DNA of 64,000 nt from a virus. Each line of letters starts with the position of its first letter. Position 1 is the stretch's first letter. Where the stretch lies: IMG/VR virus record IMGVR_UViG_3300035228_000987, positions 1 to 64,000 of that record; one strand, given 5' to 3'. The translations under genes were made by a program, and so were the position numbers. A model generated the notes under the pieces. That model had not been told where the DNA came from and ran no database searches. It saw only the letters and a program-made list of their open reading frames with translations. This document shows positions 1 to 64,000 of this stretch, piece after piece.

Positions 1-4
1 TCTC

Positions 5-337
5 ATGCGTAAGATTGAAACTCTGATGAACAACGCCATTTCTAATAACCAGAACTGGAAATCTGCTAACACTAGTGTTAGTTTCAATGAGGAAGAAAAC
101 CTCTCTATTGTTCATCTTCATGGTAACAAGATTGCAGAGATTGGTGATACTTTCATTCGTTTATTTGATGGTGGGTTTCAATCAAACACTACAAAATCAC
201 GTTTAAATGCTATCCTGAGTGAGCATGGTGAGCAGGGTGATGGTGTTTTCCAGAAAAACTTTAAGTGGTTCGTGACTATGAACACCGCGCAAGGTATCAC
301 CACAATTCCATTCTTTTCATCGATGCGTTTGGGTTAA
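5..337 (+). CDS. Conserved phage protein of unknown function (110 aa)
   Basis: A complete 110-residue soluble protein with no signal peptide or membrane segment. It has an FIRLFDGGF segment followed by a TTKSRLNAIL helix. I recall similar small proteins in marine T4-like cyanophages, but no function is known to me. The ATG at 5 is only four bases from the window edge, preceded by CTC as in the next gene, so I cannot check its leader. It heads a run of small genes. Confidence 0.75.
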   Translation: MRKIETLMNNAISNNQNWKSANTSVSFNEEENLSIVHLHGNKIAEIGDTFIRLFDGGFQSNTTKSRLNAILSEHGEQGDGVFQKNFKWFVTMNTAQGITTIPFFSSMRLG

Positions 338-376
338 TCCCCCGGTCTTTTATTGTCCCCTATCTTACACTAACTC

Positions 377-511
377 ATGGATTCACTATTTGAACACCTG
401 GCTGCAGAATTAGAAATAACAGTGGATTATCTTTTAGAAGAGTTTATGATAGATGATGAGATTAATGTTTCTGAGTTGTTAACATCATATTGCACTAACT
501 TAACTGCTTAA
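377..511 (+). CDS. Small acidic protein of unknown function (44 aa)
   Basis: A 44-residue acidic helical protein (starts MDSLFEHLAAELEI). It is supported by an intact ATG-to-TAA frame, codon use like its neighbours, and a leader (ACACTAACTC just before the ATG) that closely resembles those of the genes at 546 and 1058. No Shine-Dalgarno sequence is visible. The function is unknown; it may be a host-takeover peptide, but nothing in the sequence proves this. Confidence 0.6.
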   Translation: MDSLFEHLAAELEITVDYLLEEFMIDDEINVSELLTSYCTNLTA

Positions 512-545
512 GTAACACTAACTACCCACTCACTAACTAACAACA
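512..545 (+). promoter_or_regulatory. G-poor CACTAACT-type leader without Shine-Dalgarno
   Basis: The 34 bases before the ATG at 546 are nearly free of G and contain CACTAACT and CACTAACTAAC. Matching strings precede the ATGs at 377 (ACACTAACTC) and 1058 (CACTCACTAATTCAC). The repetition before separate genes suggests a shared translation-initiation or RNA-handling signal. This is an inference from sequence similarity only. Confidence 0.4.
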
Positions 546-677
546 ATGTACGACGAACTCTGGGCCGAGATTAATGATATGCCAGGTGAGATTTTTGACA
601 TTCCGGAGATGAAAGATGTGGATGATAAAGATAGTAAATCCCTTGAAGATTTCCTAAAAAGTAACAACGACTTCTAG
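546..677 (+). CDS. Small acidic protein of unknown function (43 aa)
   Basis: A 43-residue, strongly acidic protein (MYDELWAEINDMPGE at the start, a DVDDKDSKSLEDFL stretch near the end). The ATG follows a G-poor leader containing CACTCACTAACTAACAACA. It has no recognised domain. The reading frame is compact between two short spacers, which supports a real gene. Confidence 0.6.
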   Translation: MYDELWAEINDMPGEIFDIPEMKDVDDKDSKSLEDFLKSNNDF

Positions 678-726
678 GGGGGACCAGTTGGGAAACCGTC
701 CACTATCGCTTGCAATTGCCCCCAAT
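676..726 (+). other. Possible structured leader RNA upstream of the YNGWANYETW gene
   Basis: A GGGGG run at 677-681 can pair with CCCCC at 719-723. GGAC (681-684) can pair with GTCC (698-701), and the perfect palindrome GCAATTGC lies at 712-719; some of these pairings are mutually exclusive. The stretch sits between a stop codon at 677 and the start of the next gene and is much more GC-rich than its surroundings. A structured RNA or operator is possible. Confidence 0.3.
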
Positions 727-765
727 CTCTGTAATACTAACAGTATGGAAATCAAGGAAACCACC

Positions 766-1014
766 ATGAACAGCACATTCCAAACCACAATGGAAGACAC
801 CACGTACAACGGTTGGGCAAACTACGAGACTTGGAATGTATCACTGTGGATCGGTAATGTTGAATATCTCTACAAGAGTGCGTGCAAATGTGATACTTAT
901 CAGGAATTTGTAGACTATATGGGTTTCAATGATGGCACAACTCCTGACGGTGTATCATATACTGATGCCAATCTTAATTTAGTTGAATTGGATGAAATGA
1001 TCAAAGAACTCTGA
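766..1014 (+). CDS. Small conserved protein with YNGWANYETWNV motif (82 aa)
   Basis: The N-terminal motif TYNGWANYETWNVSLW belongs to a small family common in phages and some bacteria (DUF7249-like) with no known function. I chose the ATG at 766 because AAGGAAA lies seven bases upstream. ATGs at 745 and 790 are in the same frame, and a TTG at 688 would run back through the GC-rich leader and is unlikely. Two cysteines in CKCDTYQEF could bind metal, which is speculative. Confidence 0.7.
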   Translation: MNSTFQTTMEDTTYNGWANYETWNVSLWIGNVEYLYKSACKCDTYQEFVDYMGFNDGTTPDGVSYTDANLNLVELDEMIKEL

Positions 1015-1057
1015 TCACTAAGTAACCCTTACTCGTTCACTCACTAATTCACACACA

Positions 1058-1495
1058 ATGACAGTCACTTTGACCACAAGCTACAAACAATTCGTTTCTG
1101 CTAATGTTGCAGAAAAGATTGAACAATTGCTGGATTATTGTTATGATCTCTCCGCAATGTTGGAGTTTATTGATGACTATAGTGAAGATGATTTCGTTAA
1201 CTTTTATGATGAATATGTTCGTTGTGGTGAACAGATTGGTTATGAGGCAGTTGATGCTTTGATTAAAGAAATGGGTTGCGTTTCTTATATTGAAGAATGT
1301 GATGAACGTTATCAGGGTACATATGAAAATGAGGCAGATTTCGCTGAATCTTATACATCTGAACTCTATGGTGATGTTCCCTCTTATGTTGTCGTGGATT
1401 GGGAATCAACTTGGGAGGCAAATCTTCTTCATGAGTTCACTTCTTGTAGTGATGGTTCTTCTTATCGTTCGTGTCATATATTCCGCGATTATTGA
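1058..1495 (+). CDS. ArdA-like antirestriction protein
   Basis: A 145-residue acidic protein. The C-terminal part carries the pattern of the ArdA antirestriction family: YQGTYENEADFAESY, then a VDWESTWEANLLHEF segment and a closing HIFRDY. ArdA proteins are DNA mimics whose negative surface blocks type I restriction enzymes, and the many Asp and Glu residues here fit that role. The N-terminal half (helical, rich in D and Y) is less clearly related. The ATG follows a G-poor leader like those of the preceding small genes. Its place in a run of small acidic genes fits an early, host-directed role. The assignment is by motif recognition, not a database search. Confidence 0.65.
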   Translation: MTVTLTTSYKQFVSANVAEKIEQLLDYCYDLSAMLEFIDDYSEDDFVNFYDEYVRCGEQIGYEAVDALIKEMGCVSYIEECDERYQGTYENEADFAESYTSELYGDVPSYVVVDWESTWEANLLHEFTSCSDGSSYRSCHIFRDY

Positions 1496-1502
1496 TATTT
1501 AC

Positions 1503-1539
1503 TGGCACGAACGAATGGGTTGTCGTTCGTGCCACTTTT
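1503..1539 (+). terminator. Hairpin terminator after the ArdA-like gene
   Basis: A perfect 12-bp stem (TGGCACGAACGA at 1503-1514 with its complement at 1523-1534) encloses an 8-base loop and is followed by CTTTT. It starts seven bases past the stop codon at 1495. The T tract is short, so termination may be partial; an RNA-stabilising hairpin is the alternative. Confidence 0.6.
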
Positions 1540-1794
1540 GACCACTAAGTGTCATTTTGACAGTGTTTTTATGCGGTCGCCGTTGATGTGCGGCGGGCGA
1601 TGCGGTTTATAAAAACGCTAACTACCCTAACCTACAACGAACCCAAATCGCTCTCGAGATATCAGGTCTCAAAAAAAATTCCGAGTATAAAAAAGGGGAC
1701 TCAAAACCCCCGTCAAGAAAAAAAATCGCCCAGATTTCTGAGAGTGTGTGGGATCAGACATAAATATATGTAAGGTGAATAAAAACTACAATAC
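1540..1794 (+). other. Non-coding spacer with GC-rich inverted repeat
   Basis: No convincing gene lies here. An open frame at 1588-1773 has lysine-rich low-complexity content and no ribosome site. GTGTTTTTAT (1563-1572) can pair with ATAAAAACGC (1609-1618) with one G-T pair, closing over a GC-rich interior (1573-1605). A second G-poor CTAACTACCCTAACC string begins at 1619. At 1760-1768 there is an ATAAATATA late-promoter-like motif. Confidence 0.45.
1760..1768 (+). promoter_or_regulatory. Late-promoter-like ATAAATATA
   Basis: ATAAATATA lies about 27 bases before the ATG at 1795. It resembles the T4-type late promoter (TATAAATA) read by the phage late sigma factor gp55. Confidence 0.4.
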
Positions 1795-1965
1795 ATGTAT
1801 CGCATTATTGCAAAAAACACCAACGTAATATTCTGCAGAGATCTAAACACGAAAGAAGATGCAGAGAGAAAACTGCTAACCATTCATGGTATGATAGCAA
1901 TCAGTGGCATTCGTACCGAGTATGTGCAAGATGATTTTGCAATTGAGTATTACGAGACAAACTAA
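1795..1965 (+). CDS. Small protein of unknown function (56 aa)
   Basis: A 56-residue frame beginning MYRIIAKNTNVIFCRD and ending IEYYETN. It is preceded by a late-promoter-like motif and its codon use matches its neighbours. It may be a compact alpha-beta fold (strand, then a KEDAERKLLTIHG helix, then strands). I do not recognise the family. Confidence 0.55.
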   Translation: MYRIIAKNTNVIFCRDLNTKEDAERKLLTIHGMIAISGIRTEYVQDDFAIEYYETN

Positions 1966-2012
1966 ATATTAAAGAGATGCGTCAAGAGATATATTAATAT
2001 CCTCAAAAATTT

Positions 2013-2041
2013 TTGACAAATCATTCTATTTCCTGTAAACT
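2013..2041 (+). promoter_or_regulatory. Sigma70-type (early/middle) promoter for the glycosyltransferase gene
   Basis: A perfect -35 box TTGACA at 2013-2018 is followed after 17 bases by TAAACT at 2036-2041 (four of six matches to TATAAT). The gene starts 25 bases downstream with AAAAGG before its ATG. Confidence 0.55.
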
Positions 2042-2065
2042 TGAACTGAACAAAAGGTAATTTCT

Positions 2066-2833
2066 ATGGCAAAAGGTTTTGTTGTGAAGGCAAAGAATCC
2101 TTCCGAGGCTGGTCCTGAGTGGGACTATGATGCAATCAAGAAGCGAATGGCAGGTAAGAAGATTGTATTCTGCCTTCCTGGTCGTGGGTGTTCATTTACC
2201 TTTCTAAAGAACTTCGTACAACTATGTTTTGACATGGTGCAGAATGGTATGAGTATTCAGATTTCTCAGGACTATTCATCCATGGTGAACTTTGCACGTT
2301 GTAAGGTTCTTGGAGCAAACGTGCTGCGCGGTCCTAAGCAAGTTCCATGGGACGGCAATTTGGAGTATGATTATCAGTTATGGATTGATAGTGACATTGT
2401 ATTCAACACCGAGAAGTTTTGGCAACTGTGTGATCTTGCAGTTCCTGCAGAGGGCGACGAGCGTGAGATTGCATGTGGTTGGTATATGACCGAGGATGGA
2501 TTCACCACTTCTGTTGCACATTGGTTAGAAGAGGATGAGTTCCGTAAGAATGGTGGAGTCATGAATCACGAAACAGGTGAGACAATGCCGAAGCGTCGTA
2601 AGCCATTTACTGTTGACTATACAGGATTTGGTTGGACAATGATTAAGAACGGTGTCTTTGAGCGTATGGAGTATCCATGGTTTGCTCCGAAGATGCAGGT
2701 CTTTGAATCTGGTGCTGTACAAGATATGTGCGGAGAGGATGTAAGTTTCTGTTTGGATGCAAAGGAACTTGGTATGGAGACCTGGTGTGATCCTCGTATT
2801 CGTGTGGGTCATGAGAAGACTCGCGTCATCTGA
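2066..2833 (+). CDS. GT-A type glycosyltransferase
   Basis: A 255-residue protein beginning with a KKIVFCLPGRGCS strand-loop typical of a nucleotide-sugar fold. It has a clear DxD-type metal-binding motif at D108-S109-D110 within YQLWIDSDIVF, followed by helix-rich segments and a late GEDVSFCLDAKELG acidic motif. These features fit a family 2-like GT-A glycosyltransferase acting in the host cytoplasm. The substrate is unknown: it might glycosylate virion proteins, DNA or host surface sugars. It has its own sigma70-like promoter (2013-2041), and its stop overlaps the ATG of the next gene (TGATG). Confidence in the fold is good; the role is inferred. Confidence 0.8.
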   Translation: MAKGFVVKAKNPSEAGPEWDYDAIKKRMAGKKIVFCLPGRGCSFTFLKNFVQLCFDMVQNGMSIQISQDYSSMVNFARCKVLGANVLRGPKQVPWDGNLEYDYQLWIDSDIVFNTEKFWQLCDLAVPAEGDEREIACGWYMTEDGFTTSVAHWLEEDEFRKNGGVMNHETGETMPKRRKPFTVDYTGFGWTMIKNGVFERMEYPWFAPKMQVFESGAVQDMCGEDVSFCLDAKELGMETWCDPRIRVGHEKTRVI

Positions 2834-2973
2834 TGATTAATATCCTTTATAAGGGTAGAGTGATTCATAGGAATCTCAGTCATGAAGAATGTGCCGAGAT
2901 CCTTGACGAAATGTCAGAACAAGTTTATGATGGTGAAGTAGATCCCACCGAAATTGAATTAGAGGAAAATTAA
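2833..2973 (+). CDS. Small acidic protein (46 aa)
   Basis: A 46-residue protein (MINILYKGRVIHRNLS at the start, an acidic helix SHEECAEILDEMSEQ and a Glu-rich end). Its ATG overlaps the glycosyltransferase stop in TGATG, indicating translational coupling. The function is unknown. Confidence 0.65.
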   Translation: MINILYKGRVIHRNLSHEECAEILDEMSEQVYDGEVDPTEIELEEN

Positions 2974-2974
2974 A

Positions 2975-3121
2975 ATGGCAAGGATTAAGAAATCTCTTAT
3001 GGGTTCTCTAATTGTAGAACCCAGTCCCAAGAATACTCGGCAAGGAAACGGAAAGCATACCAAGTATGCCGCAACCAGTCGTAACAAAGCACGAAAAGCA
3101 TATCGGGGTCAAGGTAAATAA
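2975..3121 (+). CDS. Small basic conserved phage protein (48 aa)
   Basis: A 48-residue basic protein (MARIKKSLMGSLIVEP at the start, ending KARKAYRGQGK). Very similar peptides recur in marine cyanophages as far as I recall. The charge suggests nucleic-acid or capsid binding, but no function is established. It starts one base after the preceding stop and is followed directly by a strong terminator, so it ends an operon of three genes. Confidence 0.7.
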   Translation: MARIKKSLMGSLIVEPSPKNTRQGNGKHTKYAATSRNKARKAYRGQGK

Positions 3122-3128
3122 TCCGATA

Positions 3129-3157
3129 CCTCCACCGCATCAGGTGGAGGTTTTTTT
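3129..3157 (+). terminator. Rho-independent terminator
   Basis: A perfect 8-bp stem (CCTCCACC / GGTGGAGG) with loop GCATCA is followed by seven T residues. It starts eight bases after the stop codon at 3121. Confidence 0.9.
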
Positions 3158-3188
3158 ATAGATACATAGCAAGAACATATGAGAACAT

Positions 3189-3842
3189 ATGAGTCAACTG
3201 GTTGTAAATTTACCTCCACAAAAGGTTTGGGTTCGTAAGGAGTATCTTCGTGATCATCAAGATGGTCATGGAGAATTTGTAGAGGGTATTTGGGTTACTG
3301 CAAAGTCCATTCCAGGACGTGCATTTTATTTTGAAACTTATTTGCCACAATATGGGGCGCTTTATGATAAGTTACCCATTAGCGCGTTCCTTTCACGACC
3401 GGAAACTCCTGAGATAGATCTTGACTTGCCTAACCTACAATTTTGGAATTGTATGGATTATGGTGTTCGTTGTATTGAGAAACAATTCATTGGTTCAATG
3501 GACTTTGAAGTGCGTTCAAGAAACTATGGTAATCTCAAAGGAGAATATTTGTTTACCCTAGATAACTTTCATCCGGATGTTGATATCACAAATTGTAACG
3601 TAAGTGAAGTTCCAGAGGAGCATAAGTCTCATAACTGTATTGAACTTGAAAATGGACAATTTGCTCTGTATCCGAACAACAGAATGAGAGTATATGATCT
3701 GTCAATAACACCAGAAAATCCCCAAACACCTGATTTTAAGGTCTCTACTAAGTATTATCAGGTTGAGAATGGAGTAAGATGGGGTAGATTAGGTGATACT
3801 GACGAATATTTCTGGGAAACACCAGAAGAAAAACAAAATTAA
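3189..3842 (+). CDS. Conserved phage protein of unknown function (217 aa)
   Basis: A 217-residue protein, mainly beta in character, starting MSQLVVNLPPQKVWVRKEYL and containing an HGEFVEGIWVTAKSIPGRAF segment and a C-terminal PDFKVSTKYYQVENG segment. I recall similar proteins next to the baseplate genes of cyanophages but not a function. The start is the second of two ATGs created by a tandem 10-base repeat (AGAACATATG at 3172 and 3182). The first ATG is in another frame. A structural or assembly role is inferred from position only. Confidence 0.7.
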   Translation: MSQLVVNLPPQKVWVRKEYLRDHQDGHGEFVEGIWVTAKSIPGRAFYFETYLPQYGALYDKLPISAFLSRPETPEIDLDLPNLQFWNCMDYGVRCIEKQFIGSMDFEVRSRNYGNLKGEYLFTLDNFHPDVDITNCNVSEVPEEHKSHNCIELENGQFALYPNNRMRVYDLSITPENPQTPDFKVSTKYYQVENGVRWGRLGDTDEYFWETPEEKQN

Positions 3843-3861
3843 TCGCAAAAGGAGAAATTTA

Positions 3862-4035
3862 ATGACTAATCCAGACAGAGATTCCAAGTATATGCATAAA
3901 ATGTGGGGTACATCCACTCTAATTACTGATTATTGGTCAGGAAAAGTGCTTCAGAAGGAGTTGAGAGAAGTTACAGGTGATTCTGATACCGAGAAAAATC
4001 AAGATTCTGACGATACCGAGACACTTCTTGAATAA
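3862..4035 (+). CDS. Small hydrophilic protein of unknown function (57 aa)
   Basis: A 57-residue protein with a KYMHKMWGTSTLITDYW core and an acidic tail. The ATG at 3862 is chosen because AAAAGGAG lies at 3847-3854; an upstream in-frame ATG at 3793 falls inside the previous gene. It is followed by a late-promoter motif, so it closes its transcription unit. Confidence 0.65.
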   Translation: MTNPDRDSKYMHKMWGTSTLITDYWSGKVLQKELREVTGDSDTEKNQDSDDTETLLE

Positions 4036-4051
4036 AACGGTTTTTAAGTTT

Positions 4052-4059
4052 AATAAATA
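4052..4059 (+). promoter_or_regulatory. Late promoter before gp25
   Basis: AATAAATA lies 21 bases before the gp25 ATG in a short intergenic gap. It matches the ATAAATA core repeated before many structural genes of this window. Confidence 0.6.
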
Positions 4060-4080
4060 TGGTAGAACCGTAGTATTTTC

Positions 4081-4491
4081 ATGCCTGTAGAGATTCAAAA
4101 ACGAGTATCTCTTGGATTTAAGGATATTAACATGTCCTTTAAGAAAAACCCATTGACAAATGACCTTATTGTCGTGAAAAATGAGAATGCAATTGCACAG
4201 TCTGTAAAGAATCTGGTGTTAACTGGGAGAGGTGAGCGACTCTTTAATCCAAATATTGGATCTGGACTCGCTCAAGCACTCTTTGAAAACATAGATGTAA
4301 TATCAGCATCACAAATACAGTCTGAGATTAATTCTTTACTGAGGGATTTTGAACCAAGAATCAACTTGACAGACGTAAAGGTTGATCCAGACTTTGAAAA
4401 TAATGCTTTTAATGTAACTGTTGAGTATGAAATAACTGGAATTAATACTCCAATACAAGTTCTAAGGTTTCCATTAACAAAAACTAGGTAG
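4081..4491 (+). CDS. 25: gp25 baseplate wedge subunit
   Basis: The 136-residue length matches T4 gp25 (132 aa). The motif LTGRGERLFNPNIGSGLAQ followed by ALFEN is the family signature; gp25 is a lysozyme-like-fold wedge protein that joins the sheath-contacting ring of the baseplate. A late promoter lies just upstream, and the gp6 ATG begins four bases after the stop, so gp25 and gp6 form an operon as in other T4-like phages. Confidence 0.92.
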   Translation: MPVEIQKRVSLGFKDINMSFKKNPLTNDLIVVKNENAIAQSVKNLVLTGRGERLFNPNIGSGLAQALFENIDVISASQIQSEINSLLRDFEPRINLTDVKVDPDFENNAFNVTVEYEITGINTPIQVLRFPLTKTR

Positions 4492-4495
4492 ATAA

Positions 4496-6406
4496 ATGCC
4501 ACTAGTTAAATTTGCCAATCTTGATTTTGATCAAGTAAAGGAATCTATAAAAGATTACTTAAGATCTAACTCAAATTTTACCGATTACGACTTTGAAGGG
4601 TCAAACCTATCGGTAATTATTGATACGCTTGCTTATAATACCTATATTACCTCATATAATGCTAACATGCTTAGTAATGAGGTTTTCATTGATAGTGCAA
4701 CATTGAGAGAAAACGTAGTTTCTCTTGCAAAAAATATTGGGTATACGCCAAGATCAAGAAAAAGTTCAAGAACTGCAATAAATTTCTTCGTTGATGTATC
4801 TGGATTAACTTCATCACCACTTACACTGACGTTAAAGGCAGGCGTTGTTGCTACTTCATCACAAAGACTTGGAAATTTATCTTTTACTTTTACGATTCCA
4901 TCGGATATTACCGTACCTGTAGTGAATGGAGTCGCAGATTTCAACAATATTACGATATATGAAGGTTCATATATCACCGAGAAGTTCACGGTTGACTCAA
5001 GTATCCCAAATCAGAGGTTTTTGCTAGGAAATTCCTCGGTTGATAATGGTTCTTTGAGAGTTAAAGTGTTTGAAACCGAGCAATCTACTGCATTTGAAAA
5101 TTATAAACTAAAAACAAATCTATTTGACGTGATTGCAACGTCAAAAGTTTACTTTTTACAAGAAAATGAAGACCAAAGATACGAGATTTTGTTTGGTGAT
5201 GGTATTTTTGGTAAGAAATTAGACAATGGTAACTATATTGAGGCAAGTTACTCGGTTACAAGTGGCGAAGATGGTAATAATATCTCTCAATTTTCTTTTG
5301 CGGGAAGACTTTTAGACAATAATGACACTGTAGTTACCTCTGACATCTCTGGAATTTTTGCTGATGGTCCATCATCGGGAGGTCAAGAGGTTGAATCTGT
5401 TGATTCTATCAGAAAATTTGCACCAAGAACATATGCCGCTCAAAATAGAGCAGTAACATCAAGCGATTATGAGGCATTGGTGCCACAAATTTACCCAGAT
5501 GCAGAGTCAGTCTCGGTCTTTGGTGGTGAAGATCTCAATCCACCAAGATATGGAAGAGTTTATATATCAATTAAACCAATTAATGGACAGTATCTCTCAA
5601 GTGCAATTAAAGATAACATGAGAGAAGAACTGAAAAAGTACAGTATTGCAGGTATTGTACCCGAAATCAAGGATGTAAAATACACCTATATTGAATTTGC
5701 ATCTACTGTGTTCTATGACCCAACCTTATCAGATGAACCATCAGCACTTAAGACGACTATATTAGATAATATAAAGAATTTTACAGACTCTACTGAGATG
5801 AATAAGTATGGGTCTAAGTTTAAATATAGTAAGTTTACGTCTCTAATTGACAATTCTGATGACTCTATTACCTCAAATATTACAAATATTTTTGTAAGAA
5901 GAGATTTATCACCAACACTTAGGGCATTTGCTGAGTATGAGATATGTTTCGGCAATAAATTCCATATAGATCCTAATGGTTTTAACTTAAAAACGTCTGG
6001 ATTTAAGGTTAGTGGAATCAATAGTACGGTTTATTTCTCTGATGAACCAAACTCTGATGGTAAAACTGGAAAAATATTCTTGTTCAAGGTTGACGAAGAG
6101 ACAAAAGCAGGAATTGTTTTGAGATCTGTAGGTACTATTGATTACCTGAAAGGAGAAATTCTTATTGATCCAATAAGAATTACCGAGACATCAAAAACAA
6201 ATGATTCCGGTCCTATCATTGAATTTGCTAGTAAACCGTTTTCAAACGATGTTATTGGAAAACAGGAGTTGTATTTGCAACTAGATATTAATAATAGCAC
6301 CATAAACATGTTGAAAGATAATATATCATCTGGTGCAGATGTATCTGGATCAAATTTTGTTGCAGCAAATAGCTGTGGAAACACTGGTAGTTTAATCAGA
6401 AATTAG
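4496..6406 (+). CDS. 6: gp6 baseplate wedge subunit (baseplate J-like)
   Basis: A 636-residue protein close in size to T4 gp6 (660 aa). The N-terminal segment FDFEGSNLSVIIDTLAYN (starting from a closely similar form at about residue 35) and the central block KFAPRTYAAQNRAVTSSDYE, followed by a GRVYISIKP strand, are diagnostic of gp6 and the baseplate J superfamily. Gp6 dimers form the iris-like inner ring of the baseplate that opens on contraction. It sits four bases after gp25 and 13 bases before the giant gp7-like gene. Confidence 0.92.
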   Translation: MPLVKFANLDFDQVKESIKDYLRSNSNFTDYDFEGSNLSVIIDTLAYNTYITSYNANMLSNEVFIDSATLRENVVSLAKNIGYTPRSRKSSRTAINFFVDVSGLTSSPLTLTLKAGVVATSSQRLGNLSFTFTIPSDITVPVVNGVADFNNITIYEGSYITEKFTVDSSIPNQRFLLGNSSVDNGSLRVKVFETEQSTAFENYKLKTNLFDVIATSKVYFLQENEDQRYEILFGDGIFGKKLDNGNYIEASYSVTSGEDGNNISQFSFAGRLLDNNDTVVTSDISGIFADGPSSGGQEVESVDSIRKFAPRTYAAQNRAVTSSDYEALVPQIYPDAESVSVFGGEDLNPPRYGRVYISIKPINGQYLSSAIKDNMREELKKYSIAGIVPEIKDVKYTYIEFASTVFYDPTLSDEPSALKTTILDNIKNFTDSTEMNKYGSKFKYSKFTSLIDNSDDSITSNITNIFVRRDLSPTLRAFAEYEICFGNKFHIDPNGFNLKTSGFKVSGINSTVYFSDEPNSDGKTGKIFLFKVDEETKAGIVLRSVGTIDYLKGEILIDPIRITETSKTNDSGPIIEFASKPFSNDVIGKQELYLQLDINNSTINMLKDNISSGADVSGSNFVAANSCGNTGSLIRN

Positions 6407-6419
6407 TACGTAGTATAAA

Positions 6420-9400
6420 ATGATCAATAAAAGAATTAAAATCAGTAACGTAGTAGAAAATCAACTACCTGATTTTGTAAAGGATACATATCCTCTTGCT
6501 ACTGAGTTTTTAAAATCTTATTACAGATCGCAAGATTCGCAAGGTCTTCCTGCGGATCTAATTAATAATATCGATCAATATCTGAAGTTAGAAAATAATA
6601 CCAATCTTGTCTCAAAAACGTCTCTAACCAGAGATATTGAGTTTGTAGACTCCATCATACCTGTAGAGTCTACAACAGGGTTTCCGGACCAATATGGCAT
6701 CATTCAGATTGATTCTGAGATTATCACATATACTGGAATAACAACAAATTCTTTTACTGGTTGTTCAAGAGGATTTAGTGGGATAACCTCACATAGATCT
6801 TCAAATAGACCCGATGAATTAGTATTTTCATCGTCTGAGAGAGATAACCATACAAGTGGGTCTGATGTAAATAATTTAAGTATACTTTTTTTAAAGGATT
6901 TTCTAAAAAAACTTAAGAAACAAATTGCACCTGGTTTTGATAATAGATCTTTAGCAAAAGATTTGAACCAGAGACTTTTCTTATCAAGATCCAAAGATTT
7001 TTATGAGTCCAAAGGTACAAGTCAAGCATACGAGATTCTTTTCAGAGCACTTTACGGAAAAGATGTAGATCTCAATAGACCAAGTGATTATTTGTTCATT
7101 CCTTCTGATGCTGGATACAGAGTAACAAATGATCTTGTAGTTGAGGCTATATCTGGTAATCCAGAACTCTTAGTTAATAAAACTCTATTCCAAGACAAAA
7201 ATCAATATCATAAAAAAGCATTTGGTACTATTACCAATGTTGAAAAGATTTTTCGCGGAGATAATGAGTATTATGTTATAAGTTTGGATGCTGATTATGG
7301 GAGAGATATTGATACTAATTTTGGATCAGTTCGTGGATCATTTGCTATTCATCCCAAGACTTCCATACTTAACAATGTTTCTATCGGATCTACAATCCTA
7401 GATGTAGATTCAACTATTGGTTTTGCACAGACAGGGCAACTTTCTGCAAAACTTCCTAACGGAACAACAAGTTTACTATCATACACATCTAAATCTTCTA
7501 CTCAGTTTTATGGTGTTTCTGGTGTTTCTCAATCACTTGGAGAGACGCAGGATGTGCGTCAAAACACCGTTGCATTTGGATATACTTCTAGGACGCAAGA
7601 AAACCCCGTACAGGTCCGTATAGGGGCAGTTCTGAGTGATTTGACAGTCCCAGACAATACCAATTTATTTGAAAAGGGTGATAAGGTAGAAATAAAGTCT
7701 CTTGGAAAAATATCAGAAGATATAAGAACTAATAATTGGTTCTATAATATTAAGGTAGAGTATAACATATCAAAAATAATCAAACAAGCAAGTACTATTT
7801 TTGATCTAGAGACTAATGATTCAAATATATTGAAAAAAGATGATTTAATTTCTCTTACTGATAATACAGGTGTATCTCAAACTATCTCTATTGATACTAT
7901 TTTTAGTGATAAGAGATTCAGAGTAAAAGATCTAGTTCTGAATGAAAATAAGATCTATAGTCTCAAAAAATTATCTCTAAAGGGAAACTCCAATTCATAT
8001 CCCCAAATAAGCAATTTACTTGCAAATGTACAAAATACATACTTGAATGAAGAAGATGTTTATGTAACATCAAACTCCATTCCATCTTATTCATCTAACA
8101 TTGAACCAGAAAATTTCTTAGTGAATATAACTGGATCTTTTTCTGGTGAAGAATTAGTTATAGGATCTCATCCATTCTACACCGGAGATGCTGTTCAGTA
8201 CGTAGGAACTGGTTTAAATATATCTTCTGGTACTTATTATGTTAAGGTTGTAAATGCAACAACTATTAAATTATCTGCAAGTAAGCCAAATATAGAAAAT
8301 GATAAATTCTTTACTATTTTTGGTTCTACGACGGACTCCAAGATTGTACAATTTGGATATAAAGGAAAAACACTTGAACCTCAAAAATTAATCCGTAAGT
8401 TATCAAAACCAGAACAAAGAGATCAAGATTATATTACAAGTCCAGGATCAATTGGTATTTTTGTAAATGGTGTAGAACTTCAAAACTACAAGTCTCAGGA
8501 TGTTGTGTATCATGGAGAACTTGAAAATATTATTGTTTCTGCTGAGGGTAGAAATTATGATATTGAAAATCCTCCAATCTTGGACATTGATGATAGATTT
8601 GGATCTCTAGCAACTGGCAAAGTATCGGTAAAAGGAGATCTAAAAAGAATTGAAATTATTGATCCGGGTGTAGATTACCTAGAGATTCCTACAATTACAA
8701 TATCAGGAGGGAATGGATTTGGTGCAATTGCAGAATCCTCTCTAATCAATTACATCCACTCGGTTAGATTTAGTGCCAATAAGGCATCAAATCAAGTTGA
8801 TCTCACACTTAATACTATCTCGTTTAATGAAATTCATAAATTCAGAGATGGGGAAAAAATATTTTATAAAACTTCTGGAGGAACTCCAGTTGGTGGACTG
8901 GATGATAGATCAGAATATCACGTAGGTGTTGTTGATTCATTCAGAGTAAAAATGTATAGAACTCTTGATGATGCCGCAAAGGGAATCAATCCTATAAATT
9001 TAATATCCCATGGAACTGGTGCCCATGAAGTAAGTACCGTTGATTATAGAAAGAAAGTTGCATCTATTAGAGTTACTGATTCGGGCAAAAACTACGAGAA
9101 CAAACATAGACAATGCACACCTGTAGGAATTGATACTGCAAAAAATTCTATAAAAATTGATAATCATGATTATCATAATGGAGACATTGTAACATATGAG
9201 ACAAATAATACTGAGGTACTAGGTCTTTCTACATTGTCATCATATTATATCACTAAAATTGATGATAATGAATTTTTTCTTTCTCAAGTTGGTATTGGTA
9301 CAACCAATAAAGACCAATACTACAAATCTAGAGAATTTGTAGATCTAAGATCAACTGGGTCAGGTCTTCACAACTTCAACTATGAACCAATATCTGTAAA

Positions 9401-12400
9401 AATAAATGGAAGAATTGGTCTATCAACCATAACAACGACTAATAGTATCCTTATTGATCCGAGTAATATTAGATCTGGAGTAAGTACTTTTGTTGCTGGA
9501 GTTGGTCAATCTTCATTTGCGTTTAGTTATACACCAAGATTAAATAGAAACCAATTGATAGATGTATTCGTCAATGGTGTAAGACTATCTGATAGTGACT
9601 TTAATTCTACTAGTGGATCAAATATCATCTTGAATAACTCTACAGGAGGTGGAGAAATTGTTGAGATGGTAAGTTATGGTTCTACTGTAAGAACAAACGA
9701 TACCTCTGTATATGCTGGCGCTGGACAAACTAATTTCCCATTCATTTATGCTTCAGGGTTTTTGGATGTTTATTATAATGGTCTAAAATTACCACAGAGA
9801 GATTACATATCTGACGACGGTCAATCGGTAGTACTAAAAGAAGGTTCAATAGAGGGAGATCTGGTAGAGTTAGTCACATATCCAGAAATTATTAAAATTG
9901 AAAAAACATTTACTGCCCAAGGTGGACAGACAACTTTCCCATTCATACATCAATCCGAGTATGGATTAATTGACGTATATTTAAACGGTGTTAAGTTACC
10001 TACAGAAGAATATGATGCTACAAGTGATCTTGATATAAGATTATATGAAGCAGCTAACCAAGAAGATGTTGTTTATGTTTCGTATATCTACTTAAGCGAA
10101 ATTATTGGTCTTGGTAAAGATTTCAATGCAAAAATTCAACCAATTTTTAGGGGTGAGATTAATACTGCATTCGTTACTAATAAAGGTGCAAATTATGGAT
10201 CACGAGATATTGTAAATTATAATAGACAACCTCTATTTACTCTCAATAGTGGTAAAAATGCAGAGTTAATTCCAGTTATTAACCAAACTACTGGAGGAAT
10301 TGAGGATGTACTGGTTAGAAATCCTGGAAGTGGTTATAACTCAGTTCCAGACTTAAAAATTATTGGTACAGGATCAAGAGCTATCTTAACACCCATCGTC
10401 AAAAATGGTAAACTTGATAGAGTAATTGTTATTAATCCTGGTGTACAGTATGATCCGAATAATACCAGTCTCATAATAGAAGCATCTGGTTTAGGTGCAA
10501 AGTTTGAATCGCAGGTCCAAACTTGGAATATCAATAATTTTAGTAAAGTATTCAATAAAGATAAAATTTCTTTAGATGAAGGATTTTTATATCCAGGTGC
10601 CTCATCAACTCTAAAATATAATCACCTTTATACTCCAAGAAGACTTAGGGAATTATTGTATGGCACAAGACTGTTTAATGGTATTACTCAACTTGAACAG
10701 GATCTAAGGTTAGATCAAAACTCTAGAGAAGTTGAATCTACACAATTTCACTCTCCTATTGTTGGATGGGCATATGATGGAAATCCAATATATGGACCAT
10801 ATGGATTTGAAACATCAACCGGAGGTCTAATTAAGAGAATAAAGTCTAGTTATGTTCTTACAACAAACAGTGCAAGTAGACCATCTCTATCAAGTTTTCC
10901 TCAAGGATCATTTACAAATGACTGGGTTTATAATGGTTCTGGAGATCTTGATGAGCATAATGGCAGATTCTGTGTAACACCTGAATATCCTGATGGGGTC
11001 TATGCATACTTTACTACTATATCCGAGGACATAGACACTATTGGACCTTTTAAGAACTACAAGCGTCCAGTTTTCCCATATGTCATTGGTGACTCTTTTA
11101 ATTCAAAACCAAACCAATTTAATTTTGATGTAACCTCAACAGAAGATTACTTAGACATTGGTGATACTGATTGGTTTAGAAATACAAATCCTTATGGATT
11201 AATCTCAAATGATACTACATATCAATATATTTTTGATCCGAATAAGGTTAGAAAGCAAACTTCAATAGTTGAGTATGCACAACCAGGTTCTTTAACTGGT
11301 ATTGATATACTTGATGGTGGAGAAAATTATAAAGTTGGTGATAATATTATCTTGTCATCAGAAGTGGGAAGAGGTGCATCTGCACAGGTAGATAAGATAC
11401 AAGGAAAATCTATCAATACTGTTAGTGTTGCTACATCATATATTGAAGATGTGGAGTTTCTTTCCTTGGGTATAAATGGCAATTATCTTGGTATTTGCTC
11501 ATCTCCACACGATTTAAATAATGCGGATATTATTTCTATTGCAGGTATATCAACATATAAGAACGACTTACAAAAAAACTTTAGAATTACAGTAAAAGAT
11601 TCTAGAGTTGCATTGGGCGAAAGTATTGACTCGGTTGATGTAACTGGTATTGTTACACATTTAAACCTAGTTAACACACCAGGATATCCAACATTACTAG
11701 AAGATGATATTTTACTATTAGATTCTGAAGAAGTTAAGGTTCTCAATATAGAAGCAAACAAGTCTAGAATCAGGATTCTTAGATCTAGAGTCGGGACTTT
11801 TCATAGTTCATCAACTGAAGTAAAACAAAAGTCAAGAAGAATTGAGTTCAAGGCAAATTATCAAAAGTCTGGACTGACTCAAATTAATAGAAAACTATAT
11901 TTTGACCCCCCCAAAACTGTTGCTATTGCTGCTACTTGGGGTGTAGGAATTACATCAACTGTATTTTTGGACGTTCTAGAGTATAAGATTCCAGCATCGG
12001 TCTCTGCCGGACAATCAACCATACTTCTACTCAAAAATCAAAAAGACATTACAAACTTCTCTGGTGGTGGTTATGTTTCATTAGTAAACCCAACTGATTC
12101 TGCTTTTGCTAGAAAAAATGTTGAAGTTTTAGCAATAGGAACATCTTCAATAACTGTAGATTTTGATACTTCACCTTTGTCTGGTGCGGGGGTTACTGTT
12201 TATGTAAATAAAGTTGAATCTGCCAAAATACCAACAAGATCTGTTTATTTTGAAAATCACGGACTTGAGACAGGTGATAAGGTTGTATATAACTCAAACA
12301 GTGGGTCTGCAATTAGTGTTATAAGAGATACTACTCCAATCACTCTTACTCAAAATTATGAATTGTTTGTAAGAAGAATTAACAATAACGTTTTCTCTCT

Positions 12401-15400
12401 GACTACATCAACAGTTGACCTGGGAACAGATGTAAATGATCTTCAATTTACCGGTATTGGAACGGGAGAATATCATAGTTTCAAAACTGTTCGGAATAAT
12501 GTAATAACTGGTCAACTTGAGAGAAATTTAGTAACTGTTGCAACTGGATCTTCTCATGGACTATCATTGAGAGATACGGTATCGGTTGATGTAAATGTTG
12601 GTATAACAACTACTATAAAAGTTTTCTATAATGATAGAAATCGTAGATTAGTCGTCAATAAGAGATCATTTATATCTTCTGATGTTGATACGATAAAAGA
12701 TACTATTCGTATTGACAATCATGGATTATATACAGGTCAAAAGATTATTCTGCAAACGGATTCTTCCACAGATTTCACAAATGATGAACTGTATTATGTG
12801 ATAGCATTTGATAGTAATAAAATACGTCTATCAAAAACTCATTTTGACAGTAGACTAGATTTACCTTCTTTTATCAATATTACCCAATCTTTCTCAGGAT
12901 CAATATTCCAGATTAATCCTCAAATTAAATATAGTGGTAATCAAAAAGTTAAGTTTGATCTTTCAGACTCTTCACTCTCATACATTTCATCGTCGGGACA
13001 AGCATTTAGTGCCTTTGAGTTTAATCTCTATACTGATGAAAAGTTTGAAAACTTATATACAACAACTGGCGATCTCAGTGAGTTTAATGTTACCAAGACT
13101 GGGGCAATTGGATTAAATTCTGATGCCTCATTGACATTTTCTTCATCGTTAGAAACTCCGGAGACAATTTTCTACACACTAAAACCACTTCCAGATGTTC
13201 CAGTACTTGTTAAAAAACAATTAATCAATGATTTTGATAAGATTAGATCTGCACATTCATTGTTAAAAGTTGATAGTGTATATTCAGGCAATCACTCAGT
13301 TGTATCAACATCATCAACAACATTTTCATATGTTGTTTCATCTCAACCAGAAACTTCTAGATATACTAGTAATAATGCAAACTTATCATACGAGTCTACC
13401 TCTAAAACTATCTCAGGATCAATTTCTTCAATAAGAATTACATCTCAAGGATCTGGATATGTAAATTTACCTGATATTTCTAGAGTTAATACAGATAATG
13501 GAAACTTTAGTATTTTAAATCCTTATTCTACCAACGTTGGTAGAATTAAGAGTACTAAAATTGAAGATATAGGATTTGATTATCCTACAGATAATACGTT
13601 AAGGCCATCAGTAAATCTTGCAAATATCTTGCAAGTTGAGCGTTATAGTTCAATTGAGAGTATTGGAATTTCTAGTGCTGGAAATGGTTATACAACTCCA
13701 CCAGACTTGATCATAATTGATACTGTAACAAATAATATTTTAGATGTAATATTAAAATACGAATTAGGAAGCCCCGAAGTAAAGATCTTAAAAAACACAA
13801 AAGATCTTTATGATTCATCACCAAATATTATTCCTATTCACAACTCAAACTCTATTGGTATATCTACAGTAGAGTATGACGAATCAACCAAAGATGTTAT
13901 TATAACATTGAACAAATCTTTTGAAACTACTACATCTTTCCCATTCAATGTGGGCGATGAAGTAATGATCGAGAGTGTTGGTATTACAACTACGGGTAAG
14001 GGATATAATACAAAAGATTATGATTACAATTATTTTACCATAACATCAATAGAACCACGTATTGGGGGAGTTAATCCTACAGTTACACTCAATCTATCAG
14101 GTTTTCTAAAACTTAACGAGAAACCTGGAGAATTTGATAGCGATATCTCATCTGGAAAAATTGTTGCAGTTAAGAATTTCCCATTATTTACTATATCACT
14201 ATTAAAAAATGATTTCTTACTTGGTGAGACAATACTAACTACAGATGGCACTGTGGGTGTGGTTGATAAATGGAATGTTCTTAATAATAGGTTAAAGATT
14301 CTTTCTCCTTTTGGCATCTTCAGAAATGGTTTGACAATTGAAGGTAAAACTTCTGGAACTAAGGCATTAATTGTAGACTCCAGTAAGATTGAAGGATCAT
14401 ACAATATTGATTCATCATCCGAGGTTAGACAGGGGTGGAAGCGTGATACTGGATTCTTAAATAATGCATTCCAAAGATTGCATGATAGCGATTACTATCA
14501 ATATTTTTCATATGAACTTAAATCATCAGTTTCTCTTGAAAACTGGGATGAACCTGTTCAGACATTAAGTCATCCTGCAGGATTCAAGAAGTTTAGTAAC
14601 TTGATCATGGAGGATTCATCTATTGTTGGTATACTTACTGCTCAAGATGAGGGAGACTTTACTTCAACAGTTGATATCATCAACGTTACGAACGTAAACT
14701 GTTATAGTGACTGGGATCTTGTAACAGAAAATTATAAGTTTATAACTGGAGATTTGTTCTCAGATGAAATTATTTTTGGTAGCAAAATTCTACAGAATTA
14801 TTTTGAATCAGTAACAAATAAAGTTCTTTCAATTGATAATATTAGTGATCAATTCAATAGTGATGAGCGTCAAGATCCATTTTCAGTTGTTGACGTTTAT
14901 CCACTAAATCAGAGATATAAAAAGTACATCACTTATGTTAAGGATAAGAGATTTACTAACGAGAGACAACTCTTGATGGTAACAGTCCTTCACGATGATA
15001 TTAGAGGATATTTAAACCAATATGGAAGATTAGAAACATCTTCAGATCTCGGATCTTTTGATTTCTCAATAAGAGCATTTGAAGGCAATCTTGACTTCTA
15101 TCCTGTGAAATTCAAGAAAAATAACTACGATATTTCTCTAGTTTCTTATAATCTTGAAGATCAACTTGTTGGTGTTGGAAGCACTGGTTTAGGATCGGTA
15201 AGTGAAATACAAACTCAAGGAATAACCGTACCTGTAGGGTTTGCCGATACTTCAATAGCAATGGCAACAATTGAAAAATCATATAAAGGTGCCAAAGTTC
15301 TTGTATCAATAGCAACTACAGATTCTATACATCAATATGAAGAGATCTCTATTTTAAGAAATTCTTCTGATGAAATTGCAATGCTTGAGTATGGTCAATT

Positions 15401-18400
15401 AATTGATGAGTCTTTATCGCAAACCTCAGTGTCTGGACTTGGAACATATGATGCATATGTTCCTTATAAGTTGATTCCAACTGTATCTGCTGCAGATTAT
15501 TTCAACTCTTCTGGTATTGAAACTTCAAAAGGTGGAACAGGAACTGGTCCATTTGGTGGATTTTCAATTGGAGATTATACTGAGTTGACTGGAAATGGTC
15601 TGAGACAATTAACCCTTCCACCAGAAGATGCTAGAAATTATGAGTTTATAACTGTAAATGCAGTCGTTGGTAGTGACTTTAACGGTGGTGAGCAACCCGA
15701 GGCAACTGAATCACTTCACGCATACTATAGTATTGATGGTGGATCAACATATGTTGATTTTGGGGAACTTGTTCCATATACTGGGGCACATTCGCTAAGA
15801 AACTATACTCTTGAGATTCCCGAGGAGGCAAGAACTGTTAATACACTGTTTAGATTACGTCAACAACAAAATAGTGGAAATGGATTTGATAACTTTGGTA
15901 TTAAACATGTAATCTTTGAAAGTGATCGTACATATGTAAACTTCTATCCAAATGCAGGTATTGCTGGAACAGTCAATACCCTGACTGTGGGACTGGCGCT
16001 AACTGCAGGAACTGGGATCGGTTCCATGACATTCAATACCAATACAGTTGAGTCAATTTACACTGGAATAGGATCAACATCATCTCCAGTAGCAAATAGA
16101 ATTGCTGGTTGGTCTACTGATATATTCAATGGTGGTTATCTACTTGTTGGTATTGAAGATCAGACAAATAATGAATATGAATTATTTGAACTTCTTGCCG
16201 CTGAAGATGATCTAGATCAATCAATAACCGAGTTTGGAAACCTCTTAACTTCAAGTGGTATAGGAACTATCGGAATTGCATGTACTGGAGTAAATCTTGA
16301 TATTACATTTACACCAAATGCAAATATTGCTGCGAATGTAAGAGTATTCCAACACTCACTTCGCTTAGTTGATAACTTTAACACAGATACTGGAATTGGT
16401 TTCAGCAATGGATCAATTAATTCTGGAAATGGTGTTTACCGAGGAACAGAACTTGATATTACAAGAAGTTTCAATATTGTACACAACAATAAAGATGTTT
16501 TTGAGAAATACTTTAGTCCAACATCTGATCCCAGAAAAGGACCAGTAATATCAACTAATGTTGTAGATTTAGCGACTAATCAAATATCAGTAGATGATCA
16601 CTTCTTCGTAAGTGGAGAGGAGATTACATATTCATACCCAGATGTTCCCGGATTTGAACCCATTGGTATTGCTCAAACTACAATTTTAGGAATAACTACG
16701 GATAAACTCCCATCTAGGATATATGCAGTTAGTAGTGGAAAAAATGGCGTAAAAGTTGCTGCATCCGCATCTGAAGCATTAAGAGTTCCTCCATCTGTAC
16801 TTGACATATCATCAACTGGTATAGGTGTATCACATAGGTTCACTGCTTGTAAGCAAAATCAAAAATCTCTCATAACTATTGATAATCTAATTCAATCTCC
16901 GGTTGTTGCTACAGCAACAACAACTATCTTGAATAAAGTCGTCACTACTTTTGATGACTCAATAATCATGAAAGATATCACAAAGTTCATGAGTGGTGAT
17001 ATTGTTAAAATTGACGAAGAAATTATGAGAATTGACTCTATCAATTCGTCAAATAATAAAGTAAATGTTAGAAGACCTTGGATGGGAACAAATATTGGTA
17101 TTCACTCTTTGAGTACAAAAGTTCAACTCATGAGAGGTAATTATAATATTATAGGGAACAAACTTAACTTTATTGATGCACCACTAGGATTAAATCCTAT
17201 AGGATCTACAACAAATCAACCAAACGAGAGAGATTTTACTGGAATTTCTACATCATCAGTATTCTCTGGCAGAGTATTCACTAAAACTGGCACAATAGGT
17301 GATACTCAAGACCCTTATAATAAGAACTATCTGTTTGATGATCTATCAGACTCATTCACTGGTGTAACAACAGAGTTTACCTTGACGAGCAGCACACCTC
17401 TTGATGGTGAAGTATTTGATATTACCTCGGAGTCAATTACATTTAATGGCGCAACATGGCCTGTAAGAGGCAAATTGTATGTTCCAAATACACCATCTCC
17501 AGATTCCGATGTTGTTGTTTTCTATCATGGTGATATTGATGATTCTAGTACAACAGTTTTGGAATCTGCACAAAATTTGTTTACATATGCAAAAGATATT
17601 CTCTTATTAAAGGATAAGATTATTTTTAGTGCTGCTTATCCACAAGATGACATTCCTCAAGCAAATTCTCTTGATGGAACTATTGGTGGAATTGAGAACG
17701 CTTCATTCTTATATGAAAATAACTTGAATTATGCTCGCGCATCTTTACGTTGGGCAAAATCCACCTTGAATACATATCTAACTGGAAATGGAGTTAATAA
17801 GATCGTTGATAAAATTTACATGTTTGGTCACACCCAAGGTGGAGCACTTGTTCATAAATTAAATCGTTTTGAGAGAACTGATGGTGTTATTATTAGTGCG
17901 GTCAATCAAATTCGCCTTGATTTAACATGTCGCTCAGAAGAAACAAATGGTCTTGTTGGAACTGGAAAAACTATTTCTAATATAAACGCCACATGCCAAA
18001 AACTGTTTAATCAATTTGGATCAGCATTTAATACTGCAGAATACTTTAACAGATCAGTTCAAGGTTATACAACAGGTTTACTAGCACCTGTTCTCTACAT
18101 TCAAGGACAGCAAGATACTACAACTAATAGTAATCAAGTAAACCTTGTAGATACATTATACGCTTCTTTGCAGGGTCAGGGTAATCCAACTACATCTTTG
18201 TTGAGAGTCACTGGCGGTCAAAATGCATACATTGCAAATGCAGATGTTCATGAAGAAATTAGAAACTTTGTGAAATCTGATGGTGCATCAAATATATTTA
18301 AGAGTGAAATCACTGGAATATCAACCAATAATGCTATAGTTGTACTTAACGGAATTTTCCAATCACCATCTCGGTTTGGAACAAATCCTATTGTTAATGA

Positions 18401-20534
18401 TTATCATATCACTGAAAGTAATGGAATCTCAACAATATCGTTCACTTCTGCACCTATAGGCGGAGAGATAGTATCTATAGCATCAACTTCAACTCTAGGT
18501 TATCAACCTCTGGTCAGTGCTGGTGGATCTGCAATAGTATCCGAATTAGGAACTATTCAGTCAATTTCTATTGGAAATAGTGGGTCTGGATATAGACCTG
18601 GTATCCAAACCCATGTTTCAGTATCTGTTGCATCTTCTTCACTATCTAATCCTACTATTGAAAAAGTTGGTGTAGCATCAATTTCAAATGGCATTGTCAT
18701 TGGTGTTGATATCACAAATCCAGGATCTGGTTATACCTCATCAAATCCACCAAGAGTGATTATTGATGATCCATTCCCATATGCAGATCTAGAGTTAAAT
18801 TATGCAAATGGTTCTAGTGGTGTAGGTACTGGAGCAAGAGTATCAGTTATTGTTGGTCAAGGATCAAGTATTATTGATTTTGAGTTAACTAACACTGGAT
18901 CTGGATATGAAATTGGAGATGTCTTAACAGTATCTATTGGCGGAACGACTGGATTGGCTACTAATACATCTTATAGTTTCCAGCAATTTGAATTAACAGT
19001 TGATAATCAATATCAAGAACAATTTAATGGTTGGAGTGTTGGAAACCTCACATTATTTGATAAGATTGATAAACTATTCAATGGTTTTGATAGATCTTTC
19101 CCTCTAATGATTGATGGCGAAAGACAGTCCATCACGGCAAGAGAAGGAAGTGGTATTGACATTGGAATGACTTTACTTGTATTTCTAAATGGAATCTTGC
19201 AGGAACCTGGAGTTGCATATAAGTTTGATGGTGGAAGCACGCTAACATTTACACAACCTCCTGTGGTGGGTGAAGATTCAACCATTTTATTCTATCAAGG
19301 CAATGCTGATGTTGATGTGATTTTCAAAGATATCCTAGAAAGTGTAAAGGTTGGTGATAACTTACAAATTGTCTCCGATACCGTATTAAATCAAGATAAG
19401 AGAACAGTTTTTTCTATTGATTCTACCGATGTGGTATCTACCAATACATATGGTGGACAAGGAATTGTGACTACTGGTCTTGTTAGACCTGTTGAATGGT
19501 GTAAACAAACATCAGATAAGTTTATCAACGGTGATTATGTCGCTAAAGATAGAGAAGAGTATGAATATCTAATCTATCCGTCTACAAATATTATCAAAAC
19601 CATTGAATCTAATGATGATATTATTTTTGTTGAGAATATTAGTACTATTTTTGACTCCATAAATGAGAATCCAACTCCAATATCAACTAGAAAAGATATA
19701 ACTATCATTGATCAAGATACCGTCGTATCTGCCGCTGCAACAGCGACAATTAATGGATCAGGTAGTGTTACGTCATTTACTGTTACAAACTCTGGTGTAG
19801 GGTACACACAGGCACCTACAGTGACGGTAGAGAACCCAACTGGGGGTGGAACTGATTCAAGAGCAACTGCTACTGCAACTATATCTGGAGGAAAAGTAAC
19901 TTCTATATCAGTATCTTCTGGTGGATTAGATTATACTAAAGCACCTGTCGTCTTGCTTGAACCACCTAGAGTTAAATATGAAATTATTAAAAATGTTTCA
20001 TATGCTGGAGATTTTGGAGTAATTGGTGGAATCTCTACAACATCTGTTGGTGTTGCACCTATAGGAATTGTATTTGATCTTTATATTCCAGAGAACTCAT
20101 ACTTGAAGGATTCTGCGATTGTATCAACTGCATCAACTATCAGTGCGATAGAAACTGGTTTTTACTTTATGGTTTCCGGAACCAATGTTGGATCAGGAGT
20201 TACCTCATTAAATTCTAGTGGAGCAATAATTACTAATGGAACTGATTATCTAGATAATGTTTATGAAGCAGTCGCAGTATCCTTTGCACAAACAAGTGTT
20301 CCTGGGGTTGGAGTAACAGATGTTGCTAGGGTTACAGTAAGTGTAAGTGATTATAACAACCTAGACATCAGTTCTGTAGAGAGAGTTCATGGTAAATATT
20401 CTTGGGGTAAAATATTCACCTCTAGAAATTCCAGTAATTCTTATGAAATATATAATAATGGATTATCTGGAATTACTACCTCTCCAATCGTGAGAAGGGT
20501 GAATCCACTGGAAAATAGTAATTACCTACAATAA
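6420..20534 (+). CDS. 7: Giant gp7-like baseplate protein (4704 aa) with YHYH, jelly-roll and alpha/beta-hydrolase domains
   Basis: A single open frame of 4704 residues, roughly 500 kDa, against about 1030 for T4 gp7. Its place between gp6 and gp8 and its N-terminus (VENQLPDFVKDTYPLATEFL and a helical ALYGKDVDLNRPSDYLFIP block) mark it as the cyanophage gp7-like wedge protein. Visible modules in order: a GE-I-Y-type beta module (84-124); HGL/YYV modules near 577, 794, 907, 1939, 2094 and 3381; GSGY repeats near 699, 1284, 4044 and 4441; three NGVKL repeats (1019-1227); a YHYH domain (about 1434-1558); a jelly-roll-like module (3037-3172); an alpha/beta-hydrolase insert (about 3659-3958); and a last NGI repeat near 4235-4300. 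There is no frameshift. It acts in the baseplate; the extra domains may bind or cut surface polymers, which is inference. Confidence 0.85.
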   Translation: MINKRIKISNVVENQLPDFVKDTYPLATEFLKSYYRSQDSQGLPADLINNIDQYLKLENNTNLVSKTSLTRDIEFVDSIIPVESTTGFPDQYGIIQIDSEIITYTGITTNSFTGCSRGFSGITSHRSSNRPDELVFSSSERDNHTSGSDVNNLSILFLKDFLKKLKKQIAPGFDNRSLAKDLNQRLFLSRSKDFYESKGTSQAYEILFRALYGKDVDLNRPSDYLFIPSDAGYRVTNDLVVEAISGNPELLVNKTLFQDKNQYHKKAFGTITNVEKIFRGDNEYYVISLDADYGRDIDTNFGSVRGSFAIHPKTSILNNVSIGSTILDVDSTIGFAQTGQLSAKLPNGTTSLLSYTSKSSTQFYGVSGVSQSLGETQDVRQNTVAFGYTSRTQENPVQVRIGAVLSDLTVPDNTNLFEKGDKVEIKSLGKISEDIRTNNWFYNIKVEYNISKIIKQASTIFDLETNDSNILKKDDLISLTDNTGVSQTISIDTIFSDKRFRVKDLVLNENKIYSLKKLSLKGNSNSYPQISNLLANVQNTYLNEEDVYVTSNSIPSYSSNIEPENFLVNITGSFSGEELVIGSHPFYTGDAVQYVGTGLNISSGTYYVKVVNATTIKLSASKPNIENDKFFTIFGSTTDSKIVQFGYKGKTLEPQKLIRKLSKPEQRDQDYITSPGSIGIFVNGVELQNYKSQDVVYHGELENIIVSAEGRNYDIENPPILDIDDRFGSLATGKVSVKGDLKRIEIIDPGVDYLEIPTITISGGNGFGAIAESSLINYIHSVRFSANKASNQVDLTLNTISFNEIHKFRDGEKIFYKTSGGTPVGGLDDRSEYHVGVVDSFRVKMYRTLDDAAKGINPINLISHGTGAHEVSTVDYRKKVASIRVTDSGKNYENKHRQCTPVGIDTAKNSIKIDNHDYHNGDIVTYETNNTEVLGLSTLSSYYITKIDDNEFFLSQVGIGTTNKDQYYKSREFVDLRSTGSGLHNFNYEPISVKINGRIGLSTITTTNSILIDPSNIRSGVSTFVAGVGQSSFAFSYTPRLNRNQLIDVFVNGVRLSDSDFNSTSGSNIILNNSTGGGEIVEMVSYGSTVRTNDTSVYAGAGQTNFPFIYASGFLDVYYNGLKLPQRDYISDDGQSVVLKEGSIEGDLVELVTYPEIIKIEKTFTAQGGQTTFPFIHQSEYGLIDVYLNGVKLPTEEYDATSDLDIRLYEAANQEDVVYVSYIYLSEIIGLGKDFNAKIQPIFRGEINTAFVTNKGANYGSRDIVNYNRQPLFTLNSGKNAELIPVINQTTGGIEDVLVRNPGSGYNSVPDLKIIGTGSRAILTPIVKNGKLDRVIVINPGVQYDPNNTSLIIEASGLGAKFESQVQTWNINNFSKVFNKDKISLDEGFLYPGASSTLKYNHLYTPRRLRELLYGTRLFNGITQLEQDLRLDQNSREVESTQFHSPIVGWAYDGNPIYGPYGFETSTGGLIKRIKSSYVLTTNSASRPSLSSFPQGSFTNDWVYNGSGDLDEHNGRFCVTPEYPDGVYAYFTTISEDIDTIGPFKNYKRPVFPYVIGDSFNSKPNQFNFDVTSTEDYLDIGDTDWFRNTNPYGLISNDTTYQYIFDPNKVRKQTSIVEYAQPGSLTGIDILDGGENYKVGDNIILSSEVGRGASAQVDKIQGKSINTVSVATSYIEDVEFLSLGINGNYLGICSSPHDLNNADIISIAGISTYKNDLQKNFRITVKDSRVALGESIDSVDVTGIVTHLNLVNTPGYPTLLEDDILLLDSEEVKVLNIEANKSRIRILRSRVGTFHSSSTEVKQKSRRIEFKANYQKSGLTQINRKLYFDPPKTVAIAATWGVGITSTVFLDVLEYKIPASVSAGQSTILLLKNQKDITNFSGGGYVSLVNPTDSAFARKNVEVLAIGTSSITVDFDTSPLSGAGVTVYVNKVESAKIPTRSVYFENHGLETGDKVVYNSNSGSAISVIRDTTPITLTQNYELFVRRINNNVFSLTTSTVDLGTDVNDLQFTGIGTGEYHSFKTVRNNVITGQLERNLVTVATGSSHGLSLRDTVSVDVNVGITTTIKVFYNDRNRRLVVNKRSFISSDVDTIKDTIRIDNHGLYTGQKIILQTDSSTDFTNDELYYVIAFDSNKIRLSKTHFDSRLDLPSFINITQSFSGSIFQINPQIKYSGNQKVKFDLSDSSLSYISSSGQAFSAFEFNLYTDEKFENLYTTTGDLSEFNVTKTGAIGLNSDASLTFSSSLETPETIFYTLKPLPDVPVLVKKQLINDFDKIRSAHSLLKVDSVYSGNHSVVSTSSTTFSYVVSSQPETSRYTSNNANLSYESTSKTISGSISSIRITSQGSGYVNLPDISRVNTDNGNFSILNPYSTNVGRIKSTKIEDIGFDYPTDNTLRPSVNLANILQVERYSSIESIGISSAGNGYTTPPDLIIIDTVTNNILDVILKYELGSPEVKILKNTKDLYDSSPNIIPIHNSNSIGISTVEYDESTKDVIITLNKSFETTTSFPFNVGDEVMIESVGITTTGKGYNTKDYDYNYFTITSIEPRIGGVNPTVTLNLSGFLKLNEKPGEFDSDISSGKIVAVKNFPLFTISLLKNDFLLGETILTTDGTVGVVDKWNVLNNRLKILSPFGIFRNGLTIEGKTSGTKALIVDSSKIEGSYNIDSSSEVRQGWKRDTGFLNNAFQRLHDSDYYQYFSYELKSSVSLENWDEPVQTLSHPAGFKKFSNLIMEDSSIVGILTAQDEGDFTSTVDIINVTNVNCYSDWDLVTENYKFITGDLFSDEIIFGSKILQNYFESVTNKVLSIDNISDQFNSDERQDPFSVVDVYPLNQRYKKYITYVKDKRFTNERQLLMVTVLHDDIRGYLNQYGRLETSSDLGSFDFSIRAFEGNLDFYPVKFKKNNYDISLVSYNLEDQLVGVGSTGLGSVSEIQTQGITVPVGFADTSIAMATIEKSYKGAKVLVSIATTDSIHQYEEISILRNSSDEIAMLEYGQLIDESLSQTSVSGLGTYDAYVPYKLIPTVSAADYFNSSGIETSKGGTGTGPFGGFSIGDYTELTGNGLRQLTLPPEDARNYEFITVNAVVGSDFNGGEQPEATESLHAYYSIDGGSTYVDFGELVPYTGAHSLRNYTLEIPEEARTVNTLFRLRQQQNSGNGFDNFGIKHVIFESDRTYVNFYPNAGIAGTVNTLTVGLALTAGTGIGSMTFNTNTVESIYTGIGSTSSPVANRIAGWSTDIFNGGYLLVGIEDQTNNEYELFELLAAEDDLDQSITEFGNLLTSSGIGTIGIACTGVNLDITFTPNANIAANVRVFQHSLRLVDNFNTDTGIGFSNGSINSGNGVYRGTELDITRSFNIVHNNKDVFEKYFSPTSDPRKGPVISTNVVDLATNQISVDDHFFVSGEEITYSYPDVPGFEPIGIAQTTILGITTDKLPSRIYAVSSGKNGVKVAASASEALRVPPSVLDISSTGIGVSHRFTACKQNQKSLITIDNLIQSPVVATATTTILNKVVTTFDDSIIMKDITKFMSGDIVKIDEEIMRIDSINSSNNKVNVRRPWMGTNIGIHSLSTKVQLMRGNYNIIGNKLNFIDAPLGLNPIGSTTNQPNERDFTGISTSSVFSGRVFTKTGTIGDTQDPYNKNYLFDDLSDSFTGVTTEFTLTSSTPLDGEVFDITSESITFNGATWPVRGKLYVPNTPSPDSDVVVFYHGDIDDSSTTVLESAQNLFTYAKDILLLKDKIIFSAAYPQDDIPQANSLDGTIGGIENASFLYENNLNYARASLRWAKSTLNTYLTGNGVNKIVDKIYMFGHTQGGALVHKLNRFERTDGVIISAVNQIRLDLTCRSEETNGLVGTGKTISNINATCQKLFNQFGSAFNTAEYFNRSVQGYTTGLLAPVLYIQGQQDTTTNSNQVNLVDTLYASLQGQGNPTTSLLRVTGGQNAYIANADVHEEIRNFVKSDGASNIFKSEITGISTNNAIVVLNGIFQSPSRFGTNPIVNDYHITESNGISTISFTSAPIGGEIVSIASTSTLGYQPLVSAGGSAIVSELGTIQSISIGNSGSGYRPGIQTHVSVSVASSSLSNPTIEKVGVASISNGIVIGVDITNPGSGYTSSNPPRVIIDDPFPYADLELNYANGSSGVGTGARVSVIVGQGSSIIDFELTNTGSGYEIGDVLTVSIGGTTGLATNTSYSFQQFELTVDNQYQEQFNGWSVGNLTLFDKIDKLFNGFDRSFPLMIDGERQSITAREGSGIDIGMTLLVFLNGILQEPGVAYKFDGGSTLTFTQPPVVGEDSTILFYQGNADVDVIFKDILESVKVGDNLQIVSDTVLNQDKRTVFSIDSTDVVSTNTYGGQGIVTTGLVRPVEWCKQTSDKFINGDYVAKDREEYEYLIYPSTNIIKTIESNDDIIFVENISTIFDSINENPTPISTRKDITIIDQDTVVSAAATATINGSGSVTSFTVTNSGVGYTQAPTVTVENPTGGGTDSRATATATISGGKVTSISVSSGGLDYTKAPVVLLEPPRVKYEIIKNVSYAGDFGVIGGISTTSVGVAPIGIVFDLYIPENSYLKDSAIVSTASTISAIETGFYFMVSGTNVGSGVTSLNSSGAIITNGTDYLDNVYEAVAVSFAQTSVPGVGVTDVARVTVSVSDYNNLDISSVERVHGKYSWGKIFTSRNSSNSYEIYNNGLSGITTSPIVRRVNPLENSNYLQ
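9475..10100 (+). repeat. Three tandem NGVKL fibre repeats inside the gp7-like protein
   Basis: Three consecutive units of about 65-70 residues follow the pattern G-Q-(S/T)-x-F ... (I/L)DV(F/Y)xNG(V/L)(K/R)L ... DY/DF ... G(D/E)-V-E-V-Y. The same unit occurs six times in the DUF4815 protein (23977-25224) and once in the S74 fibre protein (about 39780-39990). The DNA of the copies has diverged, so this is an old protein-level repeat. Confidence 0.75.
10720..11095 (+). other. YHYH domain within the gp7-like protein
   Basis: Residues about 1434-1558 carry HSPIVGWAYDGNPIYGPYG, then a GDLDEHNGRF motif and EYPDGVYAYFTT, closing with FPYVIG. This order matches the YHYH domain family (PF14240), known from bacterial secreted or periplasmic proteins, function not established. 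In the virion it could be an adhesion or metal-binding module. Confidence 0.8.
15530..15935 (+). other. Jelly-roll-like beta-sandwich module within the gp7-like protein
   Basis: Residues about 3037-3172 include YYSIDGGSTYVDFGEL, a YTLEIPEEARTVNTLFRLRQ segment and GNGFDNFGIKHVIFE. This strand order (ST-DGG turn, RxRQ strand, DNxxI-xxV closing strand) resembles reelin/MAM-type or sugar-binding beta-sandwiches. A glycan-binding role is an inference. Confidence 0.45.
17394..18290 (+). other. Alpha/beta-hydrolase domain inserted in the gp7-like protein
   Basis: Residues about 3659-3958. The order fits an alpha/beta-hydrolase of the esterase or prolyl-oligopeptidase-like kind: RGKLYVP strand, VVVFYHGD with an HG oxyanion motif at H3703-G3704, a nucleophile elbow MFGHTQGGALVHKL with Thr3805 where Ser is expected, then LYIQGQQD with acid candidate D3899, and ADVHEEI with His candidate H3944. 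The flanking residues are NGI-type fibre repeat sequence. Whether the Thr supports catalysis cannot be told from sequence. Confidence 0.8.
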
Positions 20535-20537
20535 ATA
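20531..20537 (+). promoter_or_regulatory. Late promoter before gp8
   Basis: ATAAATA overlaps the TAA stop of the giant gene and lies 17 bases before the gp8 ATG. Confidence 0.5.
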
Positions 20538-20553
20538 GATAAAAACTCTAAAA

Positions 20554-22113
20554 ATGTCTGCAATTATAACTGACCAATTCAGAATATTAAGTGCTAAAAA
20601 CTTTGTCATATCAATAGCATCAACGGCGAACTCGTATTACTCGTTCGTTGGACTTCCCAATGCTACTGATGTAAATTCAACGTGGAATACTAATCCTTTA
20701 GCGCCAAAAGACAGTTTTAATGATGAAAATACCATTTGGGACACTGTTATTGGGTTAAAAAAGATTAATGAATCTGATGTCAAGCAGGTTGTTCGTAAAA
20801 TAAATTGGACATCTGGAACATCATATGACATGTATCGTCATGATATTAGCAGAGATAATGTTGCTGAACCATCAGACTCAACTAGTTTGTATGGATCAAA
20901 TTTTTACGTGATGAATAGTGAATATAAGGTTTATATATGTTTACAAAATGGAACCAATCCAGAAAATCCAAATGGCAGACCATCACTAGATGAACCAAAA
21001 TTTACAGATTTAGAACCTAGATCTGCTGGATCAAGTGGAGATGGGTACTTATGGAAATATCTTTATACAATAAGTCCTGCTGATATTATCAAGTTTGACT
21101 CTATTGATTTTATTCCTGTTCCATCCAACTGGGAAACATCAGATATTAATGCATCAATTAGAGATAATGCAAAAAATGGTGGACAATTAAAAGTTGTTAC
21201 AATAACTAACCGAGGAGAAGGTCTAGGGGTTGCAAATAGAACTTATACTAGAGTTCCTATTAAAGGTAATGGATCCGGTGCCGAGGCAACTATTATTATT
21301 GGCAATGATGCAAAAGTTGAATCTATTAATATTTCAAAAGGTGGTTCTGGATATACATATGGAACAGTAGATCTGGATGGTGGTGCTGTACCAACAGGAT
21401 CTGTAAGACCTGTTTTTAATGTCATTGTTCCTCCAACTGGTGGGCATGGTGCCGACATTTATAGAGAGTTGGGTGCAAAAAATGTTTTAATTTACTCCAG
21501 AATCGAGAATGATGCGGAAGACCCAGATTTTATAACTGGAAATGAAATCGCTAGAGTCGGTCTGATCAATAATCCAAAAGCATATAATTCAACTTCAAAT
21601 CTTACTAAAGATAAAGCAAGTGCTTTATATGCAATTCGTTTGACTGGATCTGCAGTTACTTCTTTCTCACCATCTTCAGATACATTCATAACTCAAACTG
21701 TTGGTGTAGCGTCAACTGCGGTTGGAAGAATTATCTCATATGATAATGTTACTGGTGTTCTAAAGTATTGGCAAGAACAAAGTCTTGCAGGTTTTGACAC
21801 CTCTGGAAATCAATTAACAAGTCCAAAATATGGATTATTAATTAATGAATTTTCTTCTACCGTTGGGTCTGGCGGAACAACTGAAATTTCCAATGAAGGA
21901 GTTAATACCGGATTAAAGATTGATACCACATTTACAGGTATATCTACGGTAATAAATAATAGAACCTATAACCTTGGTCAATCATTTGTAAGTGGTGTGT
22001 CACAACCTGAGGTTGAAAAATATTCTGGTAATATAATTCACGTTAATAATAGACCTTCCATTACAAGATCGACCAATCAAAAGGAAGATATCAAAGTTAT
22101 TTTGCAATTTTAA
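20554..22113 (+). CDS. 8: gp8 baseplate wedge subunit
   Basis: A 519-residue protein, longer than T4 gp8 (334 aa). The block SSGDGYLWKYLYTISPADII matches the GDGY-W-YLF-I-P-D signature of gp8, and the early FTD/INWTSGTSYDMYRHD region also fits. The extra length contains a GSGY module (KGNGSGAEATIII ... SKGGSGYTYGTV at about residues 210-290) that is also found in the gp7-like, DUF4815 and gp14 proteins. Gp8 bridges gp7 and gp10 in the T4 wedge. The next gene starts six bases after the stop. Confidence 0.85.
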   Translation: MSAIITDQFRILSAKNFVISIASTANSYYSFVGLPNATDVNSTWNTNPLAPKDSFNDENTIWDTVIGLKKINESDVKQVVRKINWTSGTSYDMYRHDISRDNVAEPSDSTSLYGSNFYVMNSEYKVYICLQNGTNPENPNGRPSLDEPKFTDLEPRSAGSSGDGYLWKYLYTISPADIIKFDSIDFIPVPSNWETSDINASIRDNAKNGGQLKVVTITNRGEGLGVANRTYTRVPIKGNGSGAEATIIIGNDAKVESINISKGGSGYTYGTVDLDGGAVPTGSVRPVFNVIVPPTGGHGADIYRELGAKNVLIYSRIENDAEDPDFITGNEIARVGLINNPKAYNSTSNLTKDKASALYAIRLTGSAVTSFSPSSDTFITQTVGVASTAVGRIISYDNVTGVLKYWQEQSLAGFDTSGNQLTSPKYGLLINEFSSTVGSGGTTEISNEGVNTGLKIDTTFTGISTVINNRTYNLGQSFVSGVSQPEVEKYSGNIIHVNNRPSITRSTNQKEDIKVILQF

Positions 22114-22119
22114 AGAATA

Positions 22120-25100
22120 ATGCCACAGGAAACTAACTTAAACGTCTCTCCATATTTTGACGACTTTGATTCAGACAAAAATTATCATAAAGTATTATTC
22201 AAACCAGGGTATCCAGTTCAAGCTAGAGAACTGACTACCTTACAGTCTATATTACAAAATCAGGTAGAACAATTCGGTAACAATATCTTTAAAGAAGGTG
22301 CGAAAGTAATACCTGGACAAACTATATTTAATAGCAAATATAGTGCAGTTGAAATTGATAATAGTTTTTCCGGAATTTTATTGTCTTCTTATATTTCAAA
22401 GTTAGTTGGAACAACAATCCGTGGTGACTTATCTGGAGTTAGAGCAAGAGTTGAAGCAGTCCTAACTGAATCACAGTCAGAGAGAAATAGCACTACTTTA
22501 TATGTAAGTTATATCTCATCAAGTTCAAACAATATATCTGGAACTTTTGAGGATAACGAAAACTTAGTTACTGAAACTGGAATCCAATCTTCAAATATAA
22601 TTTTCATTGAAAATGAGTCTTTTGCGACAACAAAAAGTCGGAGTTCAACCTCTGATGCATCTTCATTTACCGTTCAAAATGGAGTATATTTTTTAAGGGG
22701 TGCATTTGTAAACGTACCAACACAAACAATTATTCTAGATCAATACTCTAATAAACCTTCATATAGAATTGGATTTAATATCCTTGAAGAAATTATTAAC
22801 TCTGATCTTGATGAGTCGTTGTTTGATAACGCTCAAGGATATAACAATTTCTCTTCTCCTGGTGCAGACAGATTTAAAATTAGTGCGATTCTCACCAAGA
22901 AAAAAATTACAGACTTTGATGACACTAACTTTGTAGAGATTTCTCTAGTTCAGGACGGCATTGTTAGAAATAATCCTAATGATACTCAATATAATTACAT
23001 TACTGACACTCTAGCATCAAGAACTTTTGAAGAATCTGGTAATTATTATGTAAAACCATTCAAATTATCGTGTCTAGAATCACTTAACGATAATGAAGGA
23101 AACAATGGTGTATTCAAATCAAATCAACTGACGTATGAAGGGAATTCTCCATCAGATAATCTGTTTGTTTATAGATTGACTCCAGGAAAGGCTTATGTTA
23201 AAGGATATAGAACTGAAATAAATTCACCTACATTTCTTGATGTAGAGAAGACTAGAGATACTAAAGAGTTAAAAAATCAGTCTATAAATTATTTTACTGG
23301 ACCATCTTTTACGCTAAACAATGTTTCGGGATCTCCCGAAATTGGAATAAACACTACATATACAGTCAGTTTAAGAAACTCTAGAATTATTGATGACAAA
23401 GTTGCTGCTGGAAATGAAATCGGTGTAGCAAGAGTTTATGATTTTGTGCTAGAAAGTGGATCATATAATACTACATTATTGGACTCTAATGAGTGGAATG
23501 TTTCACTATATGATGTTCAGACGTTTACTGAGATCACATTAAATACAGAAATAAGTTTAAATAGATCTACAAGAGTAAAAGGTAGATCTAGTGGTGCGGT
23601 TGGATATTTGCAGAACTCAATATCAAGATCTAAAACACTAAAACTCAATAGTACCAAAGGTTCATTTATTAATGGTGAAACTTTTAGTTTCAATGGAATG
23701 GATAATGGTAGAATTTCTGTGGCAACTACCATATATGGACTAAATGATGTAAAATCAATATATGGAAACTCAGGAATTGGAGGTACTTTTAACTCTGATA
23801 CGGCACAGACCAACTCCATAAACTTAGGAGAGTCTACTATTAGTGGTAGAAATACTGTTACTAATAGAAGTACTGTAGCAATTCCAAACATTACTTATTC
23901 TAACATTCTAAGAAAGGGTGGACTACTCTCTTATTTTGATAGTAGTAAATTTGTTCTTGAGCAGTCTTCCTTTAGAGGAATCACCACATCAGTAACATCA
24001 ACAGATGGGTCACAAGATATTGAGGTTGATCATACTGTTGGCGCAACAGAGGCATTTGTTAATGGTATCAAACTATCAACAGATGGATATGTTTCGGTTG
24101 GATCATCAATTATTAGATTAAATGTTGCTCCAGAAATTGGAGATGTTGTTGAAGTTGTAAAATTTAGAGAAGGAATTCGTAATAAGCAAGAAATTATTGC
24201 TTATGATGGACAATCGGTAATTCCATTTACAACTACAACCGCACTAAGATCTACAGATAAAGATAATACTCAAATCTTTATCAATGGTGTTTCTATCAAA
24301 TCAGATGATTTTGATATCAATACTACAGGATCTGGAAACATTCGTGTTAATCAATCTCTAGAAATCGGATCTAACATTGAGATTGTTGATTATGGTCTCG
24401 GAGATCTTGTTGGACTTTCTACTTTTACTCCAGATACCCCAAGAGAATCATTTAATGTAGTATACAATCCAAATAGAGTTGAAGTTTACGCTAACGGCGT
24501 AAGACTTGATAAGAGTGATTATACATCATCAAATGGAACAGCAATTACTCTAAACAACGGCACAATAGGATCTGGGGATGTTTTAGAGATAGTTGAAAGG
24601 AAGAATAATATTGTTTCATCTGCTACGACATATACTGCTGTTGGTCTTCAAACTTCATTTGTTGCAACATACACTCCAGGTAGTGTTGAAGTTTTTTACA
24701 ATGGCGTAAAGTTAGAATCAGAGGAGTATAACTCATCCAGTGGATCATCTATTGATTTCATAAAACCATCAAGAATTGGTGATGTTATAGAAATCGTTGC
24801 ATATCCATCAGGAATTAGAAATATAGTGAGAAGTAATATTACCTCGGAATCTCAAGATCAATTCTCTCTACCAAATTCAACTAGAGATTTTGAAGTTTTT
24901 ATTGATGGTATAAAACTGACAAAAAATGATTATGCATTGACTAGATCAGATTTATCCTATGTCTTGGATTATCCATTATTTGCTGGTGATCACATTGAAA
25001 TTAACTTGTTTGACAGAGAGTCTTATGGTACAAGCACTGTAACTGCGTTAGAAGGGCAAACGGAGGTCAATTTCAACTATTCACTAGGATTCTTAGATGT

Positions 25101-28100
25101 TTACTTGAATGGCGTCAAGATTGACCCATCAAACTATAATGCAAATAATGGTCAAACTATAGTGTTTTACGAACCTCTGTTTGTGGGAGATATTGTTCAG
25201 ACATATAACTATTCAACATCGGCATTTGTAACACCATTTGCAGGAATTAATAATAGATCATTTGCAGAAATTACTGATATTGATACCAATGGTGATTTTA
25301 CAATTGTAACGATAAAAGGTGTTACATCAGTTGTAGGTGTTAATGAAGGTTCTCTACCTACAAGAGCAATAACTGTATCTGACTTACAGTCATTAAGAAC
25401 AAAAATACCACCATCTTCTGATAATACATTATTCACACCTCTACCAAGAAGAAATATTTCAGAAATAAATTTATCTTCATCACAACTCACAATTAAGAAA
25501 CAATATGATATAACTATTACATCAAACTCAACAAACACCATTTTTGCGGGAGCAAATGAGACATTCTTGCCCTATGATGAAGAGAGATATGTATTAACCT
25601 TTCTTGATGGAAAAGTTCAACCTTTAAGAAAGGACATGTTTGTGTTCTCTGCAGGTGGAACTAGACTGACCATAAACGGACTTGAAAAAAATGGTCAGGC
25701 TAGATTTATTACGACACTGAAGAAGATTAATATTAAGTCAAAGTCAAAGAAAAACAGAAAATCATCTAGTTTAGTAATTTCAAAGTCTGCAAATTCTTCT
25801 TCCGGAATAGGAACAACTACACTTAATGATGGTTTGGCATATGGCACTTTCCCATATGGGACACGAGTTCAGGATAATGAAATTTCACTCAATACTCCAG
25901 ATGTAATTGAAGTTTATGGAGTATTTGAAGCATTTAAAAACGAGGATCCAAGTTCGCCAAGATTGACCTTATCATCATTAACTGGATCAAATACAACTAC
26001 TATTGACTTAATATTAGGAGAAACCTTTACTGGCACTACTAGCAATGCAAAAGGTGTATTTGTTGAAAGACGTGATGATCAAGTAATTGAATTTGTATAT
26101 TTAAACAATAATACATTCTCAACTTCCGAGAAGATTGTCTTTGATGAGTCTGGAATTGAATCTATTATTTCTTTAGTATCCCCTCATGGAAAAGATATAA
26201 CCCAATCATTTACTCTAGATAATGGTCAGAGAGATACTTTCTACGACTATGGAAGACTTGTCAGACAACCAGGTAAGAACGCGCCAACTAGAAAGGTAAA
26301 AGTATACTTCAAAAGTGGATTCTATGATGCAAATGATGATGGTGATATAACAACAATCAACTCATATCAAGACTTTGATTATGAAAAAGAAGTTGAGTAT
26401 TACAATGATGCTCGTACTAGCGATATAATTGACATTAGACCAAGAGTATCTGACTATACTACAATTGAAGGTTCTAGATCACCATTTGAATTCTACGGCA
26501 GAAACTTCACCCAAAGTGGAAACAGTGCAAAAAATATTATTGCACCAGATGAATCTATTAATTTGGATTATAGTTTCTATCTACCCAGAATTGATAAGAT
26601 TTTCTTAAATAAGAATGGTCTCTTTAAGATTGTTAAAGGCGTATCATCTGAGAATCCTACTCCACCAGAACAGGTAGAAGACTCAATTGAAGTTGGAGAA
26701 ATTTTTATACCCCCTTTCTTATACAGTGTAGATAATTGCTCAATTATCCAGAAGAAGTATAAGAGATATACAATGAGAGATATCTCCAGACTTGAGGGTA
26801 GAATCACGGATCTTGAGAGATTTACAACCCTCTCAATGCTTGAATCGGATACTGCAAATCTTTTTATATCTGACAAGTCTGGTTTGAATAGATTTAAGTC
26901 TGGATTCTTGGTAGATAACTTCAAAAATTCAACAAATCAAGATGAAAGAATTGGTGTTAAGAACTCAATTAATCCCAATTATGGAGAAATGAGACCTTCT
27001 CACTATACAACTTCTGTTGATCTACTTCTCGGTTCAGACTCAGTAATTGGTGCAGGACAAACATCAAATCCATATGTTGACCTCAATTTTGTTAATGATA
27101 TCAAGGGAACAAATGTAGTCAAAACTGGCGATATTCTAAGTCTTAACTATGAAAAAGTTGAGTGGTTATCACAGACATTTGCAACAAGAACAGAAAAAGT
27201 TTCCCCATACTTAGTAAATTTCTGGGAAGGAATTGTTGAACTATCACCCGATTCTGATACATGGGTTGACACTGTAAGAGTAACTCCATCCAACCTTAGT
27301 GTTAGTGGAAACTTTACATCATCAATAGATAAATTTGCAAGATCTGAAGGATACAATGCTCAGAATGGATTTATTCCATCTATCTGGGAATCTTGGAACA
27401 TTTTATGGAGTGGAAACTCCAAAATGCTGGGCAATTCTACACAAGCTGATCAGAAATCAGTTTATCCTAGATTCTTCAACACTGATGACAGATCATCAAA
27501 CAATGGTGACATCAGATGGGTTGGATTGGAGAGAACTGGAAGTGGATATACTATAGAATCAATTACCTCCGATAATGATACTTCAACAACACAAAGTATT
27601 GCAACTCAAGAGTTCAATACCAATGAGGCAGGGGAAAAAGTTGTATCTGATGACATTACATCGTATGTAAGATCTCGTAACGTAAAATTTAAGTCTGATA
27701 AATTAAAACCAAGCACAAGAATGTATGCATTCTTTGATGGTGTTGACGTTAATGAGTTTATTGTACCAAAACTTATTGAAGTTACAATGGTTTCTGGCAA
27801 ATTTACTGTTGGAGAAACTATTTCTGGATATGTTCCTGGTCTTGACTATAGTGATGTTTCATATGGCGCAAATCCAAAGATAACTTTCAGAGCAGCAGTA
27901 CCAAATCATAAAGTTGGTCCTTATAACAACCCGACAAAAATTTATGAAGATAATCCATATAATAGCACTCTAACAGTGCCTGCTGCATATTCTTCAACAT
28001 CAACTATCGTAAACGTTGATACGTTCTCGTTAGCAAATGAACCTCAAGGAGAATATTTTGGTTTCATTAAGAGACAAATGAGATTATATGGAGAAACAAG

Positions 28101-30870
28101 TGGGGCAGAGGCAGTTGTACAAGATGTAAGACTAATTAATGACAAGTATGGCGAAGTTGCTGGATCATTCTTCATTCCAGATCCAAATGTAGGAGTACAT
28201 CCCAAGTTTGAGTCTGGAGACAAGGTGTTCAAACTCACAAATAGTGATCAAAACAGTTCTTCAATAGAAGTCGTCAATACTCTATCCGAAGGAAGATTCT
28301 ACTCTTCAGGATCTGTTCAGATTATTAAGGATGATGTTTCATCTGTCAAGAATACTAGAAAAGTTGACAAACTAACATTCAAGGATTCTGACGAGTCTTC
28401 TTTCCAAGGAAGATATCTAGATCCTCTAGCACAAACATTTACTGTTGATGATGAAACTGGTGTATTCGTGACTGGACTGGATGTATTTTTTGAAGAAAAG
28501 GATAGTGAACTTCCAATCACATGTCAAATAAGAACTGTTGATGTAAACAGACCATCTAATGTTATTGTGCCATTTACTGAGGTTACTTTAATTCCATCTG
28601 AAGTATCTACTTCACTTAATGCGAGTGTTGCAACACATTTTGAGTTCTCATCACCTGCATTCTTAGATGGAAATAGAGAGTATGCAATTGTACTCACATC
28701 AAACTCAAATAATTACTCGGTATGGACATCAAGATTGGGTGAATTTGATGTTAAATCTAATGTAGGATCTTCTTCCAGGATACTTGTCTCAACACAACAA
28801 ATTCTTGGATCTCTCTTCAAGTCACAAAATGCCGCAAATTGGCAACCAAGTGCTTATGAAGATTTGACCTTCAAGTTATACAGAGCAAACTTTGTTGATT
28901 CTGGAAATGTTTCTTTCTACAATCCATCATTGTCTGAGGGAAATGGTCACATATCACGTCTATTAACAGATCCTATTCAATCCAACTCCAAGAAACTAAG
29001 AGTTAATTTATCATCGGCACTATCCGATACCAACTTAATTCTTGGTAATAGCATAGTTCAACTTACTACTGGAGCAAATGGAGACTATGTTGGATCTGTA
29101 GGAAGTGTAGGTAGACTGAAAATTACTAATGGTGGAATTGGATATGAACCTTCTGCAGGAAGAAGAACTTACGGAGATGTTCCTTTAAGTTCCACAACGG
29201 GAACAGGTAAGAGTGCAGTTGCAACTATAACGGTATCTAATGGATCTATTGAATCCGCAGTTATTACCTCTGGTGGATTTGGATATGAAGTTGGTGATGT
29301 CTTAAGTGCAGAACTTGGAACAAAAGGTTTGGGAACTAATTTAAGACTATCTGTTGAAACAATCTCAGCAGTTAATCAAATTATACTTGAAAATGTTCAA
29401 GGTAATTTCTCTGCAGGTATTGCAAACACAATATTTAAGTATACTTCTACTGGTTTAGCATCATCTATAACTAATATTAGTGGAAATGGATTATACCTAA
29501 GAAGCGGTTTTGATGAAGTAACTGATGGATTAACTCTTAGAGTTAATCATAAGAATCATGGAATGCACTCTACTGTAAACTTTGTAAGTATAAGTGACGT
29601 ATCTCCAAACTCAGCATCATCAAGATTGACAGTATCATATGATAAGGACTTTAATGGTCAGATTGCTATTGATGATCTAACTGAGTTTGAAAAATTTGAG
29701 AATATAATAGTTTCAACTTCTAATCCTGGATATGCTCTAGTCAATGGAGAAGTTATCAAATATGAAGGTGTAGATCAAGGAAAATTAACCACTATCACTA
29801 GAGGAATTGATTCAACAGTCAAGAAGTCTATAAGCAGTGGGGATTTAATCTACAAATATGAATTTAATGGTCTTTCTTTGCGTAGAATAAACAAGACTCA
29901 TAAACTTGATGATTCTAGTACAATCGGATTAGATTATTACAATATAACCATTGATAACTCTGATATTGATTATGGAACCAATAGAAGTTCTTCACAAAGT
30001 ACACTTATACCACTATACTTCAACTCCACAGTTAGTGGTGGTGGAAGAAACATTAGAGTAACACAAAATATTCAGTTTGAAGCGATAACACCTAATGTAC
30101 AAAACTTTGTTCCTACACTTACAAGTATAGATTCCTCTATAAGAACAGTTTCTGGAACAAGTGTCAGTGGATCTGAAGTTTCTTTCTTGGATCAAGGATT
30201 TGAATCTATCAACTTAAATCAAACTAATTATCTATCGTCACCAAGACTCATTGCATCCAAGATCAATGAGAAGAATCTCCTGACTACATTGCCAGGTAAT
30301 AAGTCATTTACTATGTTGTGCAATATGGCATCAAACAATAGTAAATTATCACCAATGATTGACTTGACGAGAGTTAACTTAATAACCTCATCCAATAGAA
30401 TTAATAGTGAAATTGAGGACTTTGTTCTTGATTCTACAGTTAAAACTATGTTTGATGACCCTTCAGCATGTCAATATGTGACAAAGGTTATCAGATTGAA
30501 GAATCCCGCAAGTTCTTTGAAACTCTATATGATGGCACATATTAATAACTTCTCGGACATTAGATCTTTCTACTCAATTGATAATGACGAATCTAATGAT
30601 CCAGTCTTTATTCCATTCCCAGGTCATATGAACTTGAGTCCTGATCAAGAAATCATAGATACCACTCTTAATAGTGGTTTACCTGATAGACATCTTGATA
30701 AGAATTATGTCAACCAATCAGTATCTAATAATGAGAGTTATTCAAATTATGAGTTTACTGCAAACAATCTTCCAGAATTTAAATATTTTAGAGTCAAGAT
30801 TGTTATGACATCTACAAATCAAGCATATGTTCCCAAAATTAAAAATATGAGAGCAATTGCGCTAGCATGA
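22120..30870 (+). CDS. Giant DUF4815 virion structural protein (2916 aa)
   Basis: The N-terminus (LNVSPYFDDFDSDKNYHKVL, then PGYPVQARELTTLQSILQNQ) is the signature of DUF4815, a family of phage tail and baseplate proteins. Six tandem NGVKL repeats span residues about 620-1035. Further on are GETI-type segments, a DPLAQTFTVDDETGVFVTGL block, a GSGY repeat pair (about residues 2330-2410) and a GEVIKYEG-TRGI module (about 2545-2585). It lies where T4 carries gp9-gp12 and probably replaces gp10 and other peripheral baseplate or short-fibre proteins; that replacement is inferred from position. The frame is intact and its stop overlaps the next ATG. Confidence 0.8.
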   Translation: MPQETNLNVSPYFDDFDSDKNYHKVLFKPGYPVQARELTTLQSILQNQVEQFGNNIFKEGAKVIPGQTIFNSKYSAVEIDNSFSGILLSSYISKLVGTTIRGDLSGVRARVEAVLTESQSERNSTTLYVSYISSSSNNISGTFEDNENLVTETGIQSSNIIFIENESFATTKSRSSTSDASSFTVQNGVYFLRGAFVNVPTQTIILDQYSNKPSYRIGFNILEEIINSDLDESLFDNAQGYNNFSSPGADRFKISAILTKKKITDFDDTNFVEISLVQDGIVRNNPNDTQYNYITDTLASRTFEESGNYYVKPFKLSCLESLNDNEGNNGVFKSNQLTYEGNSPSDNLFVYRLTPGKAYVKGYRTEINSPTFLDVEKTRDTKELKNQSINYFTGPSFTLNNVSGSPEIGINTTYTVSLRNSRIIDDKVAAGNEIGVARVYDFVLESGSYNTTLLDSNEWNVSLYDVQTFTEITLNTEISLNRSTRVKGRSSGAVGYLQNSISRSKTLKLNSTKGSFINGETFSFNGMDNGRISVATTIYGLNDVKSIYGNSGIGGTFNSDTAQTNSINLGESTISGRNTVTNRSTVAIPNITYSNILRKGGLLSYFDSSKFVLEQSSFRGITTSVTSTDGSQDIEVDHTVGATEAFVNGIKLSTDGYVSVGSSIIRLNVAPEIGDVVEVVKFREGIRNKQEIIAYDGQSVIPFTTTTALRSTDKDNTQIFINGVSIKSDDFDINTTGSGNIRVNQSLEIGSNIEIVDYGLGDLVGLSTFTPDTPRESFNVVYNPNRVEVYANGVRLDKSDYTSSNGTAITLNNGTIGSGDVLEIVERKNNIVSSATTYTAVGLQTSFVATYTPGSVEVFYNGVKLESEEYNSSSGSSIDFIKPSRIGDVIEIVAYPSGIRNIVRSNITSESQDQFSLPNSTRDFEVFIDGIKLTKNDYALTRSDLSYVLDYPLFAGDHIEINLFDRESYGTSTVTALEGQTEVNFNYSLGFLDVYLNGVKIDPSNYNANNGQTIVFYEPLFVGDIVQTYNYSTSAFVTPFAGINNRSFAEITDIDTNGDFTIVTIKGVTSVVGVNEGSLPTRAITVSDLQSLRTKIPPSSDNTLFTPLPRRNISEINLSSSQLTIKKQYDITITSNSTNTIFAGANETFLPYDEERYVLTFLDGKVQPLRKDMFVFSAGGTRLTINGLEKNGQARFITTLKKINIKSKSKKNRKSSSLVISKSANSSSGIGTTTLNDGLAYGTFPYGTRVQDNEISLNTPDVIEVYGVFEAFKNEDPSSPRLTLSSLTGSNTTTIDLILGETFTGTTSNAKGVFVERRDDQVIEFVYLNNNTFSTSEKIVFDESGIESIISLVSPHGKDITQSFTLDNGQRDTFYDYGRLVRQPGKNAPTRKVKVYFKSGFYDANDDGDITTINSYQDFDYEKEVEYYNDARTSDIIDIRPRVSDYTTIEGSRSPFEFYGRNFTQSGNSAKNIIAPDESINLDYSFYLPRIDKIFLNKNGLFKIVKGVSSENPTPPEQVEDSIEVGEIFIPPFLYSVDNCSIIQKKYKRYTMRDISRLEGRITDLERFTTLSMLESDTANLFISDKSGLNRFKSGFLVDNFKNSTNQDERIGVKNSINPNYGEMRPSHYTTSVDLLLGSDSVIGAGQTSNPYVDLNFVNDIKGTNVVKTGDILSLNYEKVEWLSQTFATRTEKVSPYLVNFWEGIVELSPDSDTWVDTVRVTPSNLSVSGNFTSSIDKFARSEGYNAQNGFIPSIWESWNILWSGNSKMLGNSTQADQKSVYPRFFNTDDRSSNNGDIRWVGLERTGSGYTIESITSDNDTSTTQSIATQEFNTNEAGEKVVSDDITSYVRSRNVKFKSDKLKPSTRMYAFFDGVDVNEFIVPKLIEVTMVSGKFTVGETISGYVPGLDYSDVSYGANPKITFRAAVPNHKVGPYNNPTKIYEDNPYNSTLTVPAAYSSTSTIVNVDTFSLANEPQGEYFGFIKRQMRLYGETSGAEAVVQDVRLINDKYGEVAGSFFIPDPNVGVHPKFESGDKVFKLTNSDQNSSSIEVVNTLSEGRFYSSGSVQIIKDDVSSVKNTRKVDKLTFKDSDESSFQGRYLDPLAQTFTVDDETGVFVTGLDVFFEEKDSELPITCQIRTVDVNRPSNVIVPFTEVTLIPSEVSTSLNASVATHFEFSSPAFLDGNREYAIVLTSNSNNYSVWTSRLGEFDVKSNVGSSSRILVSTQQILGSLFKSQNAANWQPSAYEDLTFKLYRANFVDSGNVSFYNPSLSEGNGHISRLLTDPIQSNSKKLRVNLSSALSDTNLILGNSIVQLTTGANGDYVGSVGSVGRLKITNGGIGYEPSAGRRTYGDVPLSSTTGTGKSAVATITVSNGSIESAVITSGGFGYEVGDVLSAELGTKGLGTNLRLSVETISAVNQIILENVQGNFSAGIANTIFKYTSTGLASSITNISGNGLYLRSGFDEVTDGLTLRVNHKNHGMHSTVNFVSISDVSPNSASSRLTVSYDKDFNGQIAIDDLTEFEKFENIIVSTSNPGYALVNGEVIKYEGVDQGKLTTITRGIDSTVKKSISSGDLIYKYEFNGLSLRRINKTHKLDDSSTIGLDYYNITIDNSDIDYGTNRSSSQSTLIPLYFNSTVSGGGRNIRVTQNIQFEAITPNVQNFVPTLTSIDSSIRTVSGTSVSGSEVSFLDQGFESINLNQTNYLSSPRLIASKINEKNLLTTLPGNKSFTMLCNMASNNSKLSPMIDLTRVNLITSSNRINSEIEDFVLDSTVKTMFDDPSACQYVTKVIRLKNPASSLKLYMMAHINNFSDIRSFYSIDNDESNDPVFIPFPGHMNLSPDQEIIDTTLNSGLPDRHLDKNYVNQSVSNNESYSNYEFTANNLPEFKYFRVKIVMTSTNQAYVPKIKNMRAIALA
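23977..25224 (+). repeat. Six tandem NGVKL repeats in the DUF4815 protein
   Basis: Six units of about 65-75 residues each show (V/I)-x-(V/I)-(F/Y)-x-(N/D)-G-(V/I)-(K/R)-L ... DY ... G(D/S)-V-I-E-I-V. Well-preserved copies include EVYANGVRLDKSDY, EVFYNGVKLESEEY and DVYLNGVKIDPSNY. They probably form a beta-rich stalk. Confidence 0.75.
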
Positions 30871-31100
30871 TGAATGAATATCTTAGAGTGAAAGATAACA
30901 ACACTCTTCTTAGAGATCAGAAGAGTAATGCGATAGTAAATGATTCTAAACAGGAATATGAAAAATACATGCTCCTGAAAAAACAAAAACAAAAAGAAAC
31001 TAATCGTGTTGATAATTTGGAGAGTGAAGTCAATGATATTAAAAATGATCTTGGTGAGATAAAAAATCTTCTTAAATCTTTTATAGAAAAGATGGAGTAA
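30867..31100 (+). CDS. Small coiled-coil protein (77 aa)
   Basis: A 77-residue, charged, helical protein. Heptad-like spacing is clear in NRVDNLESEVNDIKNDLGEI-type sequence near the end. It starts within the stop of the DUF4815 gene (ATGATG), so the two are translationally coupled, and the next gene starts four bases after its stop. It may be a structural or assembly adaptor for the neighbouring baseplate proteins. No family is recognised. Confidence 0.7.
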   Translation: MMNEYLRVKDNNTLLRDQKSNAIVNDSKQEYEKYMLLKKQKQKETNRVDNLESEVNDIKNDLGEIKNLLKSFIEKME

Positions 31101-31103
31101 CAA

Positions 31104-31961
31104 ATGGGTTTAATACGAATACCTTTTGATAGAATAGGTTCAACAAAAAGAGTCAATATTGATGTTGATCAATATGCAGATACTGTTATTGGAACTAAAT
31201 TAGTTGGTAGTGGAAATACTGCATTTAATGTGAGTGGATACGGATTTACTGGAACTATAAGGAAGCATGTTGGTTCATCATCAACTGCTTCAGATACCTT
31301 TAATGTTGGATTTGATACGTCAAATACATCTTCAGGAATCTTGACAGTTCGTATAAATTCGGGTCTTACTACAAATTTTGATACAAACTCACCAAGATAT
31401 GAATATGAAGTTGTAGCCACAGAAGTATCTTCTGGATACAAAAGAAGAATTCTTAGTGGAAATATTGAAGTTAATGTTGGAATAACTCAAGTTGAAGCGG
31501 GACAGAATATAAAATGTATAGCAGTCATTGATGAGGCAAGTAACTTCTCTACAGATCAATTTTATAACAAGTGGGTAAACTTTAGATCAAGTTGGCCTGA
31601 TAGATTGCACTATTTACTCCAACCAACCAATACTGGAATTGTGTCGTCAGGCATTAATAGCATTCTAAGTGTACCATCAAACTATGATAGTGGATTTGGT
31701 ACATCAATTCAAGTAAAGGGTGTTACAAGAGATAATGGAATTTCTACTGCATCATCTGATTGGTTTGGTTTAGTTGGATTGGTGACTGGAACCGATAGTA
31801 GAGTCGCTCTTTTCATAGATCAGTCGGGATCTATGACTCTTGCCACAGTTCAGGAATCATATAATAGATTCCTTTCTAGTTGTACAGCATCAAATATCAC
31901 CGTTAGAATAGAGTCCAATGGTGCTGAAGACTGGATAGAACCATTTACAGGTATACTCTAA
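31104..31961 (+). CDS. Virion-associated protein with MIDAS-like DxSGSM motif (285 aa)
   Basis: A 285-residue protein, mostly beta in the first 200 residues. At D239 the sequence ALFIDQSGSMTLATVQESYN matches the metal-ion-dependent adhesion site (DxSxS) and first helix of von Willebrand factor A domains. Only about 47 residues follow, so a whole VWA domain in the usual order is not present; it may be a shortened or permuted form or a chance likeness. It lies among baseplate genes and overlaps the next gene by one base (TAATG), supporting a tail or baseplate role. Confidence 0.65.
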   Translation: MGLIRIPFDRIGSTKRVNIDVDQYADTVIGTKLVGSGNTAFNVSGYGFTGTIRKHVGSSSTASDTFNVGFDTSNTSSGILTVRINSGLTTNFDTNSPRYEYEVVATEVSSGYKRRILSGNIEVNVGITQVEAGQNIKCIAVIDEASNFSTDQFYNKWVNFRSSWPDRLHYLLQPTNTGIVSSGINSILSVPSNYDSGFGTSIQVKGVTRDNGISTASSDWFGLVGLVTGTDSRVALFIDQSGSMTLATVQESYNRFLSSCTASNITVRIESNGAEDWIEPFTGIL

Positions 31962-32347
31962 TGGCATTAATAAAACTTCACGATCATAAAACAATCACCG
32001 AAAATCTAGTGATACCGAGAGGTGTTGATTATCAGCAACTTTTTACAGTTACTGATAGATTTACAAAAAGAGCGATAGATTTCAGTGGTTTTTCATCATC
32101 AGTGATAACATCTAAAATTAAACAATATCCAGAGTCAGTTTCTTTTGCTGCAACTTTTACATCAAGTCTTTCAAATTCTTCTAGTGGAGTGATCAAATTA
32201 ACTCTCAGTGACACAGAGACATCTAAGTTAAGTCCAGGAAAATACTACTATGATATTGTAATGATAGTTGAATCAAAAACATCTGCAGACACTGACTCAG
32301 ACACTTACATTGCAAGATTAGCAGAAGGGACAATAATAGTAGAGTAA
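31961..32347 (+). CDS. Beta-rich baseplate-associated protein (128 aa)
   Basis: A 128-residue protein. The pattern IPRGVDYQQLFTVTD ... GVIKLTLSDTETSKLSPGKY-YYDIVM resembles the N-terminal Ig-like domain of BppU-type baseplate upper proteins, where such domains anchor receptor-binding parts. The likeness is by eye and the family is not certain. It overlaps the upstream stop by one base. A late-promoter motif overlaps its end and precedes gp13. Confidence 0.6.
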   Translation: MALIKLHDHKTITENLVIPRGVDYQQLFTVTDRFTKRAIDFSGFSSSVITSKIKQYPESVSFAATFTSSLSNSSSGVIKLTLSDTETSKLSPGKYYYDIVMIVESKTSADTDSDTYIARLAEGTIIVE

Positions 32348-32353
32348 TAAATA
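32347..32353 (+). promoter_or_regulatory. Late promoter before gp13
   Basis: ATAAATA overlaps the upstream stop codon and lies 21 bases before the gp13 ATG, with TAAAAGGA as ribosome site between. Confidence 0.55.
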
Positions 32354-32374
32354 GTTAAAAGGAATATTCTAATC

Positions 32375-33223
32375 ATGGCGCAACCAGCATCAAGAGGAGA
32401 ATTAATTGAATATGTGAAGAGAAAACTGGGAGCGCCAGTTTTAGAGATCAACGTCGCAGATGAGCAGATAGAAGATCTTGTAGATGATGCTGTTCAATTT
32501 TTTCAAGAACGACACTTTGATGGTGTTGTCCAAACGTATCTAAAGTATAAGATTACGCAAGAAGATATTGATAGAGGGAGAGCACCAAACCCAAATGAAT
32601 CTGTTGTTGGATTAACCACAGATACTGTATCAGCATCTATTATCGGAGAAACAAAAACTTTCTCATATAATGAGAATAGTAATTATATTGCTATTCCACC
32701 GACTGTGGTTGGTGTTAATAAGTTACTCAAGTTTGATGGATCAAACGCTGCTACTAATAATATGTTCGGCGTTAAGTATCAAATGTTCTTAAATGACATT
32801 TATTATTGGGGTTCCACAGAACTGTTGACATACTCTATGACAAAAAGTTACTTGGAGACTATTGACTTCTTATTAACAACACATAAACAAATAAGATTTA
32901 ATAAAAGACAAGATAGATTGTACCTTGATATAGATTGGAAAAGTGTGAACGTTGGTGATTATATTATCATTGATTGTTGGAGAGTTCTAGATCCAAATAC
33001 ATATACTCAAGTTTGGAATGATTCTTTCTTAAAACCATATTTAACTGCCTTGGTTAAGAGACAGTGGGGTCAAAACTTAATCAAGTTCCAGGGTGTGAGA
33101 CTTCCAGGTGGAGTTGAATTAAATGGTAGACAAATGTATGATGATGGTCAAAGAGAACTTGATGCTATTTTGGATAAGATGAGTAGTTATTATGAGTTAC
33201 CACCATTAGATATGATTGGATGA
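32375..33223 (+). CDS. 13: gp13 neck protein
   Basis: A 282-residue protein near the size of T4 gp13 (309 aa). The N-terminus RGELIEYVKRKLGAPVLEIN and DEQIEDLVDDAVQFFQERHF are typical of T4-like gp13, which with gp14 closes the packaged head and forms the collar. It overlaps the region just before gp14, whose ATG lies two bases after the gp13 stop; the pair is conserved in T4-like phages. Confidence 0.9.
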   Translation: MAQPASRGELIEYVKRKLGAPVLEINVADEQIEDLVDDAVQFFQERHFDGVVQTYLKYKITQEDIDRGRAPNPNESVVGLTTDTVSASIIGETKTFSYNENSNYIAIPPTVVGVNKLLKFDGSNAATNNMFGVKYQMFLNDIYYWGSTELLTYSMTKSYLETIDFLLTTHKQIRFNKRQDRLYLDIDWKSVNVGDYIIIDCWRVLDPNTYTQVWNDSFLKPYLTALVKRQWGQNLIKFQGVRLPGGVELNGRQMYDDGQRELDAILDKMSSYYELPPLDMIG

Positions 33224-33224
33224 T

Positions 33225-34589
33225 ATGGCACTTAATCCTTTTTTCTCTCAGGGAACAAGTACTGAGCAAAGTTTAGTTCAAAGTTTAATTAATGAACAAC
33301 TCCGCATGTATGGAGTTGAGGTGCATTATATTCCAAGAAAATATATAACAAAAAACACCGTAATTCGTGAAGTAATACAATCAGAGTTTGACGATGCATA
33401 TCCCATAGAGGCATATGTTAATACTTACGATGGATATGAGGGTCAGGGAACTATATTATCAAAATTTGGTATTCAACCAATTGATGATTTAACACTAATT
33501 ATATCAAAAGAAAGATTTGAAAATTACATTTCCCCCTTGATAAAAGATACTGCAAACATTGAGTTATCAACTAGACCAAAAGAAGGAGATTTAATCTATT
33601 TTCCTTTGGGTGATAGATTGTTTGAAATTAAATTCGTTGAGCATGAACAACCTTTTTATCAGTTACAAAAGAACTATGTCTATGAACTAAGATGTGAACT
33701 CTTCCGTTATGAGGATGAGGTAATTGATACTGATATTGAAGTAATTGATGACAATATTCAAGAGCATGGTTACATCCAGACTCTAACTCTGGTTGGTGTT
33801 GGATCTACTGCTACAGCAGTTACAACTATAAATGATGGTGGTCTACAATATATTCGTCTGATTGATGATGGATACAACTATACTGAATCAAGTCCTACTG
33901 TATCAATATCATCTGCCCCCAATGGGGGTTCTACGGCGTCTGCAATAGCGTTTAACAACCTTGGAATGGGTGTTAGTTCTATTGTTATACTGAACCCTGG
34001 TTACGGATATTCTACGCCTCCTGGAATCAATTTCATAAGTACTTCTGGTTCAGGTGCAATTGCGACATCTGGAATCGGAACCACTGGAACAATTGGCATC
34101 ATAACGGTAACTAGTGGTGGAACAGGATATACAACAAATCCTTTAGTTACCTTTTCTGCAGCACCAGGCGGGGGAACTACAGCGACTGGTTATTCAGTTC
34201 TATCTGACAACTCAGTATCTACAATTTACATTACCAATGCTGGTGTCGGATATACTCTCCCACCATCAATTTCCTTTGCTGCTCCAAATACTCTTGGAAC
34301 AGGAAATTACAAATATAACGAGATTATTACTGGAGGAACCTCCGGAACAACTGCCAGAGTCAAAAAATGGGATGGATCTACCAAGTCTCTTCAGATTAGT
34401 ATCATTAGTGGTTCATTTATTAGTGGTGAACCTATTATTGGATCTGAGTCAAACGCATCATATGCATTCTCTAACACACAAGATGATCAGCAAGATCAAG
34501 TAGATACTTATGCTGAAAATATTGCGATCCAAACTGAAGCTGATGGTATATTAGACTTTACCAGGAGAAATCCATTTGGAGAACCATAA
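33225..34589 (+). CDS. 14: gp14 neck protein with C-terminal GSGY repeats
   Basis: Residues 1-190 match T4 gp14: NEQLRMYGVEVHYIPRKYI, then YDGYEGQGTILSKFGIQ, and KEGDLIYFPLGDRLFEIKFV with FYQL after it. The remaining 260 or so residues are an extension with three GSGY-type repeats (about 33960-34270) and an F-GE-I-G-SGTTARV module, absent from T4 gp14 (256 aa). Gp14 forms the neck hexamer with gp13. I use the ATG at 33225; an earlier in-frame TTG at 33216 would overlap gp13. Confidence 0.88.
   Translation: MALNPFFSQGTSTEQSLVQSLINEQLRMYGVEVHYIPRKYITKNTVIREVIQSEFDDAYPIEAYVNTYDGYEGQGTILSKFGIQPIDDLTLIISKERFENYISPLIKDTANIELSTRPKEGDLIYFPLGDRLFEIKFVEHEQPFYQLQKNYVYELRCELFRYEDEVIDTDIEVIDDNIQEHGYIQTLTLVGVGSTATAVTTINDGGLQYIRLIDDGYNYTESSPTVSISSAPNGGSTASAIAFNNLGMGVSSIVILNPGYGYSTPPGINFISTSGSGAIATSGIGTTGTIGIITVTSGGTGYTTNPLVTFSAAPGGGTTATGYSVLSDNSVSTIYITNAGVGYTLPPSISFAAPNTLGTGNYKYNEIITGGTSGTTARVKKWDGSTKSLQISIISGSFISGEPIIGSESNASYAFSNTQDDQQDQVDTYAENIAIQTEADGILDFTRRNPFGEP
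33810..34270 (+). repeat. GSGY repeats in the gp14 extension
   Basis: At least three units with the pattern (I/V)-x-N/S-x-G-x-GY-x-x-P-P/L and G-G-G-(S/T)-(T/A)-A-T are present, for example LNPGYGYSTPPGINF, TSGGTGYTTNPLVTF and TNAGVGYTLPPSISF. The same unit occurs in the gp7-like, gp8 and DUF4815 proteins. Confidence 0.75.
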
Positions 34590-34635
34590 TTAAGAAAGTT
34601 GTTAAATAGTTAGTATATTAAAGCAACACGATACC

Positions 34636-35673
34636 ATGTTTGAATATTTTTATCACGAAATTTTTAGAAAGTCTGTCATTGGTTTCGGCACTCTTTTTAA
34701 CAATATCAATATAAAACATAGAGATGGTAGTGATAATACTTTCAGTGTTATGAAGGTGCCGTTGGCATATGGACCATCTCAGAAGTTTTTGGCAAGACTT
34801 GAGCAATCACCAGATCTGAATAAATCAGTTCAACTGTCTCTTCCGAGATTGTCATTTGAAATGACTGGATTGTCCTACGACCCAACCAGAAAGACCACAT
34901 CAACAAAGTCTTTTATTACAAAGGAAGAAGGAAGTAAGACAACTCAAAAAAAGACTTATATGCCAGTCCCATATAATATGAGATTTGAGTTATCAATCAT
35001 GTCAAAGACGAATGAGGATGCTCTGCAAATTATTGAGCAAATTCTACCTTATTTTCAACCAGCATATAACTTAACTATAACATTAGTAGATACTATAAAA
35101 GAAAAAAGAGATATTCCAGTTCAATTAGAAGGAATATCAATGGATGATCAATATGAAGGAGATTACACTTCTAGAAGAGCACTTGTATATACCTTAGCAT
35201 TCACAGCGAAAACACATCTGTTCGGTCCTGTTCAAGATAGTAAGATTATTAAGAAGGCTACTGTTGATACTATGACTGGTATGGAAACTCCTAAGAGGGA
35301 GATGAGATATACCGTCACACCAAGAGCAACCAAAGATTACAATAATGATATTGTCACAACTCTTGCTGAGGACATTAGTCCTGATGAAAAATATATTAAC
35401 GTTGACAACGCAAGTTCTATCACTACAAAAACATACATTTATATTAACAAAGAAGAAATGTATGTTACTGCTATTAATAGTAATAAGTTAACCGTTACTA
35501 GAGCACAAGACAATACTACTGCAGAAAATCACGTTCGTGGTTCTGGTGTCAAATTAATTACTGAAGCAGACAATGCTCTAATTGAGATTGGAGATGACTT
35601 TGGATTTAATGAGACTGTATCCTTCTTCCAGGACTTTAAAGAGTTTAGTCCATCTCAAAATATGGATATTTGA
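34636..35673 (+). CDS. 15: gp15 tail sheath stabiliser / tail completion protein
   Basis: A 345-residue protein against 272 in T4. The N-terminus MFEYFYHEIFRKSVIGFGTL and VPYNMRFELSIMSKTNEDAL with the following QIIEQILPYFQPAYN match gp15, which caps the tail tube and sheath and joins the tail to the neck. The last 90 or so residues add a GE-I-Y-TRG module (YIYINKEEMYVTAINSNKL then VTRAQD) also seen in the gp7-like and DUF4815 proteins. It lies directly after gp14 and before gp16, the usual order. Confidence 0.9.
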   Translation: MFEYFYHEIFRKSVIGFGTLFNNINIKHRDGSDNTFSVMKVPLAYGPSQKFLARLEQSPDLNKSVQLSLPRLSFEMTGLSYDPTRKTTSTKSFITKEEGSKTTQKKTYMPVPYNMRFELSIMSKTNEDALQIIEQILPYFQPAYNLTITLVDTIKEKRDIPVQLEGISMDDQYEGDYTSRRALVYTLAFTAKTHLFGPVQDSKIIKKATVDTMTGMETPKREMRYTVTPRATKDYNNDIVTTLAEDISPDEKYINVDNASSITTKTYIYINKEEMYVTAINSNKLTVTRAQDNTTAENHVRGSGVKLITEADNALIEIGDDFGFNETVSFFQDFKEFSPSQNMDI

Positions 35674-35675
35674 TT

Positions 35676-36110
35676 ATGAATACTAACAATGAAAAATACA
35701 AAGACTTGAGTGATGCATTTGATGTGACTAGTGAAATAGTTACGCCAGAAAATGTATCAAAAGAACTCAAGGCGATTGCATCAGATAATGGTGATGTTAG
35801 AAAGGACTATGAATATACAAGAGGAAATTTATACTCTATTATTGAAAAAGGTCAAGAGGCAATAAATAGTATACTGGAACTGGCACAAGAAAGTGAAACT
35901 CCAAGAGCTTATGAAGTTGCTGGCCAATTGATAAAAAACGTTTCTGATGCAACTGATAAGTTGATAGATCTTCAAAAGAAGATGAAAGATCTTGAAGCGG
36001 AAGAAACACCAAAAGGTCCACAGAATGTTACAAATGCTTTGTTTGTTGGTTCTACAGCAGAACTGCAAAAATTACTGAAAAAAGGATTAACCGATAAAAA
36101 CAATGCCTAG
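35676..36110 (+). CDS. 16: gp16 terminase small subunit
   Basis: A 144-residue protein (T4 gp16 has 164). The helical core DYEYTRGNLYSIIEKGQEAI, then LELAQESETPRAYEVAGQLI and the ending TNALFVGSTAELQKLLKKG are diagnostic. Gp16 forms the ring that recognises concatemeric DNA and stimulates gp17. I chose the ATG at 35676 over an in-frame TTG at 35670. The end overlaps the next gene by eight bases. The gp17 gene lies about 14.5 kb away instead of adjacent as in T4. Confidence 0.92.
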   Translation: MNTNNEKYKDLSDAFDVTSEIVTPENVSKELKAIASDNGDVRKDYEYTRGNLYSIIEKGQEAINSILELAQESETPRAYEVAGQLIKNVSDATDKLIDLQKKMKDLEAEETPKGPQNVTNALFVGSTAELQKLLKKGLTDKNNA

Positions 36111-37134
36111 AATGGAAAATGAAAATTTATCAGATCTAGGTGATTTCTTCTCACTAATAGGTGGTGAGAAGAAAAAACAGAATGAAGAAGTTCAGTCACT
36201 TATTGGTGATTTGGGAAGTGTTTTATTGGAGTTAGATAAAGTATCAAAACAAACAAAGGCGGTAAAGAAAAAACAAATTATAGTTAAAAAAGTAGAGAAA
36301 GAACCCAAGGTAAAAGTTGAGGTTAATAATCTTTTTGACGAACTTGCAACATTAAAAAAACACGAGAAAGAAAAGAAAAGAAAAGAACAAGAAGAAATTA
36401 AAGCATTTGAAAGTTGGTTATTTACTCAACCATCTGAAATAAAAGAAGAAATTATAGAGATTCGTGAGGAACCTGAAGAGGTTATAATAGAGGAAGAACT
36501 TGCCGTAATAGAAGAACCTGAAGAGACCGAGCAAGTCACCGAGCAAGAAGAGATAGAAGAAGAATCCGAGGAGAAAGATGAAAAAAATGCTACGGTTTCT
36601 CAAGTATTAGAGACACTAAAAACAATCATTAAAGACGATGATATAGTAGAAGAAAAAGATACAGAGATTGAAAGTCTCAAGAAAGAAGTAAAAGATCTAA
36701 GAAATCTTTTATATCAAGGTCTCAGAGATATTTCCGCACAAGGTGGTGGTGGTGAAGTTCGTCTAGAGTTCTTGGATGATGTTGATAGAAATTCTGTAAA
36801 GACAAACGGACAAGTTCTTGCTTACAACTCTTCAACTGGAAAATTTATTGGAACTACAGTGTCCAGTTCCAATGCAAATGTTGTTGGTATTGATACTTTA
36901 GGAACATCTCATTTTAAAGAAATTACTGCGACTGGTATAGTAACCGCAACACAATTTGTTGGTGATGGTTCTGGTTTAACGGGAATTGTTGCATCTGGAA
37001 GTGGAATAGTAATACGAAACGAGTCTTCTCTTGTTGGCACTGCTGCAACTATTAACTTCAATGAAGGATTTAATGCAGCAATTGCATCCGGAGTAGCTAC
37101 TATTGATGCAGACATGGATATGGGAACATTTTGA
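36103..37134 (+). CDS. Coiled-coil/fibre virion protein (343 aa)
   Basis: Three parts are visible. Residues 1-120 are Lys/Glu-rich and helical. Residues 120-210 are extremely acidic (runs of Glu with EEPEEVIIEEE) and lead into a coiled coil (KEVKDLRNLLYQGL). The C-terminal 130 residues are beta-rich fibre sequence with TATQFVGDGSGLTGI, a motif shared with the S74 fibre protein. It ends D-M-G-T-F. The start may be 36103 (overlapping gp16) or the ATG at 36112. A tail-fibre attachment or stalk role fits; no family is assigned. Confidence 0.7.
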   Translation: MPRMENENLSDLGDFFSLIGGEKKKQNEEVQSLIGDLGSVLLELDKVSKQTKAVKKKQIIVKKVEKEPKVKVEVNNLFDELATLKKHEKEKKRKEQEEIKAFESWLFTQPSEIKEEIIEIREEPEEVIIEEELAVIEEPEETEQVTEQEEIEEESEEKDEKNATVSQVLETLKTIIKDDDIVEEKDTEIESLKKEVKDLRNLLYQGLRDISAQGGGGEVRLEFLDDVDRNSVKTNGQVLAYNSSTGKFIGTTVSSSNANVVGIDTLGTSHFKEITATGIVTATQFVGDGSGLTGIVASGSGIVIRNESSLVGTAATINFNEGFNAAIASGVATIDADMDMGTF

Positions 37135-37138
37135 TAAG

Positions 37139-37145
37139 ATAAATA
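37139..37145 (+). promoter_or_regulatory. Late promoter in the fibre cassette
   Basis: ATAAATA lies within GATAAATATATT four bases after the previous stop and 35 bases before the ATG at 37174. Confidence 0.55.
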
Positions 37146-37173
37146 TATTATAGAAAAGCATTGCTTGAGATAA

Positions 37174-38697
37174 ATGCCTGCACCTACATTAAAATTTAAA
37201 CGGGGTTTATTATCAAACCTTCCAGTATTGAATAGTGGTGAACCAGGGTTTACTACAGATTTTCATGATTTTTACGTTGGAAGTGCTCAAGGTAATAAAC
37301 TTATTGGTAGCGGAAGATTTTGGACTACCGAAACTGCAGCAACTGGTGGGGCAGTTAAAGTATATGAAGCAACTGCTAATGGAACTAACTCAGTTTCTTT
37401 TGCTGCACCAGCAAACTTAGCATCAGATATAACTTATACATTCCCAGCATCACCGACTAACAATTTCTTCTTAAAAACAAATGGATCTGGTGATCTATCT
37501 TGGGCAGCGGTTGTTAGTTCATTTTCAATCTCAGCAGACTCTGGATCAAATGATACTGTAAATACTGGAGAGACACTAAATTTTGCTGGTACATCCAATG
37601 AAATTGAGACCTCAGTAAGTGATAATCAAGTTCAAATTGGTCTTCCAGATAATGTAACAATCTCTGGAAACCTAACAATTAATGGTGACTTCCTCGTTGA
37701 GGGATCAGAAACAATTATCAATACTCAACGATTAGACGTTGAGGATAAAAAAATTGGTATTGGATCAACTTCAAGTCCATCAGATTCAACAGCTGATGGT
37801 GCTGGTATTGAAGTTTATGGTGCTAATAATTACAACATTCTTTGGCAGAATGATACAGATTCGTGGGAAGTAAATCAAAACTTCTCACCAAGTGTTGATG
37901 ATACTTATGATCTTGGTAGAAGTGATCAACAATGGAGAAATTTATATGTTGATGGACTTGCAGAACTAGATGCTGTCAATGTTTCTGTTGCAGCAACAAT
38001 CGCATCCCTATCTCTGGTTGATGGTGTTGCAGTAGCAACTATTCTTGATGAAGATAATCTTAACTCCGATAGGGATGATGCACTAGCAACCCAACAGTCA
38101 ATTAAGGCATATGTTGACACTCAAATATCTGCACAAGATCTTGATGTTGCAGGTGATAGTGGTACTGGAGCAGTAGACCTTGATAGTCAATCATTGACAA
38201 TTGCGGGAACTGCGAATGAGATTGTAACATTAGCGTCTGGACAAACTGTTACTGTTGGATTACCTGATGATGTAACTGTAGGTGCCGCATTAACAGTTGC
38301 GGGTGCATTAGATATCAATGGTGGCGCAGATATTTCTGGTGGAGAAACCACAATATCGTCAGCGACTATTAGTGATCTAACCTCGGGTAGAGTTGTTCTT
38401 GCAGGGGCAAGTGGTGCTCTAGATGACAGTACAAATCTAACCTATGGTGGTGGGGGACTGATAATTGGTGCTGGTGGTCTAAATGTCACTGGAGTATCAA
38501 CATTCTCTTCAACTGTTGATGTCAATGGATTACTGGATGCTATTGACGTTAATGTTTCTGGAGCAGCAACAGTTAGTGGAAACATGAAGATTGGATCCTT
38601 GAATGTTAACGATGATGCTGGCGATTCTCTGGTTATAACTTATAGTGGTGGAGAAAGAATTCTTCAAAATATTACAGTTGATGCTGGATCATTCTGA
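37174..38697 (+). CDS. Tail fibre-like protein with Mtd-type N-terminal domain (507 aa)
   Basis: The N-terminus (LKFKRGLLSNLPVLNSGEPG then TDFHDFYVGS) matches the small beta domain found at the start of many phage tail fibres and of the major tropism determinant. The rest is beta-rich fibre sequence, with SGNLTINGDFLVEGSETIIN and a DDTYDLGRSDQQWRNLYVDG segment common in cyanophage fibres. A GTANEIVT / GLPDDVT motif occurs twice (about residues 145 and 350). It ends D-A-G-S-F. It probably mediates host recognition. Its stop overlaps an ATAAATA motif. Confidence 0.8.
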   Translation: MPAPTLKFKRGLLSNLPVLNSGEPGFTTDFHDFYVGSAQGNKLIGSGRFWTTETAATGGAVKVYEATANGTNSVSFAAPANLASDITYTFPASPTNNFFLKTNGSGDLSWAAVVSSFSISADSGSNDTVNTGETLNFAGTSNEIETSVSDNQVQIGLPDNVTISGNLTINGDFLVEGSETIINTQRLDVEDKKIGIGSTSSPSDSTADGAGIEVYGANNYNILWQNDTDSWEVNQNFSPSVDDTYDLGRSDQQWRNLYVDGLAELDAVNVSVAATIASLSLVDGVAVATILDEDNLNSDRDDALATQQSIKAYVDTQISAQDLDVAGDSGTGAVDLDSQSLTIAGTANEIVTLASGQTVTVGLPDDVTVGAALTVAGALDINGGADISGGETTISSATISDLTSGRVVLAGASGALDDSTNLTYGGGGLIIGAGGLNVTGVSTFSSTVDVNGLLDAIDVNVSGAATVSGNMKIGSLNVNDDAGDSLVITYSGGERILQNITVDAGSF

Positions 38698-38703
38698 TAA
38701 ATA
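38697..38703 (+). promoter_or_regulatory. Late promoter overlapping a stop codon
   Basis: TGATAAATAG combines the stop of the previous gene with ATAAATA, 21 bases before the ATG at 38724. Confidence 0.55.
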
Positions 38704-38723
38704 GTAAAAATTGAATTTTTATT

Positions 38724-39221
38724 ATGGAAGATCAGATTCTTGAGTTAAAAACTTGTGTAGCAGTATATCAGAAAAAATACTCCGAGGTAGTAAACCTTAA
38801 CATAGGTCTTGAATCAAAACTCCATTACCTTTCAGAAAAATTGAAAGTAATGGAGAATACTCTTACCCAAAAAGATGCCAAATTAGAGAATATGAGTAAG
38901 TATGAAGAGTTTTACTCACAACATAAAGAAGTCTTGAATAAACTTTCATCCATAGAAAGTGGAACTAATAGACTGATGATCCTTGATGAACGTATGAAAG
39001 ATCTTGAAGGTCAATCAAGTCATGCTATGACTGTCATTTCCGATTTATCAATCATGAAAGATGAGGTTGTTGATGCAATTAGTGGGCCAAAACCAAAAAA
39101 ACGCATATCAAAATCAAAAAGCGTAGACAATAATAAACCTAAAGTAGAAATAAAAGTAGAACCGATAATAGATAACTCACCTGAGGAATCAACAATAACC
39201 GATGATGGTGGTTTTTTCTGA
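38724..39221 (+). CDS. Coiled-coil protein of the fibre cassette (165 aa)
   Basis: A 165-residue helical protein; heptad-like leucines run through residues 20-105 (NIGLESKLHYLSEKLKVMEN). A Lys-rich linker (KPKKRISKSKS) and an acidic tail follow, ending D-G-G-F-F. Its position between fibre genes suggests a trimeric stalk, fibre chaperone or connector. No family is recognised. Confidence 0.65.
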   Translation: MEDQILELKTCVAVYQKKYSEVVNLNIGLESKLHYLSEKLKVMENTLTQKDAKLENMSKYEEFYSQHKEVLNKLSSIESGTNRLMILDERMKDLEGQSSHAMTVISDLSIMKDEVVDAISGPKPKKRISKSKSVDNNKPKVEIKVEPIIDNSPEESTITDDGGFF

Positions 39222-39223
39222 AA

Positions 39224-39242
39224 ATAAATAACTCTATAAATG
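39224..39242 (+). promoter_or_regulatory. Tandem late promoters before the S74 fibre gene
   Basis: ATAAATA at 39224-39230 and CTATAAATG at 39234-39242 lie in the 64-base gap. The second is a near-perfect T4-type late promoter. Confidence 0.6.
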
Positions 39243-39277
39243 GCGATATATATCGCTTCATTTGACGTTATATAACG
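39243..39277 (+). repeat. Two perfect palindromes between late promoter and fibre start
   Basis: GCGATATATATCGC (39243-39256) and CGTTATATAACG (39266-39277) are both exact self-complementary sequences separated by nine bases, just downstream of the late promoter and ending eight bases before the ATG. They could be operator half-sites or RNA hairpins in the leader. Confidence 0.7.
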
Positions 39278-39285
39278 ATTAAACA

Positions 39286-41307
39286 ATGGCATCCCCAATA
39301 ATCAAACTAAAAAGGTCGGCAGTTGCTGGCAAAAGACCTACTCTCGCAAATTTACCTCTAGGAGAGATAGCATTAAACACCTATGATGGTAAACTTTTTG
39401 TAAGACAGGATACTAGTGGCGTAGGAATTGCAACAACTGTACGCACAATAAATCCTTGGTCGGAAAATTTTGTATCAGGTGGAGAACACTCCATTTATTA
39501 TGATGGTGGTGATGTTGGTATTGGAACTGATGATATTACCGAAAAACTTCATATTGTAGGTAATGTAAGATCTACTGGTGTTATTACCGCAACTTCTTTC
39601 TATGGTGATGGTTCAAATCTAACCGGTATTACTGCAGATGCCGCAGTTGGTGTTCAAACATCTGGTGGTTATGTTGGATCTGGCGTTACTGCGTTTAGTT
39701 TTGAAGGAACTGCAGTAGGAAATGTTACTGTTCCATCTTCTGGAATATCCACAATCAACATCAACGCAACCACTGCACTTTCAAGAACTGTAACTAATGT
39801 AACTCCAACTCAGGATCAAACAGACTTTACTGTATCTTATCAGGTAGGTTTTATTGATGTTTATCTCAATGGTGTTCTACTATCTGGTTCCGATTTTACT
39901 GCAACCAATGGAACCTTAGTTTCAATATCAACCTCCTTGTCAACTACAGACAACGTTGATTTTATTGCTTATGAAGGTATTAATGCTGGAGTAGTTGATG
40001 GTATAAACAGATGGACTTCTGTTGGTTCTAGTATCTACAATAACAACAGTGGAAATGTTGGAATAGGGACAGATAAACCAGTTGCAAAGTTACAAGTTCA
40101 AGGTACGATCAGAGCAACAACTAATGTCGATGTACCAAGTGGAGATATCTACTGTGGTGGAGATGCAGCAAATGGATCGGAATCGGGTATACGGATGCGA
40201 TCCGCTGGTTTTATCCATGCCAGTAGAAGTAGTGGTTTCATATGGAAAGGATATACTACAGGAACTAGTGATCCAACTTCACAAATCGGTTTTGATGGTG
40301 ATGCACACTTTCTAGGAAATATTGGTATTGGAACTGATAATCCAGATGATGACCGTCTTCGCATAACGGGTGGAGGTTTAACAATTAAAAATGATGATTT
40401 ACTTGGCTATGTCAACCTAGAGACATCTAAAGAGGTAGTTTTTGGACCATTTACCAACTACTTAAAAGCAAGAGGTGGATCAACGCCAGCTATAGTTCAA
40501 AATGAGGATAACATTGGAAATCTTCACTTCAAGGCACATGATGGGATCCAATACGAAAGAGCAGCTCGCATTGAAGCTTATGTAGATGGAACACCAGGCG
40601 CAAATGATATGCCTGGTAGATTAGAATTTCACACTAGAGCTAGTGGTGCCACCGGCACATCAGAAAGACTTCGTATAACTTCTGCTGGTCTGGTTGGTAT
40701 TGGAACTGATGATCCAGATGGACCACTTCATGTTCTTGACGATACAAATGATACTAATGTAAAAATTGAAGCAACTGCCTCTGGAAAAGATGCAAGGTTG
40801 GAGTTAATTGCAAATAGTACGGGTGTTTCTCAAATTAGATTAGGTGATGAAGCATCTGCAAATCCTGGATCTATTACTTACGATCATTCAGGCAACTCTT
40901 TATCATTTAGAACAAATGGTACATCAGATAGACTTCGTATAACTTCTGCTGGTTTGGTTGGCATCGGAACTGATGATCCAGAAGAAGCACTAGATGTTAA
41001 TGGTAATGTAAAAGCAGTTGACTTCAATTCAACATCTGACATCAAATTAAAAGATAAAGTTAGAAAGATATCAAAATCACTAAGTAAACTAGATAAGATA
41101 CGAGGTGTTAGTTTTGAGTGGAAAGAAACAAAACAAAAATCCATGGGTGTTGTTGCTCAAGAGGTTGAAAAGGTTCTTCCAGACTTAGTTCGTGGTGATG
41201 AAACTAAGACGGTAAACTACAATGGTTTGATTGGTTTGCTAATTGAATGTGTTAAAGAACAGCAAATTAAAATTGACCAGTTAGAGCAAAAACTCAGTCA
41301 ACTCTAA
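39286..41307 (+). CDS. Tail fibre protein with C-terminal S74 intramolecular chaperone
   Basis: The 673-residue protein starts with an Mtd-like domain (IKLKRSAVAGKRPTLANLPL then GEIALNTYDGKLFV). It has a GDGSNLTGI motif, one NGV repeat (VYLNGVLLSGSDF), and GIGTD-P repeats at about residues 250, 345, 467 and 565 (for example GLVGIGTDDPEEALDVNGNV). The end is a peptidase S74 domain: STSDIKLKDKVRKI, GVVAQEVEKVLPDLV, YNGLIGLLIE and a coiled coil. Ser584 and Lys589 have the Ser-x4-Lys spacing of the self-cleaving dyad known in endosialidases. After trimerisation the domain should cut itself off. Role: host-recognition fibre. Confidence 0.88.
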   Translation: MASPIIKLKRSAVAGKRPTLANLPLGEIALNTYDGKLFVRQDTSGVGIATTVRTINPWSENFVSGGEHSIYYDGGDVGIGTDDITEKLHIVGNVRSTGVITATSFYGDGSNLTGITADAAVGVQTSGGYVGSGVTAFSFEGTAVGNVTVPSSGISTININATTALSRTVTNVTPTQDQTDFTVSYQVGFIDVYLNGVLLSGSDFTATNGTLVSISTSLSTTDNVDFIAYEGINAGVVDGINRWTSVGSSIYNNNSGNVGIGTDKPVAKLQVQGTIRATTNVDVPSGDIYCGGDAANGSESGIRMRSAGFIHASRSSGFIWKGYTTGTSDPTSQIGFDGDAHFLGNIGIGTDNPDDDRLRITGGGLTIKNDDLLGYVNLETSKEVVFGPFTNYLKARGGSTPAIVQNEDNIGNLHFKAHDGIQYERAARIEAYVDGTPGANDMPGRLEFHTRASGATGTSERLRITSAGLVGIGTDDPDGPLHVLDDTNDTNVKIEATASGKDARLELIANSTGVSQIRLGDEASANPGSITYDHSGNSLSFRTNGTSDRLRITSAGLVGIGTDDPEEALDVNGNVKAVDFNSTSDIKLKDKVRKISKSLSKLDKIRGVSFEWKETKQKSMGVVAQEVEKVLPDLVRGDETKTVNYNGLIGLLIECVKEQQIKIDQLEQKLSQL

Positions 41308-41318
41308 AAAAATATTTG

Positions 41319-41325
41319 ATAAATA
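41319..41325 (+). promoter_or_regulatory. Late promoter before the beta-helix fibre gene
   Basis: ATAAATA within GATAAATAGATAAA, 38 bases before the ATG at 41364. Confidence 0.5.
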
Positions 41326-41363
41326 GATAAAGATAAGAAATACAGTGCGGAGAATTTTCCAAA

Positions 41364-43151
41364 ATGGCGAACAATAGAGAATTATCGCAATTTGCCAGTT
41401 TTGTTAGTGTTGACGACACTTCAGATAGTATCAGTTTTGCTTCAACAATTACATCAGTTAATATAAGTGGAGCATCAACTATTGGTAACGTAGTTATCGG
41501 TTCGGCAACAACCGATATTGTTGTAAGTGGCGATTTGAATGTAACAGGCGTCATTAGTGCAACACAATTCGGCGGCGAAGCAGTAATTAATACAGATCGA
41601 ATCATCCAAGTTGGTGGTGGTACATCTATCACAAGAGCAGCTAATCTTCAAGCAGAAATTGATAACCTAGGTAAAAAGACTATCGGTCCTGGTGTTGCAG
41701 TCACAATTCAACTCGCATCAGGAGAATACTTCTTTACCTCACCTCTCAAACTGCGTGGAGAAGGAACTGGAATTACCATTCTGGGATTCTCAACTTCAGG
41801 AACAAAACCAGGAGATACTGGAAACCACTACTATAACCAAGCAGGTGTTCCTAATGGAGTAAACCCAGCGACTGTTGGTGCTGGAAGATCACTTTACGAA
41901 ACTCTCTATGATGGCACATCTCCAGCAGGTGCGTATCCAAACCCAATGGCAAACGGGTCTCTAGATACTGCCGCTGCAAAGTCATATAATGAAGGTATTA
42001 TTCAAACATACTATACTTCAAGACTTAAGTTCTTTAACTCTTCTGGTATTCTTGCAGCACCAAACGGAAGTTCTTACGCACTCAAAAACCTTGCTATCAT
42101 TGGTGCAGGTCAGACAAGTCTTAAGACTAGAAATGGCGTTAGAACAACTGAGGATAGTATTATATTTACTAACGTTGACACCGATGGTGATGGAACTCCA
42201 GACGAGCTAGAAGTTACATCAGTCTCTAGACAGCAAACTGGCGGAAAAGTCATTCTTGAAAACGTTGATGTCTTCAACTTCTATCATGGAGTTATTGCTT
42301 TAGATGGTGGATCAATCATCTCAAGAGGTGGTGGCATCAATATAACATGTAATACAGTTGTTGGAGCATACTCCATCAGAGGTTCATATATTCCATTAGG
42401 TGGTTGTAAAGTACTAAGTAATGGTAGATGGGGTGTTGTTGCATCTAGTAAATCAATTGCTAATGCTAATGAGGCTGTTGTTGCCAATAATCAATATGGT
42501 CTTGGTTGCCACGCCGGGTCGTTTATGAACGTAAAGGGAATAAGAGTATCCAACCACGCAGGGACTGGAATCAGAGCAACTTACGGTAGTCATCTATCCG
42601 CTCAATATGCTTGGATTGATGGTTCCTATACCGGTGTTTATTCTGTTTACAATTCCACTATCAACGTTTCTAGAACAAGAATTGCAAATAATCGTGGTGG
42701 TGGCATGTTGGCACAGTACGGTGGTGCCATTGTTGGAAGTGCTTTAACAATTACACAAAATACCCTGAATGGTGCAAGAGTGCAAGATGGTGGAATTATT
42801 AGAATCTCTAGTGTAGGAATCACCACTAATGGAACCTATGGTGTAGCAGTACAGAGAGAAGGATATATTTATATCTTTGGTGATTCAACTAGCATCTATG
42901 ATAATAATAATTCTACTGCAGGTGATGGAGTTGCTCCAACAACAACTCAGATTGTTGCACTTGGTTCTGGTAGAATTTCACTAGCAGACTGGAATAACGT
43001 TTCTGGAAACAGACACTCCAATGCTGCAGCACTTTCACCAAATCTTGACACGATGGGTAATGGTAACGCTCTGATTCTAGATACTGGTAATACAACCTTT
43101 ACTGGTATTGGTGATACTTCATATCCAAGAGCAGTTGAGGCAGGAACCTGA
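41364..43151 (+). CDS. Right-handed beta-helix tail fibre or tailspike-like protein (595 aa)
   Basis: After a short fibre-type N-terminus with GDLNVTGVISATQFGGEAV, residues 75-520 show features of a parallel beta-helix: VAVTIQLASGEYFFTSPLKL, then repeated coils such as GGSIISRGGGINITCNT, SLKTRNGVR, VVANNQYGLG and IRVSNHAGTGIRATYG. Such folds occur in phage tailspikes and polysaccharide lyases. No catalytic set can be assigned from sequence. It lies in the fibre cassette between two late-promoter motifs and probably binds or degrades surface glycans. Confidence 0.78.
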   Translation: MANNRELSQFASFVSVDDTSDSISFASTITSVNISGASTIGNVVIGSATTDIVVSGDLNVTGVISATQFGGEAVINTDRIIQVGGGTSITRAANLQAEIDNLGKKTIGPGVAVTIQLASGEYFFTSPLKLRGEGTGITILGFSTSGTKPGDTGNHYYNQAGVPNGVNPATVGAGRSLYETLYDGTSPAGAYPNPMANGSLDTAAAKSYNEGIIQTYYTSRLKFFNSSGILAAPNGSSYALKNLAIIGAGQTSLKTRNGVRTTEDSIIFTNVDTDGDGTPDELEVTSVSRQQTGGKVILENVDVFNFYHGVIALDGGSIISRGGGINITCNTVVGAYSIRGSYIPLGGCKVLSNGRWGVVASSKSIANANEAVVANNQYGLGCHAGSFMNVKGIRVSNHAGTGIRATYGSHLSAQYAWIDGSYTGVYSVYNSTINVSRTRIANNRGGGMLAQYGGAIVGSALTITQNTLNGARVQDGGIIRISSVGITTNGTYGVAVQREGYIYIFGDSTSIYDNNNSTAGDGVAPTTTQIVALGSGRISLADWNNVSGNRHSNAAALSPNLDTMGNGNALILDTGNTTFTGIGDTSYPRAVEAGT

Positions 43152-43157
43152 TAAATA
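43151..43157 (+). promoter_or_regulatory. Late promoter overlapping a stop codon
   Basis: TGATAAATAA joins the stop at 43149-43151 to an ATAAATA motif, 19 bases before the next ATG. Confidence 0.5.
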
Positions 43158-43175
43158 ATTTTTTGATTTTGCATT

Positions 43176-43400
43176 ATGATTGTTATTTGCAATAAAGAAA
43201 GTAAAACGGTTTCTCAAATTTATACAGAATCTCAATGGTTGGACATAGATGAAGATGATTTTCAAGATTCTTCATTATTGTCCATATACAAAATTCCAAA
43301 TAAAGGAACTATGAGAATAATTGAAGATCTTGCAGATAATGCAAGTTATTGGACCATTGATAAAATAAAGAGTATTGCTAAAGAAACTATAAAAGAATGA
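43176..43400 (+). CDS. Small protein of unknown function (74 aa)
   Basis: A 74-residue acidic protein (MIVICNKESKTVSQIYTESQ, then DIDEDDFQDSSLL). It is bounded by a late promoter and a strong terminator, so it ends a transcript. No family is recognised. Confidence 0.65.
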   Translation: MIVICNKESKTVSQIYTESQWLDIDEDDFQDSSLLSIYKIPNKGTMRIIEDLADNASYWTIDKIKSIAKETIKE

Positions 43401-43404
43401 AAAT

Positions 43405-43429
43405 AAACCTCCTCCGGGAGGTTTTTTTA
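43405..43429 (+). terminator. Rho-independent terminator
   Basis: AAACCTCC and GGAGGTTT pair over a TCCG loop, followed by a run of T. It begins within five bases of the stop at 43400. Confidence 0.9.
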
Positions 43430-43438
43430 TGCCATCTA

Positions 43439-43445
43439 ATAAATA
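43439..43445 (+). promoter_or_regulatory. Late promoter before the 912-aa fibre gene
   Basis: ATAAATA within CTAATAAATATTAG, 28 bases before the ATG at 43474 and just after a terminator. Confidence 0.55.
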
Positions 43446-43473
43446 TTAGAACGCAAGCCTAGTAGTAACGAAG

Positions 43474-46212
43474 ATGGCAATTAAATTATCCGGATCAACT
43501 GTTATTAATGACAACAGGCAGATAGAGAATGCTGGACCAATTGGAATTGGAACAACAGTTGGATCTGTAAATGTAGATTTATCTGTAGTAACCCCTAAAG
43601 ATCATCCACTTTTTATGCACAGCACAGATTCATCTGTTAATGTGGTTTTAAGTGATTCCACATCTGCTTGGAAATATTCATTAACTGATAATATTTTTAA
43701 GATAAGAACAAATGGTGAATCTGGTTCCCACAACGCACTAGGAGCAGACATAAAGCTTGTACTTGATCAATATGGCAAACTGGGGTTAGGGACTAACACA
43801 AGTCCTAGTGCAAGTCTACAAGTCAGACAGGAATCTGATAACTCTACATATGGAATTAGACTTACTAGAAGTGCCGAGTTGGCATCATATACTCATTGGA
43901 TTGACAATGGTGCTAGGTATAATGTTGGTTATTCAAATCCAGTTGGCACTGCATCAACTAAAGCAACTCTGGTTATAAATGGTCAGCAACACCGTCTTGG
44001 AATTGGAACAATACCATCAGTTCCTCTAGAGGTTGAGGGTAGAGGTCTAGATACAGATATTGCACGCTTTAAAGCAGATTTAGGAACAAATAATAACAGA
44101 GCCTTACTTATTACTGGACCAGATACCGATAGTGAGACTGCTCCATTTAAAATTCAAACAGAAAATAGTTTAAATCTATTAGTTGATGATAATCTAGGAA
44201 TACATTTAGACTCAACTGGAAAAGTTGGTATTAGGACTGACGTAATTGATAGAGAAATTCATCTGGGAGATAGAGTTCAAGTTGGTGAAGATGGAAGTAA
44301 TAGTTACCAAATGTCGGTGGGAACTGGTGATTCTACAAGAAGTGGTCTTCTTATAAATCTGGATAATCTCTCCAATGATGGACATCCAGGAACCACATAT
44401 GGACTTCTTATTGATATAGATTCAAACAGTCAAGATGTCATAGCATCAGATAGAAATAAGTATGGATTATTTGTTGACTATGATGCTCGTAATGCACCAA
44501 ACGCAAGTAATACTGGAAAAAAAATTATTTATTATGGTGTCAGAGGTGACCTGACAATTCATGATCAGACTGGGATAAGTACGTCTGAGATTTCTCAGAT
44601 AACCGGAGGATGGTTTAGAGCAAGAGTTGACAGTCCAGGATATGTTCAAACTGCATATGGACTAAGAGGACAATTCCAAACAGGAAATAATACTGATGGC
44701 ACAGTCTGGAAAGTAAATAATGCATATGGCGTTCAGAGTATGGTCATTAATGACTCTGATACTACAGAGTATCATAATTCCTATGGTGTATATTCATGGG
44801 TTTTGCAAGATGATGGCGGAACATTTAATAATGCATATGGTGTTTACAGTAGAATGGATCGTGATGCAGGAATTGCAAGAACTGGATATGGATTTTATTC
44901 AACTTTTGAAGGAACTTGGTCTGAGAAATATGGATTTTATACAAGCAATGAGGATAAGAACTACATTAGTAGTAAGTTAGGAATTGGTAATACAAATCCA
45001 ACACATGAGCTTGATGTTGAGGGTGATGTATCTGTTTCATCCCAACTGGGAATTGGAACATCTCCTCAGAATAGTGGTAGTGAATCTTTGGTGATTGCAT
45101 CAGGTGCTGATGCAACTGGAATTAATATGTATCCCGCAACTGGAAATAATTACACAAGATTTACTTTTGATGCATATAGAACTGGAACTGGTCAGGCAAT
45201 TGGACAAATTCAATGGCATAATAATAACTCTGTCTTATCGGAGATAAGAGGTATTACCGATACAAGTGGCACCGATAGAGGAAGAATTGATTTCCGAACT
45301 AATAACACTACAATGTTCTCGGTAAATTCCTCAAATCATATGGTTTTTAAAGGTAATACTAACACATTTATTGATGGTGGATATACTCACGAAATGGGAT
45401 TTGTGGTTAATAGTATTCCATCTCTGTGGGTAACATATGATGGCAGTAATCCTAGAGTTGGTGTTGGATCTACATCTACATCTCACCCATTTACTGTTTA
45501 CTCTAATGAGGCAACCTTATTTAAAGGTATTAGACCAGGTGTAAATGCTGGTATTGCTTTAGAATCTAGTGGTGGAAATATATGCTTTGGATCTAACACG
45601 GATGGTGATGCCGTAATCAGTACAGATCCAAACTTAAGTGATTCAGCTTTTATGCTTAAATCTGATAGATCAACTGGTGACTTAACAATTGGGGGAAATT
45701 TAGTTGTTACTTCTGGTAATGGTATTGACTTCTCTGCAACTGATGATGGATCTGGTGGTTCAAATGTCAGCGAAGTTTTTGATGATTATGAAGAAGGGGA
45801 CTGGACTCCTGAATTTCATGATACTGCTTCTGGTGGTACATCATCTGGTGCGACCGGAACAATCGCAGGAACATATACTAAATTTGGAAGATTAGTAACA
45901 TTAAGTATCACAGTAAGTAATCTTACCACTACTGGACAGTCTGGAAACTTGTATATACGAAATTTACCATATACTGTAAAAAGTCTAAGTGGCACCCAAA
46001 GATGGACTGCTGCTGTCGATTATTCGGCTATTGATAACACTGCCGGTGGTGGTGGAGGTACTCTTGTTGCTTCAATTCAAGATGCTACTGATTATATAAG
46101 ACTTATTGATCAGAGATCAGATGGTGATAGCAATAATGATCTGGTGCAATGGTCGGAATGCAGTGATGGTGTAACAGACATTAGATTTAGTATAACTTAT
46201 ATGGAAGGATAA
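43474..46212 (+). CDS. Large tail fibre-like protein with YG repeats (912 aa)
   Basis: The N-terminus (MAIKLSGSTVINDNRQIENA) is typical of cyanophage fibre proteins. Residues 40-270 hold SLQVRQE / IGTIPSVPLEVEG-type segments. About residues 308-495 contain nine repeats that begin YG(L/V/F) (YGLLIDI, YGLFVDY, YGVYSWV, YGFYSTF). The C-terminal 150 residues carry VFDDYEEGDWTPEF and GTYTKFGRLVTLSI, a block found at the ends of many fibre proteins. It probably acts in host recognition. The frame is intact, and the stop overlaps a late-promoter motif. Confidence 0.78.
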   Translation: MAIKLSGSTVINDNRQIENAGPIGIGTTVGSVNVDLSVVTPKDHPLFMHSTDSSVNVVLSDSTSAWKYSLTDNIFKIRTNGESGSHNALGADIKLVLDQYGKLGLGTNTSPSASLQVRQESDNSTYGIRLTRSAELASYTHWIDNGARYNVGYSNPVGTASTKATLVINGQQHRLGIGTIPSVPLEVEGRGLDTDIARFKADLGTNNNRALLITGPDTDSETAPFKIQTENSLNLLVDDNLGIHLDSTGKVGIRTDVIDREIHLGDRVQVGEDGSNSYQMSVGTGDSTRSGLLINLDNLSNDGHPGTTYGLLIDIDSNSQDVIASDRNKYGLFVDYDARNAPNASNTGKKIIYYGVRGDLTIHDQTGISTSEISQITGGWFRARVDSPGYVQTAYGLRGQFQTGNNTDGTVWKVNNAYGVQSMVINDSDTTEYHNSYGVYSWVLQDDGGTFNNAYGVYSRMDRDAGIARTGYGFYSTFEGTWSEKYGFYTSNEDKNYISSKLGIGNTNPTHELDVEGDVSVSSQLGIGTSPQNSGSESLVIASGADATGINMYPATGNNYTRFTFDAYRTGTGQAIGQIQWHNNNSVLSEIRGITDTSGTDRGRIDFRTNNTTMFSVNSSNHMVFKGNTNTFIDGGYTHEMGFVVNSIPSLWVTYDGSNPRVGVGSTSTSHPFTVYSNEATLFKGIRPGVNAGIALESSGGNICFGSNTDGDAVISTDPNLSDSAFMLKSDRSTGDLTIGGNLVVTSGNGIDFSATDDGSGGSNVSEVFDDYEEGDWTPEFHDTASGGTSSGATGTIAGTYTKFGRLVTLSITVSNLTTTGQSGNLYIRNLPYTVKSLSGTQRWTAAVDYSAIDNTAGGGGGTLVASIQDATDYIRLIDQRSDGDSNNDLVQWSECSDGVTDIRFSITYMEG
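44395..44955 (+). repeat. Nine YG(V/L/F) repeats in the 912-aa fibre protein
   Basis: Units of about 20-30 residues each start with Y-G-(L/V/F) followed by alternating hydrophobic residues, such as AYGVQSMVINDSDT, SYGVYSWVLQDDGG and AYGVYSRMDRDAG. They are compatible with successive beta-strands of a fibre shaft. Confidence 0.65.
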
Positions 46213-46215
46213 ATA
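46209..46215 (+). promoter_or_regulatory. Late promoter overlapping a stop codon
   Basis: GGATAAATAG places the TAA stop of the previous gene within ATAAATA, 37 bases before the ATG at 46253. GGAGG lies at 46240-46244. Confidence 0.55.
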
Positions 46216-46252
46216 GTACGCCTAAACATGTTTAGTTTGGAGGACGATCCTA

Positions 46253-46549
46253 ATGGCACTTACCGAAAGAACAGAAAATGACAAGATTGAGATTGTTGGA
46301 CCATACAGAAAACTTCAGGTCCGTACTGCAACAATTATTGAAAGAGACGGCGTAGAAGTTACTAGAACATTTCATCGTCGTATCATCAATCCAGGATCTG
46401 TAGGAATTGGTTCCACTACTCTTGTGGATACCGATCTATCATCAGAAACTTCAGAAATTCAGGGAATTTGTAATGTTATTTGGATCGATGCCGTAAAAGA
46501 CTCCTGGAGACTTAGAGTAATTGAGTTAAACGCAGAAGACGAGGATTAA
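46253..46549 (+). CDS. Small beta-rich protein (98 aa)
   Basis: A 98-residue protein (IEIVGPYRKLQVRTATIIER near the start; WIDAVKDSWRLRVIELN near the end). It has a good ribosome site (TTGGAGGA) and begins a new transcript after the fibre cassette. It may be a virion accessory protein; the family is not recognised. The next gene starts one base after the stop. Confidence 0.65.
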   Translation: MALTERTENDKIEIVGPYRKLQVRTATIIERDGVEVTRTFHRRIINPGSVGIGSTTLVDTDLSSETSEIQGICNVIWIDAVKDSWRLRVIELNAEDED

Positions 46550-46550
46550 A

Positions 46551-47189
46551 ATGAAGTTCTTCCAAAACTCCGATAAAGAGCAACCTGGAGATTACTATCC
46601 AGAACCTAAACCAAAAAAGGAGATCAAACCCATGAAATGGTTTATTTACACTGTTGGTGCAGTAGTTGGTATTGCTCATATTGGGGTTTTGGGACATCTG
46701 ATAAGACCTCAGCAATCAATACAGCAACCACCAACATTTAATATCCCCCGTGGTCCTTACTCGTCTTATAAAATTAAGGCAGGTAAGGACGGTTACGAAA
46801 TTGAATATCGTGCCAATGACCCTAAAGTACTCGAGTCTACCAAATCTTTGACACTAGATAAAGAGAAGAGAGGATTCTTTGGTGGTGGAACCGAGAAGAG
46901 AAACGAATTCCGTCGTGATCAATTCACCATGGAGGGAACTCGTAATATGGGAGGTGCAACAGGTGAAGAGGGAAAGTCTGCGAAAGACGTAGAGTGCATC
47001 GTGGCGGACGCTGGAGCACGGTCACAAGGTGCGATGGCAGGTAGTGCTATTGCCGCTGGAGTTGCAGTCCCTGCTGTTGTCTCTATTCCATATATTGGGT
47101 GGTTAGCATCTGGTTGGGCATTACTACTTGGACAAAATCTTGGATCAGAGATTGGTTCTCAAGTTGGATCGGCACTCAATGATTGCTAA
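46551..47189 (+). CDS. Membrane-associated protein of unknown function (212 aa)
   Basis: A hydrophilic N-terminus is followed by a membrane segment at about residues 29-50 (WFIYTVGAVVGIAHIGVLGH). A basic/glycine-rich middle part (EKRGFFGGGTEKRNEFRRDQ) follows. The C-terminus is hydrophobic and glycine/alanine-rich with SIPYIGWLASGWALLLGQNL. It probably spans or inserts into the host inner membrane. A lysis or superinfection role is possible but unproven. Confidence 0.65.
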   Translation: MKFFQNSDKEQPGDYYPEPKPKKEIKPMKWFIYTVGAVVGIAHIGVLGHLIRPQQSIQQPPTFNIPRGPYSSYKIKAGKDGYEIEYRANDPKVLESTKSLTLDKEKRGFFGGGTEKRNEFRRDQFTMEGTRNMGGATGEEGKSAKDVECIVADAGARSQGAMAGSAIAAGVAVPAVVSIPYIGWLASGWALLLGQNLGSEIGSQVGSALNDC

Positions 47190-47216
47190 ATAATAAAAGG
47201 GTAATTGTCAATTACA

Positions 47217-48725
47217 ATGAAGAAATACTGTCGTCTCTGTAAGAAGAAAGAATCTAGAGGGGAATGTGGATTTGGTCCTAAGATGTGGGACAAGTACACG
47301 GTGAATGATGCATCGGATAAAGAAATTAAGGATGCTGCATCTGACTCTGGTATTATAGAGATAAATCTTTCTTACTATGCAGAAGAAGGTCTTCGCGATT
47401 GGTTCGGCAAGTCCAAATCTAAGGATGGTAAATCTGGTTGGGTTAATGTTGTGACTGGTGGAACTTGTGCAAGTGATGAACCTGGTGAAGGGACACCTAA
47501 GTGTGTTTCATCAGCAAAGAGAGCAAGTATGAGTAAGGCAGAAAGAAAATCAGCAGCAAGAAGAAAAAAAGCAGCAGACCCAGGACAACAATCAAAGACT
47601 GGTGCTGCAAAACCAACTTACGTTAAAACTGACAGTACCAGAAAACTGAAAAAAGAAGAAATGGAAGTCAACGAAGCAAAGGACAAGAAAGGTACGAGTA
47701 GTGGCAAAAAAGATGCTTGTTATCATAAGGTCAAGTCTCGTTATTCTGTATGGCCAAGTGCATATGCTTCAGGTGCCCTTGTGAAGTGTCGTAAGAAGGG
47801 TGCTGCTAATTGGGGCAACTCATCAAAGAAAGAAGAGTTCCAAGGGTTTACAGAAGCACAGATTGCAGCACTAGAAGAGATTGGTGCAATTGAACTCAAT
47901 GAGAAAGGACAGAAGTGCTGGAAAGGATATGAAAAGAAAGGCACTAAAAAGATGTTTGGTAAGACATATAATAATTGTGTAAAGAAAGAAGGTTATGCAC
48001 CTGGTGATGTAGACCAAAAAGTTGGTGCTGTAACATCTATTCCAAAGGATGAGCAAAATGCTGCTAAAGCAAGGTTACTTGCTAAAGCAAAGGCAAAACG
48101 TGAAAAGATGAAGAAAGAAGATATTGAATTGACTGATGCTTATGGTGATACCTTCGCAGTTATTGATGACATAGTAAAACCAGAACCACTGAAACCTACA
48201 ACCCAAGATATTGAGTGGGAAATGCTATATGATATGGAAGCAATGACTGAGGCATCAAGACTTCAATCTAAAACAGGTCAAATCTTAATGATAATTGTGT
48301 CGTGGAGAGGTAGATCTTTCTCTGTAAAGATGTTCTTCCCACAAACAACAATGCCTACTAGAAAGGAAATTGAAGTAGAGATACAAAAATTATATCCTGG
48401 TGGAAAAGTAAACTATGTCTCTGGTTCTCAAATTGAACCAGGGCAACCTTTAATACAAGTCACTAACGAAGACTGGCAAAAAGTAAATAAGAAAGATAAG
48501 ACTGATGGTATGAGTTCTGCTGCTGTTAAAGCATATCGTAGAGAGAATCCTGATTCAAAATTAAAGACTGCTGTAACTGGTGATCCTAAATCAGGTAGTA
48601 AAGACTCTAAACGCAGAAAGTCGTATTGTGCCAGATCAAAAGGTCAACAAGATATGCACAATATTGATTGTTCTAAAACACCAGATAAACCAGTATGCAA
48701 AGCACGTAGACGTTGGAAGTGTTGA
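47217..48725 (+). CDS. Cysteine/lysine-rich multi-domain protein (DUF6321 and DUF5872-like)
   Basis: A 502-residue basic protein. Residues 1-20 have a CRLCKKKESRGECGFG cysteine cluster. Residues about 56-140 (GLRDWFGKSKSKDGKSGWVN, CVSSAKRASMSKAERKSA) and the C-terminal 60 (KRRKSYCARSKGQQDMHN and CKARRRW) fit DUF6321. Residues 166-202 (CYHKVKSRYSVWPSAYASG with CRKKGAANWGN) fit a DUF5872-like domain. A KCWKGYEKKGTKKMFG block follows. These families are known from phages and algal viruses as small basic cysteine proteins, function unknown. I chose the ATG at 47217; an earlier TTG at 47205 is less likely. A nucleic-acid-binding or capsid-internal role is an inference. Confidence 0.7.
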   Translation: MKKYCRLCKKKESRGECGFGPKMWDKYTVNDASDKEIKDAASDSGIIEINLSYYAEEGLRDWFGKSKSKDGKSGWVNVVTGGTCASDEPGEGTPKCVSSAKRASMSKAERKSAARRKKAADPGQQSKTGAAKPTYVKTDSTRKLKKEEMEVNEAKDKKGTSSGKKDACYHKVKSRYSVWPSAYASGALVKCRKKGAANWGNSSKKEEFQGFTEAQIAALEEIGAIELNEKGQKCWKGYEKKGTKKMFGKTYNNCVKKEGYAPGDVDQKVGAVTSIPKDEQNAAKARLLAKAKAKREKMKKEDIELTDAYGDTFAVIDDIVKPEPLKPTTQDIEWEMLYDMEAMTEASRLQSKTGQILMIIVSWRGRSFSVKMFFPQTTMPTRKEIEVEIQKLYPGGKVNYVSGSQIEPGQPLIQVTNEDWQKVNKKDKTDGMSSAAVKAYRRENPDSKLKTAVTGDPKSGSKDSKRRKSYCARSKGQQDMHNIDCSKTPDKPVCKARRRWKC

Positions 48726-48733
48726 TTTAAGAG

Positions 48734-48779
48734 TATCTTTGTTATTCTTATAGCTATCCTATCAACCTTAACAAAGATA
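48734..48779 (+). repeat. 11-bp inverted repeat with 24-base spacer
   Basis: TATCTTTGTTA (48734-48744) is exactly complementary to TAACAAAGATA (48769-48779). It begins nine bases after a stop codon. There is no T tract, so it is not a standard terminator. Confidence 0.7.
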
Positions 48780-48800
48780 TTATAGTTAGGAAATACTAAC

Positions 48801-48829
48801 TTGTCAAGTGTTAATCTTTACGACATAAA
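48801..48829 (+). promoter_or_regulatory. Possible sigma70-type promoter
   Basis: TTGTCA at 48801-48806 and CATAAA at 48824-48829 are 17 bases apart, upstream of the membrane-protein gene at 48886. ACATAAATG overlaps as a weak late motif. Confidence 0.35.
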
Positions 48830-48851
48830 TGTTGTAGCATCTATATACATT

Positions 48852-48871
48852 AATAACCTAAGGTTATTTTT
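48852..48871 (+). terminator. Short hairpin with T run upstream of the 76-aa gene
   Basis: AATAACC (48852-48858) pairs with GGTTATT (48862-48868) over a TAA loop, then TTT. It may be an attenuator between the promoter at 48801 and the gene at 48886, or a weak terminator. Confidence 0.35.
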
Positions 48872-48885
48872 ATGGGAATTAATTC

Positions 48886-49116
48886 ATGCAAACTACCTTA
48901 TTAGGTCTTTACCTAACTGTTTTTATCATCGCATGTCTACTTGTGTATGGTGGATATGAAAGCACCATACGTCTTTTTTATTATTTGGACTTACAACTGA
49001 GATTTTTAATCATTAGAGTAAGAATGTATTTTATGTCACGTAGGTTAAAAAAACAACTTAACCTATCATCATTACCCGAGTTGAAAGAATTAAAACAAAA
49101 AACAAAAGGAAATTAA
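48886..49116 (+). CDS. Small inner-membrane protein (76 aa)
   Basis: A 76-residue protein with an N-terminal membrane segment (LLGLYLTVFIIACLLVYGGY), an amphipathic basic stretch (FLIIRVRMYFMSRRLKKQ) and a charged tail. I recall similar small proteins in cyanophages without known function. It is followed three bases later by the next gene. Confidence 0.65.
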   Translation: MQTTLLGLYLTVFIIACLLVYGGYESTIRLFYYLDLQLRFLIIRVRMYFMSRRLKKQLNLSSLPELKELKQKTKGN

Positions 49117-49119
49117 AAA

Positions 49120-49386
49120 ATGATCAACGATAGAGAACTGTCCGACCTGACTCTCAGCAGGAAGGAATGTCCAAAATGTCGTGCAATATGGATCAATGGT
49201 GAACATTATTGGTCTGGTACTGGAACCAAGGGAAATGAGGTAGATCTTGCAGGTCTTGTTTGCAATAAACTTGGTGATCATCAATGTATTAATCCAATGA
49301 AGGGTATTGATGGTGGAGATACATGGGAGAAAAGACTTGATATTTTAGAGAAAGGTATAGAAGAAAAACTTAAGGATGAAAATTAG
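49120..49386 (+). CDS. Conserved small cysteine protein (88 aa)
   Basis: An 88-residue protein with ECPKCRAIWINGEHYWSGTG and further cysteines at VCNKLGDHQC. The four cysteines could bind zinc. I recall the sequence family as widespread in marine cyanophages, with unknown role. AAAAGGA lies at 49104-49110 upstream of the ATG. Confidence 0.7.
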   Translation: MINDRELSDLTLSRKECPKCRAIWINGEHYWSGTGTKGNEVDLAGLVCNKLGDHQCINPMKGIDGGDTWEKRLDILEKGIEEKLKDEN

Positions 49387-49473
49387 TAAAATATCAAAAT
49401 GTATTATATCAAAGGGTGAAATTCATACAAGAATATATAAGTTAAAGAATACTTTTTTATAAGAGTACTGAGA

Positions 49474-49611
49474 ATGACAGAAGAACAGGAAAAAGAACTT
49501 CGTGTTAGGATGATGCGAGTAAAAATTGATCTCCTTATGGAAGAACCATGCCCAATTTACGAGGCAACTGGAAAAGATTGGGAAGATTTTTGGTATACTG
49601 AAGATAAGTAA
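49474..49611 (+). CDS. Small acidic protein (45 aa)
   Basis: A 45-residue frame (MTEEQEKELRVRMMRVKIDL and a WEDFWYTEDK end). Its stop overlaps the next start (TAATG), which supports translation. The 87-base gap before it holds no other gene. The function is unknown. Confidence 0.6.
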   Translation: MTEEQEKELRVRMMRVKIDLLMEEPCPIYEATGKDWEDFWYTEDK

Positions 49612-49817
49612 TGAATTTTTTTCTTAGACCTTTAGAGAATAGTAGTGATCCAACTTGGAGTGTTATTATTTCAATAATAATATTACTCATAGGTGTATCG
49701 TATTACATCACCTATATAATGCGTATGGCTTTTGATGAATTGGACGATGGCGGATCAAATCAATCAGAAGGACGCAGACCAGGACCAACTTCTAGCACTC
49801 CTGACACACAGGATTGA
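49611..49817 (+). CDS. Small membrane protein (68 aa)
   Basis: One membrane segment near residues 16-38 (TWSVIISIIILLIGVSYYIT) and a hydrophilic, Pro/Ser/Gly-rich tail. The start overlaps the preceding stop by one base. The last 71 bases overlap the following gene in another frame. Holin-like or other envelope roles are possible. Confidence 0.6.
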   Translation: MNFFLRPLENSSDPTWSVIISIIILLIGVSYYITYIMRMAFDELDDGGSNQSEGRRPGPTSSTPDTQD

Positions 49818-50019
49818 AGATGCTGAAAAGATGACAGAAGAACTCCGTGATAGAGTTCGTAAACTAGAGAAGTGGGTATGGAGTGCAACAGCAGTCCTAT
49901 CTGCAGCAATCACAATTATTGGAATAGCAACCGCAGCAGAATCAAAGGAGATCAATTATGGGAGCAATGACACCACCAAGCAGGAAGTCCTGCTACAACT
50001 TCCGAGTCACGGAGATTAA
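49747..50019 (+). CDS. Coiled-coil membrane protein, XhlA-like architecture (90 aa)
   Basis: A 90-residue protein. A coiled coil (THRIEDAEKMTEELRDRVRK) is followed by a single membrane segment (VWSATAVLSAAITIIGIATA) and a short polar tail. This layout resembles XhlA/haemolysin-type phage proteins, but the sequence is not clearly of that family. I use the ATG at 49747. The gene overlaps the upstream gene by 71 bases and the nuclease gene downstream by 62 bases, each in a different frame. Confidence 0.6.
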   Translation: MADQINQKDADQDQLLALLTHRIEDAEKMTEELRDRVRKLEKWVWSATAVLSAAITIIGIATAAESKEINYGSNDTTKQEVLLQLPSHGD

Positions 50020-50419
50020 TCGTGTTCTTGATGGCGATACTATCGATGTCACTATTGACCTCGGGTTTGATTTATACAAGAAAGAAAGAGTTAGAGTTGC
50101 AGGAGTTGATACACCAGAGAAAAGAACGAGAAATCTTGAGGAGAAGGCTCTGGGACTAGATGCTACCAACTGGATGAAAGAAAAACTAGAAGGAGCAATT
50201 GCTGGTGATGACGAACTCTCTGTCAGAACTGAATTGGTTGGCGGTATGGGTAAGTACGGTCGCCTTCTTGGTTGGTTATATATTGGAGACGCAGAAGTAT
50301 CACTGAATGAACAGATGATTACTGAAGGTTATGCTCATGCTTATGATGGTGGTACTAAGGATATGAACTTAGAAGCACTTAGGGTGATTCGTAGAGCACA
50401 TGGTACGTTAGTAGAGTAA
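49958..50419 (+). CDS. Staphylococcal-nuclease-like (thermonuclease family) nuclease
   Basis: A 153-residue SNase-fold protein. The catalytic set of Staphylococcus nuclease (D21, R35, D40, T41, E43, R87) corresponds to D27 (VLDGDTIDV), R46, D51, T52, E54 (RVRVAGVDTPE) and R102 (GKYGRLLGWLY), so all key residues are present. It should cleave DNA or RNA using calcium. No signal peptide is seen, so it probably acts in the host cytoplasm, perhaps degrading host nucleic acid; that is inference. The ATG at 49967 is an alternative start. It lies two genes before gp17. Confidence 0.85.
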   Translation: MGAMTPPSRKSCYNFRVTEINRVLDGDTIDVTIDLGFDLYKKERVRVAGVDTPEKRTRNLEEKALGLDATNWMKEKLEGAIAGDDELSVRTELVGGMGKYGRLLGWLYIGDAEVSLNEQMITEGYAHAYDGGTKDMNLEALRVIRRAHGTLVE

Positions 50420-50420
50420 A

Positions 50421-50588
50421 ATGTTTAAATTCAACTTGACTCTGGAGGATTATACTATTATTTTAAATGCCCTCCATTATTATAAGAAAGTTAAGAAGAG
50501 AGGAAACTTTCAACAGTATGATGAAAAAAGGATAAATGAACTTAGAGATAGAATGTCTAAACAGTTGACTAATATATTTGGAGAATGA
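50421..50588 (+). CDS. Small protein of unknown function (55 aa)
   Basis: A 55-residue basic helical protein (MFKFNLTLEDYTIILNALHY then YKKVKKRGNF, ending KQLTNIFGE). It starts one base after the nuclease stop and ends five bases before the gp17 ATG, so it is part of the same operon. The tight packing and clean frame support it. It occupies the place of the small terminase in T4 order but shows no gp16 sequence. Confidence 0.6.
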   Translation: MFKFNLTLEDYTIILNALHYYKKVKKRGNFQQYDEKRINELRDRMSKQLTNIFGE

Positions 50589-50592
50589 TTAG

Positions 50593-52239
50593 ATGAGTGA
50601 AGGAATATATCTTGGTAATCCTAATCTAAAAAAAGCAAATACTCCAATTGAGTTTGATGCAAATCAGATTGAGGAGTTTATCCAGTGTAAGGATGATCCT
50701 GTATATTTTGCAAAGAACTATGTAAAGATTGTTTCTCTTGACGAGGGTCTTGTTCCCTTTAACATGTATCAGTTTCAAGAAAAACTTATTAGAAACTTTC
50801 ATAATCATAGATTTAACATATGTAAGATGCCACGACAGACTGGTAAGTCTACGACGTGTGTATCATATCTACTTCATTATGCAGTATTCAATGATAATGT
50901 AAACGTTGCTATTCTTGCAAACAAAGCGTCTACTGCTAGGGATCTTCTCAGTAGATTACAACTTGCATACGAGAACCTACCCAAATGGATGCAACAGGGT
51001 ATAATATCATGGAACAAGGGATCTCTGGAGTTAGAAAATGGCAGTAAGATATTGGCAGCTTCTACATCTGCGAGTGCTGTCCGAGGTGGTTCCTATAATG
51101 TCATCTTCCTCGATGAGTTCGCATTCATTCCAAACCATATTGCAGACCAATTCTTTGCATCTGTTTATCCTACTATATCTTCTGGTAAAAGCACGAAAGT
51201 CTTAATTGTTTCTACCCCACACGGTATGAATCACTTTTACCGTATGTGGCATGATTCGGAGAAAGGTGATAATGATTATATACCGACAGAAGTTCATTGG
51301 TCAGAAGTTCCTGGTAGAGATGCTGAATGGAAGAGACAGACTATTTCAAACACTTCAGACCAACAGTTCAAGGTTGAGTTTGAGTGTGAGTTCTTAGGAT
51401 CTGTTGATACTCTAATTGCACCTAGTAAATTAAGAACATTAGCATATGATAATCCAATAAAGAAAAATGCTGGATTAGATGTCCACTGTGATCCACAACA
51501 AAATCATGATTATATTATGACAGTTGACGTTGCCAGAGGTGTTGGTAATGATTACTCTGCATTTACTGTTATTGATATAACTAGTTTTCCCCACAAGGTA
51601 GTAGCAAAATATAGAAATAATGAGATAAAACCAATGTTATTTCCTAATATAATATGGGAAGTTGCTAAGTCTTATAATAATTCATTTATATTATGTGAGG
51701 TAAATGATGTTGGTGATCAGGTTGCATCAATTATTCAATACGATTTGGAGTATCAGAATCTTCTTATGTGTTCCATGCGGGGTAGAGCAGGGCAAGTTGT
51801 AGGTCAAGGTTTTTCTGGAAAGAAAACACAGTTAGGATTGAAAATGTCTAAGACTGTAAAGAAGGTTGGATCTCTTAATCTCAAAGCAATGATTGAGGAA
51901 GATAAACTTTTTATCAATGACTATGAAATTATTTCGGAATTAACTACCTTTATTCAAAAAAATAACTCATTTGAAGCTGAGGAAGGTTGTAATGATGACC
52001 TTGCAATGTGTCTAGTAATTTATGCGTGGTTGGTTGCTCAAGATTATTTCAAAGAACTGACCGATCAGGATATTAGAAAGAGATTATATGATGAACAAAA
52101 AAATCAAATTGAACAAGATATGGCACCTTTTGGTTTCATGTCTGACGGATTAGATGATACTTCTTTTGTAGATTCTAATGGTGATAGATGGCACACTGAC
52201 GAATATGGGGATCGTTCTTATATGTGGGATTATATGTGA
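50593..52239 (+). CDS. 17: gp17 terminase large subunit
   Basis: A 548-residue packaging motor protein (T4 gp17: 610 aa). The ATPase domain has Walker A PRQTGKST (P80-T87) and Walker B VIFLDE (D174, E175). The C-terminal nuclease domain has YIMTVDVARG with D312 and CNDDLAMCL with D468/D469, as expected for the two-metal RNase H-type site. It cuts concatemers and drives DNA into the prohead at the gp20 portal. It is separated from gp16 by the fibre cassette. Its stop overlaps the next ATG by one base. Confidence 0.95.
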   Translation: MSEGIYLGNPNLKKANTPIEFDANQIEEFIQCKDDPVYFAKNYVKIVSLDEGLVPFNMYQFQEKLIRNFHNHRFNICKMPRQTGKSTTCVSYLLHYAVFNDNVNVAILANKASTARDLLSRLQLAYENLPKWMQQGIISWNKGSLELENGSKILAASTSASAVRGGSYNVIFLDEFAFIPNHIADQFFASVYPTISSGKSTKVLIVSTPHGMNHFYRMWHDSEKGDNDYIPTEVHWSEVPGRDAEWKRQTISNTSDQQFKVEFECEFLGSVDTLIAPSKLRTLAYDNPIKKNAGLDVHCDPQQNHDYIMTVDVARGVGNDYSAFTVIDITSFPHKVVAKYRNNEIKPMLFPNIIWEVAKSYNNSFILCEVNDVGDQVASIIQYDLEYQNLLMCSMRGRAGQVVGQGFSGKKTQLGLKMSKTVKKVGSLNLKAMIEEDKLFINDYEIISELTTFIQKNNSFEAEEGCNDDLAMCLVIYAWLVAQDYFKELTDQDIRKRLYDEQKNQIEQDMAPFGFMSDGLDDTSFVDSNGDRWHTDEYGDRSYMWDYM

Positions 52240-52502
52240 TGGATCTTGAACAACAGTTTTCATCGGAGCATTTATTTTTTGCTCAAAGAAAATGTCGTTC
52301 GTGTGGAGAGGTGAAAGATCTTATAGATGGATTTTATAAAATAAGAAGCTCTAGAGTAGATTTAAGTTCTTCATATTCATACGAGTGTAAGATATGTACC
52401 ATAAAAAGAGTAACTGAGTCTAGGAAAAAAAAGAAAGATAAGACAGACATACCATATGATCCTGTACTTAGATATGGACCAGATATTTACCCTGACTGGT
52501 AG
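52239..52502 (+). CDS. Small zinc-ribbon-like protein (87 aa)
   Basis: An 87-residue protein with two CxxC pairs: RKCRSCGEVKDLIDGFYK and ECKICTIKRV. This spacing is the treble-clef/zinc-ribbon pattern often found with HNH-type nucleases, but no HNH histidines are present. A Lys-rich stretch follows. Coupled to gp17 by a one-base overlap (TGATG), it may bind DNA or the terminase; that is inference. Confidence 0.65.
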   Translation: MDLEQQFSSEHLFFAQRKCRSCGEVKDLIDGFYKIRSSRVDLSSSYSYECKICTIKRVTESRKKKKDKTDIPYDPVLRYGPDIYPDW

Positions 52503-52540
52503 TTGTTCATGCAGTGTTTCCCCTCTGAAAAACATACAAA

Positions 52541-52549
52541 CTATAAATA
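52541..52549 (+). promoter_or_regulatory. Strong late promoter before gp18
   Basis: CTATAAATA, a full match to the T4-like late promoter, lies 34 bases before the gp18 ATG. Confidence 0.75.
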
Positions 52550-52583
52550 TTTCTAGTTAATTTACGGAAACGGAGAAAAACGA

Positions 52584-54821
52584 ATGGCGACTCCTCAATT
52601 ATCTCCCGGTATTAGAGTCAGGGAAGTTGACCTAACAGTCGGAAGAGCTGAAAATGTAAACCCAACTAGTGCGGGTATTGTTGCTCCTTTTGAAAAAGGA
52701 CCAATTGAACAAGTATATACCATTGAGACTGAAGCAGAACTTCTTGATGTCTTTGGTGGACCACAATCTGTTGGTAATCACTTTGAATATTGGTTAAGTG
52801 CGTCATCATATCTTGCATATGGCGGTGTTCTAAAAGTTGTTCGTGCCGACGCTGGTAGACTTAGAAGTGCAAATGCTGGTGTTGGAATTGCATCAACAAC
52901 GACTCTGAAAATTAAGAGTTATGATGATTATACTGAGTCTTATTCAAATTCAACAAATTTCACTTATGCAGCAAAAGACCCCGGTTCATGGGCAAATAAT
53001 CTGAAAGTTTGTCAGATTGACGACATTGCAGACCAAACAGTCGGTATTACAACAACTGACCTATACGGCATTGGTGCTAAAATTGGTTTTGGTGTTACTG
53101 TTGGAATTAACAGTCTCTCCGTTGCTAGTGCTGGTATTGCAAAAACCTTTACAGGTTTCCTTAAGGGTATTGTTACTGGTGTAAGAACTGATACCGTTGG
53201 AGCAAACAGTGAGATTGACGTTAAAATCGTTTCTCGTGTAGAAACTGTTGGTGGTGGTTCAACCGAGGTTGCAATTACATATGCTGAAGGAAATGCAAAT
53301 TCTTCTGTTATTACTGGAGCAAATCTAACATTCGTTTCTTCTGCCGGAATCAACACAAATAATGGCGGTAATGGTGATGTTGGCGGTTTCACTGCTGCTT
53401 CATCTGTTGACTGGTATGATACTCAGACTCTTGGTCTTGATAACTCAACACTGTTCTGGAAAACTATTGCACCAAAACCAACAACAAACGCTTTCTCACT
53501 CGCCAGAAGTGGTAAAGGCGATGCGGTGCATATCGTAGTTGTTGATGATAGTGGTAATATTACTGGTAACCAAGGAACAATTCTTGAGAAGCACCTCTTC
53601 CTTTCAAAAGCATCAGATGCTATCTCTAATGTAAACTCACCACAAAGAACTTTCTATAAGAACTATATTGCAGATAACTCTGCTTATATATTTGCAGGTT
53701 ACAATGCATCTCAAGCAGGAGATGCTGTGTTTAATACTCGTCCAACATCTGTTGCATTTGGTGGAACTAGTTTCACTGAAATATCCATCTCCGATGGAGC
53801 CTGGGGTTCAAAAGCTCAAGGAGTAACTTATAGTTCTCTTGGCAACGTAACTTACACTCTTACTGGTGGTAAGAACTACGATGGTAATGAAAATGTCGGT
53901 GCATCTACAGCACTTACTGCTTCTCTTGGAACCTTAATGACCGGTTATGATAAGTTCTTGGATGACTCTGAGATTGATGTTGATTTCTTACTTATGGGTC
54001 CAGGACTTGCCAATAAGGAAGAGTCCCAAGCAAAAGCAAATAAACTGATCCAAATTGCGGATACAAGATCTGATTGTCTAGCAGTCATTTCTCCACATAG
54101 ATCTGCAGTTGTTAACGTAACAAATGCTGATCAGCAGACATCAAATGTAATTGATTTCTTCTCACCTGTAACATCTTCATCTTACGCTGTATTTGACTCT
54201 GGATACAAGTACATGTATGACAGATTCAATGATACCTTCCGTTATATTCCATGCAACTCTGATATTGCTGGAATTATGGCAAGAACTGTACGAGACACTT
54301 TCCCATGGTTCTCACCCGCAGGTCAGCAGAGAGGTGTTCTTCTGAATGCTGTGAAACTTGCATATAACCCAACCAAGGCACAGAGAGACCTTCTCTATCC
54401 AAGAAGAATTAATCCTGTGGTTAATAAGCCTGGTGTTGGCGTAATGCTCTTTGGAGATAAGACTGGTCTTAACTATGCATCAGCATTTGATAGAATCAAC
54501 GTTCGTCGCTTGTTCCTATTTGTACAAGACGCACTTAAGAATGCTGCAAACGCTCAACTCTTTGAATTCAACGATGAGATCACCAGAGCGAACTTTGTCA
54601 ACATTGTTGAACCATTCTTGAGAGATATTCAATCCAAGAGAGGACTTTTTGACTTCCTTGTTGTTTGTGACGAATCAAATAATACTCCAGATGTCATCGA
54701 TGGTAATGAGTTCCGTGCAGACATCTTCTTGAAGCCAGTTAAGTCTATTAACTACATTGAACTAACTTTCGTTGCGACAAGAACGGGCATCAGCTTCAAT
54801 GAAGTTGCTGGTCGCGTTTGA
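52584..54821 (+). CDS. 18: gp18 tail sheath protein
   Basis: A 745-residue sheath protein (T4: 659 aa). The N-terminus SPGIRVREVDLTVGRAENVN and the block FEKGPIEQVYTI are typical. The C-terminal region (TGLNYASAFDRINVRRLFLF) is the conserved sheath core domain found in contractile tails. A long middle insertion (about residues 100-280) forms the variable outer domain. Codon use is more C-ending near the 3' end, as expected for an abundant protein. A strong late promoter precedes it. Confidence 0.95.
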   Translation: MATPQLSPGIRVREVDLTVGRAENVNPTSAGIVAPFEKGPIEQVYTIETEAELLDVFGGPQSVGNHFEYWLSASSYLAYGGVLKVVRADAGRLRSANAGVGIASTTTLKIKSYDDYTESYSNSTNFTYAAKDPGSWANNLKVCQIDDIADQTVGITTTDLYGIGAKIGFGVTVGINSLSVASAGIAKTFTGFLKGIVTGVRTDTVGANSEIDVKIVSRVETVGGGSTEVAITYAEGNANSSVITGANLTFVSSAGINTNNGGNGDVGGFTAASSVDWYDTQTLGLDNSTLFWKTIAPKPTTNAFSLARSGKGDAVHIVVVDDSGNITGNQGTILEKHLFLSKASDAISNVNSPQRTFYKNYIADNSAYIFAGYNASQAGDAVFNTRPTSVAFGGTSFTEISISDGAWGSKAQGVTYSSLGNVTYTLTGGKNYDGNENVGASTALTASLGTLMTGYDKFLDDSEIDVDFLLMGPGLANKEESQAKANKLIQIADTRSDCLAVISPHRSAVVNVTNADQQTSNVIDFFSPVTSSSYAVFDSGYKYMYDRFNDTFRYIPCNSDIAGIMARTVRDTFPWFSPAGQQRGVLLNAVKLAYNPTKAQRDLLYPRRINPVVNKPGVGVMLFGDKTGLNYASAFDRINVRRLFLFVQDALKNAANAQLFEFNDEITRANFVNIVEPFLRDIQSKRGLFDFLVVCDESNNTPDVIDGNEFRADIFLKPVKSINYIELTFVATRTGISFNEVAGRV

Positions 54822-54842
54822 TATTAATTTTCTAGAAAACCC

Positions 54843-54848
54843 AGGAGG
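54843..54848 (+). promoter_or_regulatory. Strong Shine-Dalgarno site of gp19
   Basis: AGGAGG, the full consensus, lies nine bases before the gp19 ATG. It fits the large amount of tail-tube protein needed. Confidence 0.7.
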
Positions 54849-54857
54849 AACCTAACA

Positions 54858-55508
54858 ATGGCTTTAAGAACAATCTCAAACTTTAAGTCCAGACTACAGG
54901 GCGGCGGTGCTCGCCCCAACCTTTTTGAAGTTGATATCCCTGCATTCCCTGCAGCGGCACTCAACTCAGAAAATCCTGCAACTTGGCAATCTGCAGAACA
55001 GGAAACATTCAGATTTATGTGCAAATCTGCTGCTCTGCCAGCATCAAATGTCGCTCCAATTGACGTACCTTTTAGAGGACGTACTCTAAAAGTTGCTGGA
55101 GACAGAACTTTTGATACCTGGACAGTAACCATCATTAACGATGAAGACTTCTTACTGAGATCTCAGTTTGAAGCATGGATGAACGCAATCAGTAAACTTG
55201 ATAACGCTTCTGGTGCAACCAATCCTTCTTCGTACATGACTGATGCTTATGTTCATCAGTTGGGACGTGGTTACAATGCAGGTAGATTCTCACAAACTAG
55301 TGATGGAACCGATGCTGCCGGTGCAGGTGGCAACGTACCATCACCAAAACTGAGAACATATCGCTTCTACGACATCTTCCCAACCAATGTATCGCAGATT
55401 GATCTGTCATATGATACTGGTGATACCATTGAAGAATTCACTGTTGAATTCCAAGTACAATACTGGACATCACCTGGTAACGATCAGTCTGGTCAAACCA
55501 TCGCCTGA
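54858..55508 (+). CDS. 19: gp19 tail tube protein
   Basis: A 216-residue protein (T4: 163 aa). It starts MALRTISNFKSRLQGGGARP and then NLFEVDIPAFP, with FMCKSAALPASNVAPIDVPF, which match cyanophage gp19. The FDTWTVTIINDEDFLLRSQF segment is the tube-fold core. A Gly/Ala-rich insertion (TDAAGAGGNVPSPK) accounts for the extra length. It polymerises inside the sheath. It has an AGGAGG ribosome site and follows gp18 closely. Confidence 0.93.
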   Translation: MALRTISNFKSRLQGGGARPNLFEVDIPAFPAAALNSENPATWQSAEQETFRFMCKSAALPASNVAPIDVPFRGRTLKVAGDRTFDTWTVTIINDEDFLLRSQFEAWMNAISKLDNASGATNPSSYMTDAYVHQLGRGYNAGRFSQTSDGTDAAGAGGNVPSPKLRTYRFYDIFPTNVSQIDLSYDTGDTIEEFTVEFQVQYWTSPGNDQSGQTIA

Positions 55509-55517
55509 TTTAATCTA

Positions 55518-55524
55518 ATAAATA
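55518..55524 (+). promoter_or_regulatory. Late promoter before gp20
   Basis: ATAAATA, 28 bases before the gp20 ATG. A hairpin (AGAACAG at 55524-55530 with CTGTTCT at 55539-55545) begins at its last base. Confidence 0.55.
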
Positions 55525-55552
55525 GAACAGTAAGAATTCTGTTCTGTCATAG

Positions 55553-57223
55553 ATGTCTAGATTATTTGGTTTTTCAATTGAGGGGGAGGAAACTCCCCAA
55601 AAAAATATTCAATCCCCCGTTCCGCAAAATGATGCGGACGGGGTTGATTATTATGCATCATCTGGCGCTGGATTTTATGGATCGTATTTAGATCTAGAAG
55701 GAATATATAAAAACGAGAATGATCTCATTAAGAGATATAGGGAGATGGCACTTCACCCTGAAGTTGATAGTGCTATTGAAGATGTAGTTAACGAGGCTAT
55801 TGTATCAGATACAAATGATAGTCCCGTTCAGATAGAGTTATCAAATTTAAATGCTAGTGATGGTATAAAGAAAATTATTCGTGGAGAGTTCAAGTATATT
55901 CTTGAAATGCTTGACTTTGATAATAAAGCGCATGAGATATATCGCAATTGGTATGTTGATGGTAGACTGTTTTACCATAAAATTATTGATGTAAAGAAAC
56001 CAGAAGAAGGTATTAAAGAACTCAGATACATTGATGCGTCAAAGATGCGTTATGTAAGAAAAATGAAAAAGGGAGCAGAGATAAAGTCCAATACCCCAAC
56101 TTTAATGGCAAGTCAACCAGATTCTCCATTAAAGTATGATTTTCCTGGAATTGAAGAGTTCTTTATCTACACACCAACACCTTCAAACTCTGGAGGAAAT
56201 TCTTTGAGTTTTGGTGGAGCTCCACAAAAGAGTATTACTATAACTAAAGATTCAATTACATATTGCACCTCAGGACTGGTAGACAGAAATAAGGGACTGG
56301 TTCTTTCTTATCTTCACAAGGCAATCAAGGCACTCAATCAACTCAGAATGATTGAAGATAGTCTTGTCATCTATAGATTGTCTCGTGCTCCTGAGCGTAG
56401 AATTTTCTACATTGATGTTGGCAATCTACCCAAGGTAAAAGCAGAACAATATCTGCGTGACGTTATGATGCGTTATCGTAACAAGCAAGTTTACGATGCA
56501 AATACTGGCGAAATGCGCGATGACAAGAAGTTCATGTCCATGATGGAAGATTTTTGGTTGCCACGTAGAGAAGGTGGACGTGGAACTGAAATTTCTACAC
56601 TACCTGGAGGACAAAATCTTGGAGAAATTACCGATATTGAATATTTCAAAAAGAAATTATACAAGTCACTAAACATTCCACCTTCAAGAATGGAGTCTGA
56701 CGGTGGATTTAATCTTGGAAGATCCTCAGAAATTCTTAGAGATGAAGTAAAATTCAGTAAGTTTGTTGGACGTTTGAGAAAAAGATTTTCACAAGTGTTC
56801 AATGACATCTTAAGATCACAACTTATTCTTAAAAATATTGTAACCCCAGAAGACTGGGATGCAATGGTTGAGCATATTCAATATGACTTCCTTTACGATA
56901 ATCATTTCTCGGAACTAAAAGAAGCAGAACTTGTAACAGAAAGATTAAATCTTGTGGCAACTGCAGAGCCATATATCGGTAAGTATTATTCACAAGATTA
57001 TGTTCGTCGTAAGATTCTACGTCAAACTGACGTAGAGATTATTGAACAGGATGAGTTAATTGAGAAAGAAATCTCTGAGGGCATAATCCCAGATCCAAAT
57101 GCACCAATGCCTATGGATGGTGGTGAGATGGGAGACTTAGGGCAACCAGTTTTAGAACCTGAAATTGATGGTTCTGCAACTGAAGCACCAGAGATTAAAT
57201 TGCCTAAAGGTGGTGAGATATAA
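55553..57223 (+). CDS. 20: gp20 portal vertex protein
   Basis: A 556-residue portal (T4: 524 aa). The blocks REMALHPEVDSAIEDVVNEA and YVDGRLFYHKIID are gp20 signatures, as are RAPERRIFYIDVGNLPKVKA and EFF-TPT-type segments. It forms the dodecameric ring through which gp17 drives DNA and on which the prohead is initiated. It starts the head gene series (gp20, gp67-like, gp21, gp22, gp23). The stop overlaps a TATAAATA motif. Confidence 0.95.
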   Translation: MSRLFGFSIEGEETPQKNIQSPVPQNDADGVDYYASSGAGFYGSYLDLEGIYKNENDLIKRYREMALHPEVDSAIEDVVNEAIVSDTNDSPVQIELSNLNASDGIKKIIRGEFKYILEMLDFDNKAHEIYRNWYVDGRLFYHKIIDVKKPEEGIKELRYIDASKMRYVRKMKKGAEIKSNTPTLMASQPDSPLKYDFPGIEEFFIYTPTPSNSGGNSLSFGGAPQKSITITKDSITYCTSGLVDRNKGLVLSYLHKAIKALNQLRMIEDSLVIYRLSRAPERRIFYIDVGNLPKVKAEQYLRDVMMRYRNKQVYDANTGEMRDDKKFMSMMEDFWLPRREGGRGTEISTLPGGQNLGEITDIEYFKKKLYKSLNIPPSRMESDGGFNLGRSSEILRDEVKFSKFVGRLRKRFSQVFNDILRSQLILKNIVTPEDWDAMVEHIQYDFLYDNHFSELKEAELVTERLNLVATAEPYIGKYYSQDYVRRKILRQTDVEIIEQDELIEKEISEGIIPDPNAPMPMDGGEMGDLGQPVLEPEIDGSATEAPEIKLPKGGEI

Positions 57224-57226
57224 ATA
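57219..57226 (+). promoter_or_regulatory. Late promoter overlapping the gp20 stop
   Basis: TATAAATA contains the TAA stop of gp20 and lies 24 bases before the ATG at 57250. Confidence 0.65.
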
Positions 57227-57249
57227 GACACGATCACTTAATTTTTAAT

Positions 57250-57414
57250 ATGGAAAATTTAATGAATTTAATTTACTCTGATGAGAGTCCATCTCAGGTA
57301 AGTGACGAGATTAAAGATATTTTGTTTGCAAAGTCTGCAGATAAAATTCAAAATATGAAATCTGGCATTGCATCTAAGATGTTTAATCTTGATGACGAAA
57401 CTGAGGATTCATAA
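57250..57414 (+). CDS. 67: Prohead core protein, gp67-like (54 aa)
   Basis: A 54-residue acidic/helical protein (MENLMNLIYSDE, then DILFAKSADKIQNMKSGIAS and an acidic end). It occupies the gp67 position between portal and protease and has the mixed helical and acidic make-up of T4 gp67, a core protein degraded by gp21 during maturation. It lacks the very long acidic tail of T4 gp67. The assignment rests mainly on position and size. Confidence 0.6.
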   Translation: MENLMNLIYSDESPSQVSDEIKDILFAKSADKIQNMKSGIASKMFNLDDETEDS

Positions 57415-57417
57415 ATA
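57411..57417 (+). promoter_or_regulatory. Late promoter overlapping a stop
   Basis: ATAAATA overlaps the stop at 57412-57414 and lies 23 bases before the next ATG. Confidence 0.5.
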
Positions 57418-57440
57418 AAATATATGGATATCTTAAGAAT

Positions 57441-57695
57441 ATGAAAGTACTAGGCACTTCAACAGCACTTGCAACCGGAACAACCAAATTTATAACATCA
57501 ACAGCAGTTTGGGTAAACAATACCAATACTTCTGCTGGAGATGTCACTGTTCGTAATTCTGATGATGATGCAAATGTAGGAACTATTAGTATTCCACCTA
57601 ATACTGGAATTGTAATTCATCTTGAAGTTGGTCAAGGATTGAGGGGTGCATCAACCATGAAGGGAACTCAGGTTGACAATTCCGCAGGAAGATAA
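57441..57695 (+). CDS. Small beta-rich protein next to the prohead genes (84 aa)
   Basis: An 84-residue, Thr/Asn-rich, beta-type protein (KFITSTAVWVNNTNTSAGDV, SIPPNTGIVIHLEVGQGLRG). I recall similar proteins in cyanophages between gp20 and gp21. A capsid-decoration role is possible because of position and fold type, but is not established. Confidence 0.65.
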   Translation: MKVLGTSTALATGTTKFITSTAVWVNNTNTSAGDVTVRNSDDDANVGTISIPPNTGIVIHLEVGQGLRGASTMKGTQVDNSAGR

Positions 57696-57723
57696 AAATC
57701 CAAAAAATTAATCAATCAGTAAA

Positions 57724-58377
57724 ATGAAACTAATCAGAGAAGAGATCGAAGACGTAAAAGTGTTTATTACCGAAGGTAAAAACGGTAAGAGATCACTTTT
57801 TATTGAAGGTGTATTCCTTCAAGGAAACATCAAGAACCGTAATGGTCGGATGTATCCGATGGAGACTCTTCGTAGAGAAGTTGGAAGATATAATGAAGGT
57901 TATATTAATGCTGGAAGAGCTCTTGGAGAACTTGGTCATCCAGATGGTCCGACTGTAAACTTAGATCGCGTTTCTCATAAAATTGTATCACTTAGAGAAA
58001 GTGGTTCAAACTTTATTGGAAAGGCAAAAATTCTTTCTACGCCAATGGGTAAGATTGCAGAATCATTACTCTCTGAGGGAGTGAAACTCGGAGTTTCCTC
58101 AAGAGGAATTGGTTCTCTTACACAAAATAAAGAAGGTGTAAATATTGTAGCTGATGACTTTATGTTGGCAACTGCTGCCGACATTGTAGCAGATCCTTCT
58201 GCACCTGATGCATTTGTTGAAGGAATCATGGAAGGAAAGGAATGGGTATGGGAAGGTGGTATCCTTCGCGAAAAACGTGCTGCTGCAATGAAAAATGTTA
58301 TAAATACCCTAGTAGATCAAAAGATGCTTGAAGAGAAAAAAATAGAATTGTTTAATAATTTTCTAGCAAATCTTTAA
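57724..58377 (+). CDS. 21: gp21 prohead core protease
   Basis: A 217-residue protease (T4: 212 aa). The histidine motif GELGHPDGPTVNLDRVSH (H72) and the serine motif KLGVSSRGIGSL (S125/S126) match the herpesvirus assemblin-like S77/U9 family. It matures the prohead by cutting gp22, gp23 and other core proteins after (L/I)-x-E. It lies before gp22 with a late promoter between. Confidence 0.93.
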   Translation: MKLIREEIEDVKVFITEGKNGKRSLFIEGVFLQGNIKNRNGRMYPMETLRREVGRYNEGYINAGRALGELGHPDGPTVNLDRVSHKIVSLRESGSNFIGKAKILSTPMGKIAESLLSEGVKLGVSSRGIGSLTQNKEGVNIVADDFMLATAADIVADPSAPDAFVEGIMEGKEWVWEGGILREKRAAAMKNVINTLVDQKMLEEKKIELFNNFLANL

Positions 58378-58379
58378 TT

Positions 58380-58387
58380 TATAAATA
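58380..58387 (+). promoter_or_regulatory. Late promoter before gp22
   Basis: TATAAATA, part of TTATAAATAAATATAG, three bases after the gp21 stop and 35 bases before the gp22 ATG. Confidence 0.7.
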
Positions 58388-58422
58388 AATATAGTTAAAA
58401 ACGGAAAAAACGGAGAGTTCAA

Positions 58423-59538
58423 ATGTCTGGTGACAACCTACAAGAAATGGAGACGGCAGTGGGCACACAATCCAAAACCGCTGTTAATTCTGGAGCAAAA
58501 TCTGCCGACCCAATGCCTAAGATGGCAGATCCTGGCACCCAGTTAGCAAGCGTTGAGGATCTTGGTGGTCCTACTCCGGAAAATTACAAACCTGATGATG
58601 ATTCTGCAAAGTTAAGAGAACCTTCTCTTAAGACTGTTGCTGATATTGTCAAGAAAGGATCTAAACCTGCAGATTCAATGCCTAAGATGGCGAAAGAAGA
58701 ATCTGAGGTAGAAGAAGAAGTAATTGAAGAGTCGCCAGAAATCACCGAAGAAGAAGTAGTAGAAGAGAGCGCCGAAAAAGTACTCGAAGTTACTGATGAG
58801 GTTGACGTTGAAGAAGACGTTAATGCTCTTCTTGGAGGAGAAGAACTCTCCGAAGAGTTTAGGGAAAAAGCAAAGACCATCTTTGAAGCTGCTTTGAAAA
58901 CAAAAGTAGTTGAAATCAAAGAAGCTCTTGAAGCGCAGTATGAAGCGAAACTTCAAGAGGGTCTTGATGAAGCAAAGTCTGAATTGACTGAGCGTGTTGA
59001 TTCCTATCTGGAGTATGTTTCCGGAGAGTGGGTCTCCGAGAATAAACTTGCCATTGAAAATGGCATTAAAACTGAGATGACCGAATCATTCCTTTCTGGA
59101 ATGAGAGGACTTTTTGAAGAACATTATGTAACAATCCCTGAAGAGAAATATGATGTACTTCATAGCATGGTAGAAAAACTTGACGAGATGGAAACAAAAC
59201 TCAACGAGCAAATTAATAAGAACATTTCACTCAACAAGCGTCTTGCAGAGTCGGTTGCTGATAGTATCTTTGATCACGTTTCTGAGGGTCTCGCAACTAC
59301 TCAGAAAGAGAAGCTCGCTTCACTTGTAGAAAGTGTTGAGTTTGAAAGTGAAACTGCATATCGTGAAAAACTGAAGACGCTAAGGGAATCATATTTTCCT
59401 ACTAGAACAGCGACTTCAACAGTAGCAAAGACTGAAACTCTATCTGAGGGTGTAGAATCAGTTTCTGAGGAACCTTCATATACCGCAGACATGGCTTCAT
59501 ACATGAGAGCATTACAGTCTGTTGCTAAAAATAACTGA
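58423..59538 (+). CDS. 22: gp22 prohead scaffold protein
   Basis: A 371-residue scaffold, longer than in T4 (269 aa). The first 130 residues are Pro/Asp/Glu-rich and carry a motif twice, SADPMPKMADPG and PADSMPKMAKEE. Residues 135-310 are a long helical region (EFREKAKTIFEAALKTKVVE, AQYEAKLQEGLDEAKSELTE) typical of the scaffold. A sequence near the end (AYREKLKTLRESYFP) matches the conserved gp22 C-terminus. It forms the inner core and is degraded by gp21. Confidence 0.9.
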   Translation: MSGDNLQEMETAVGTQSKTAVNSGAKSADPMPKMADPGTQLASVEDLGGPTPENYKPDDDSAKLREPSLKTVADIVKKGSKPADSMPKMAKEESEVEEEVIEESPEITEEEVVEESAEKVLEVTDEVDVEEDVNALLGGEELSEEFREKAKTIFEAALKTKVVEIKEALEAQYEAKLQEGLDEAKSELTERVDSYLEYVSGEWVSENKLAIENGIKTEMTESFLSGMRGLFEEHYVTIPEEKYDVLHSMVEKLDEMETKLNEQINKNISLNKRLAESVADSIFDHVSEGLATTQKEKLASLVESVEFESETAYREKLKTLRESYFPTRTATSTVAKTETLSEGVESVSEEPSYTADMASYMRALQSVAKNN

Positions 59539-59577
59539 AAATTAAAATTAACAAACTAAACATTTACGGAGAAAGCA

Positions 59578-60990
59578 ATGTTCAATTCCGAACAATTGCA
59601 GGAAAAGTGGGCACCTCTTCTAGACTATCAAGGCCTCGATGGCATCAAAGATTCTCATAGAAGAGCAGTAACCGCTCAACTGCTAGAAAACCAAGAAAGA
59701 TTCCTCAAAGAGCAATCTGCATTTGATCACGGTTCCATGAGAAACCTCATGGAAACCCCAACCAACAGTGGAAACGCTGCTGGTGCCTCCGGAGGATTCG
59801 GCGCTGATTCAGCAGCTGCAGGTCCTACCGCAGGTTTCGATCCAGTTCTGATCTCACTGATCAGACGCTCAATGCCTAACCTGGTCGCTTATGACCTCGC
59901 AGGCGTTCAACCAATGAACGGTCCTACCGGACTAATCTTCGCAATGCGTTCCCGCTATACCAATCAGAGCGGAACGGAAGCATTCTTTGATGAAGCAGAT
60001 ACTGCATTCTCAGGACAGGATGCAGGATTTGACGAGACAGCAGGTTTCTCTGATGTCACTGCTGGTATGGGTACTACCGCTCAGTCGGGAAGCAACCCAT
60101 CCGCACTCAACCCTGTTGGATCAGCAAACTCAACCGGCTATGATGTCGGTCAGGGTATGGTCACTGGTGATTCTGAAAACCTCAGCGGAACCGGTAATGA
60201 TGCCTTCAACCAGATGGCATTCTCAATTGAGAAAGTCACTGTAACCGCTAAGTCCAGAGCACTCAAAGCTGAGTACTCATTGGAACTGGCACAAGACCTT
60301 AAGGCAATCCATGGTCTGAACGCTGAAGCGGAACTCGCAAACATTCTCTCCACAGAGATTCTTGCTGAAATCAACCGCGAAGTTATCAGAACCATCTACA
60401 AGGTTGCTGAGCAAGGTGCTACCACCAATACTGCAACTGCTGGTCAGTTTGACCTTGACATTGACTCAAATGGACGTTGGTCCGTTGAGAAGTTCAAGGG
60501 TCTAATCTTCCAGATTGAGCGCGATGCTAACGCAATCGCACAAAGAACTCGTAGAGGAAAGGGCAACATCATCATGTGCTCTGCAGACGTTGCTTCTGCA
60601 CTGACCATGGCTGGTGTACTTGACTACACCCCTGCACTCAACGCTAACCTTAACGTTGACGACACCGGCAACACTTTCGCTGGTACTCTTAACGGTAAGT
60701 ACAGAGTTTACATTGATCCCTATTCTGCAAACTCTGCTGCTAACCAGTACTACGTTGTTGGTTATAAGGGTTCTTCACCTTATGACGCAGGTATCTTCTA
60801 CTGCCCATATGTACCCCTCCAGATGGTACGTGCAGTTGGTGAGAACTCCTTCCAGCCCAAAATCGGATTTAAGACGCGCTACGGCATCGTTGCAAACCCA
60901 TTCGCTGAAGGACAATCTCAAGGACTTGGACGCCTTCGCGTCAACCAGAACCGCTACTACAGACGTGTTCTTGTCAAGAACCTCATGTGA
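59578..60990 (+). CDS. 23: gp23 major capsid protein
   Basis: A 470-residue capsid protein (T4: 521 aa). RRSMPNLVAYDLAGVQPMNG and PTGLIFAMRSRY are the conserved gp23 signature (the region used for environmental typing). The end YYRRVLVKNLM is also typical. A likely gp21 cut site is L-M-E after Glu59 (RNLMETPTNS), leaving a mature chain of about 411 residues. Codons are strongly C-ending (AAC, ATC, ACC) in contrast to the fibre genes, fitting very high expression. CGGAGAAAG lies just before the ATG. Confidence 0.97.
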   Translation: MFNSEQLQEKWAPLLDYQGLDGIKDSHRRAVTAQLLENQERFLKEQSAFDHGSMRNLMETPTNSGNAAGASGGFGADSAAAGPTAGFDPVLISLIRRSMPNLVAYDLAGVQPMNGPTGLIFAMRSRYTNQSGTEAFFDEADTAFSGQDAGFDETAGFSDVTAGMGTTAQSGSNPSALNPVGSANSTGYDVGQGMVTGDSENLSGTGNDAFNQMAFSIEKVTVTAKSRALKAEYSLELAQDLKAIHGLNAEAELANILSTEILAEINREVIRTIYKVAEQGATTNTATAGQFDLDIDSNGRWSVEKFKGLIFQIERDANAIAQRTRRGKGNIIMCSADVASALTMAGVLDYTPALNANLNVDDTGNTFAGTLNGKYRVYIDPYSANSAANQYYVVGYKGSSPYDAGIFYCPYVPLQMVRAVGENSFQPKIGFKTRYGIVANPFAEGQSQGLGRLRVNQNRYYRRVLVKNLM

Positions 60991-61030
60991 TAAAGGTTGT
61001 TGTGGGGCAGGATGTCCCACATGCCCATTC

Positions 61031-61058
61031 AGACCTCCCACTCGGGGGGTCTTTTTTT
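61031..61058 (+). terminator. Terminator after gp23
   Basis: AGACCTCCC (61031-61039) pairs with GGGGGGTCT (61044-61052, one G-T pair) over loop ACTC, followed by a T run. It ends the prohead gene series 41 bases after the gp23 stop. Confidence 0.9.
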
Positions 61059-61096
61059 ATGTGAGGAAAACCGTAATATGCAAAAATGCGAGGCAG

Positions 61097-61104
61097 TATA
61101 AATA
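61097..61104 (+). promoter_or_regulatory. Late promoter before the secreted barrel gene
   Basis: TATAAATA, a full match to the late consensus, in the 248-base gap after gp23. Confidence 0.65.
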
Positions 61105-61109
61105 CTCAG

Positions 61110-61128
61110 ACGTTACATAGTGTAACGT
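61110..61128 (+). repeat. Inverted repeat next to the -35 box (possible operator)
   Basis: ACGTTACA TAG TGTAACGT is an exact 8-bp inverted repeat with a three-base centre. It ends two bases before the TTGACG box at 61131, where a regulator could act. Confidence 0.55.
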
Positions 61129-61130
61129 AC

Positions 61131-61160
61131 TTGACGCGCAACCACATTATGGGTTATAAT
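61131..61160 (+). promoter_or_regulatory. Strong sigma70-type promoter of the secreted barrel gene
   Basis: TTGACG (61131-61136) and TATAAT (61155-61160) with 18-base spacing. The -10 box is a perfect match, so the host sigma factor should read it. The gene begins 78 bases downstream. Confidence 0.8.
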
Positions 61161-61238
61161 TCACACAGCGGTCGGACCAAACCGATCCTTCATCTGCGGG
61201 TATTCACTCCGTAAGTAAATTTAAGAGGTATTTAAAAA

Positions 61239-61610
61239 ATGATCAAATCTGTATTCGCAGCAACTGCTGCTCTGTCTGTCTCTGCTGGATCTGCCCTTGC
61301 AGGACCATATGTAAATGTAGAAACCAATGCAGGATGGACTGGATCCGAGTACAACGGTGCTGCGACGGATCTTCATCTGGGTTATGATGGCGCACTGGGT
61401 GAGCGTGGTTCATACTATGTCCAGGGCGGTGCTACCCTACTGACCCCTGACGGCGGTGAGACCGATACCGTCCCTTCAGGTAAGGCAGGACTTGGTTTTG
61501 AAGTAACCGAAGCACTTGGTGCATATGGTGAAGTATCCTTCGTGGGTTCCGGCGACGAAGATCTTGACCGTGGTTACGGAGCAAAATTGGGTGTGAAGTA
61601 CTCATTCTGA
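61239..61610 (+). CDS. Secreted outer-membrane beta-barrel-like protein (123 aa)
   Basis: Residues 1-21 are a signal peptide (Lys3, then a hydrophobic core, A19-L20-A21 cut site). The mature 102 residues show alternating strands and turns (THLHLGYDG-type strand at 42-50, SYYVQGGATL, GKAGLGFEVT, GAYGEVSFVG, GYGAKLGVKYSF) and end in phenylalanine, the outer-membrane insertion signature. This suggests a small porin-like or OmpA-like barrel. It is expressed from both an early-type and a late-type promoter, with AGAGG at 61224-61228 and a strong terminator after it, and has C-rich codons like gp23. It may alter the host outer membrane or block superinfection. I recall similar genes in cyanophages. 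Confidence 0.75.
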   Translation: MIKSVFAATAALSVSAGSALAGPYVNVETNAGWTGSEYNGAATDLHLGYDGALGERGSYYVQGGATLLTPDGGETDTVPSGKAGLGFEVTEALGAYGEVSFVGSGDEDLDRGYGAKLGVKYSF

Positions 61611-61624
61611 GTTGAATAACATTG

Positions 61625-61646
61625 GGGTCTTCGGACCCTTTTTTTT
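61625..61646 (+). terminator. UUCG-tetraloop terminator
   Basis: GGGTC TTCG GACCC is followed by eight T. The UUCG loop gives a very stable hairpin. It begins 15 bases after the stop at 61610. Confidence 0.92.
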
Positions 61647-61847
61647 ATGAAAAATTATCTACATAGAATGGTTACAAGCCCTGTAACTCATTTTGTGAGT
61701 CTCGCTACGGGATTTCTATGTATAATTCAACTTATACATACACATGCTCATTACACAATGTCTGTTGATACAAATTCTTATGTGAGAGCATTTTGTAAGA
61801 AAAACTTTGAAACATGTCAAAGAATATTAAATGATCTAGAGGACTAA
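61647..61847 (+). CDS. Small membrane protein (66 aa)
   Basis: A 66-residue protein with a hydrophobic segment at about residues 14-31 (THFVSLATGFLCIIQLIH) and two later cysteines (FCKKNFETC). The ATG directly follows the terminator T run, so it is probably translated from readthrough transcript or from an unseen start. A second terminator overlaps its end. The function is unknown. Confidence 0.55.
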   Translation: MKNYLHRMVTSPVTHFVSLATGFLCIIQLIHTHAHYTMSVDTNSYVRAFCKKNFETCQRILNDLED

Positions 61848-61863
61848 ATGTCCTCTTTTTTTA
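61838..61863 (+). terminator. Terminator overlapping a stop codon
   Basis: AGAGGAC and GTCCTCT pair over TAAAT, which includes the stop codon at 61845-61847, followed by a T run to 61862. Confidence 0.8.
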
Positions 61864-61880
61864 TCTAAATAGTTCAAAAA

Positions 61881-62444
61881 ATGGCGACGGCAAGAAACAT
61901 TAATAAAGAACAATTGGAGAATAGAAACTACTTATCTGGAGTAAGTTTCAATTTCACAATTAACCGAGCACCATATGTTACGTTTACTGGAAACAAGATT
62001 AACATTCCAGGACTATCATGTGGTTTTGCTGAGCAACCAACATATTTGAGAAACATTCCTATTCCTGGAGACAAACCAGTATTTGAAGATCTTATCTTGA
62101 GTTTTCTAGTTGATGAGGAACTCAAGAACTATATGGAGATTCAGAGATGGATTCGTGGTGTTACCTATCCAGAGAGTTTGCAAGAGATACAAGATTTTCA
62201 AAAAGAAGGTAGTGATTATACTGGATTTACTGATCAAAAAAACCTTTACTCTGATGCAACTCTTGTTGTATTGAATAGTAAGAACTTACCACAATTTCAA
62301 GTTAAGTTCTTAAACGCATTTCCATACAGTCTAGGATCTCTGCAAATGGATGCAACTGTTGAAGACTATGCATACTTTACAAGTGAGGTTTCTTTCAAGT
62401 ATACTATATACGATATATTTGATATGACTGGCAAAAAATTATGA
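61881..62444 (+). CDS. 3: gp3 tail completion / sheath stabiliser protein
   Basis: A 187-residue protein (T4 gp3: 176 aa). ENRNYLSGVSFNFTINRAPY, the PTYLRNIPIPGDKPVFEDLI block and QRWIRGVTYPESL match the protein annotated as gp3 in cyanophages. It shares the tail-tube fold and should terminate the tube end. It lies before uvsY as in cyanophages; the stop overlaps the uvsY start (ATGA). Confidence 0.85.
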   Translation: MATARNINKEQLENRNYLSGVSFNFTINRAPYVTFTGNKINIPGLSCGFAEQPTYLRNIPIPGDKPVFEDLILSFLVDEELKNYMEIQRWIRGVTYPESLQEIQDFQKEGSDYTGFTDQKNLYSDATLVVLNSKNLPQFQVKFLNAFPYSLGSLQMDATVEDYAYFTSEVSFKYTIYDIFDMTGKKL

Positions 62445-62878
62445 CATTTGATCTTGAGAAAATTCAAGATATGTGGAAGAGTGACGCTGTTATTGACCCT
62501 GACAATCTACACGAAGAGTCATTAAAGATACCCTCTTTACATGCAAAGTATTTTGATTACTATAATAATATTCTTCTTTTGAGAAAGAAAGCAGAACAGC
62601 AGAGAAAAAATATTCGTCATGAACGGTATGAGTATTATTCTGGAAAATCAGATCCAGATGTTTATATTCAGAATCCTTTTCCGAAAAAGATTAGAGATAA
62701 AGAAACCATGACAAAGTATCTTGATGCTGATAATAAACTATCATCATCATCTTTGAAGATTGAATATTATGATGTCATGCTTTCCTATCTTGAGGATATC
62801 CTTAAGCAAATTCATCAAAGAAATTATCAGATAAAAAATGCCATAGACTTCAATAAATTCACTGCTGGACTGGGTTAA
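62441..62878 (+). CDS. uvsY: UvsY recombination mediator
   Basis: A 145-residue helical protein (T4: 137 aa). DLEKIQDMWKSDAVIDPDNL, HAKYFDYYNNILLLRKKAE and the C-terminal YYDVMLSYLEDILKQIHQRN match UvsY, which loads the UvsX recombinase on ssDNA. Adjacent UvsW supports this. The ATG overlaps the gp3 stop by four bases. Confidence 0.92.
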   Translation: MTFDLEKIQDMWKSDAVIDPDNLHEESLKIPSLHAKYFDYYNNILLLRKKAEQQRKNIRHERYEYYSGKSDPDVYIQNPFPKKIRDKETMTKYLDADNKLSSSSLKIEYYDVMLSYLEDILKQIHQRNYQIKNAIDFNKFTAGLG

Positions 62879-62884
62879 TAAATA
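62878..62884 (+). promoter_or_regulatory. Late promoter between uvsY and uvsW
   Basis: ATAAATA within TTAATAAATATATT overlaps the stop of uvsY and lies 22 bases before the uvsW ATG. Confidence 0.5.
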
Positions 62885-62906
62885 TATTCAGGCGTGAGTA
62901 TATTTG

Positions 62907-64000
62907 ATGTCTGACTTGATTATTGCAAAGTCAAATGAAGTTTACTTGAAGATTAAAGCAGAACCTCATATTGATTATGAATTACGAGATTATTTTAAAT
63001 TTGAGGTAGAGAGTGCAAAATTCATGCCTCAATATAGAAGTAAATATTGGAATGGTGAAATACATCTTTATAATATAAACACCAAACAAATATATGTCGG
63101 TCTACTTGATAGACTTATAAGTTTTTGTAAGAACTCGGGATATACATTTGAGTTTGAAGAAAACAAATATTACGGTCTTCCTTTTGAAATCAATAATATG
63201 ATTTCAAAACCGGGAGTCAATGACTATATGAAGTCTATTTGCTCTCACACCCCCAGAGACTATCAGGTTGAGGGTGTATACGATGCGTTAAGACATAACA
63301 GAAGATTGTTAATATCTCCCACTGCATCAGGCAAATCTCTGATGATTTATTCGCTAGTAAGGTACTATACAGCGAAGAAACAAAATACCCTGATAGTTGT
63401 TCCGACGACATCTCTTGTAGAACAGATGTATAAAGACTTTGAAGATTATGGTTGGAGTGCTGAGTCATATTGTCACAAAATATATTCGGGAAGGGAGCGA
63501 GAGAGTGATTTGCCAGTTATTATTACGACCTGGCAATCTATCTATAAATTAGAAAGAAAATGGTTTGAGAAATTTAATGTAGTGATTGGTGATGAAGCTC
63601 ACCTCTTTAAGAGTAAGTCTCTGATCGCCATTATGACCAAGTTGCACCATGCTAAGTATAGATTTGGGTTCACAGGTACTCTGGACGGCACACAGACGCA
63701 TAAATGGGTCTTAGAGGGAGTCTTTGGTCCATCATATAAAATCACAAGAACATCAGAGTTGATGGAGAAAGGTTATGTGTCTAAACTTGATATTACATGT
63801 CTGATTCTAAAACATACTCCACAAAAGTTTGAAACGTATGAAGATGAGATACAATATTTAATATCTCATGATAGAAGGAACAAATTCATAACTAACTTAG
63901 CAAAAGACTTGAAAGGGAATACTCTGATACTTTTTAGTAGAGTAGCAACTCATGGTGAAGTTTTATTCAACTTACTAAATAATATAGTTGATGTTGATAG
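62907..64000 (+). CDS. uvsW: UvsW helicase (5' part, cut by window end)
   Basis: The first 364 codons are open to the end of the window (T4 UvsW: 587 aa). After a small N-terminal domain the helicase core begins with TPRDYQVEGVYDAL (Q-motif-like), Walker A SPTASGKS (S137-S144), DEAH (VIGDEAHLF) and FTGT (GFTGTLDG), as in superfamily 2. UvsW unwinds branched DNA and R-loops and promotes origin-to-recombination switching in T4. It follows UvsY, the usual order in cyanophages. The C-terminal helicase domain is outside the window. Confidence 0.93.
   Translation, partial: MSDLIIAKSNEVYLKIKAEPHIDYELRDYFKFEVESAKFMPQYRSKYWNGEIHLYNINTKQIYVGLLDRLISFCKNSGYTFEFEENKYYGLPFEINNMISKPGVNDYMKSICSHTPRDYQVEGVYDALRHNRRLLISPTASGKSLMIYSLVRYYTAKKQNTLIVVPTTSLVEQMYKDFEDYGWSAESYCHKIYSGRERESDLPVIITTWQSIYKLERKWFEKFNVVIGDEAHLFKSKSLIAIMTKLHHAKYRFGFTGTLDGTQTHKWVLEGVFGPSYKITRTSELMEKGYVSKLDITCLILKHTPQKFETYEDEIQYLISHDRRNKFITNLAKDLKGNTLILFSRVATHGEVLFNLLNNIVDVD

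Follow-up and report, generated by a model that had tools for sequence, protein, structure and literature searches.

An in-frame alpha/beta-hydrolase insert in a cyanophage-like gp7 baseplate protein, most likely a pseudo-enzyme from a mobile and circularly permuted family of virion hydrolases

Our analysis indicates that a giant gp7-like baseplate protein of a marine cyanophage relative carries, within one of its turns, an additional domain with a predicted alpha/beta-hydrolase fold. The domain belongs, as a degenerate copy, to a mobile family of virion hydrolases with circularly permuted forms, a membership that the first-pass annotation of this DNA overlooked. The explanation which we favour, and which we consider probable, is that of an in-frame hydrolase insert in gp7 whose relatives look active and which has itself become a non-catalytic decoration. 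A broader reading, namely that a mobile virion hydrolase of marine viruses moves in frame between proteins, changes its orientation by repeated permutation and serves in gp7 as a non-catalytic ligand-binding module, we hold with less assurance, at only slightly better than even chances.

The window, by which we mean the whole 64-kb stretch analysed, belongs to a 64,907-base virus record and is a single metagenomic sequence. The product of its gp7-like gene (Table 1) matches the phrog_2885 'baseplate wedge subunit' family with 3185 bits, the gene is flanked by gp6-like (phrog_219) and gp8-like (phrog_438) genes, and the flanks of the hydrolase insert match the cyanophage 'baseplate wedge initiator'; homology to cyanophage gp7 and gp6/gp8 synteny thus both place it among T4 gp7-like wedge proteins. 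Given that the gp6 protein is ~56% identical to those of its nearest isolates (Synechococcus phages RN05-S/S-B05 and Prochlorococcus phage P-TIM68), the window virus is a relative of T4-like marine cyanophages, and we infer its host from the same kinship. Elsewhere in the window, a 595-aa protein (41364-43151) has a region of right-handed beta-helix (Pfam PF13229, E 2e-9) and matches no PHROG; it may serve in receptor binding or as a depolymerase, in the manner of a tailspike. A 507-aa tail protein (37174-38697) gives a weak, sub-threshold match to PF18454, the major tropism determinant N-terminal domain, and a 2916-aa protein (22120-30870) matches phrog_358, of unknown function; the counterpart position of the latter in Synechococcus phage S-SCSM1 is occupied by a large gene with a virion-protein tag, named VrlC.

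Table 1. The gp7-like gene of the window, its hydrolase insert and the active-site positions of the insert.
Feature	Position	Strand	Remarks
gp7-like giant baseplate wedge protein	6420..20534	+	4704 aa; hosts the insert
Left junction, gp7 FTLTSS strand/turn	17376..17393	+	residues 3653-3658; empty-site alignment
Inserted alpha/beta-hydrolase domain (predicted), linear topology	17394..18290	+	residues ~3659-3957
Oxyanion-loop motif HG[T], here HGD	17526..17534	+	Asp3705; Thr in other non-redundant members
Nucleophile position, Thr3805 (ACC)	17832..17834	+	Ser in 39/39 relatives
SAVNQI in place of NAPGPI loop	17895..17912	+	NAPGPI conserved in family and cellular relative
Triad acid Asp3899, kept	18114..18116	+	alignment with relatives
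Catalytic-His position, Gln3934 (GGQNAY)	18219..18221	+	His in 39/39 relatives
ADVHEEI with His3944, last helix	18240..18260	+	non-catalytic; Gln in most relatives
Right junction, NIFKSEITGI, gp7 restarts	18291..18320	+	empty-site alignment

That the insert is a complete alpha/beta-hydrolase domain is predicted with high confidence. An AF2 model of the domain alone, built from 13 sequences (the window domain's linear homologues), reaches a pLDDT of 87.5 and a pTM of 0.88 and has eight strands in hydrolase order (12-23, 26-36, 43-50, 82-87, 143-152, 170-174, 239-244 and 273-278), with helices in between. A Foldseek search with this model returned 887 PDB matches at E<=1e-3, the best being TTL lipase (E 5e-11), together with acylaminoacyl peptidases, Est1E and feruloyl and cinnamoyl esterases; model and search agree on an eight-stranded core with helices between strands 3-8. 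In BFVD the best match was the S-SCSM1 tail fibre (E 4e-23, TM 0.76), followed by generic viral hydrolases, while a family profile built without the window matches residues 3669-3957, over both its N and C halves, with 298 bits (E 2.9e-93). Peripla_BP_5 matches of the relatives (E ~1e-4, below the cut-off) were rejected, as the fold search returns hydrolases. Conventional sequence searches were far less informative: no curated Pfam family matched the window domain at gathering score, single-sequence searches of Pfam, NCBIfam and PDB with it gave no useful match, and the relatives matched Abhydrolase_6 and Hydrolase_4 weakly (E 0.007 at best). This lack of sequence matches for the window domain alone is what one would expect had the motif order arisen by chance in a beta-rich structural repeat with no hydrolase present, a reading that is refuted by the predicted fold, the Foldseek and BFVD matches and the family profile, and to which we give practically no credence.

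The insertion itself is best seen when both flanks of the domain are joined into a 226-aa empty-site query. The joined flanks matched 94 phage records (87 over >=80% of the query), all from cyanophages or marine viruses, and 30 of 31 viral loci cross the junction uninterrupted, the match in the remaining one (L130) being restricted to a short end piece. In a 12-row alignment the turn between FTLTSS and SEITGIST[DN]NAI is short in the other proteins and holds ~300 additional residues in the window, and no other gp7 found (~90 phage genes, 30 viral contigs) carries a hydrolase insert at this site. At the level of sequence the domain is thereby shown to be a clean in-frame loop insertion in gp7, with an empty site in others, as is the rule by which we delimit the family. 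The insert and its host gene have the same composition (GC 35 and 34%, GC3 19 and 20%, respectively), which therefore gives no sign of a very recent foreign arrival, and a search for repeats at the insert junctions found none. An intein-like or homing origin was set aside, as the insert is one hydrolase domain, its relatives carry a hydrolase triad and its junctions are repeat-free. Since the domain was modelled alone, we infer its exposure on the baseplate. Several claims of the first-pass annotation are borne out by these results: the motifs VVVFYHGD, GHTQGG, LYIQGQQD and ADVHEEI are all present in the ORF, the domain boundaries that it proposed agree with the empty-site junction to a few residues, and the hydrolase fold, the location inside a gp7-like wedge protein and the absence of the domain from this site in the other gp7 proteins found have withstood the structure prediction, fold search and homologue survey that it had proposed as checks.

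Its catalytic assignment fared differently. With minor variation, the relatives share the motifs HGT ... GHSQG[G/A] ... NAPGPI ... Q-x-x-x-D ... GGH-x-[AGS]-[FY], whereas those of the window read HGD ... GHTQGG (17826-17843) ... SAVNQI ... GQQD ... GGQNAY. All three triad residues (Ser, Asp and His) are kept in 39/39 relatives. The window domain retains the acid after strand 7, has Thr in the G-x-Nu-x-G elbow where a serine hydrolase would have a Ser, Cys or Asp nucleophile, and lacks the His after strand 8. The elbow that had been taken as catalytic holds Thr instead of Ser, and the histidine of ADVHEEI lies ~10 residues past the true His position. The losses are focused: seven of the 32 columns that are invariant among the other 31 non-redundant members are altered in the window (T to D, S to T, T to R, PGP to VNQ and H to Q), mainly in the HGT, GHS, NAPGPI and GGH loops, as opposed to 0-3 changes in any other member at its own such invariant columns. 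The end branch of the window (0.63, compared with 0.32 for its sister L061) is consistent with relaxed constraint. The alignments thus show a loss concentrated on the active site, with the fold retained according to the model, and as nucleophile, histidine and oxyanion-side loops are gone, the window copy is most likely a non-catalytic pseudo-enzyme.

Could the domain nevertheless be the active, baseplate-fixed esterase or peptidase that was first proposed? Thr3805 would then be the nucleophile, and His3944 or some other residue would be the base. The fold and the triad Asp are kept, and there is a His near the C-terminal helix; moreover, Thr is a possible nucleophile in other folds, so some residual activity of the window copy is conceivable. 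However, Gln occupies the true His position, the HGT and NAPGPI loops are altered as well, and the canonical triad is universal among the relatives, two of which (L016 and L069) have a His at the ADVHEEI position besides the catalytic one, so that this residue is no stand-in for it. With nucleophile and catalytic His both substituted we regard such an enzyme as quite improbable, and the fallback offered at the time, a binding-only remnant, is better supported. Of the original reading, then, the fold, the gp7 context and the absence elsewhere stand, and the catalytic triad does not. Active-site decay and a long branch could also mark a passenger, a once active module in a tolerant loop that drifts without function; gp7 genes without the insert are the rule, and retention by drift of an insertion awaiting loss gives the same picture. 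The open frame, the mostly intact core columns and the confident model speak against this only weakly, in the case of the frame because it is shared with an essential protein and selection there removes stops and frameshifts. We consider a passenger unlikely and prefer a non-catalytic domain that still has a role.

A viral scan with the window domain as sole query found no relatives; the S-SCSM1_235 protein was the stepping stone from which the viral-contig scans started. They reveal a family of at least ~50 distinct viral contigs plus phage S-SCSM1, a lower bound since pattern-based scans require exact peptides. Almost every contig encodes the domain within a larger protein, and these hosts comprise about twelve unrelated virion proteins, named here by the PHROGs of their flanks, although these names are annotations and several reflect shared domains and not whole-protein identities. 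They include gp7-like wedge proteins (phrog_2885: window, L014, L055; L008 by phrog_4406/2885; L058 weakly), tail fibres (phrog_529: L010, L013, L024; phrog_15006: L017; phrog_5342: L019; phrog_9729: L015), the short tail fibre phrog_4924 (L016, L021, L043; L051 weakly), the tail protein phrog_457 (L009) and less well named hosts (phrog_9158: L026, L079; 27200: L020, L067; 24848: L052; 2155: L069; 4474: L076). Among the gp7-like hosts, the window, L014, L055 and L008 seem to have the domain inserted at different sites, the last three as judged by eye from the flanks. In the tree the window is sister to L061 (support 100/95). One good example of mobility is the pair of permuted copies in L010 (a tail fibre) and L014 (a gp7): their hosts are unrelated, yet the two share 79.4% DNA identity over 898 bases which comprise the domain and, within the stretches compared, nothing outside it, as expected of a module that moved. 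For the phrog_529 fibre insert, too, an empty site occurs in P-SSM2 and other phages.

Beyond viruses, a first bacterial scan found no family relative and a second found one stand-alone relative, L136:4722-5681, in the Parcubacteria MAG OLB19. This free-standing protein of ~320 aa has an apparent N-terminal membrane anchor and keeps GHSQGG, NAPGPIDL and a His close to its end. Such relatives are rare in the phylum, 380 genomes of which yielded no second clear member and weak matches in four. The family is previously undescribed, in that our literature search, which covered a minority of the subscription journals, found no paper on it.

Reading the chain order with separate N-half and C-half profiles revealed three topologies. 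The linear form (order N-C) occurs in the window and ~20 contigs. A first circular permutation (C-N), found in ~20 contigs (L008-L015, L017-L023, L025-L027, L042, L043, L046, L047), opens the chain in the loop that runs from the second conserved Cys to the strand leading to the Asp, while a second (C2-N-C1), in S-SCSM1 and L003-L005 (loci L002-L005), opens it between the Asp and His strands. A linker of ~10-15 residues joins the old ends of permuted forms. An AF2 model of the permuted L014, likewise built from 13 sequences, has a pLDDT of 81.2 and a pTM of 0.85, and its three best PDB matches, at low TM-scores of ~0.36, are circularly permuted HaloTag7 structures, which supports the permutation independently of the family profiles. 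In the phrog_529 fibre, linear (L006, L007, L024) and permuted (L013) copies lie in corresponding loops, as seen by eye from the flanks. The host proteins of L042 and L060 also seem related, with shared motifs such as ...GLYRSWGDI-FPW..., the former having a permuted copy near the host N-terminus and the latter a linear copy past the host's conserved part. As the permuted relatives are mostly metagenomic contigs, one may suspect an assembly artefact. However, the same permuted genes were assembled from independent samples (three contigs are 100% identical over 2901 bases, and further recurring genes 95-98.5% identical), the second permuted order occurs in an isolate genome (S-SCSM1), complete loci have open host-protein frames on both sides, and the permuted chain folds confidently with engineered permutants as best matches, all of which makes an artefact very improbable.

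In a tree of 41 rows, rooted on the very long branch of the Parcubacteria protein L136, the linear form is basal and the permuted forms are not one clade. Forcing them together costs 30.7 log units, and a single origin of permutation is rejected on this tree (p-AU 0.0085, a value which presumes that the permuted group was named ahead of the tree). At least three changes among the three topologies are needed, the separate case of the first permutation being L042; a reversal from permuted to linear would look the same as a second gain.

How might these observations fit together? We propose that a complete linear hydrolase domain of a phage-borne family entered, in frame, a gp7 turn that looks exposed. 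Its relatives in many tail proteins look active, judging by their invariant Ser-Asp-His. As esterases fixed to the virion, they would deacylate or de-esterify glycans or lipids on the host surface during adsorption. Permutation would shift the exit of the tether and hence the way in which the active site is turned towards the cell. In the window copy the nucleophile, the His and the oxyanion-side loops are lost and the fold is kept; it most likely decorates the baseplate rim in a binding or steric role that needs no catalysis, and would represent the turn of an enzyme into a pseudo-enzyme on a baseplate. More broadly, little is known about the surface substrates of Synechococcus and Prochlorococcus, and the family suggests which enzyme activity cyanophage virions are likely to carry; the isolate S-SCSM1 makes this testable now. 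One natural family that was apparently permuted more than once, at two cut points, and that has both forms in corresponding loops of one tail-fibre family also offers a natural series for studying the origin and benefit of permutation.

Among known systems, the closest is the S-SCSM1 'tail fiber protein' SSCSM1_235 (QFG06499.1), whose homologous domain is 36% identical to that of the window but has an intact Ser-Asp-His triad, is circularly permuted with its cut between the Asp and His strands, and sits in a small fibre protein of 368 aa and not in gp7. Its record bears the tag '(virion protein)', which by our count 48 genes carry in all, that of the non-structural NMNAT included, and mass spectrometry of CsCl-purified S-SCSM1 particles detected 45 proteins, NMNAT among them (PMC9602691), a number close to but not exactly that of the tags; the presence of the family on virions is thus indirectly supported. 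A word search of that paper (PMC9602691) nowhere found SSCSM1_235 mentioned as a hydrolase. Feruloyl and cinnamoyl esterases, TTL lipase and acylaminoacyl peptidases share the fold, the strand order and the positions of nucleophile, acid and base, but known esterases of this fold are only ~15% identical to the family, which falls below every Pfam cut-off, and the window in addition lacks nucleophile and His. Ig-like domains are likewise mobile modules scattered over many unrelated virion proteins of tailed phages; unlike hydrolase modules they are non-enzymes and are not known to be permuted. To permute an alpha/beta-hydrolase circularly is chiefly a protein-engineering trick, and the HaloTag7 permutants (8b6p, 8b6n), which share their permuted topology with L014, were made in the laboratory, whereas the permutants of the family are natural and recurring. 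At least one possible precedent for natural rearrangement in this fold exists in the Alcaligenes esterase 1qlw, which can be aligned to another member only if one segment is placed out of sequence order (PMC2213659), although it is a free enzyme with no phage and no movement between hosts, and without linear and permuted forms within one family. Given this possible precedent, our claim to novelty rests not on permutation per se but on its recurrence within one mobile family of virion proteins.
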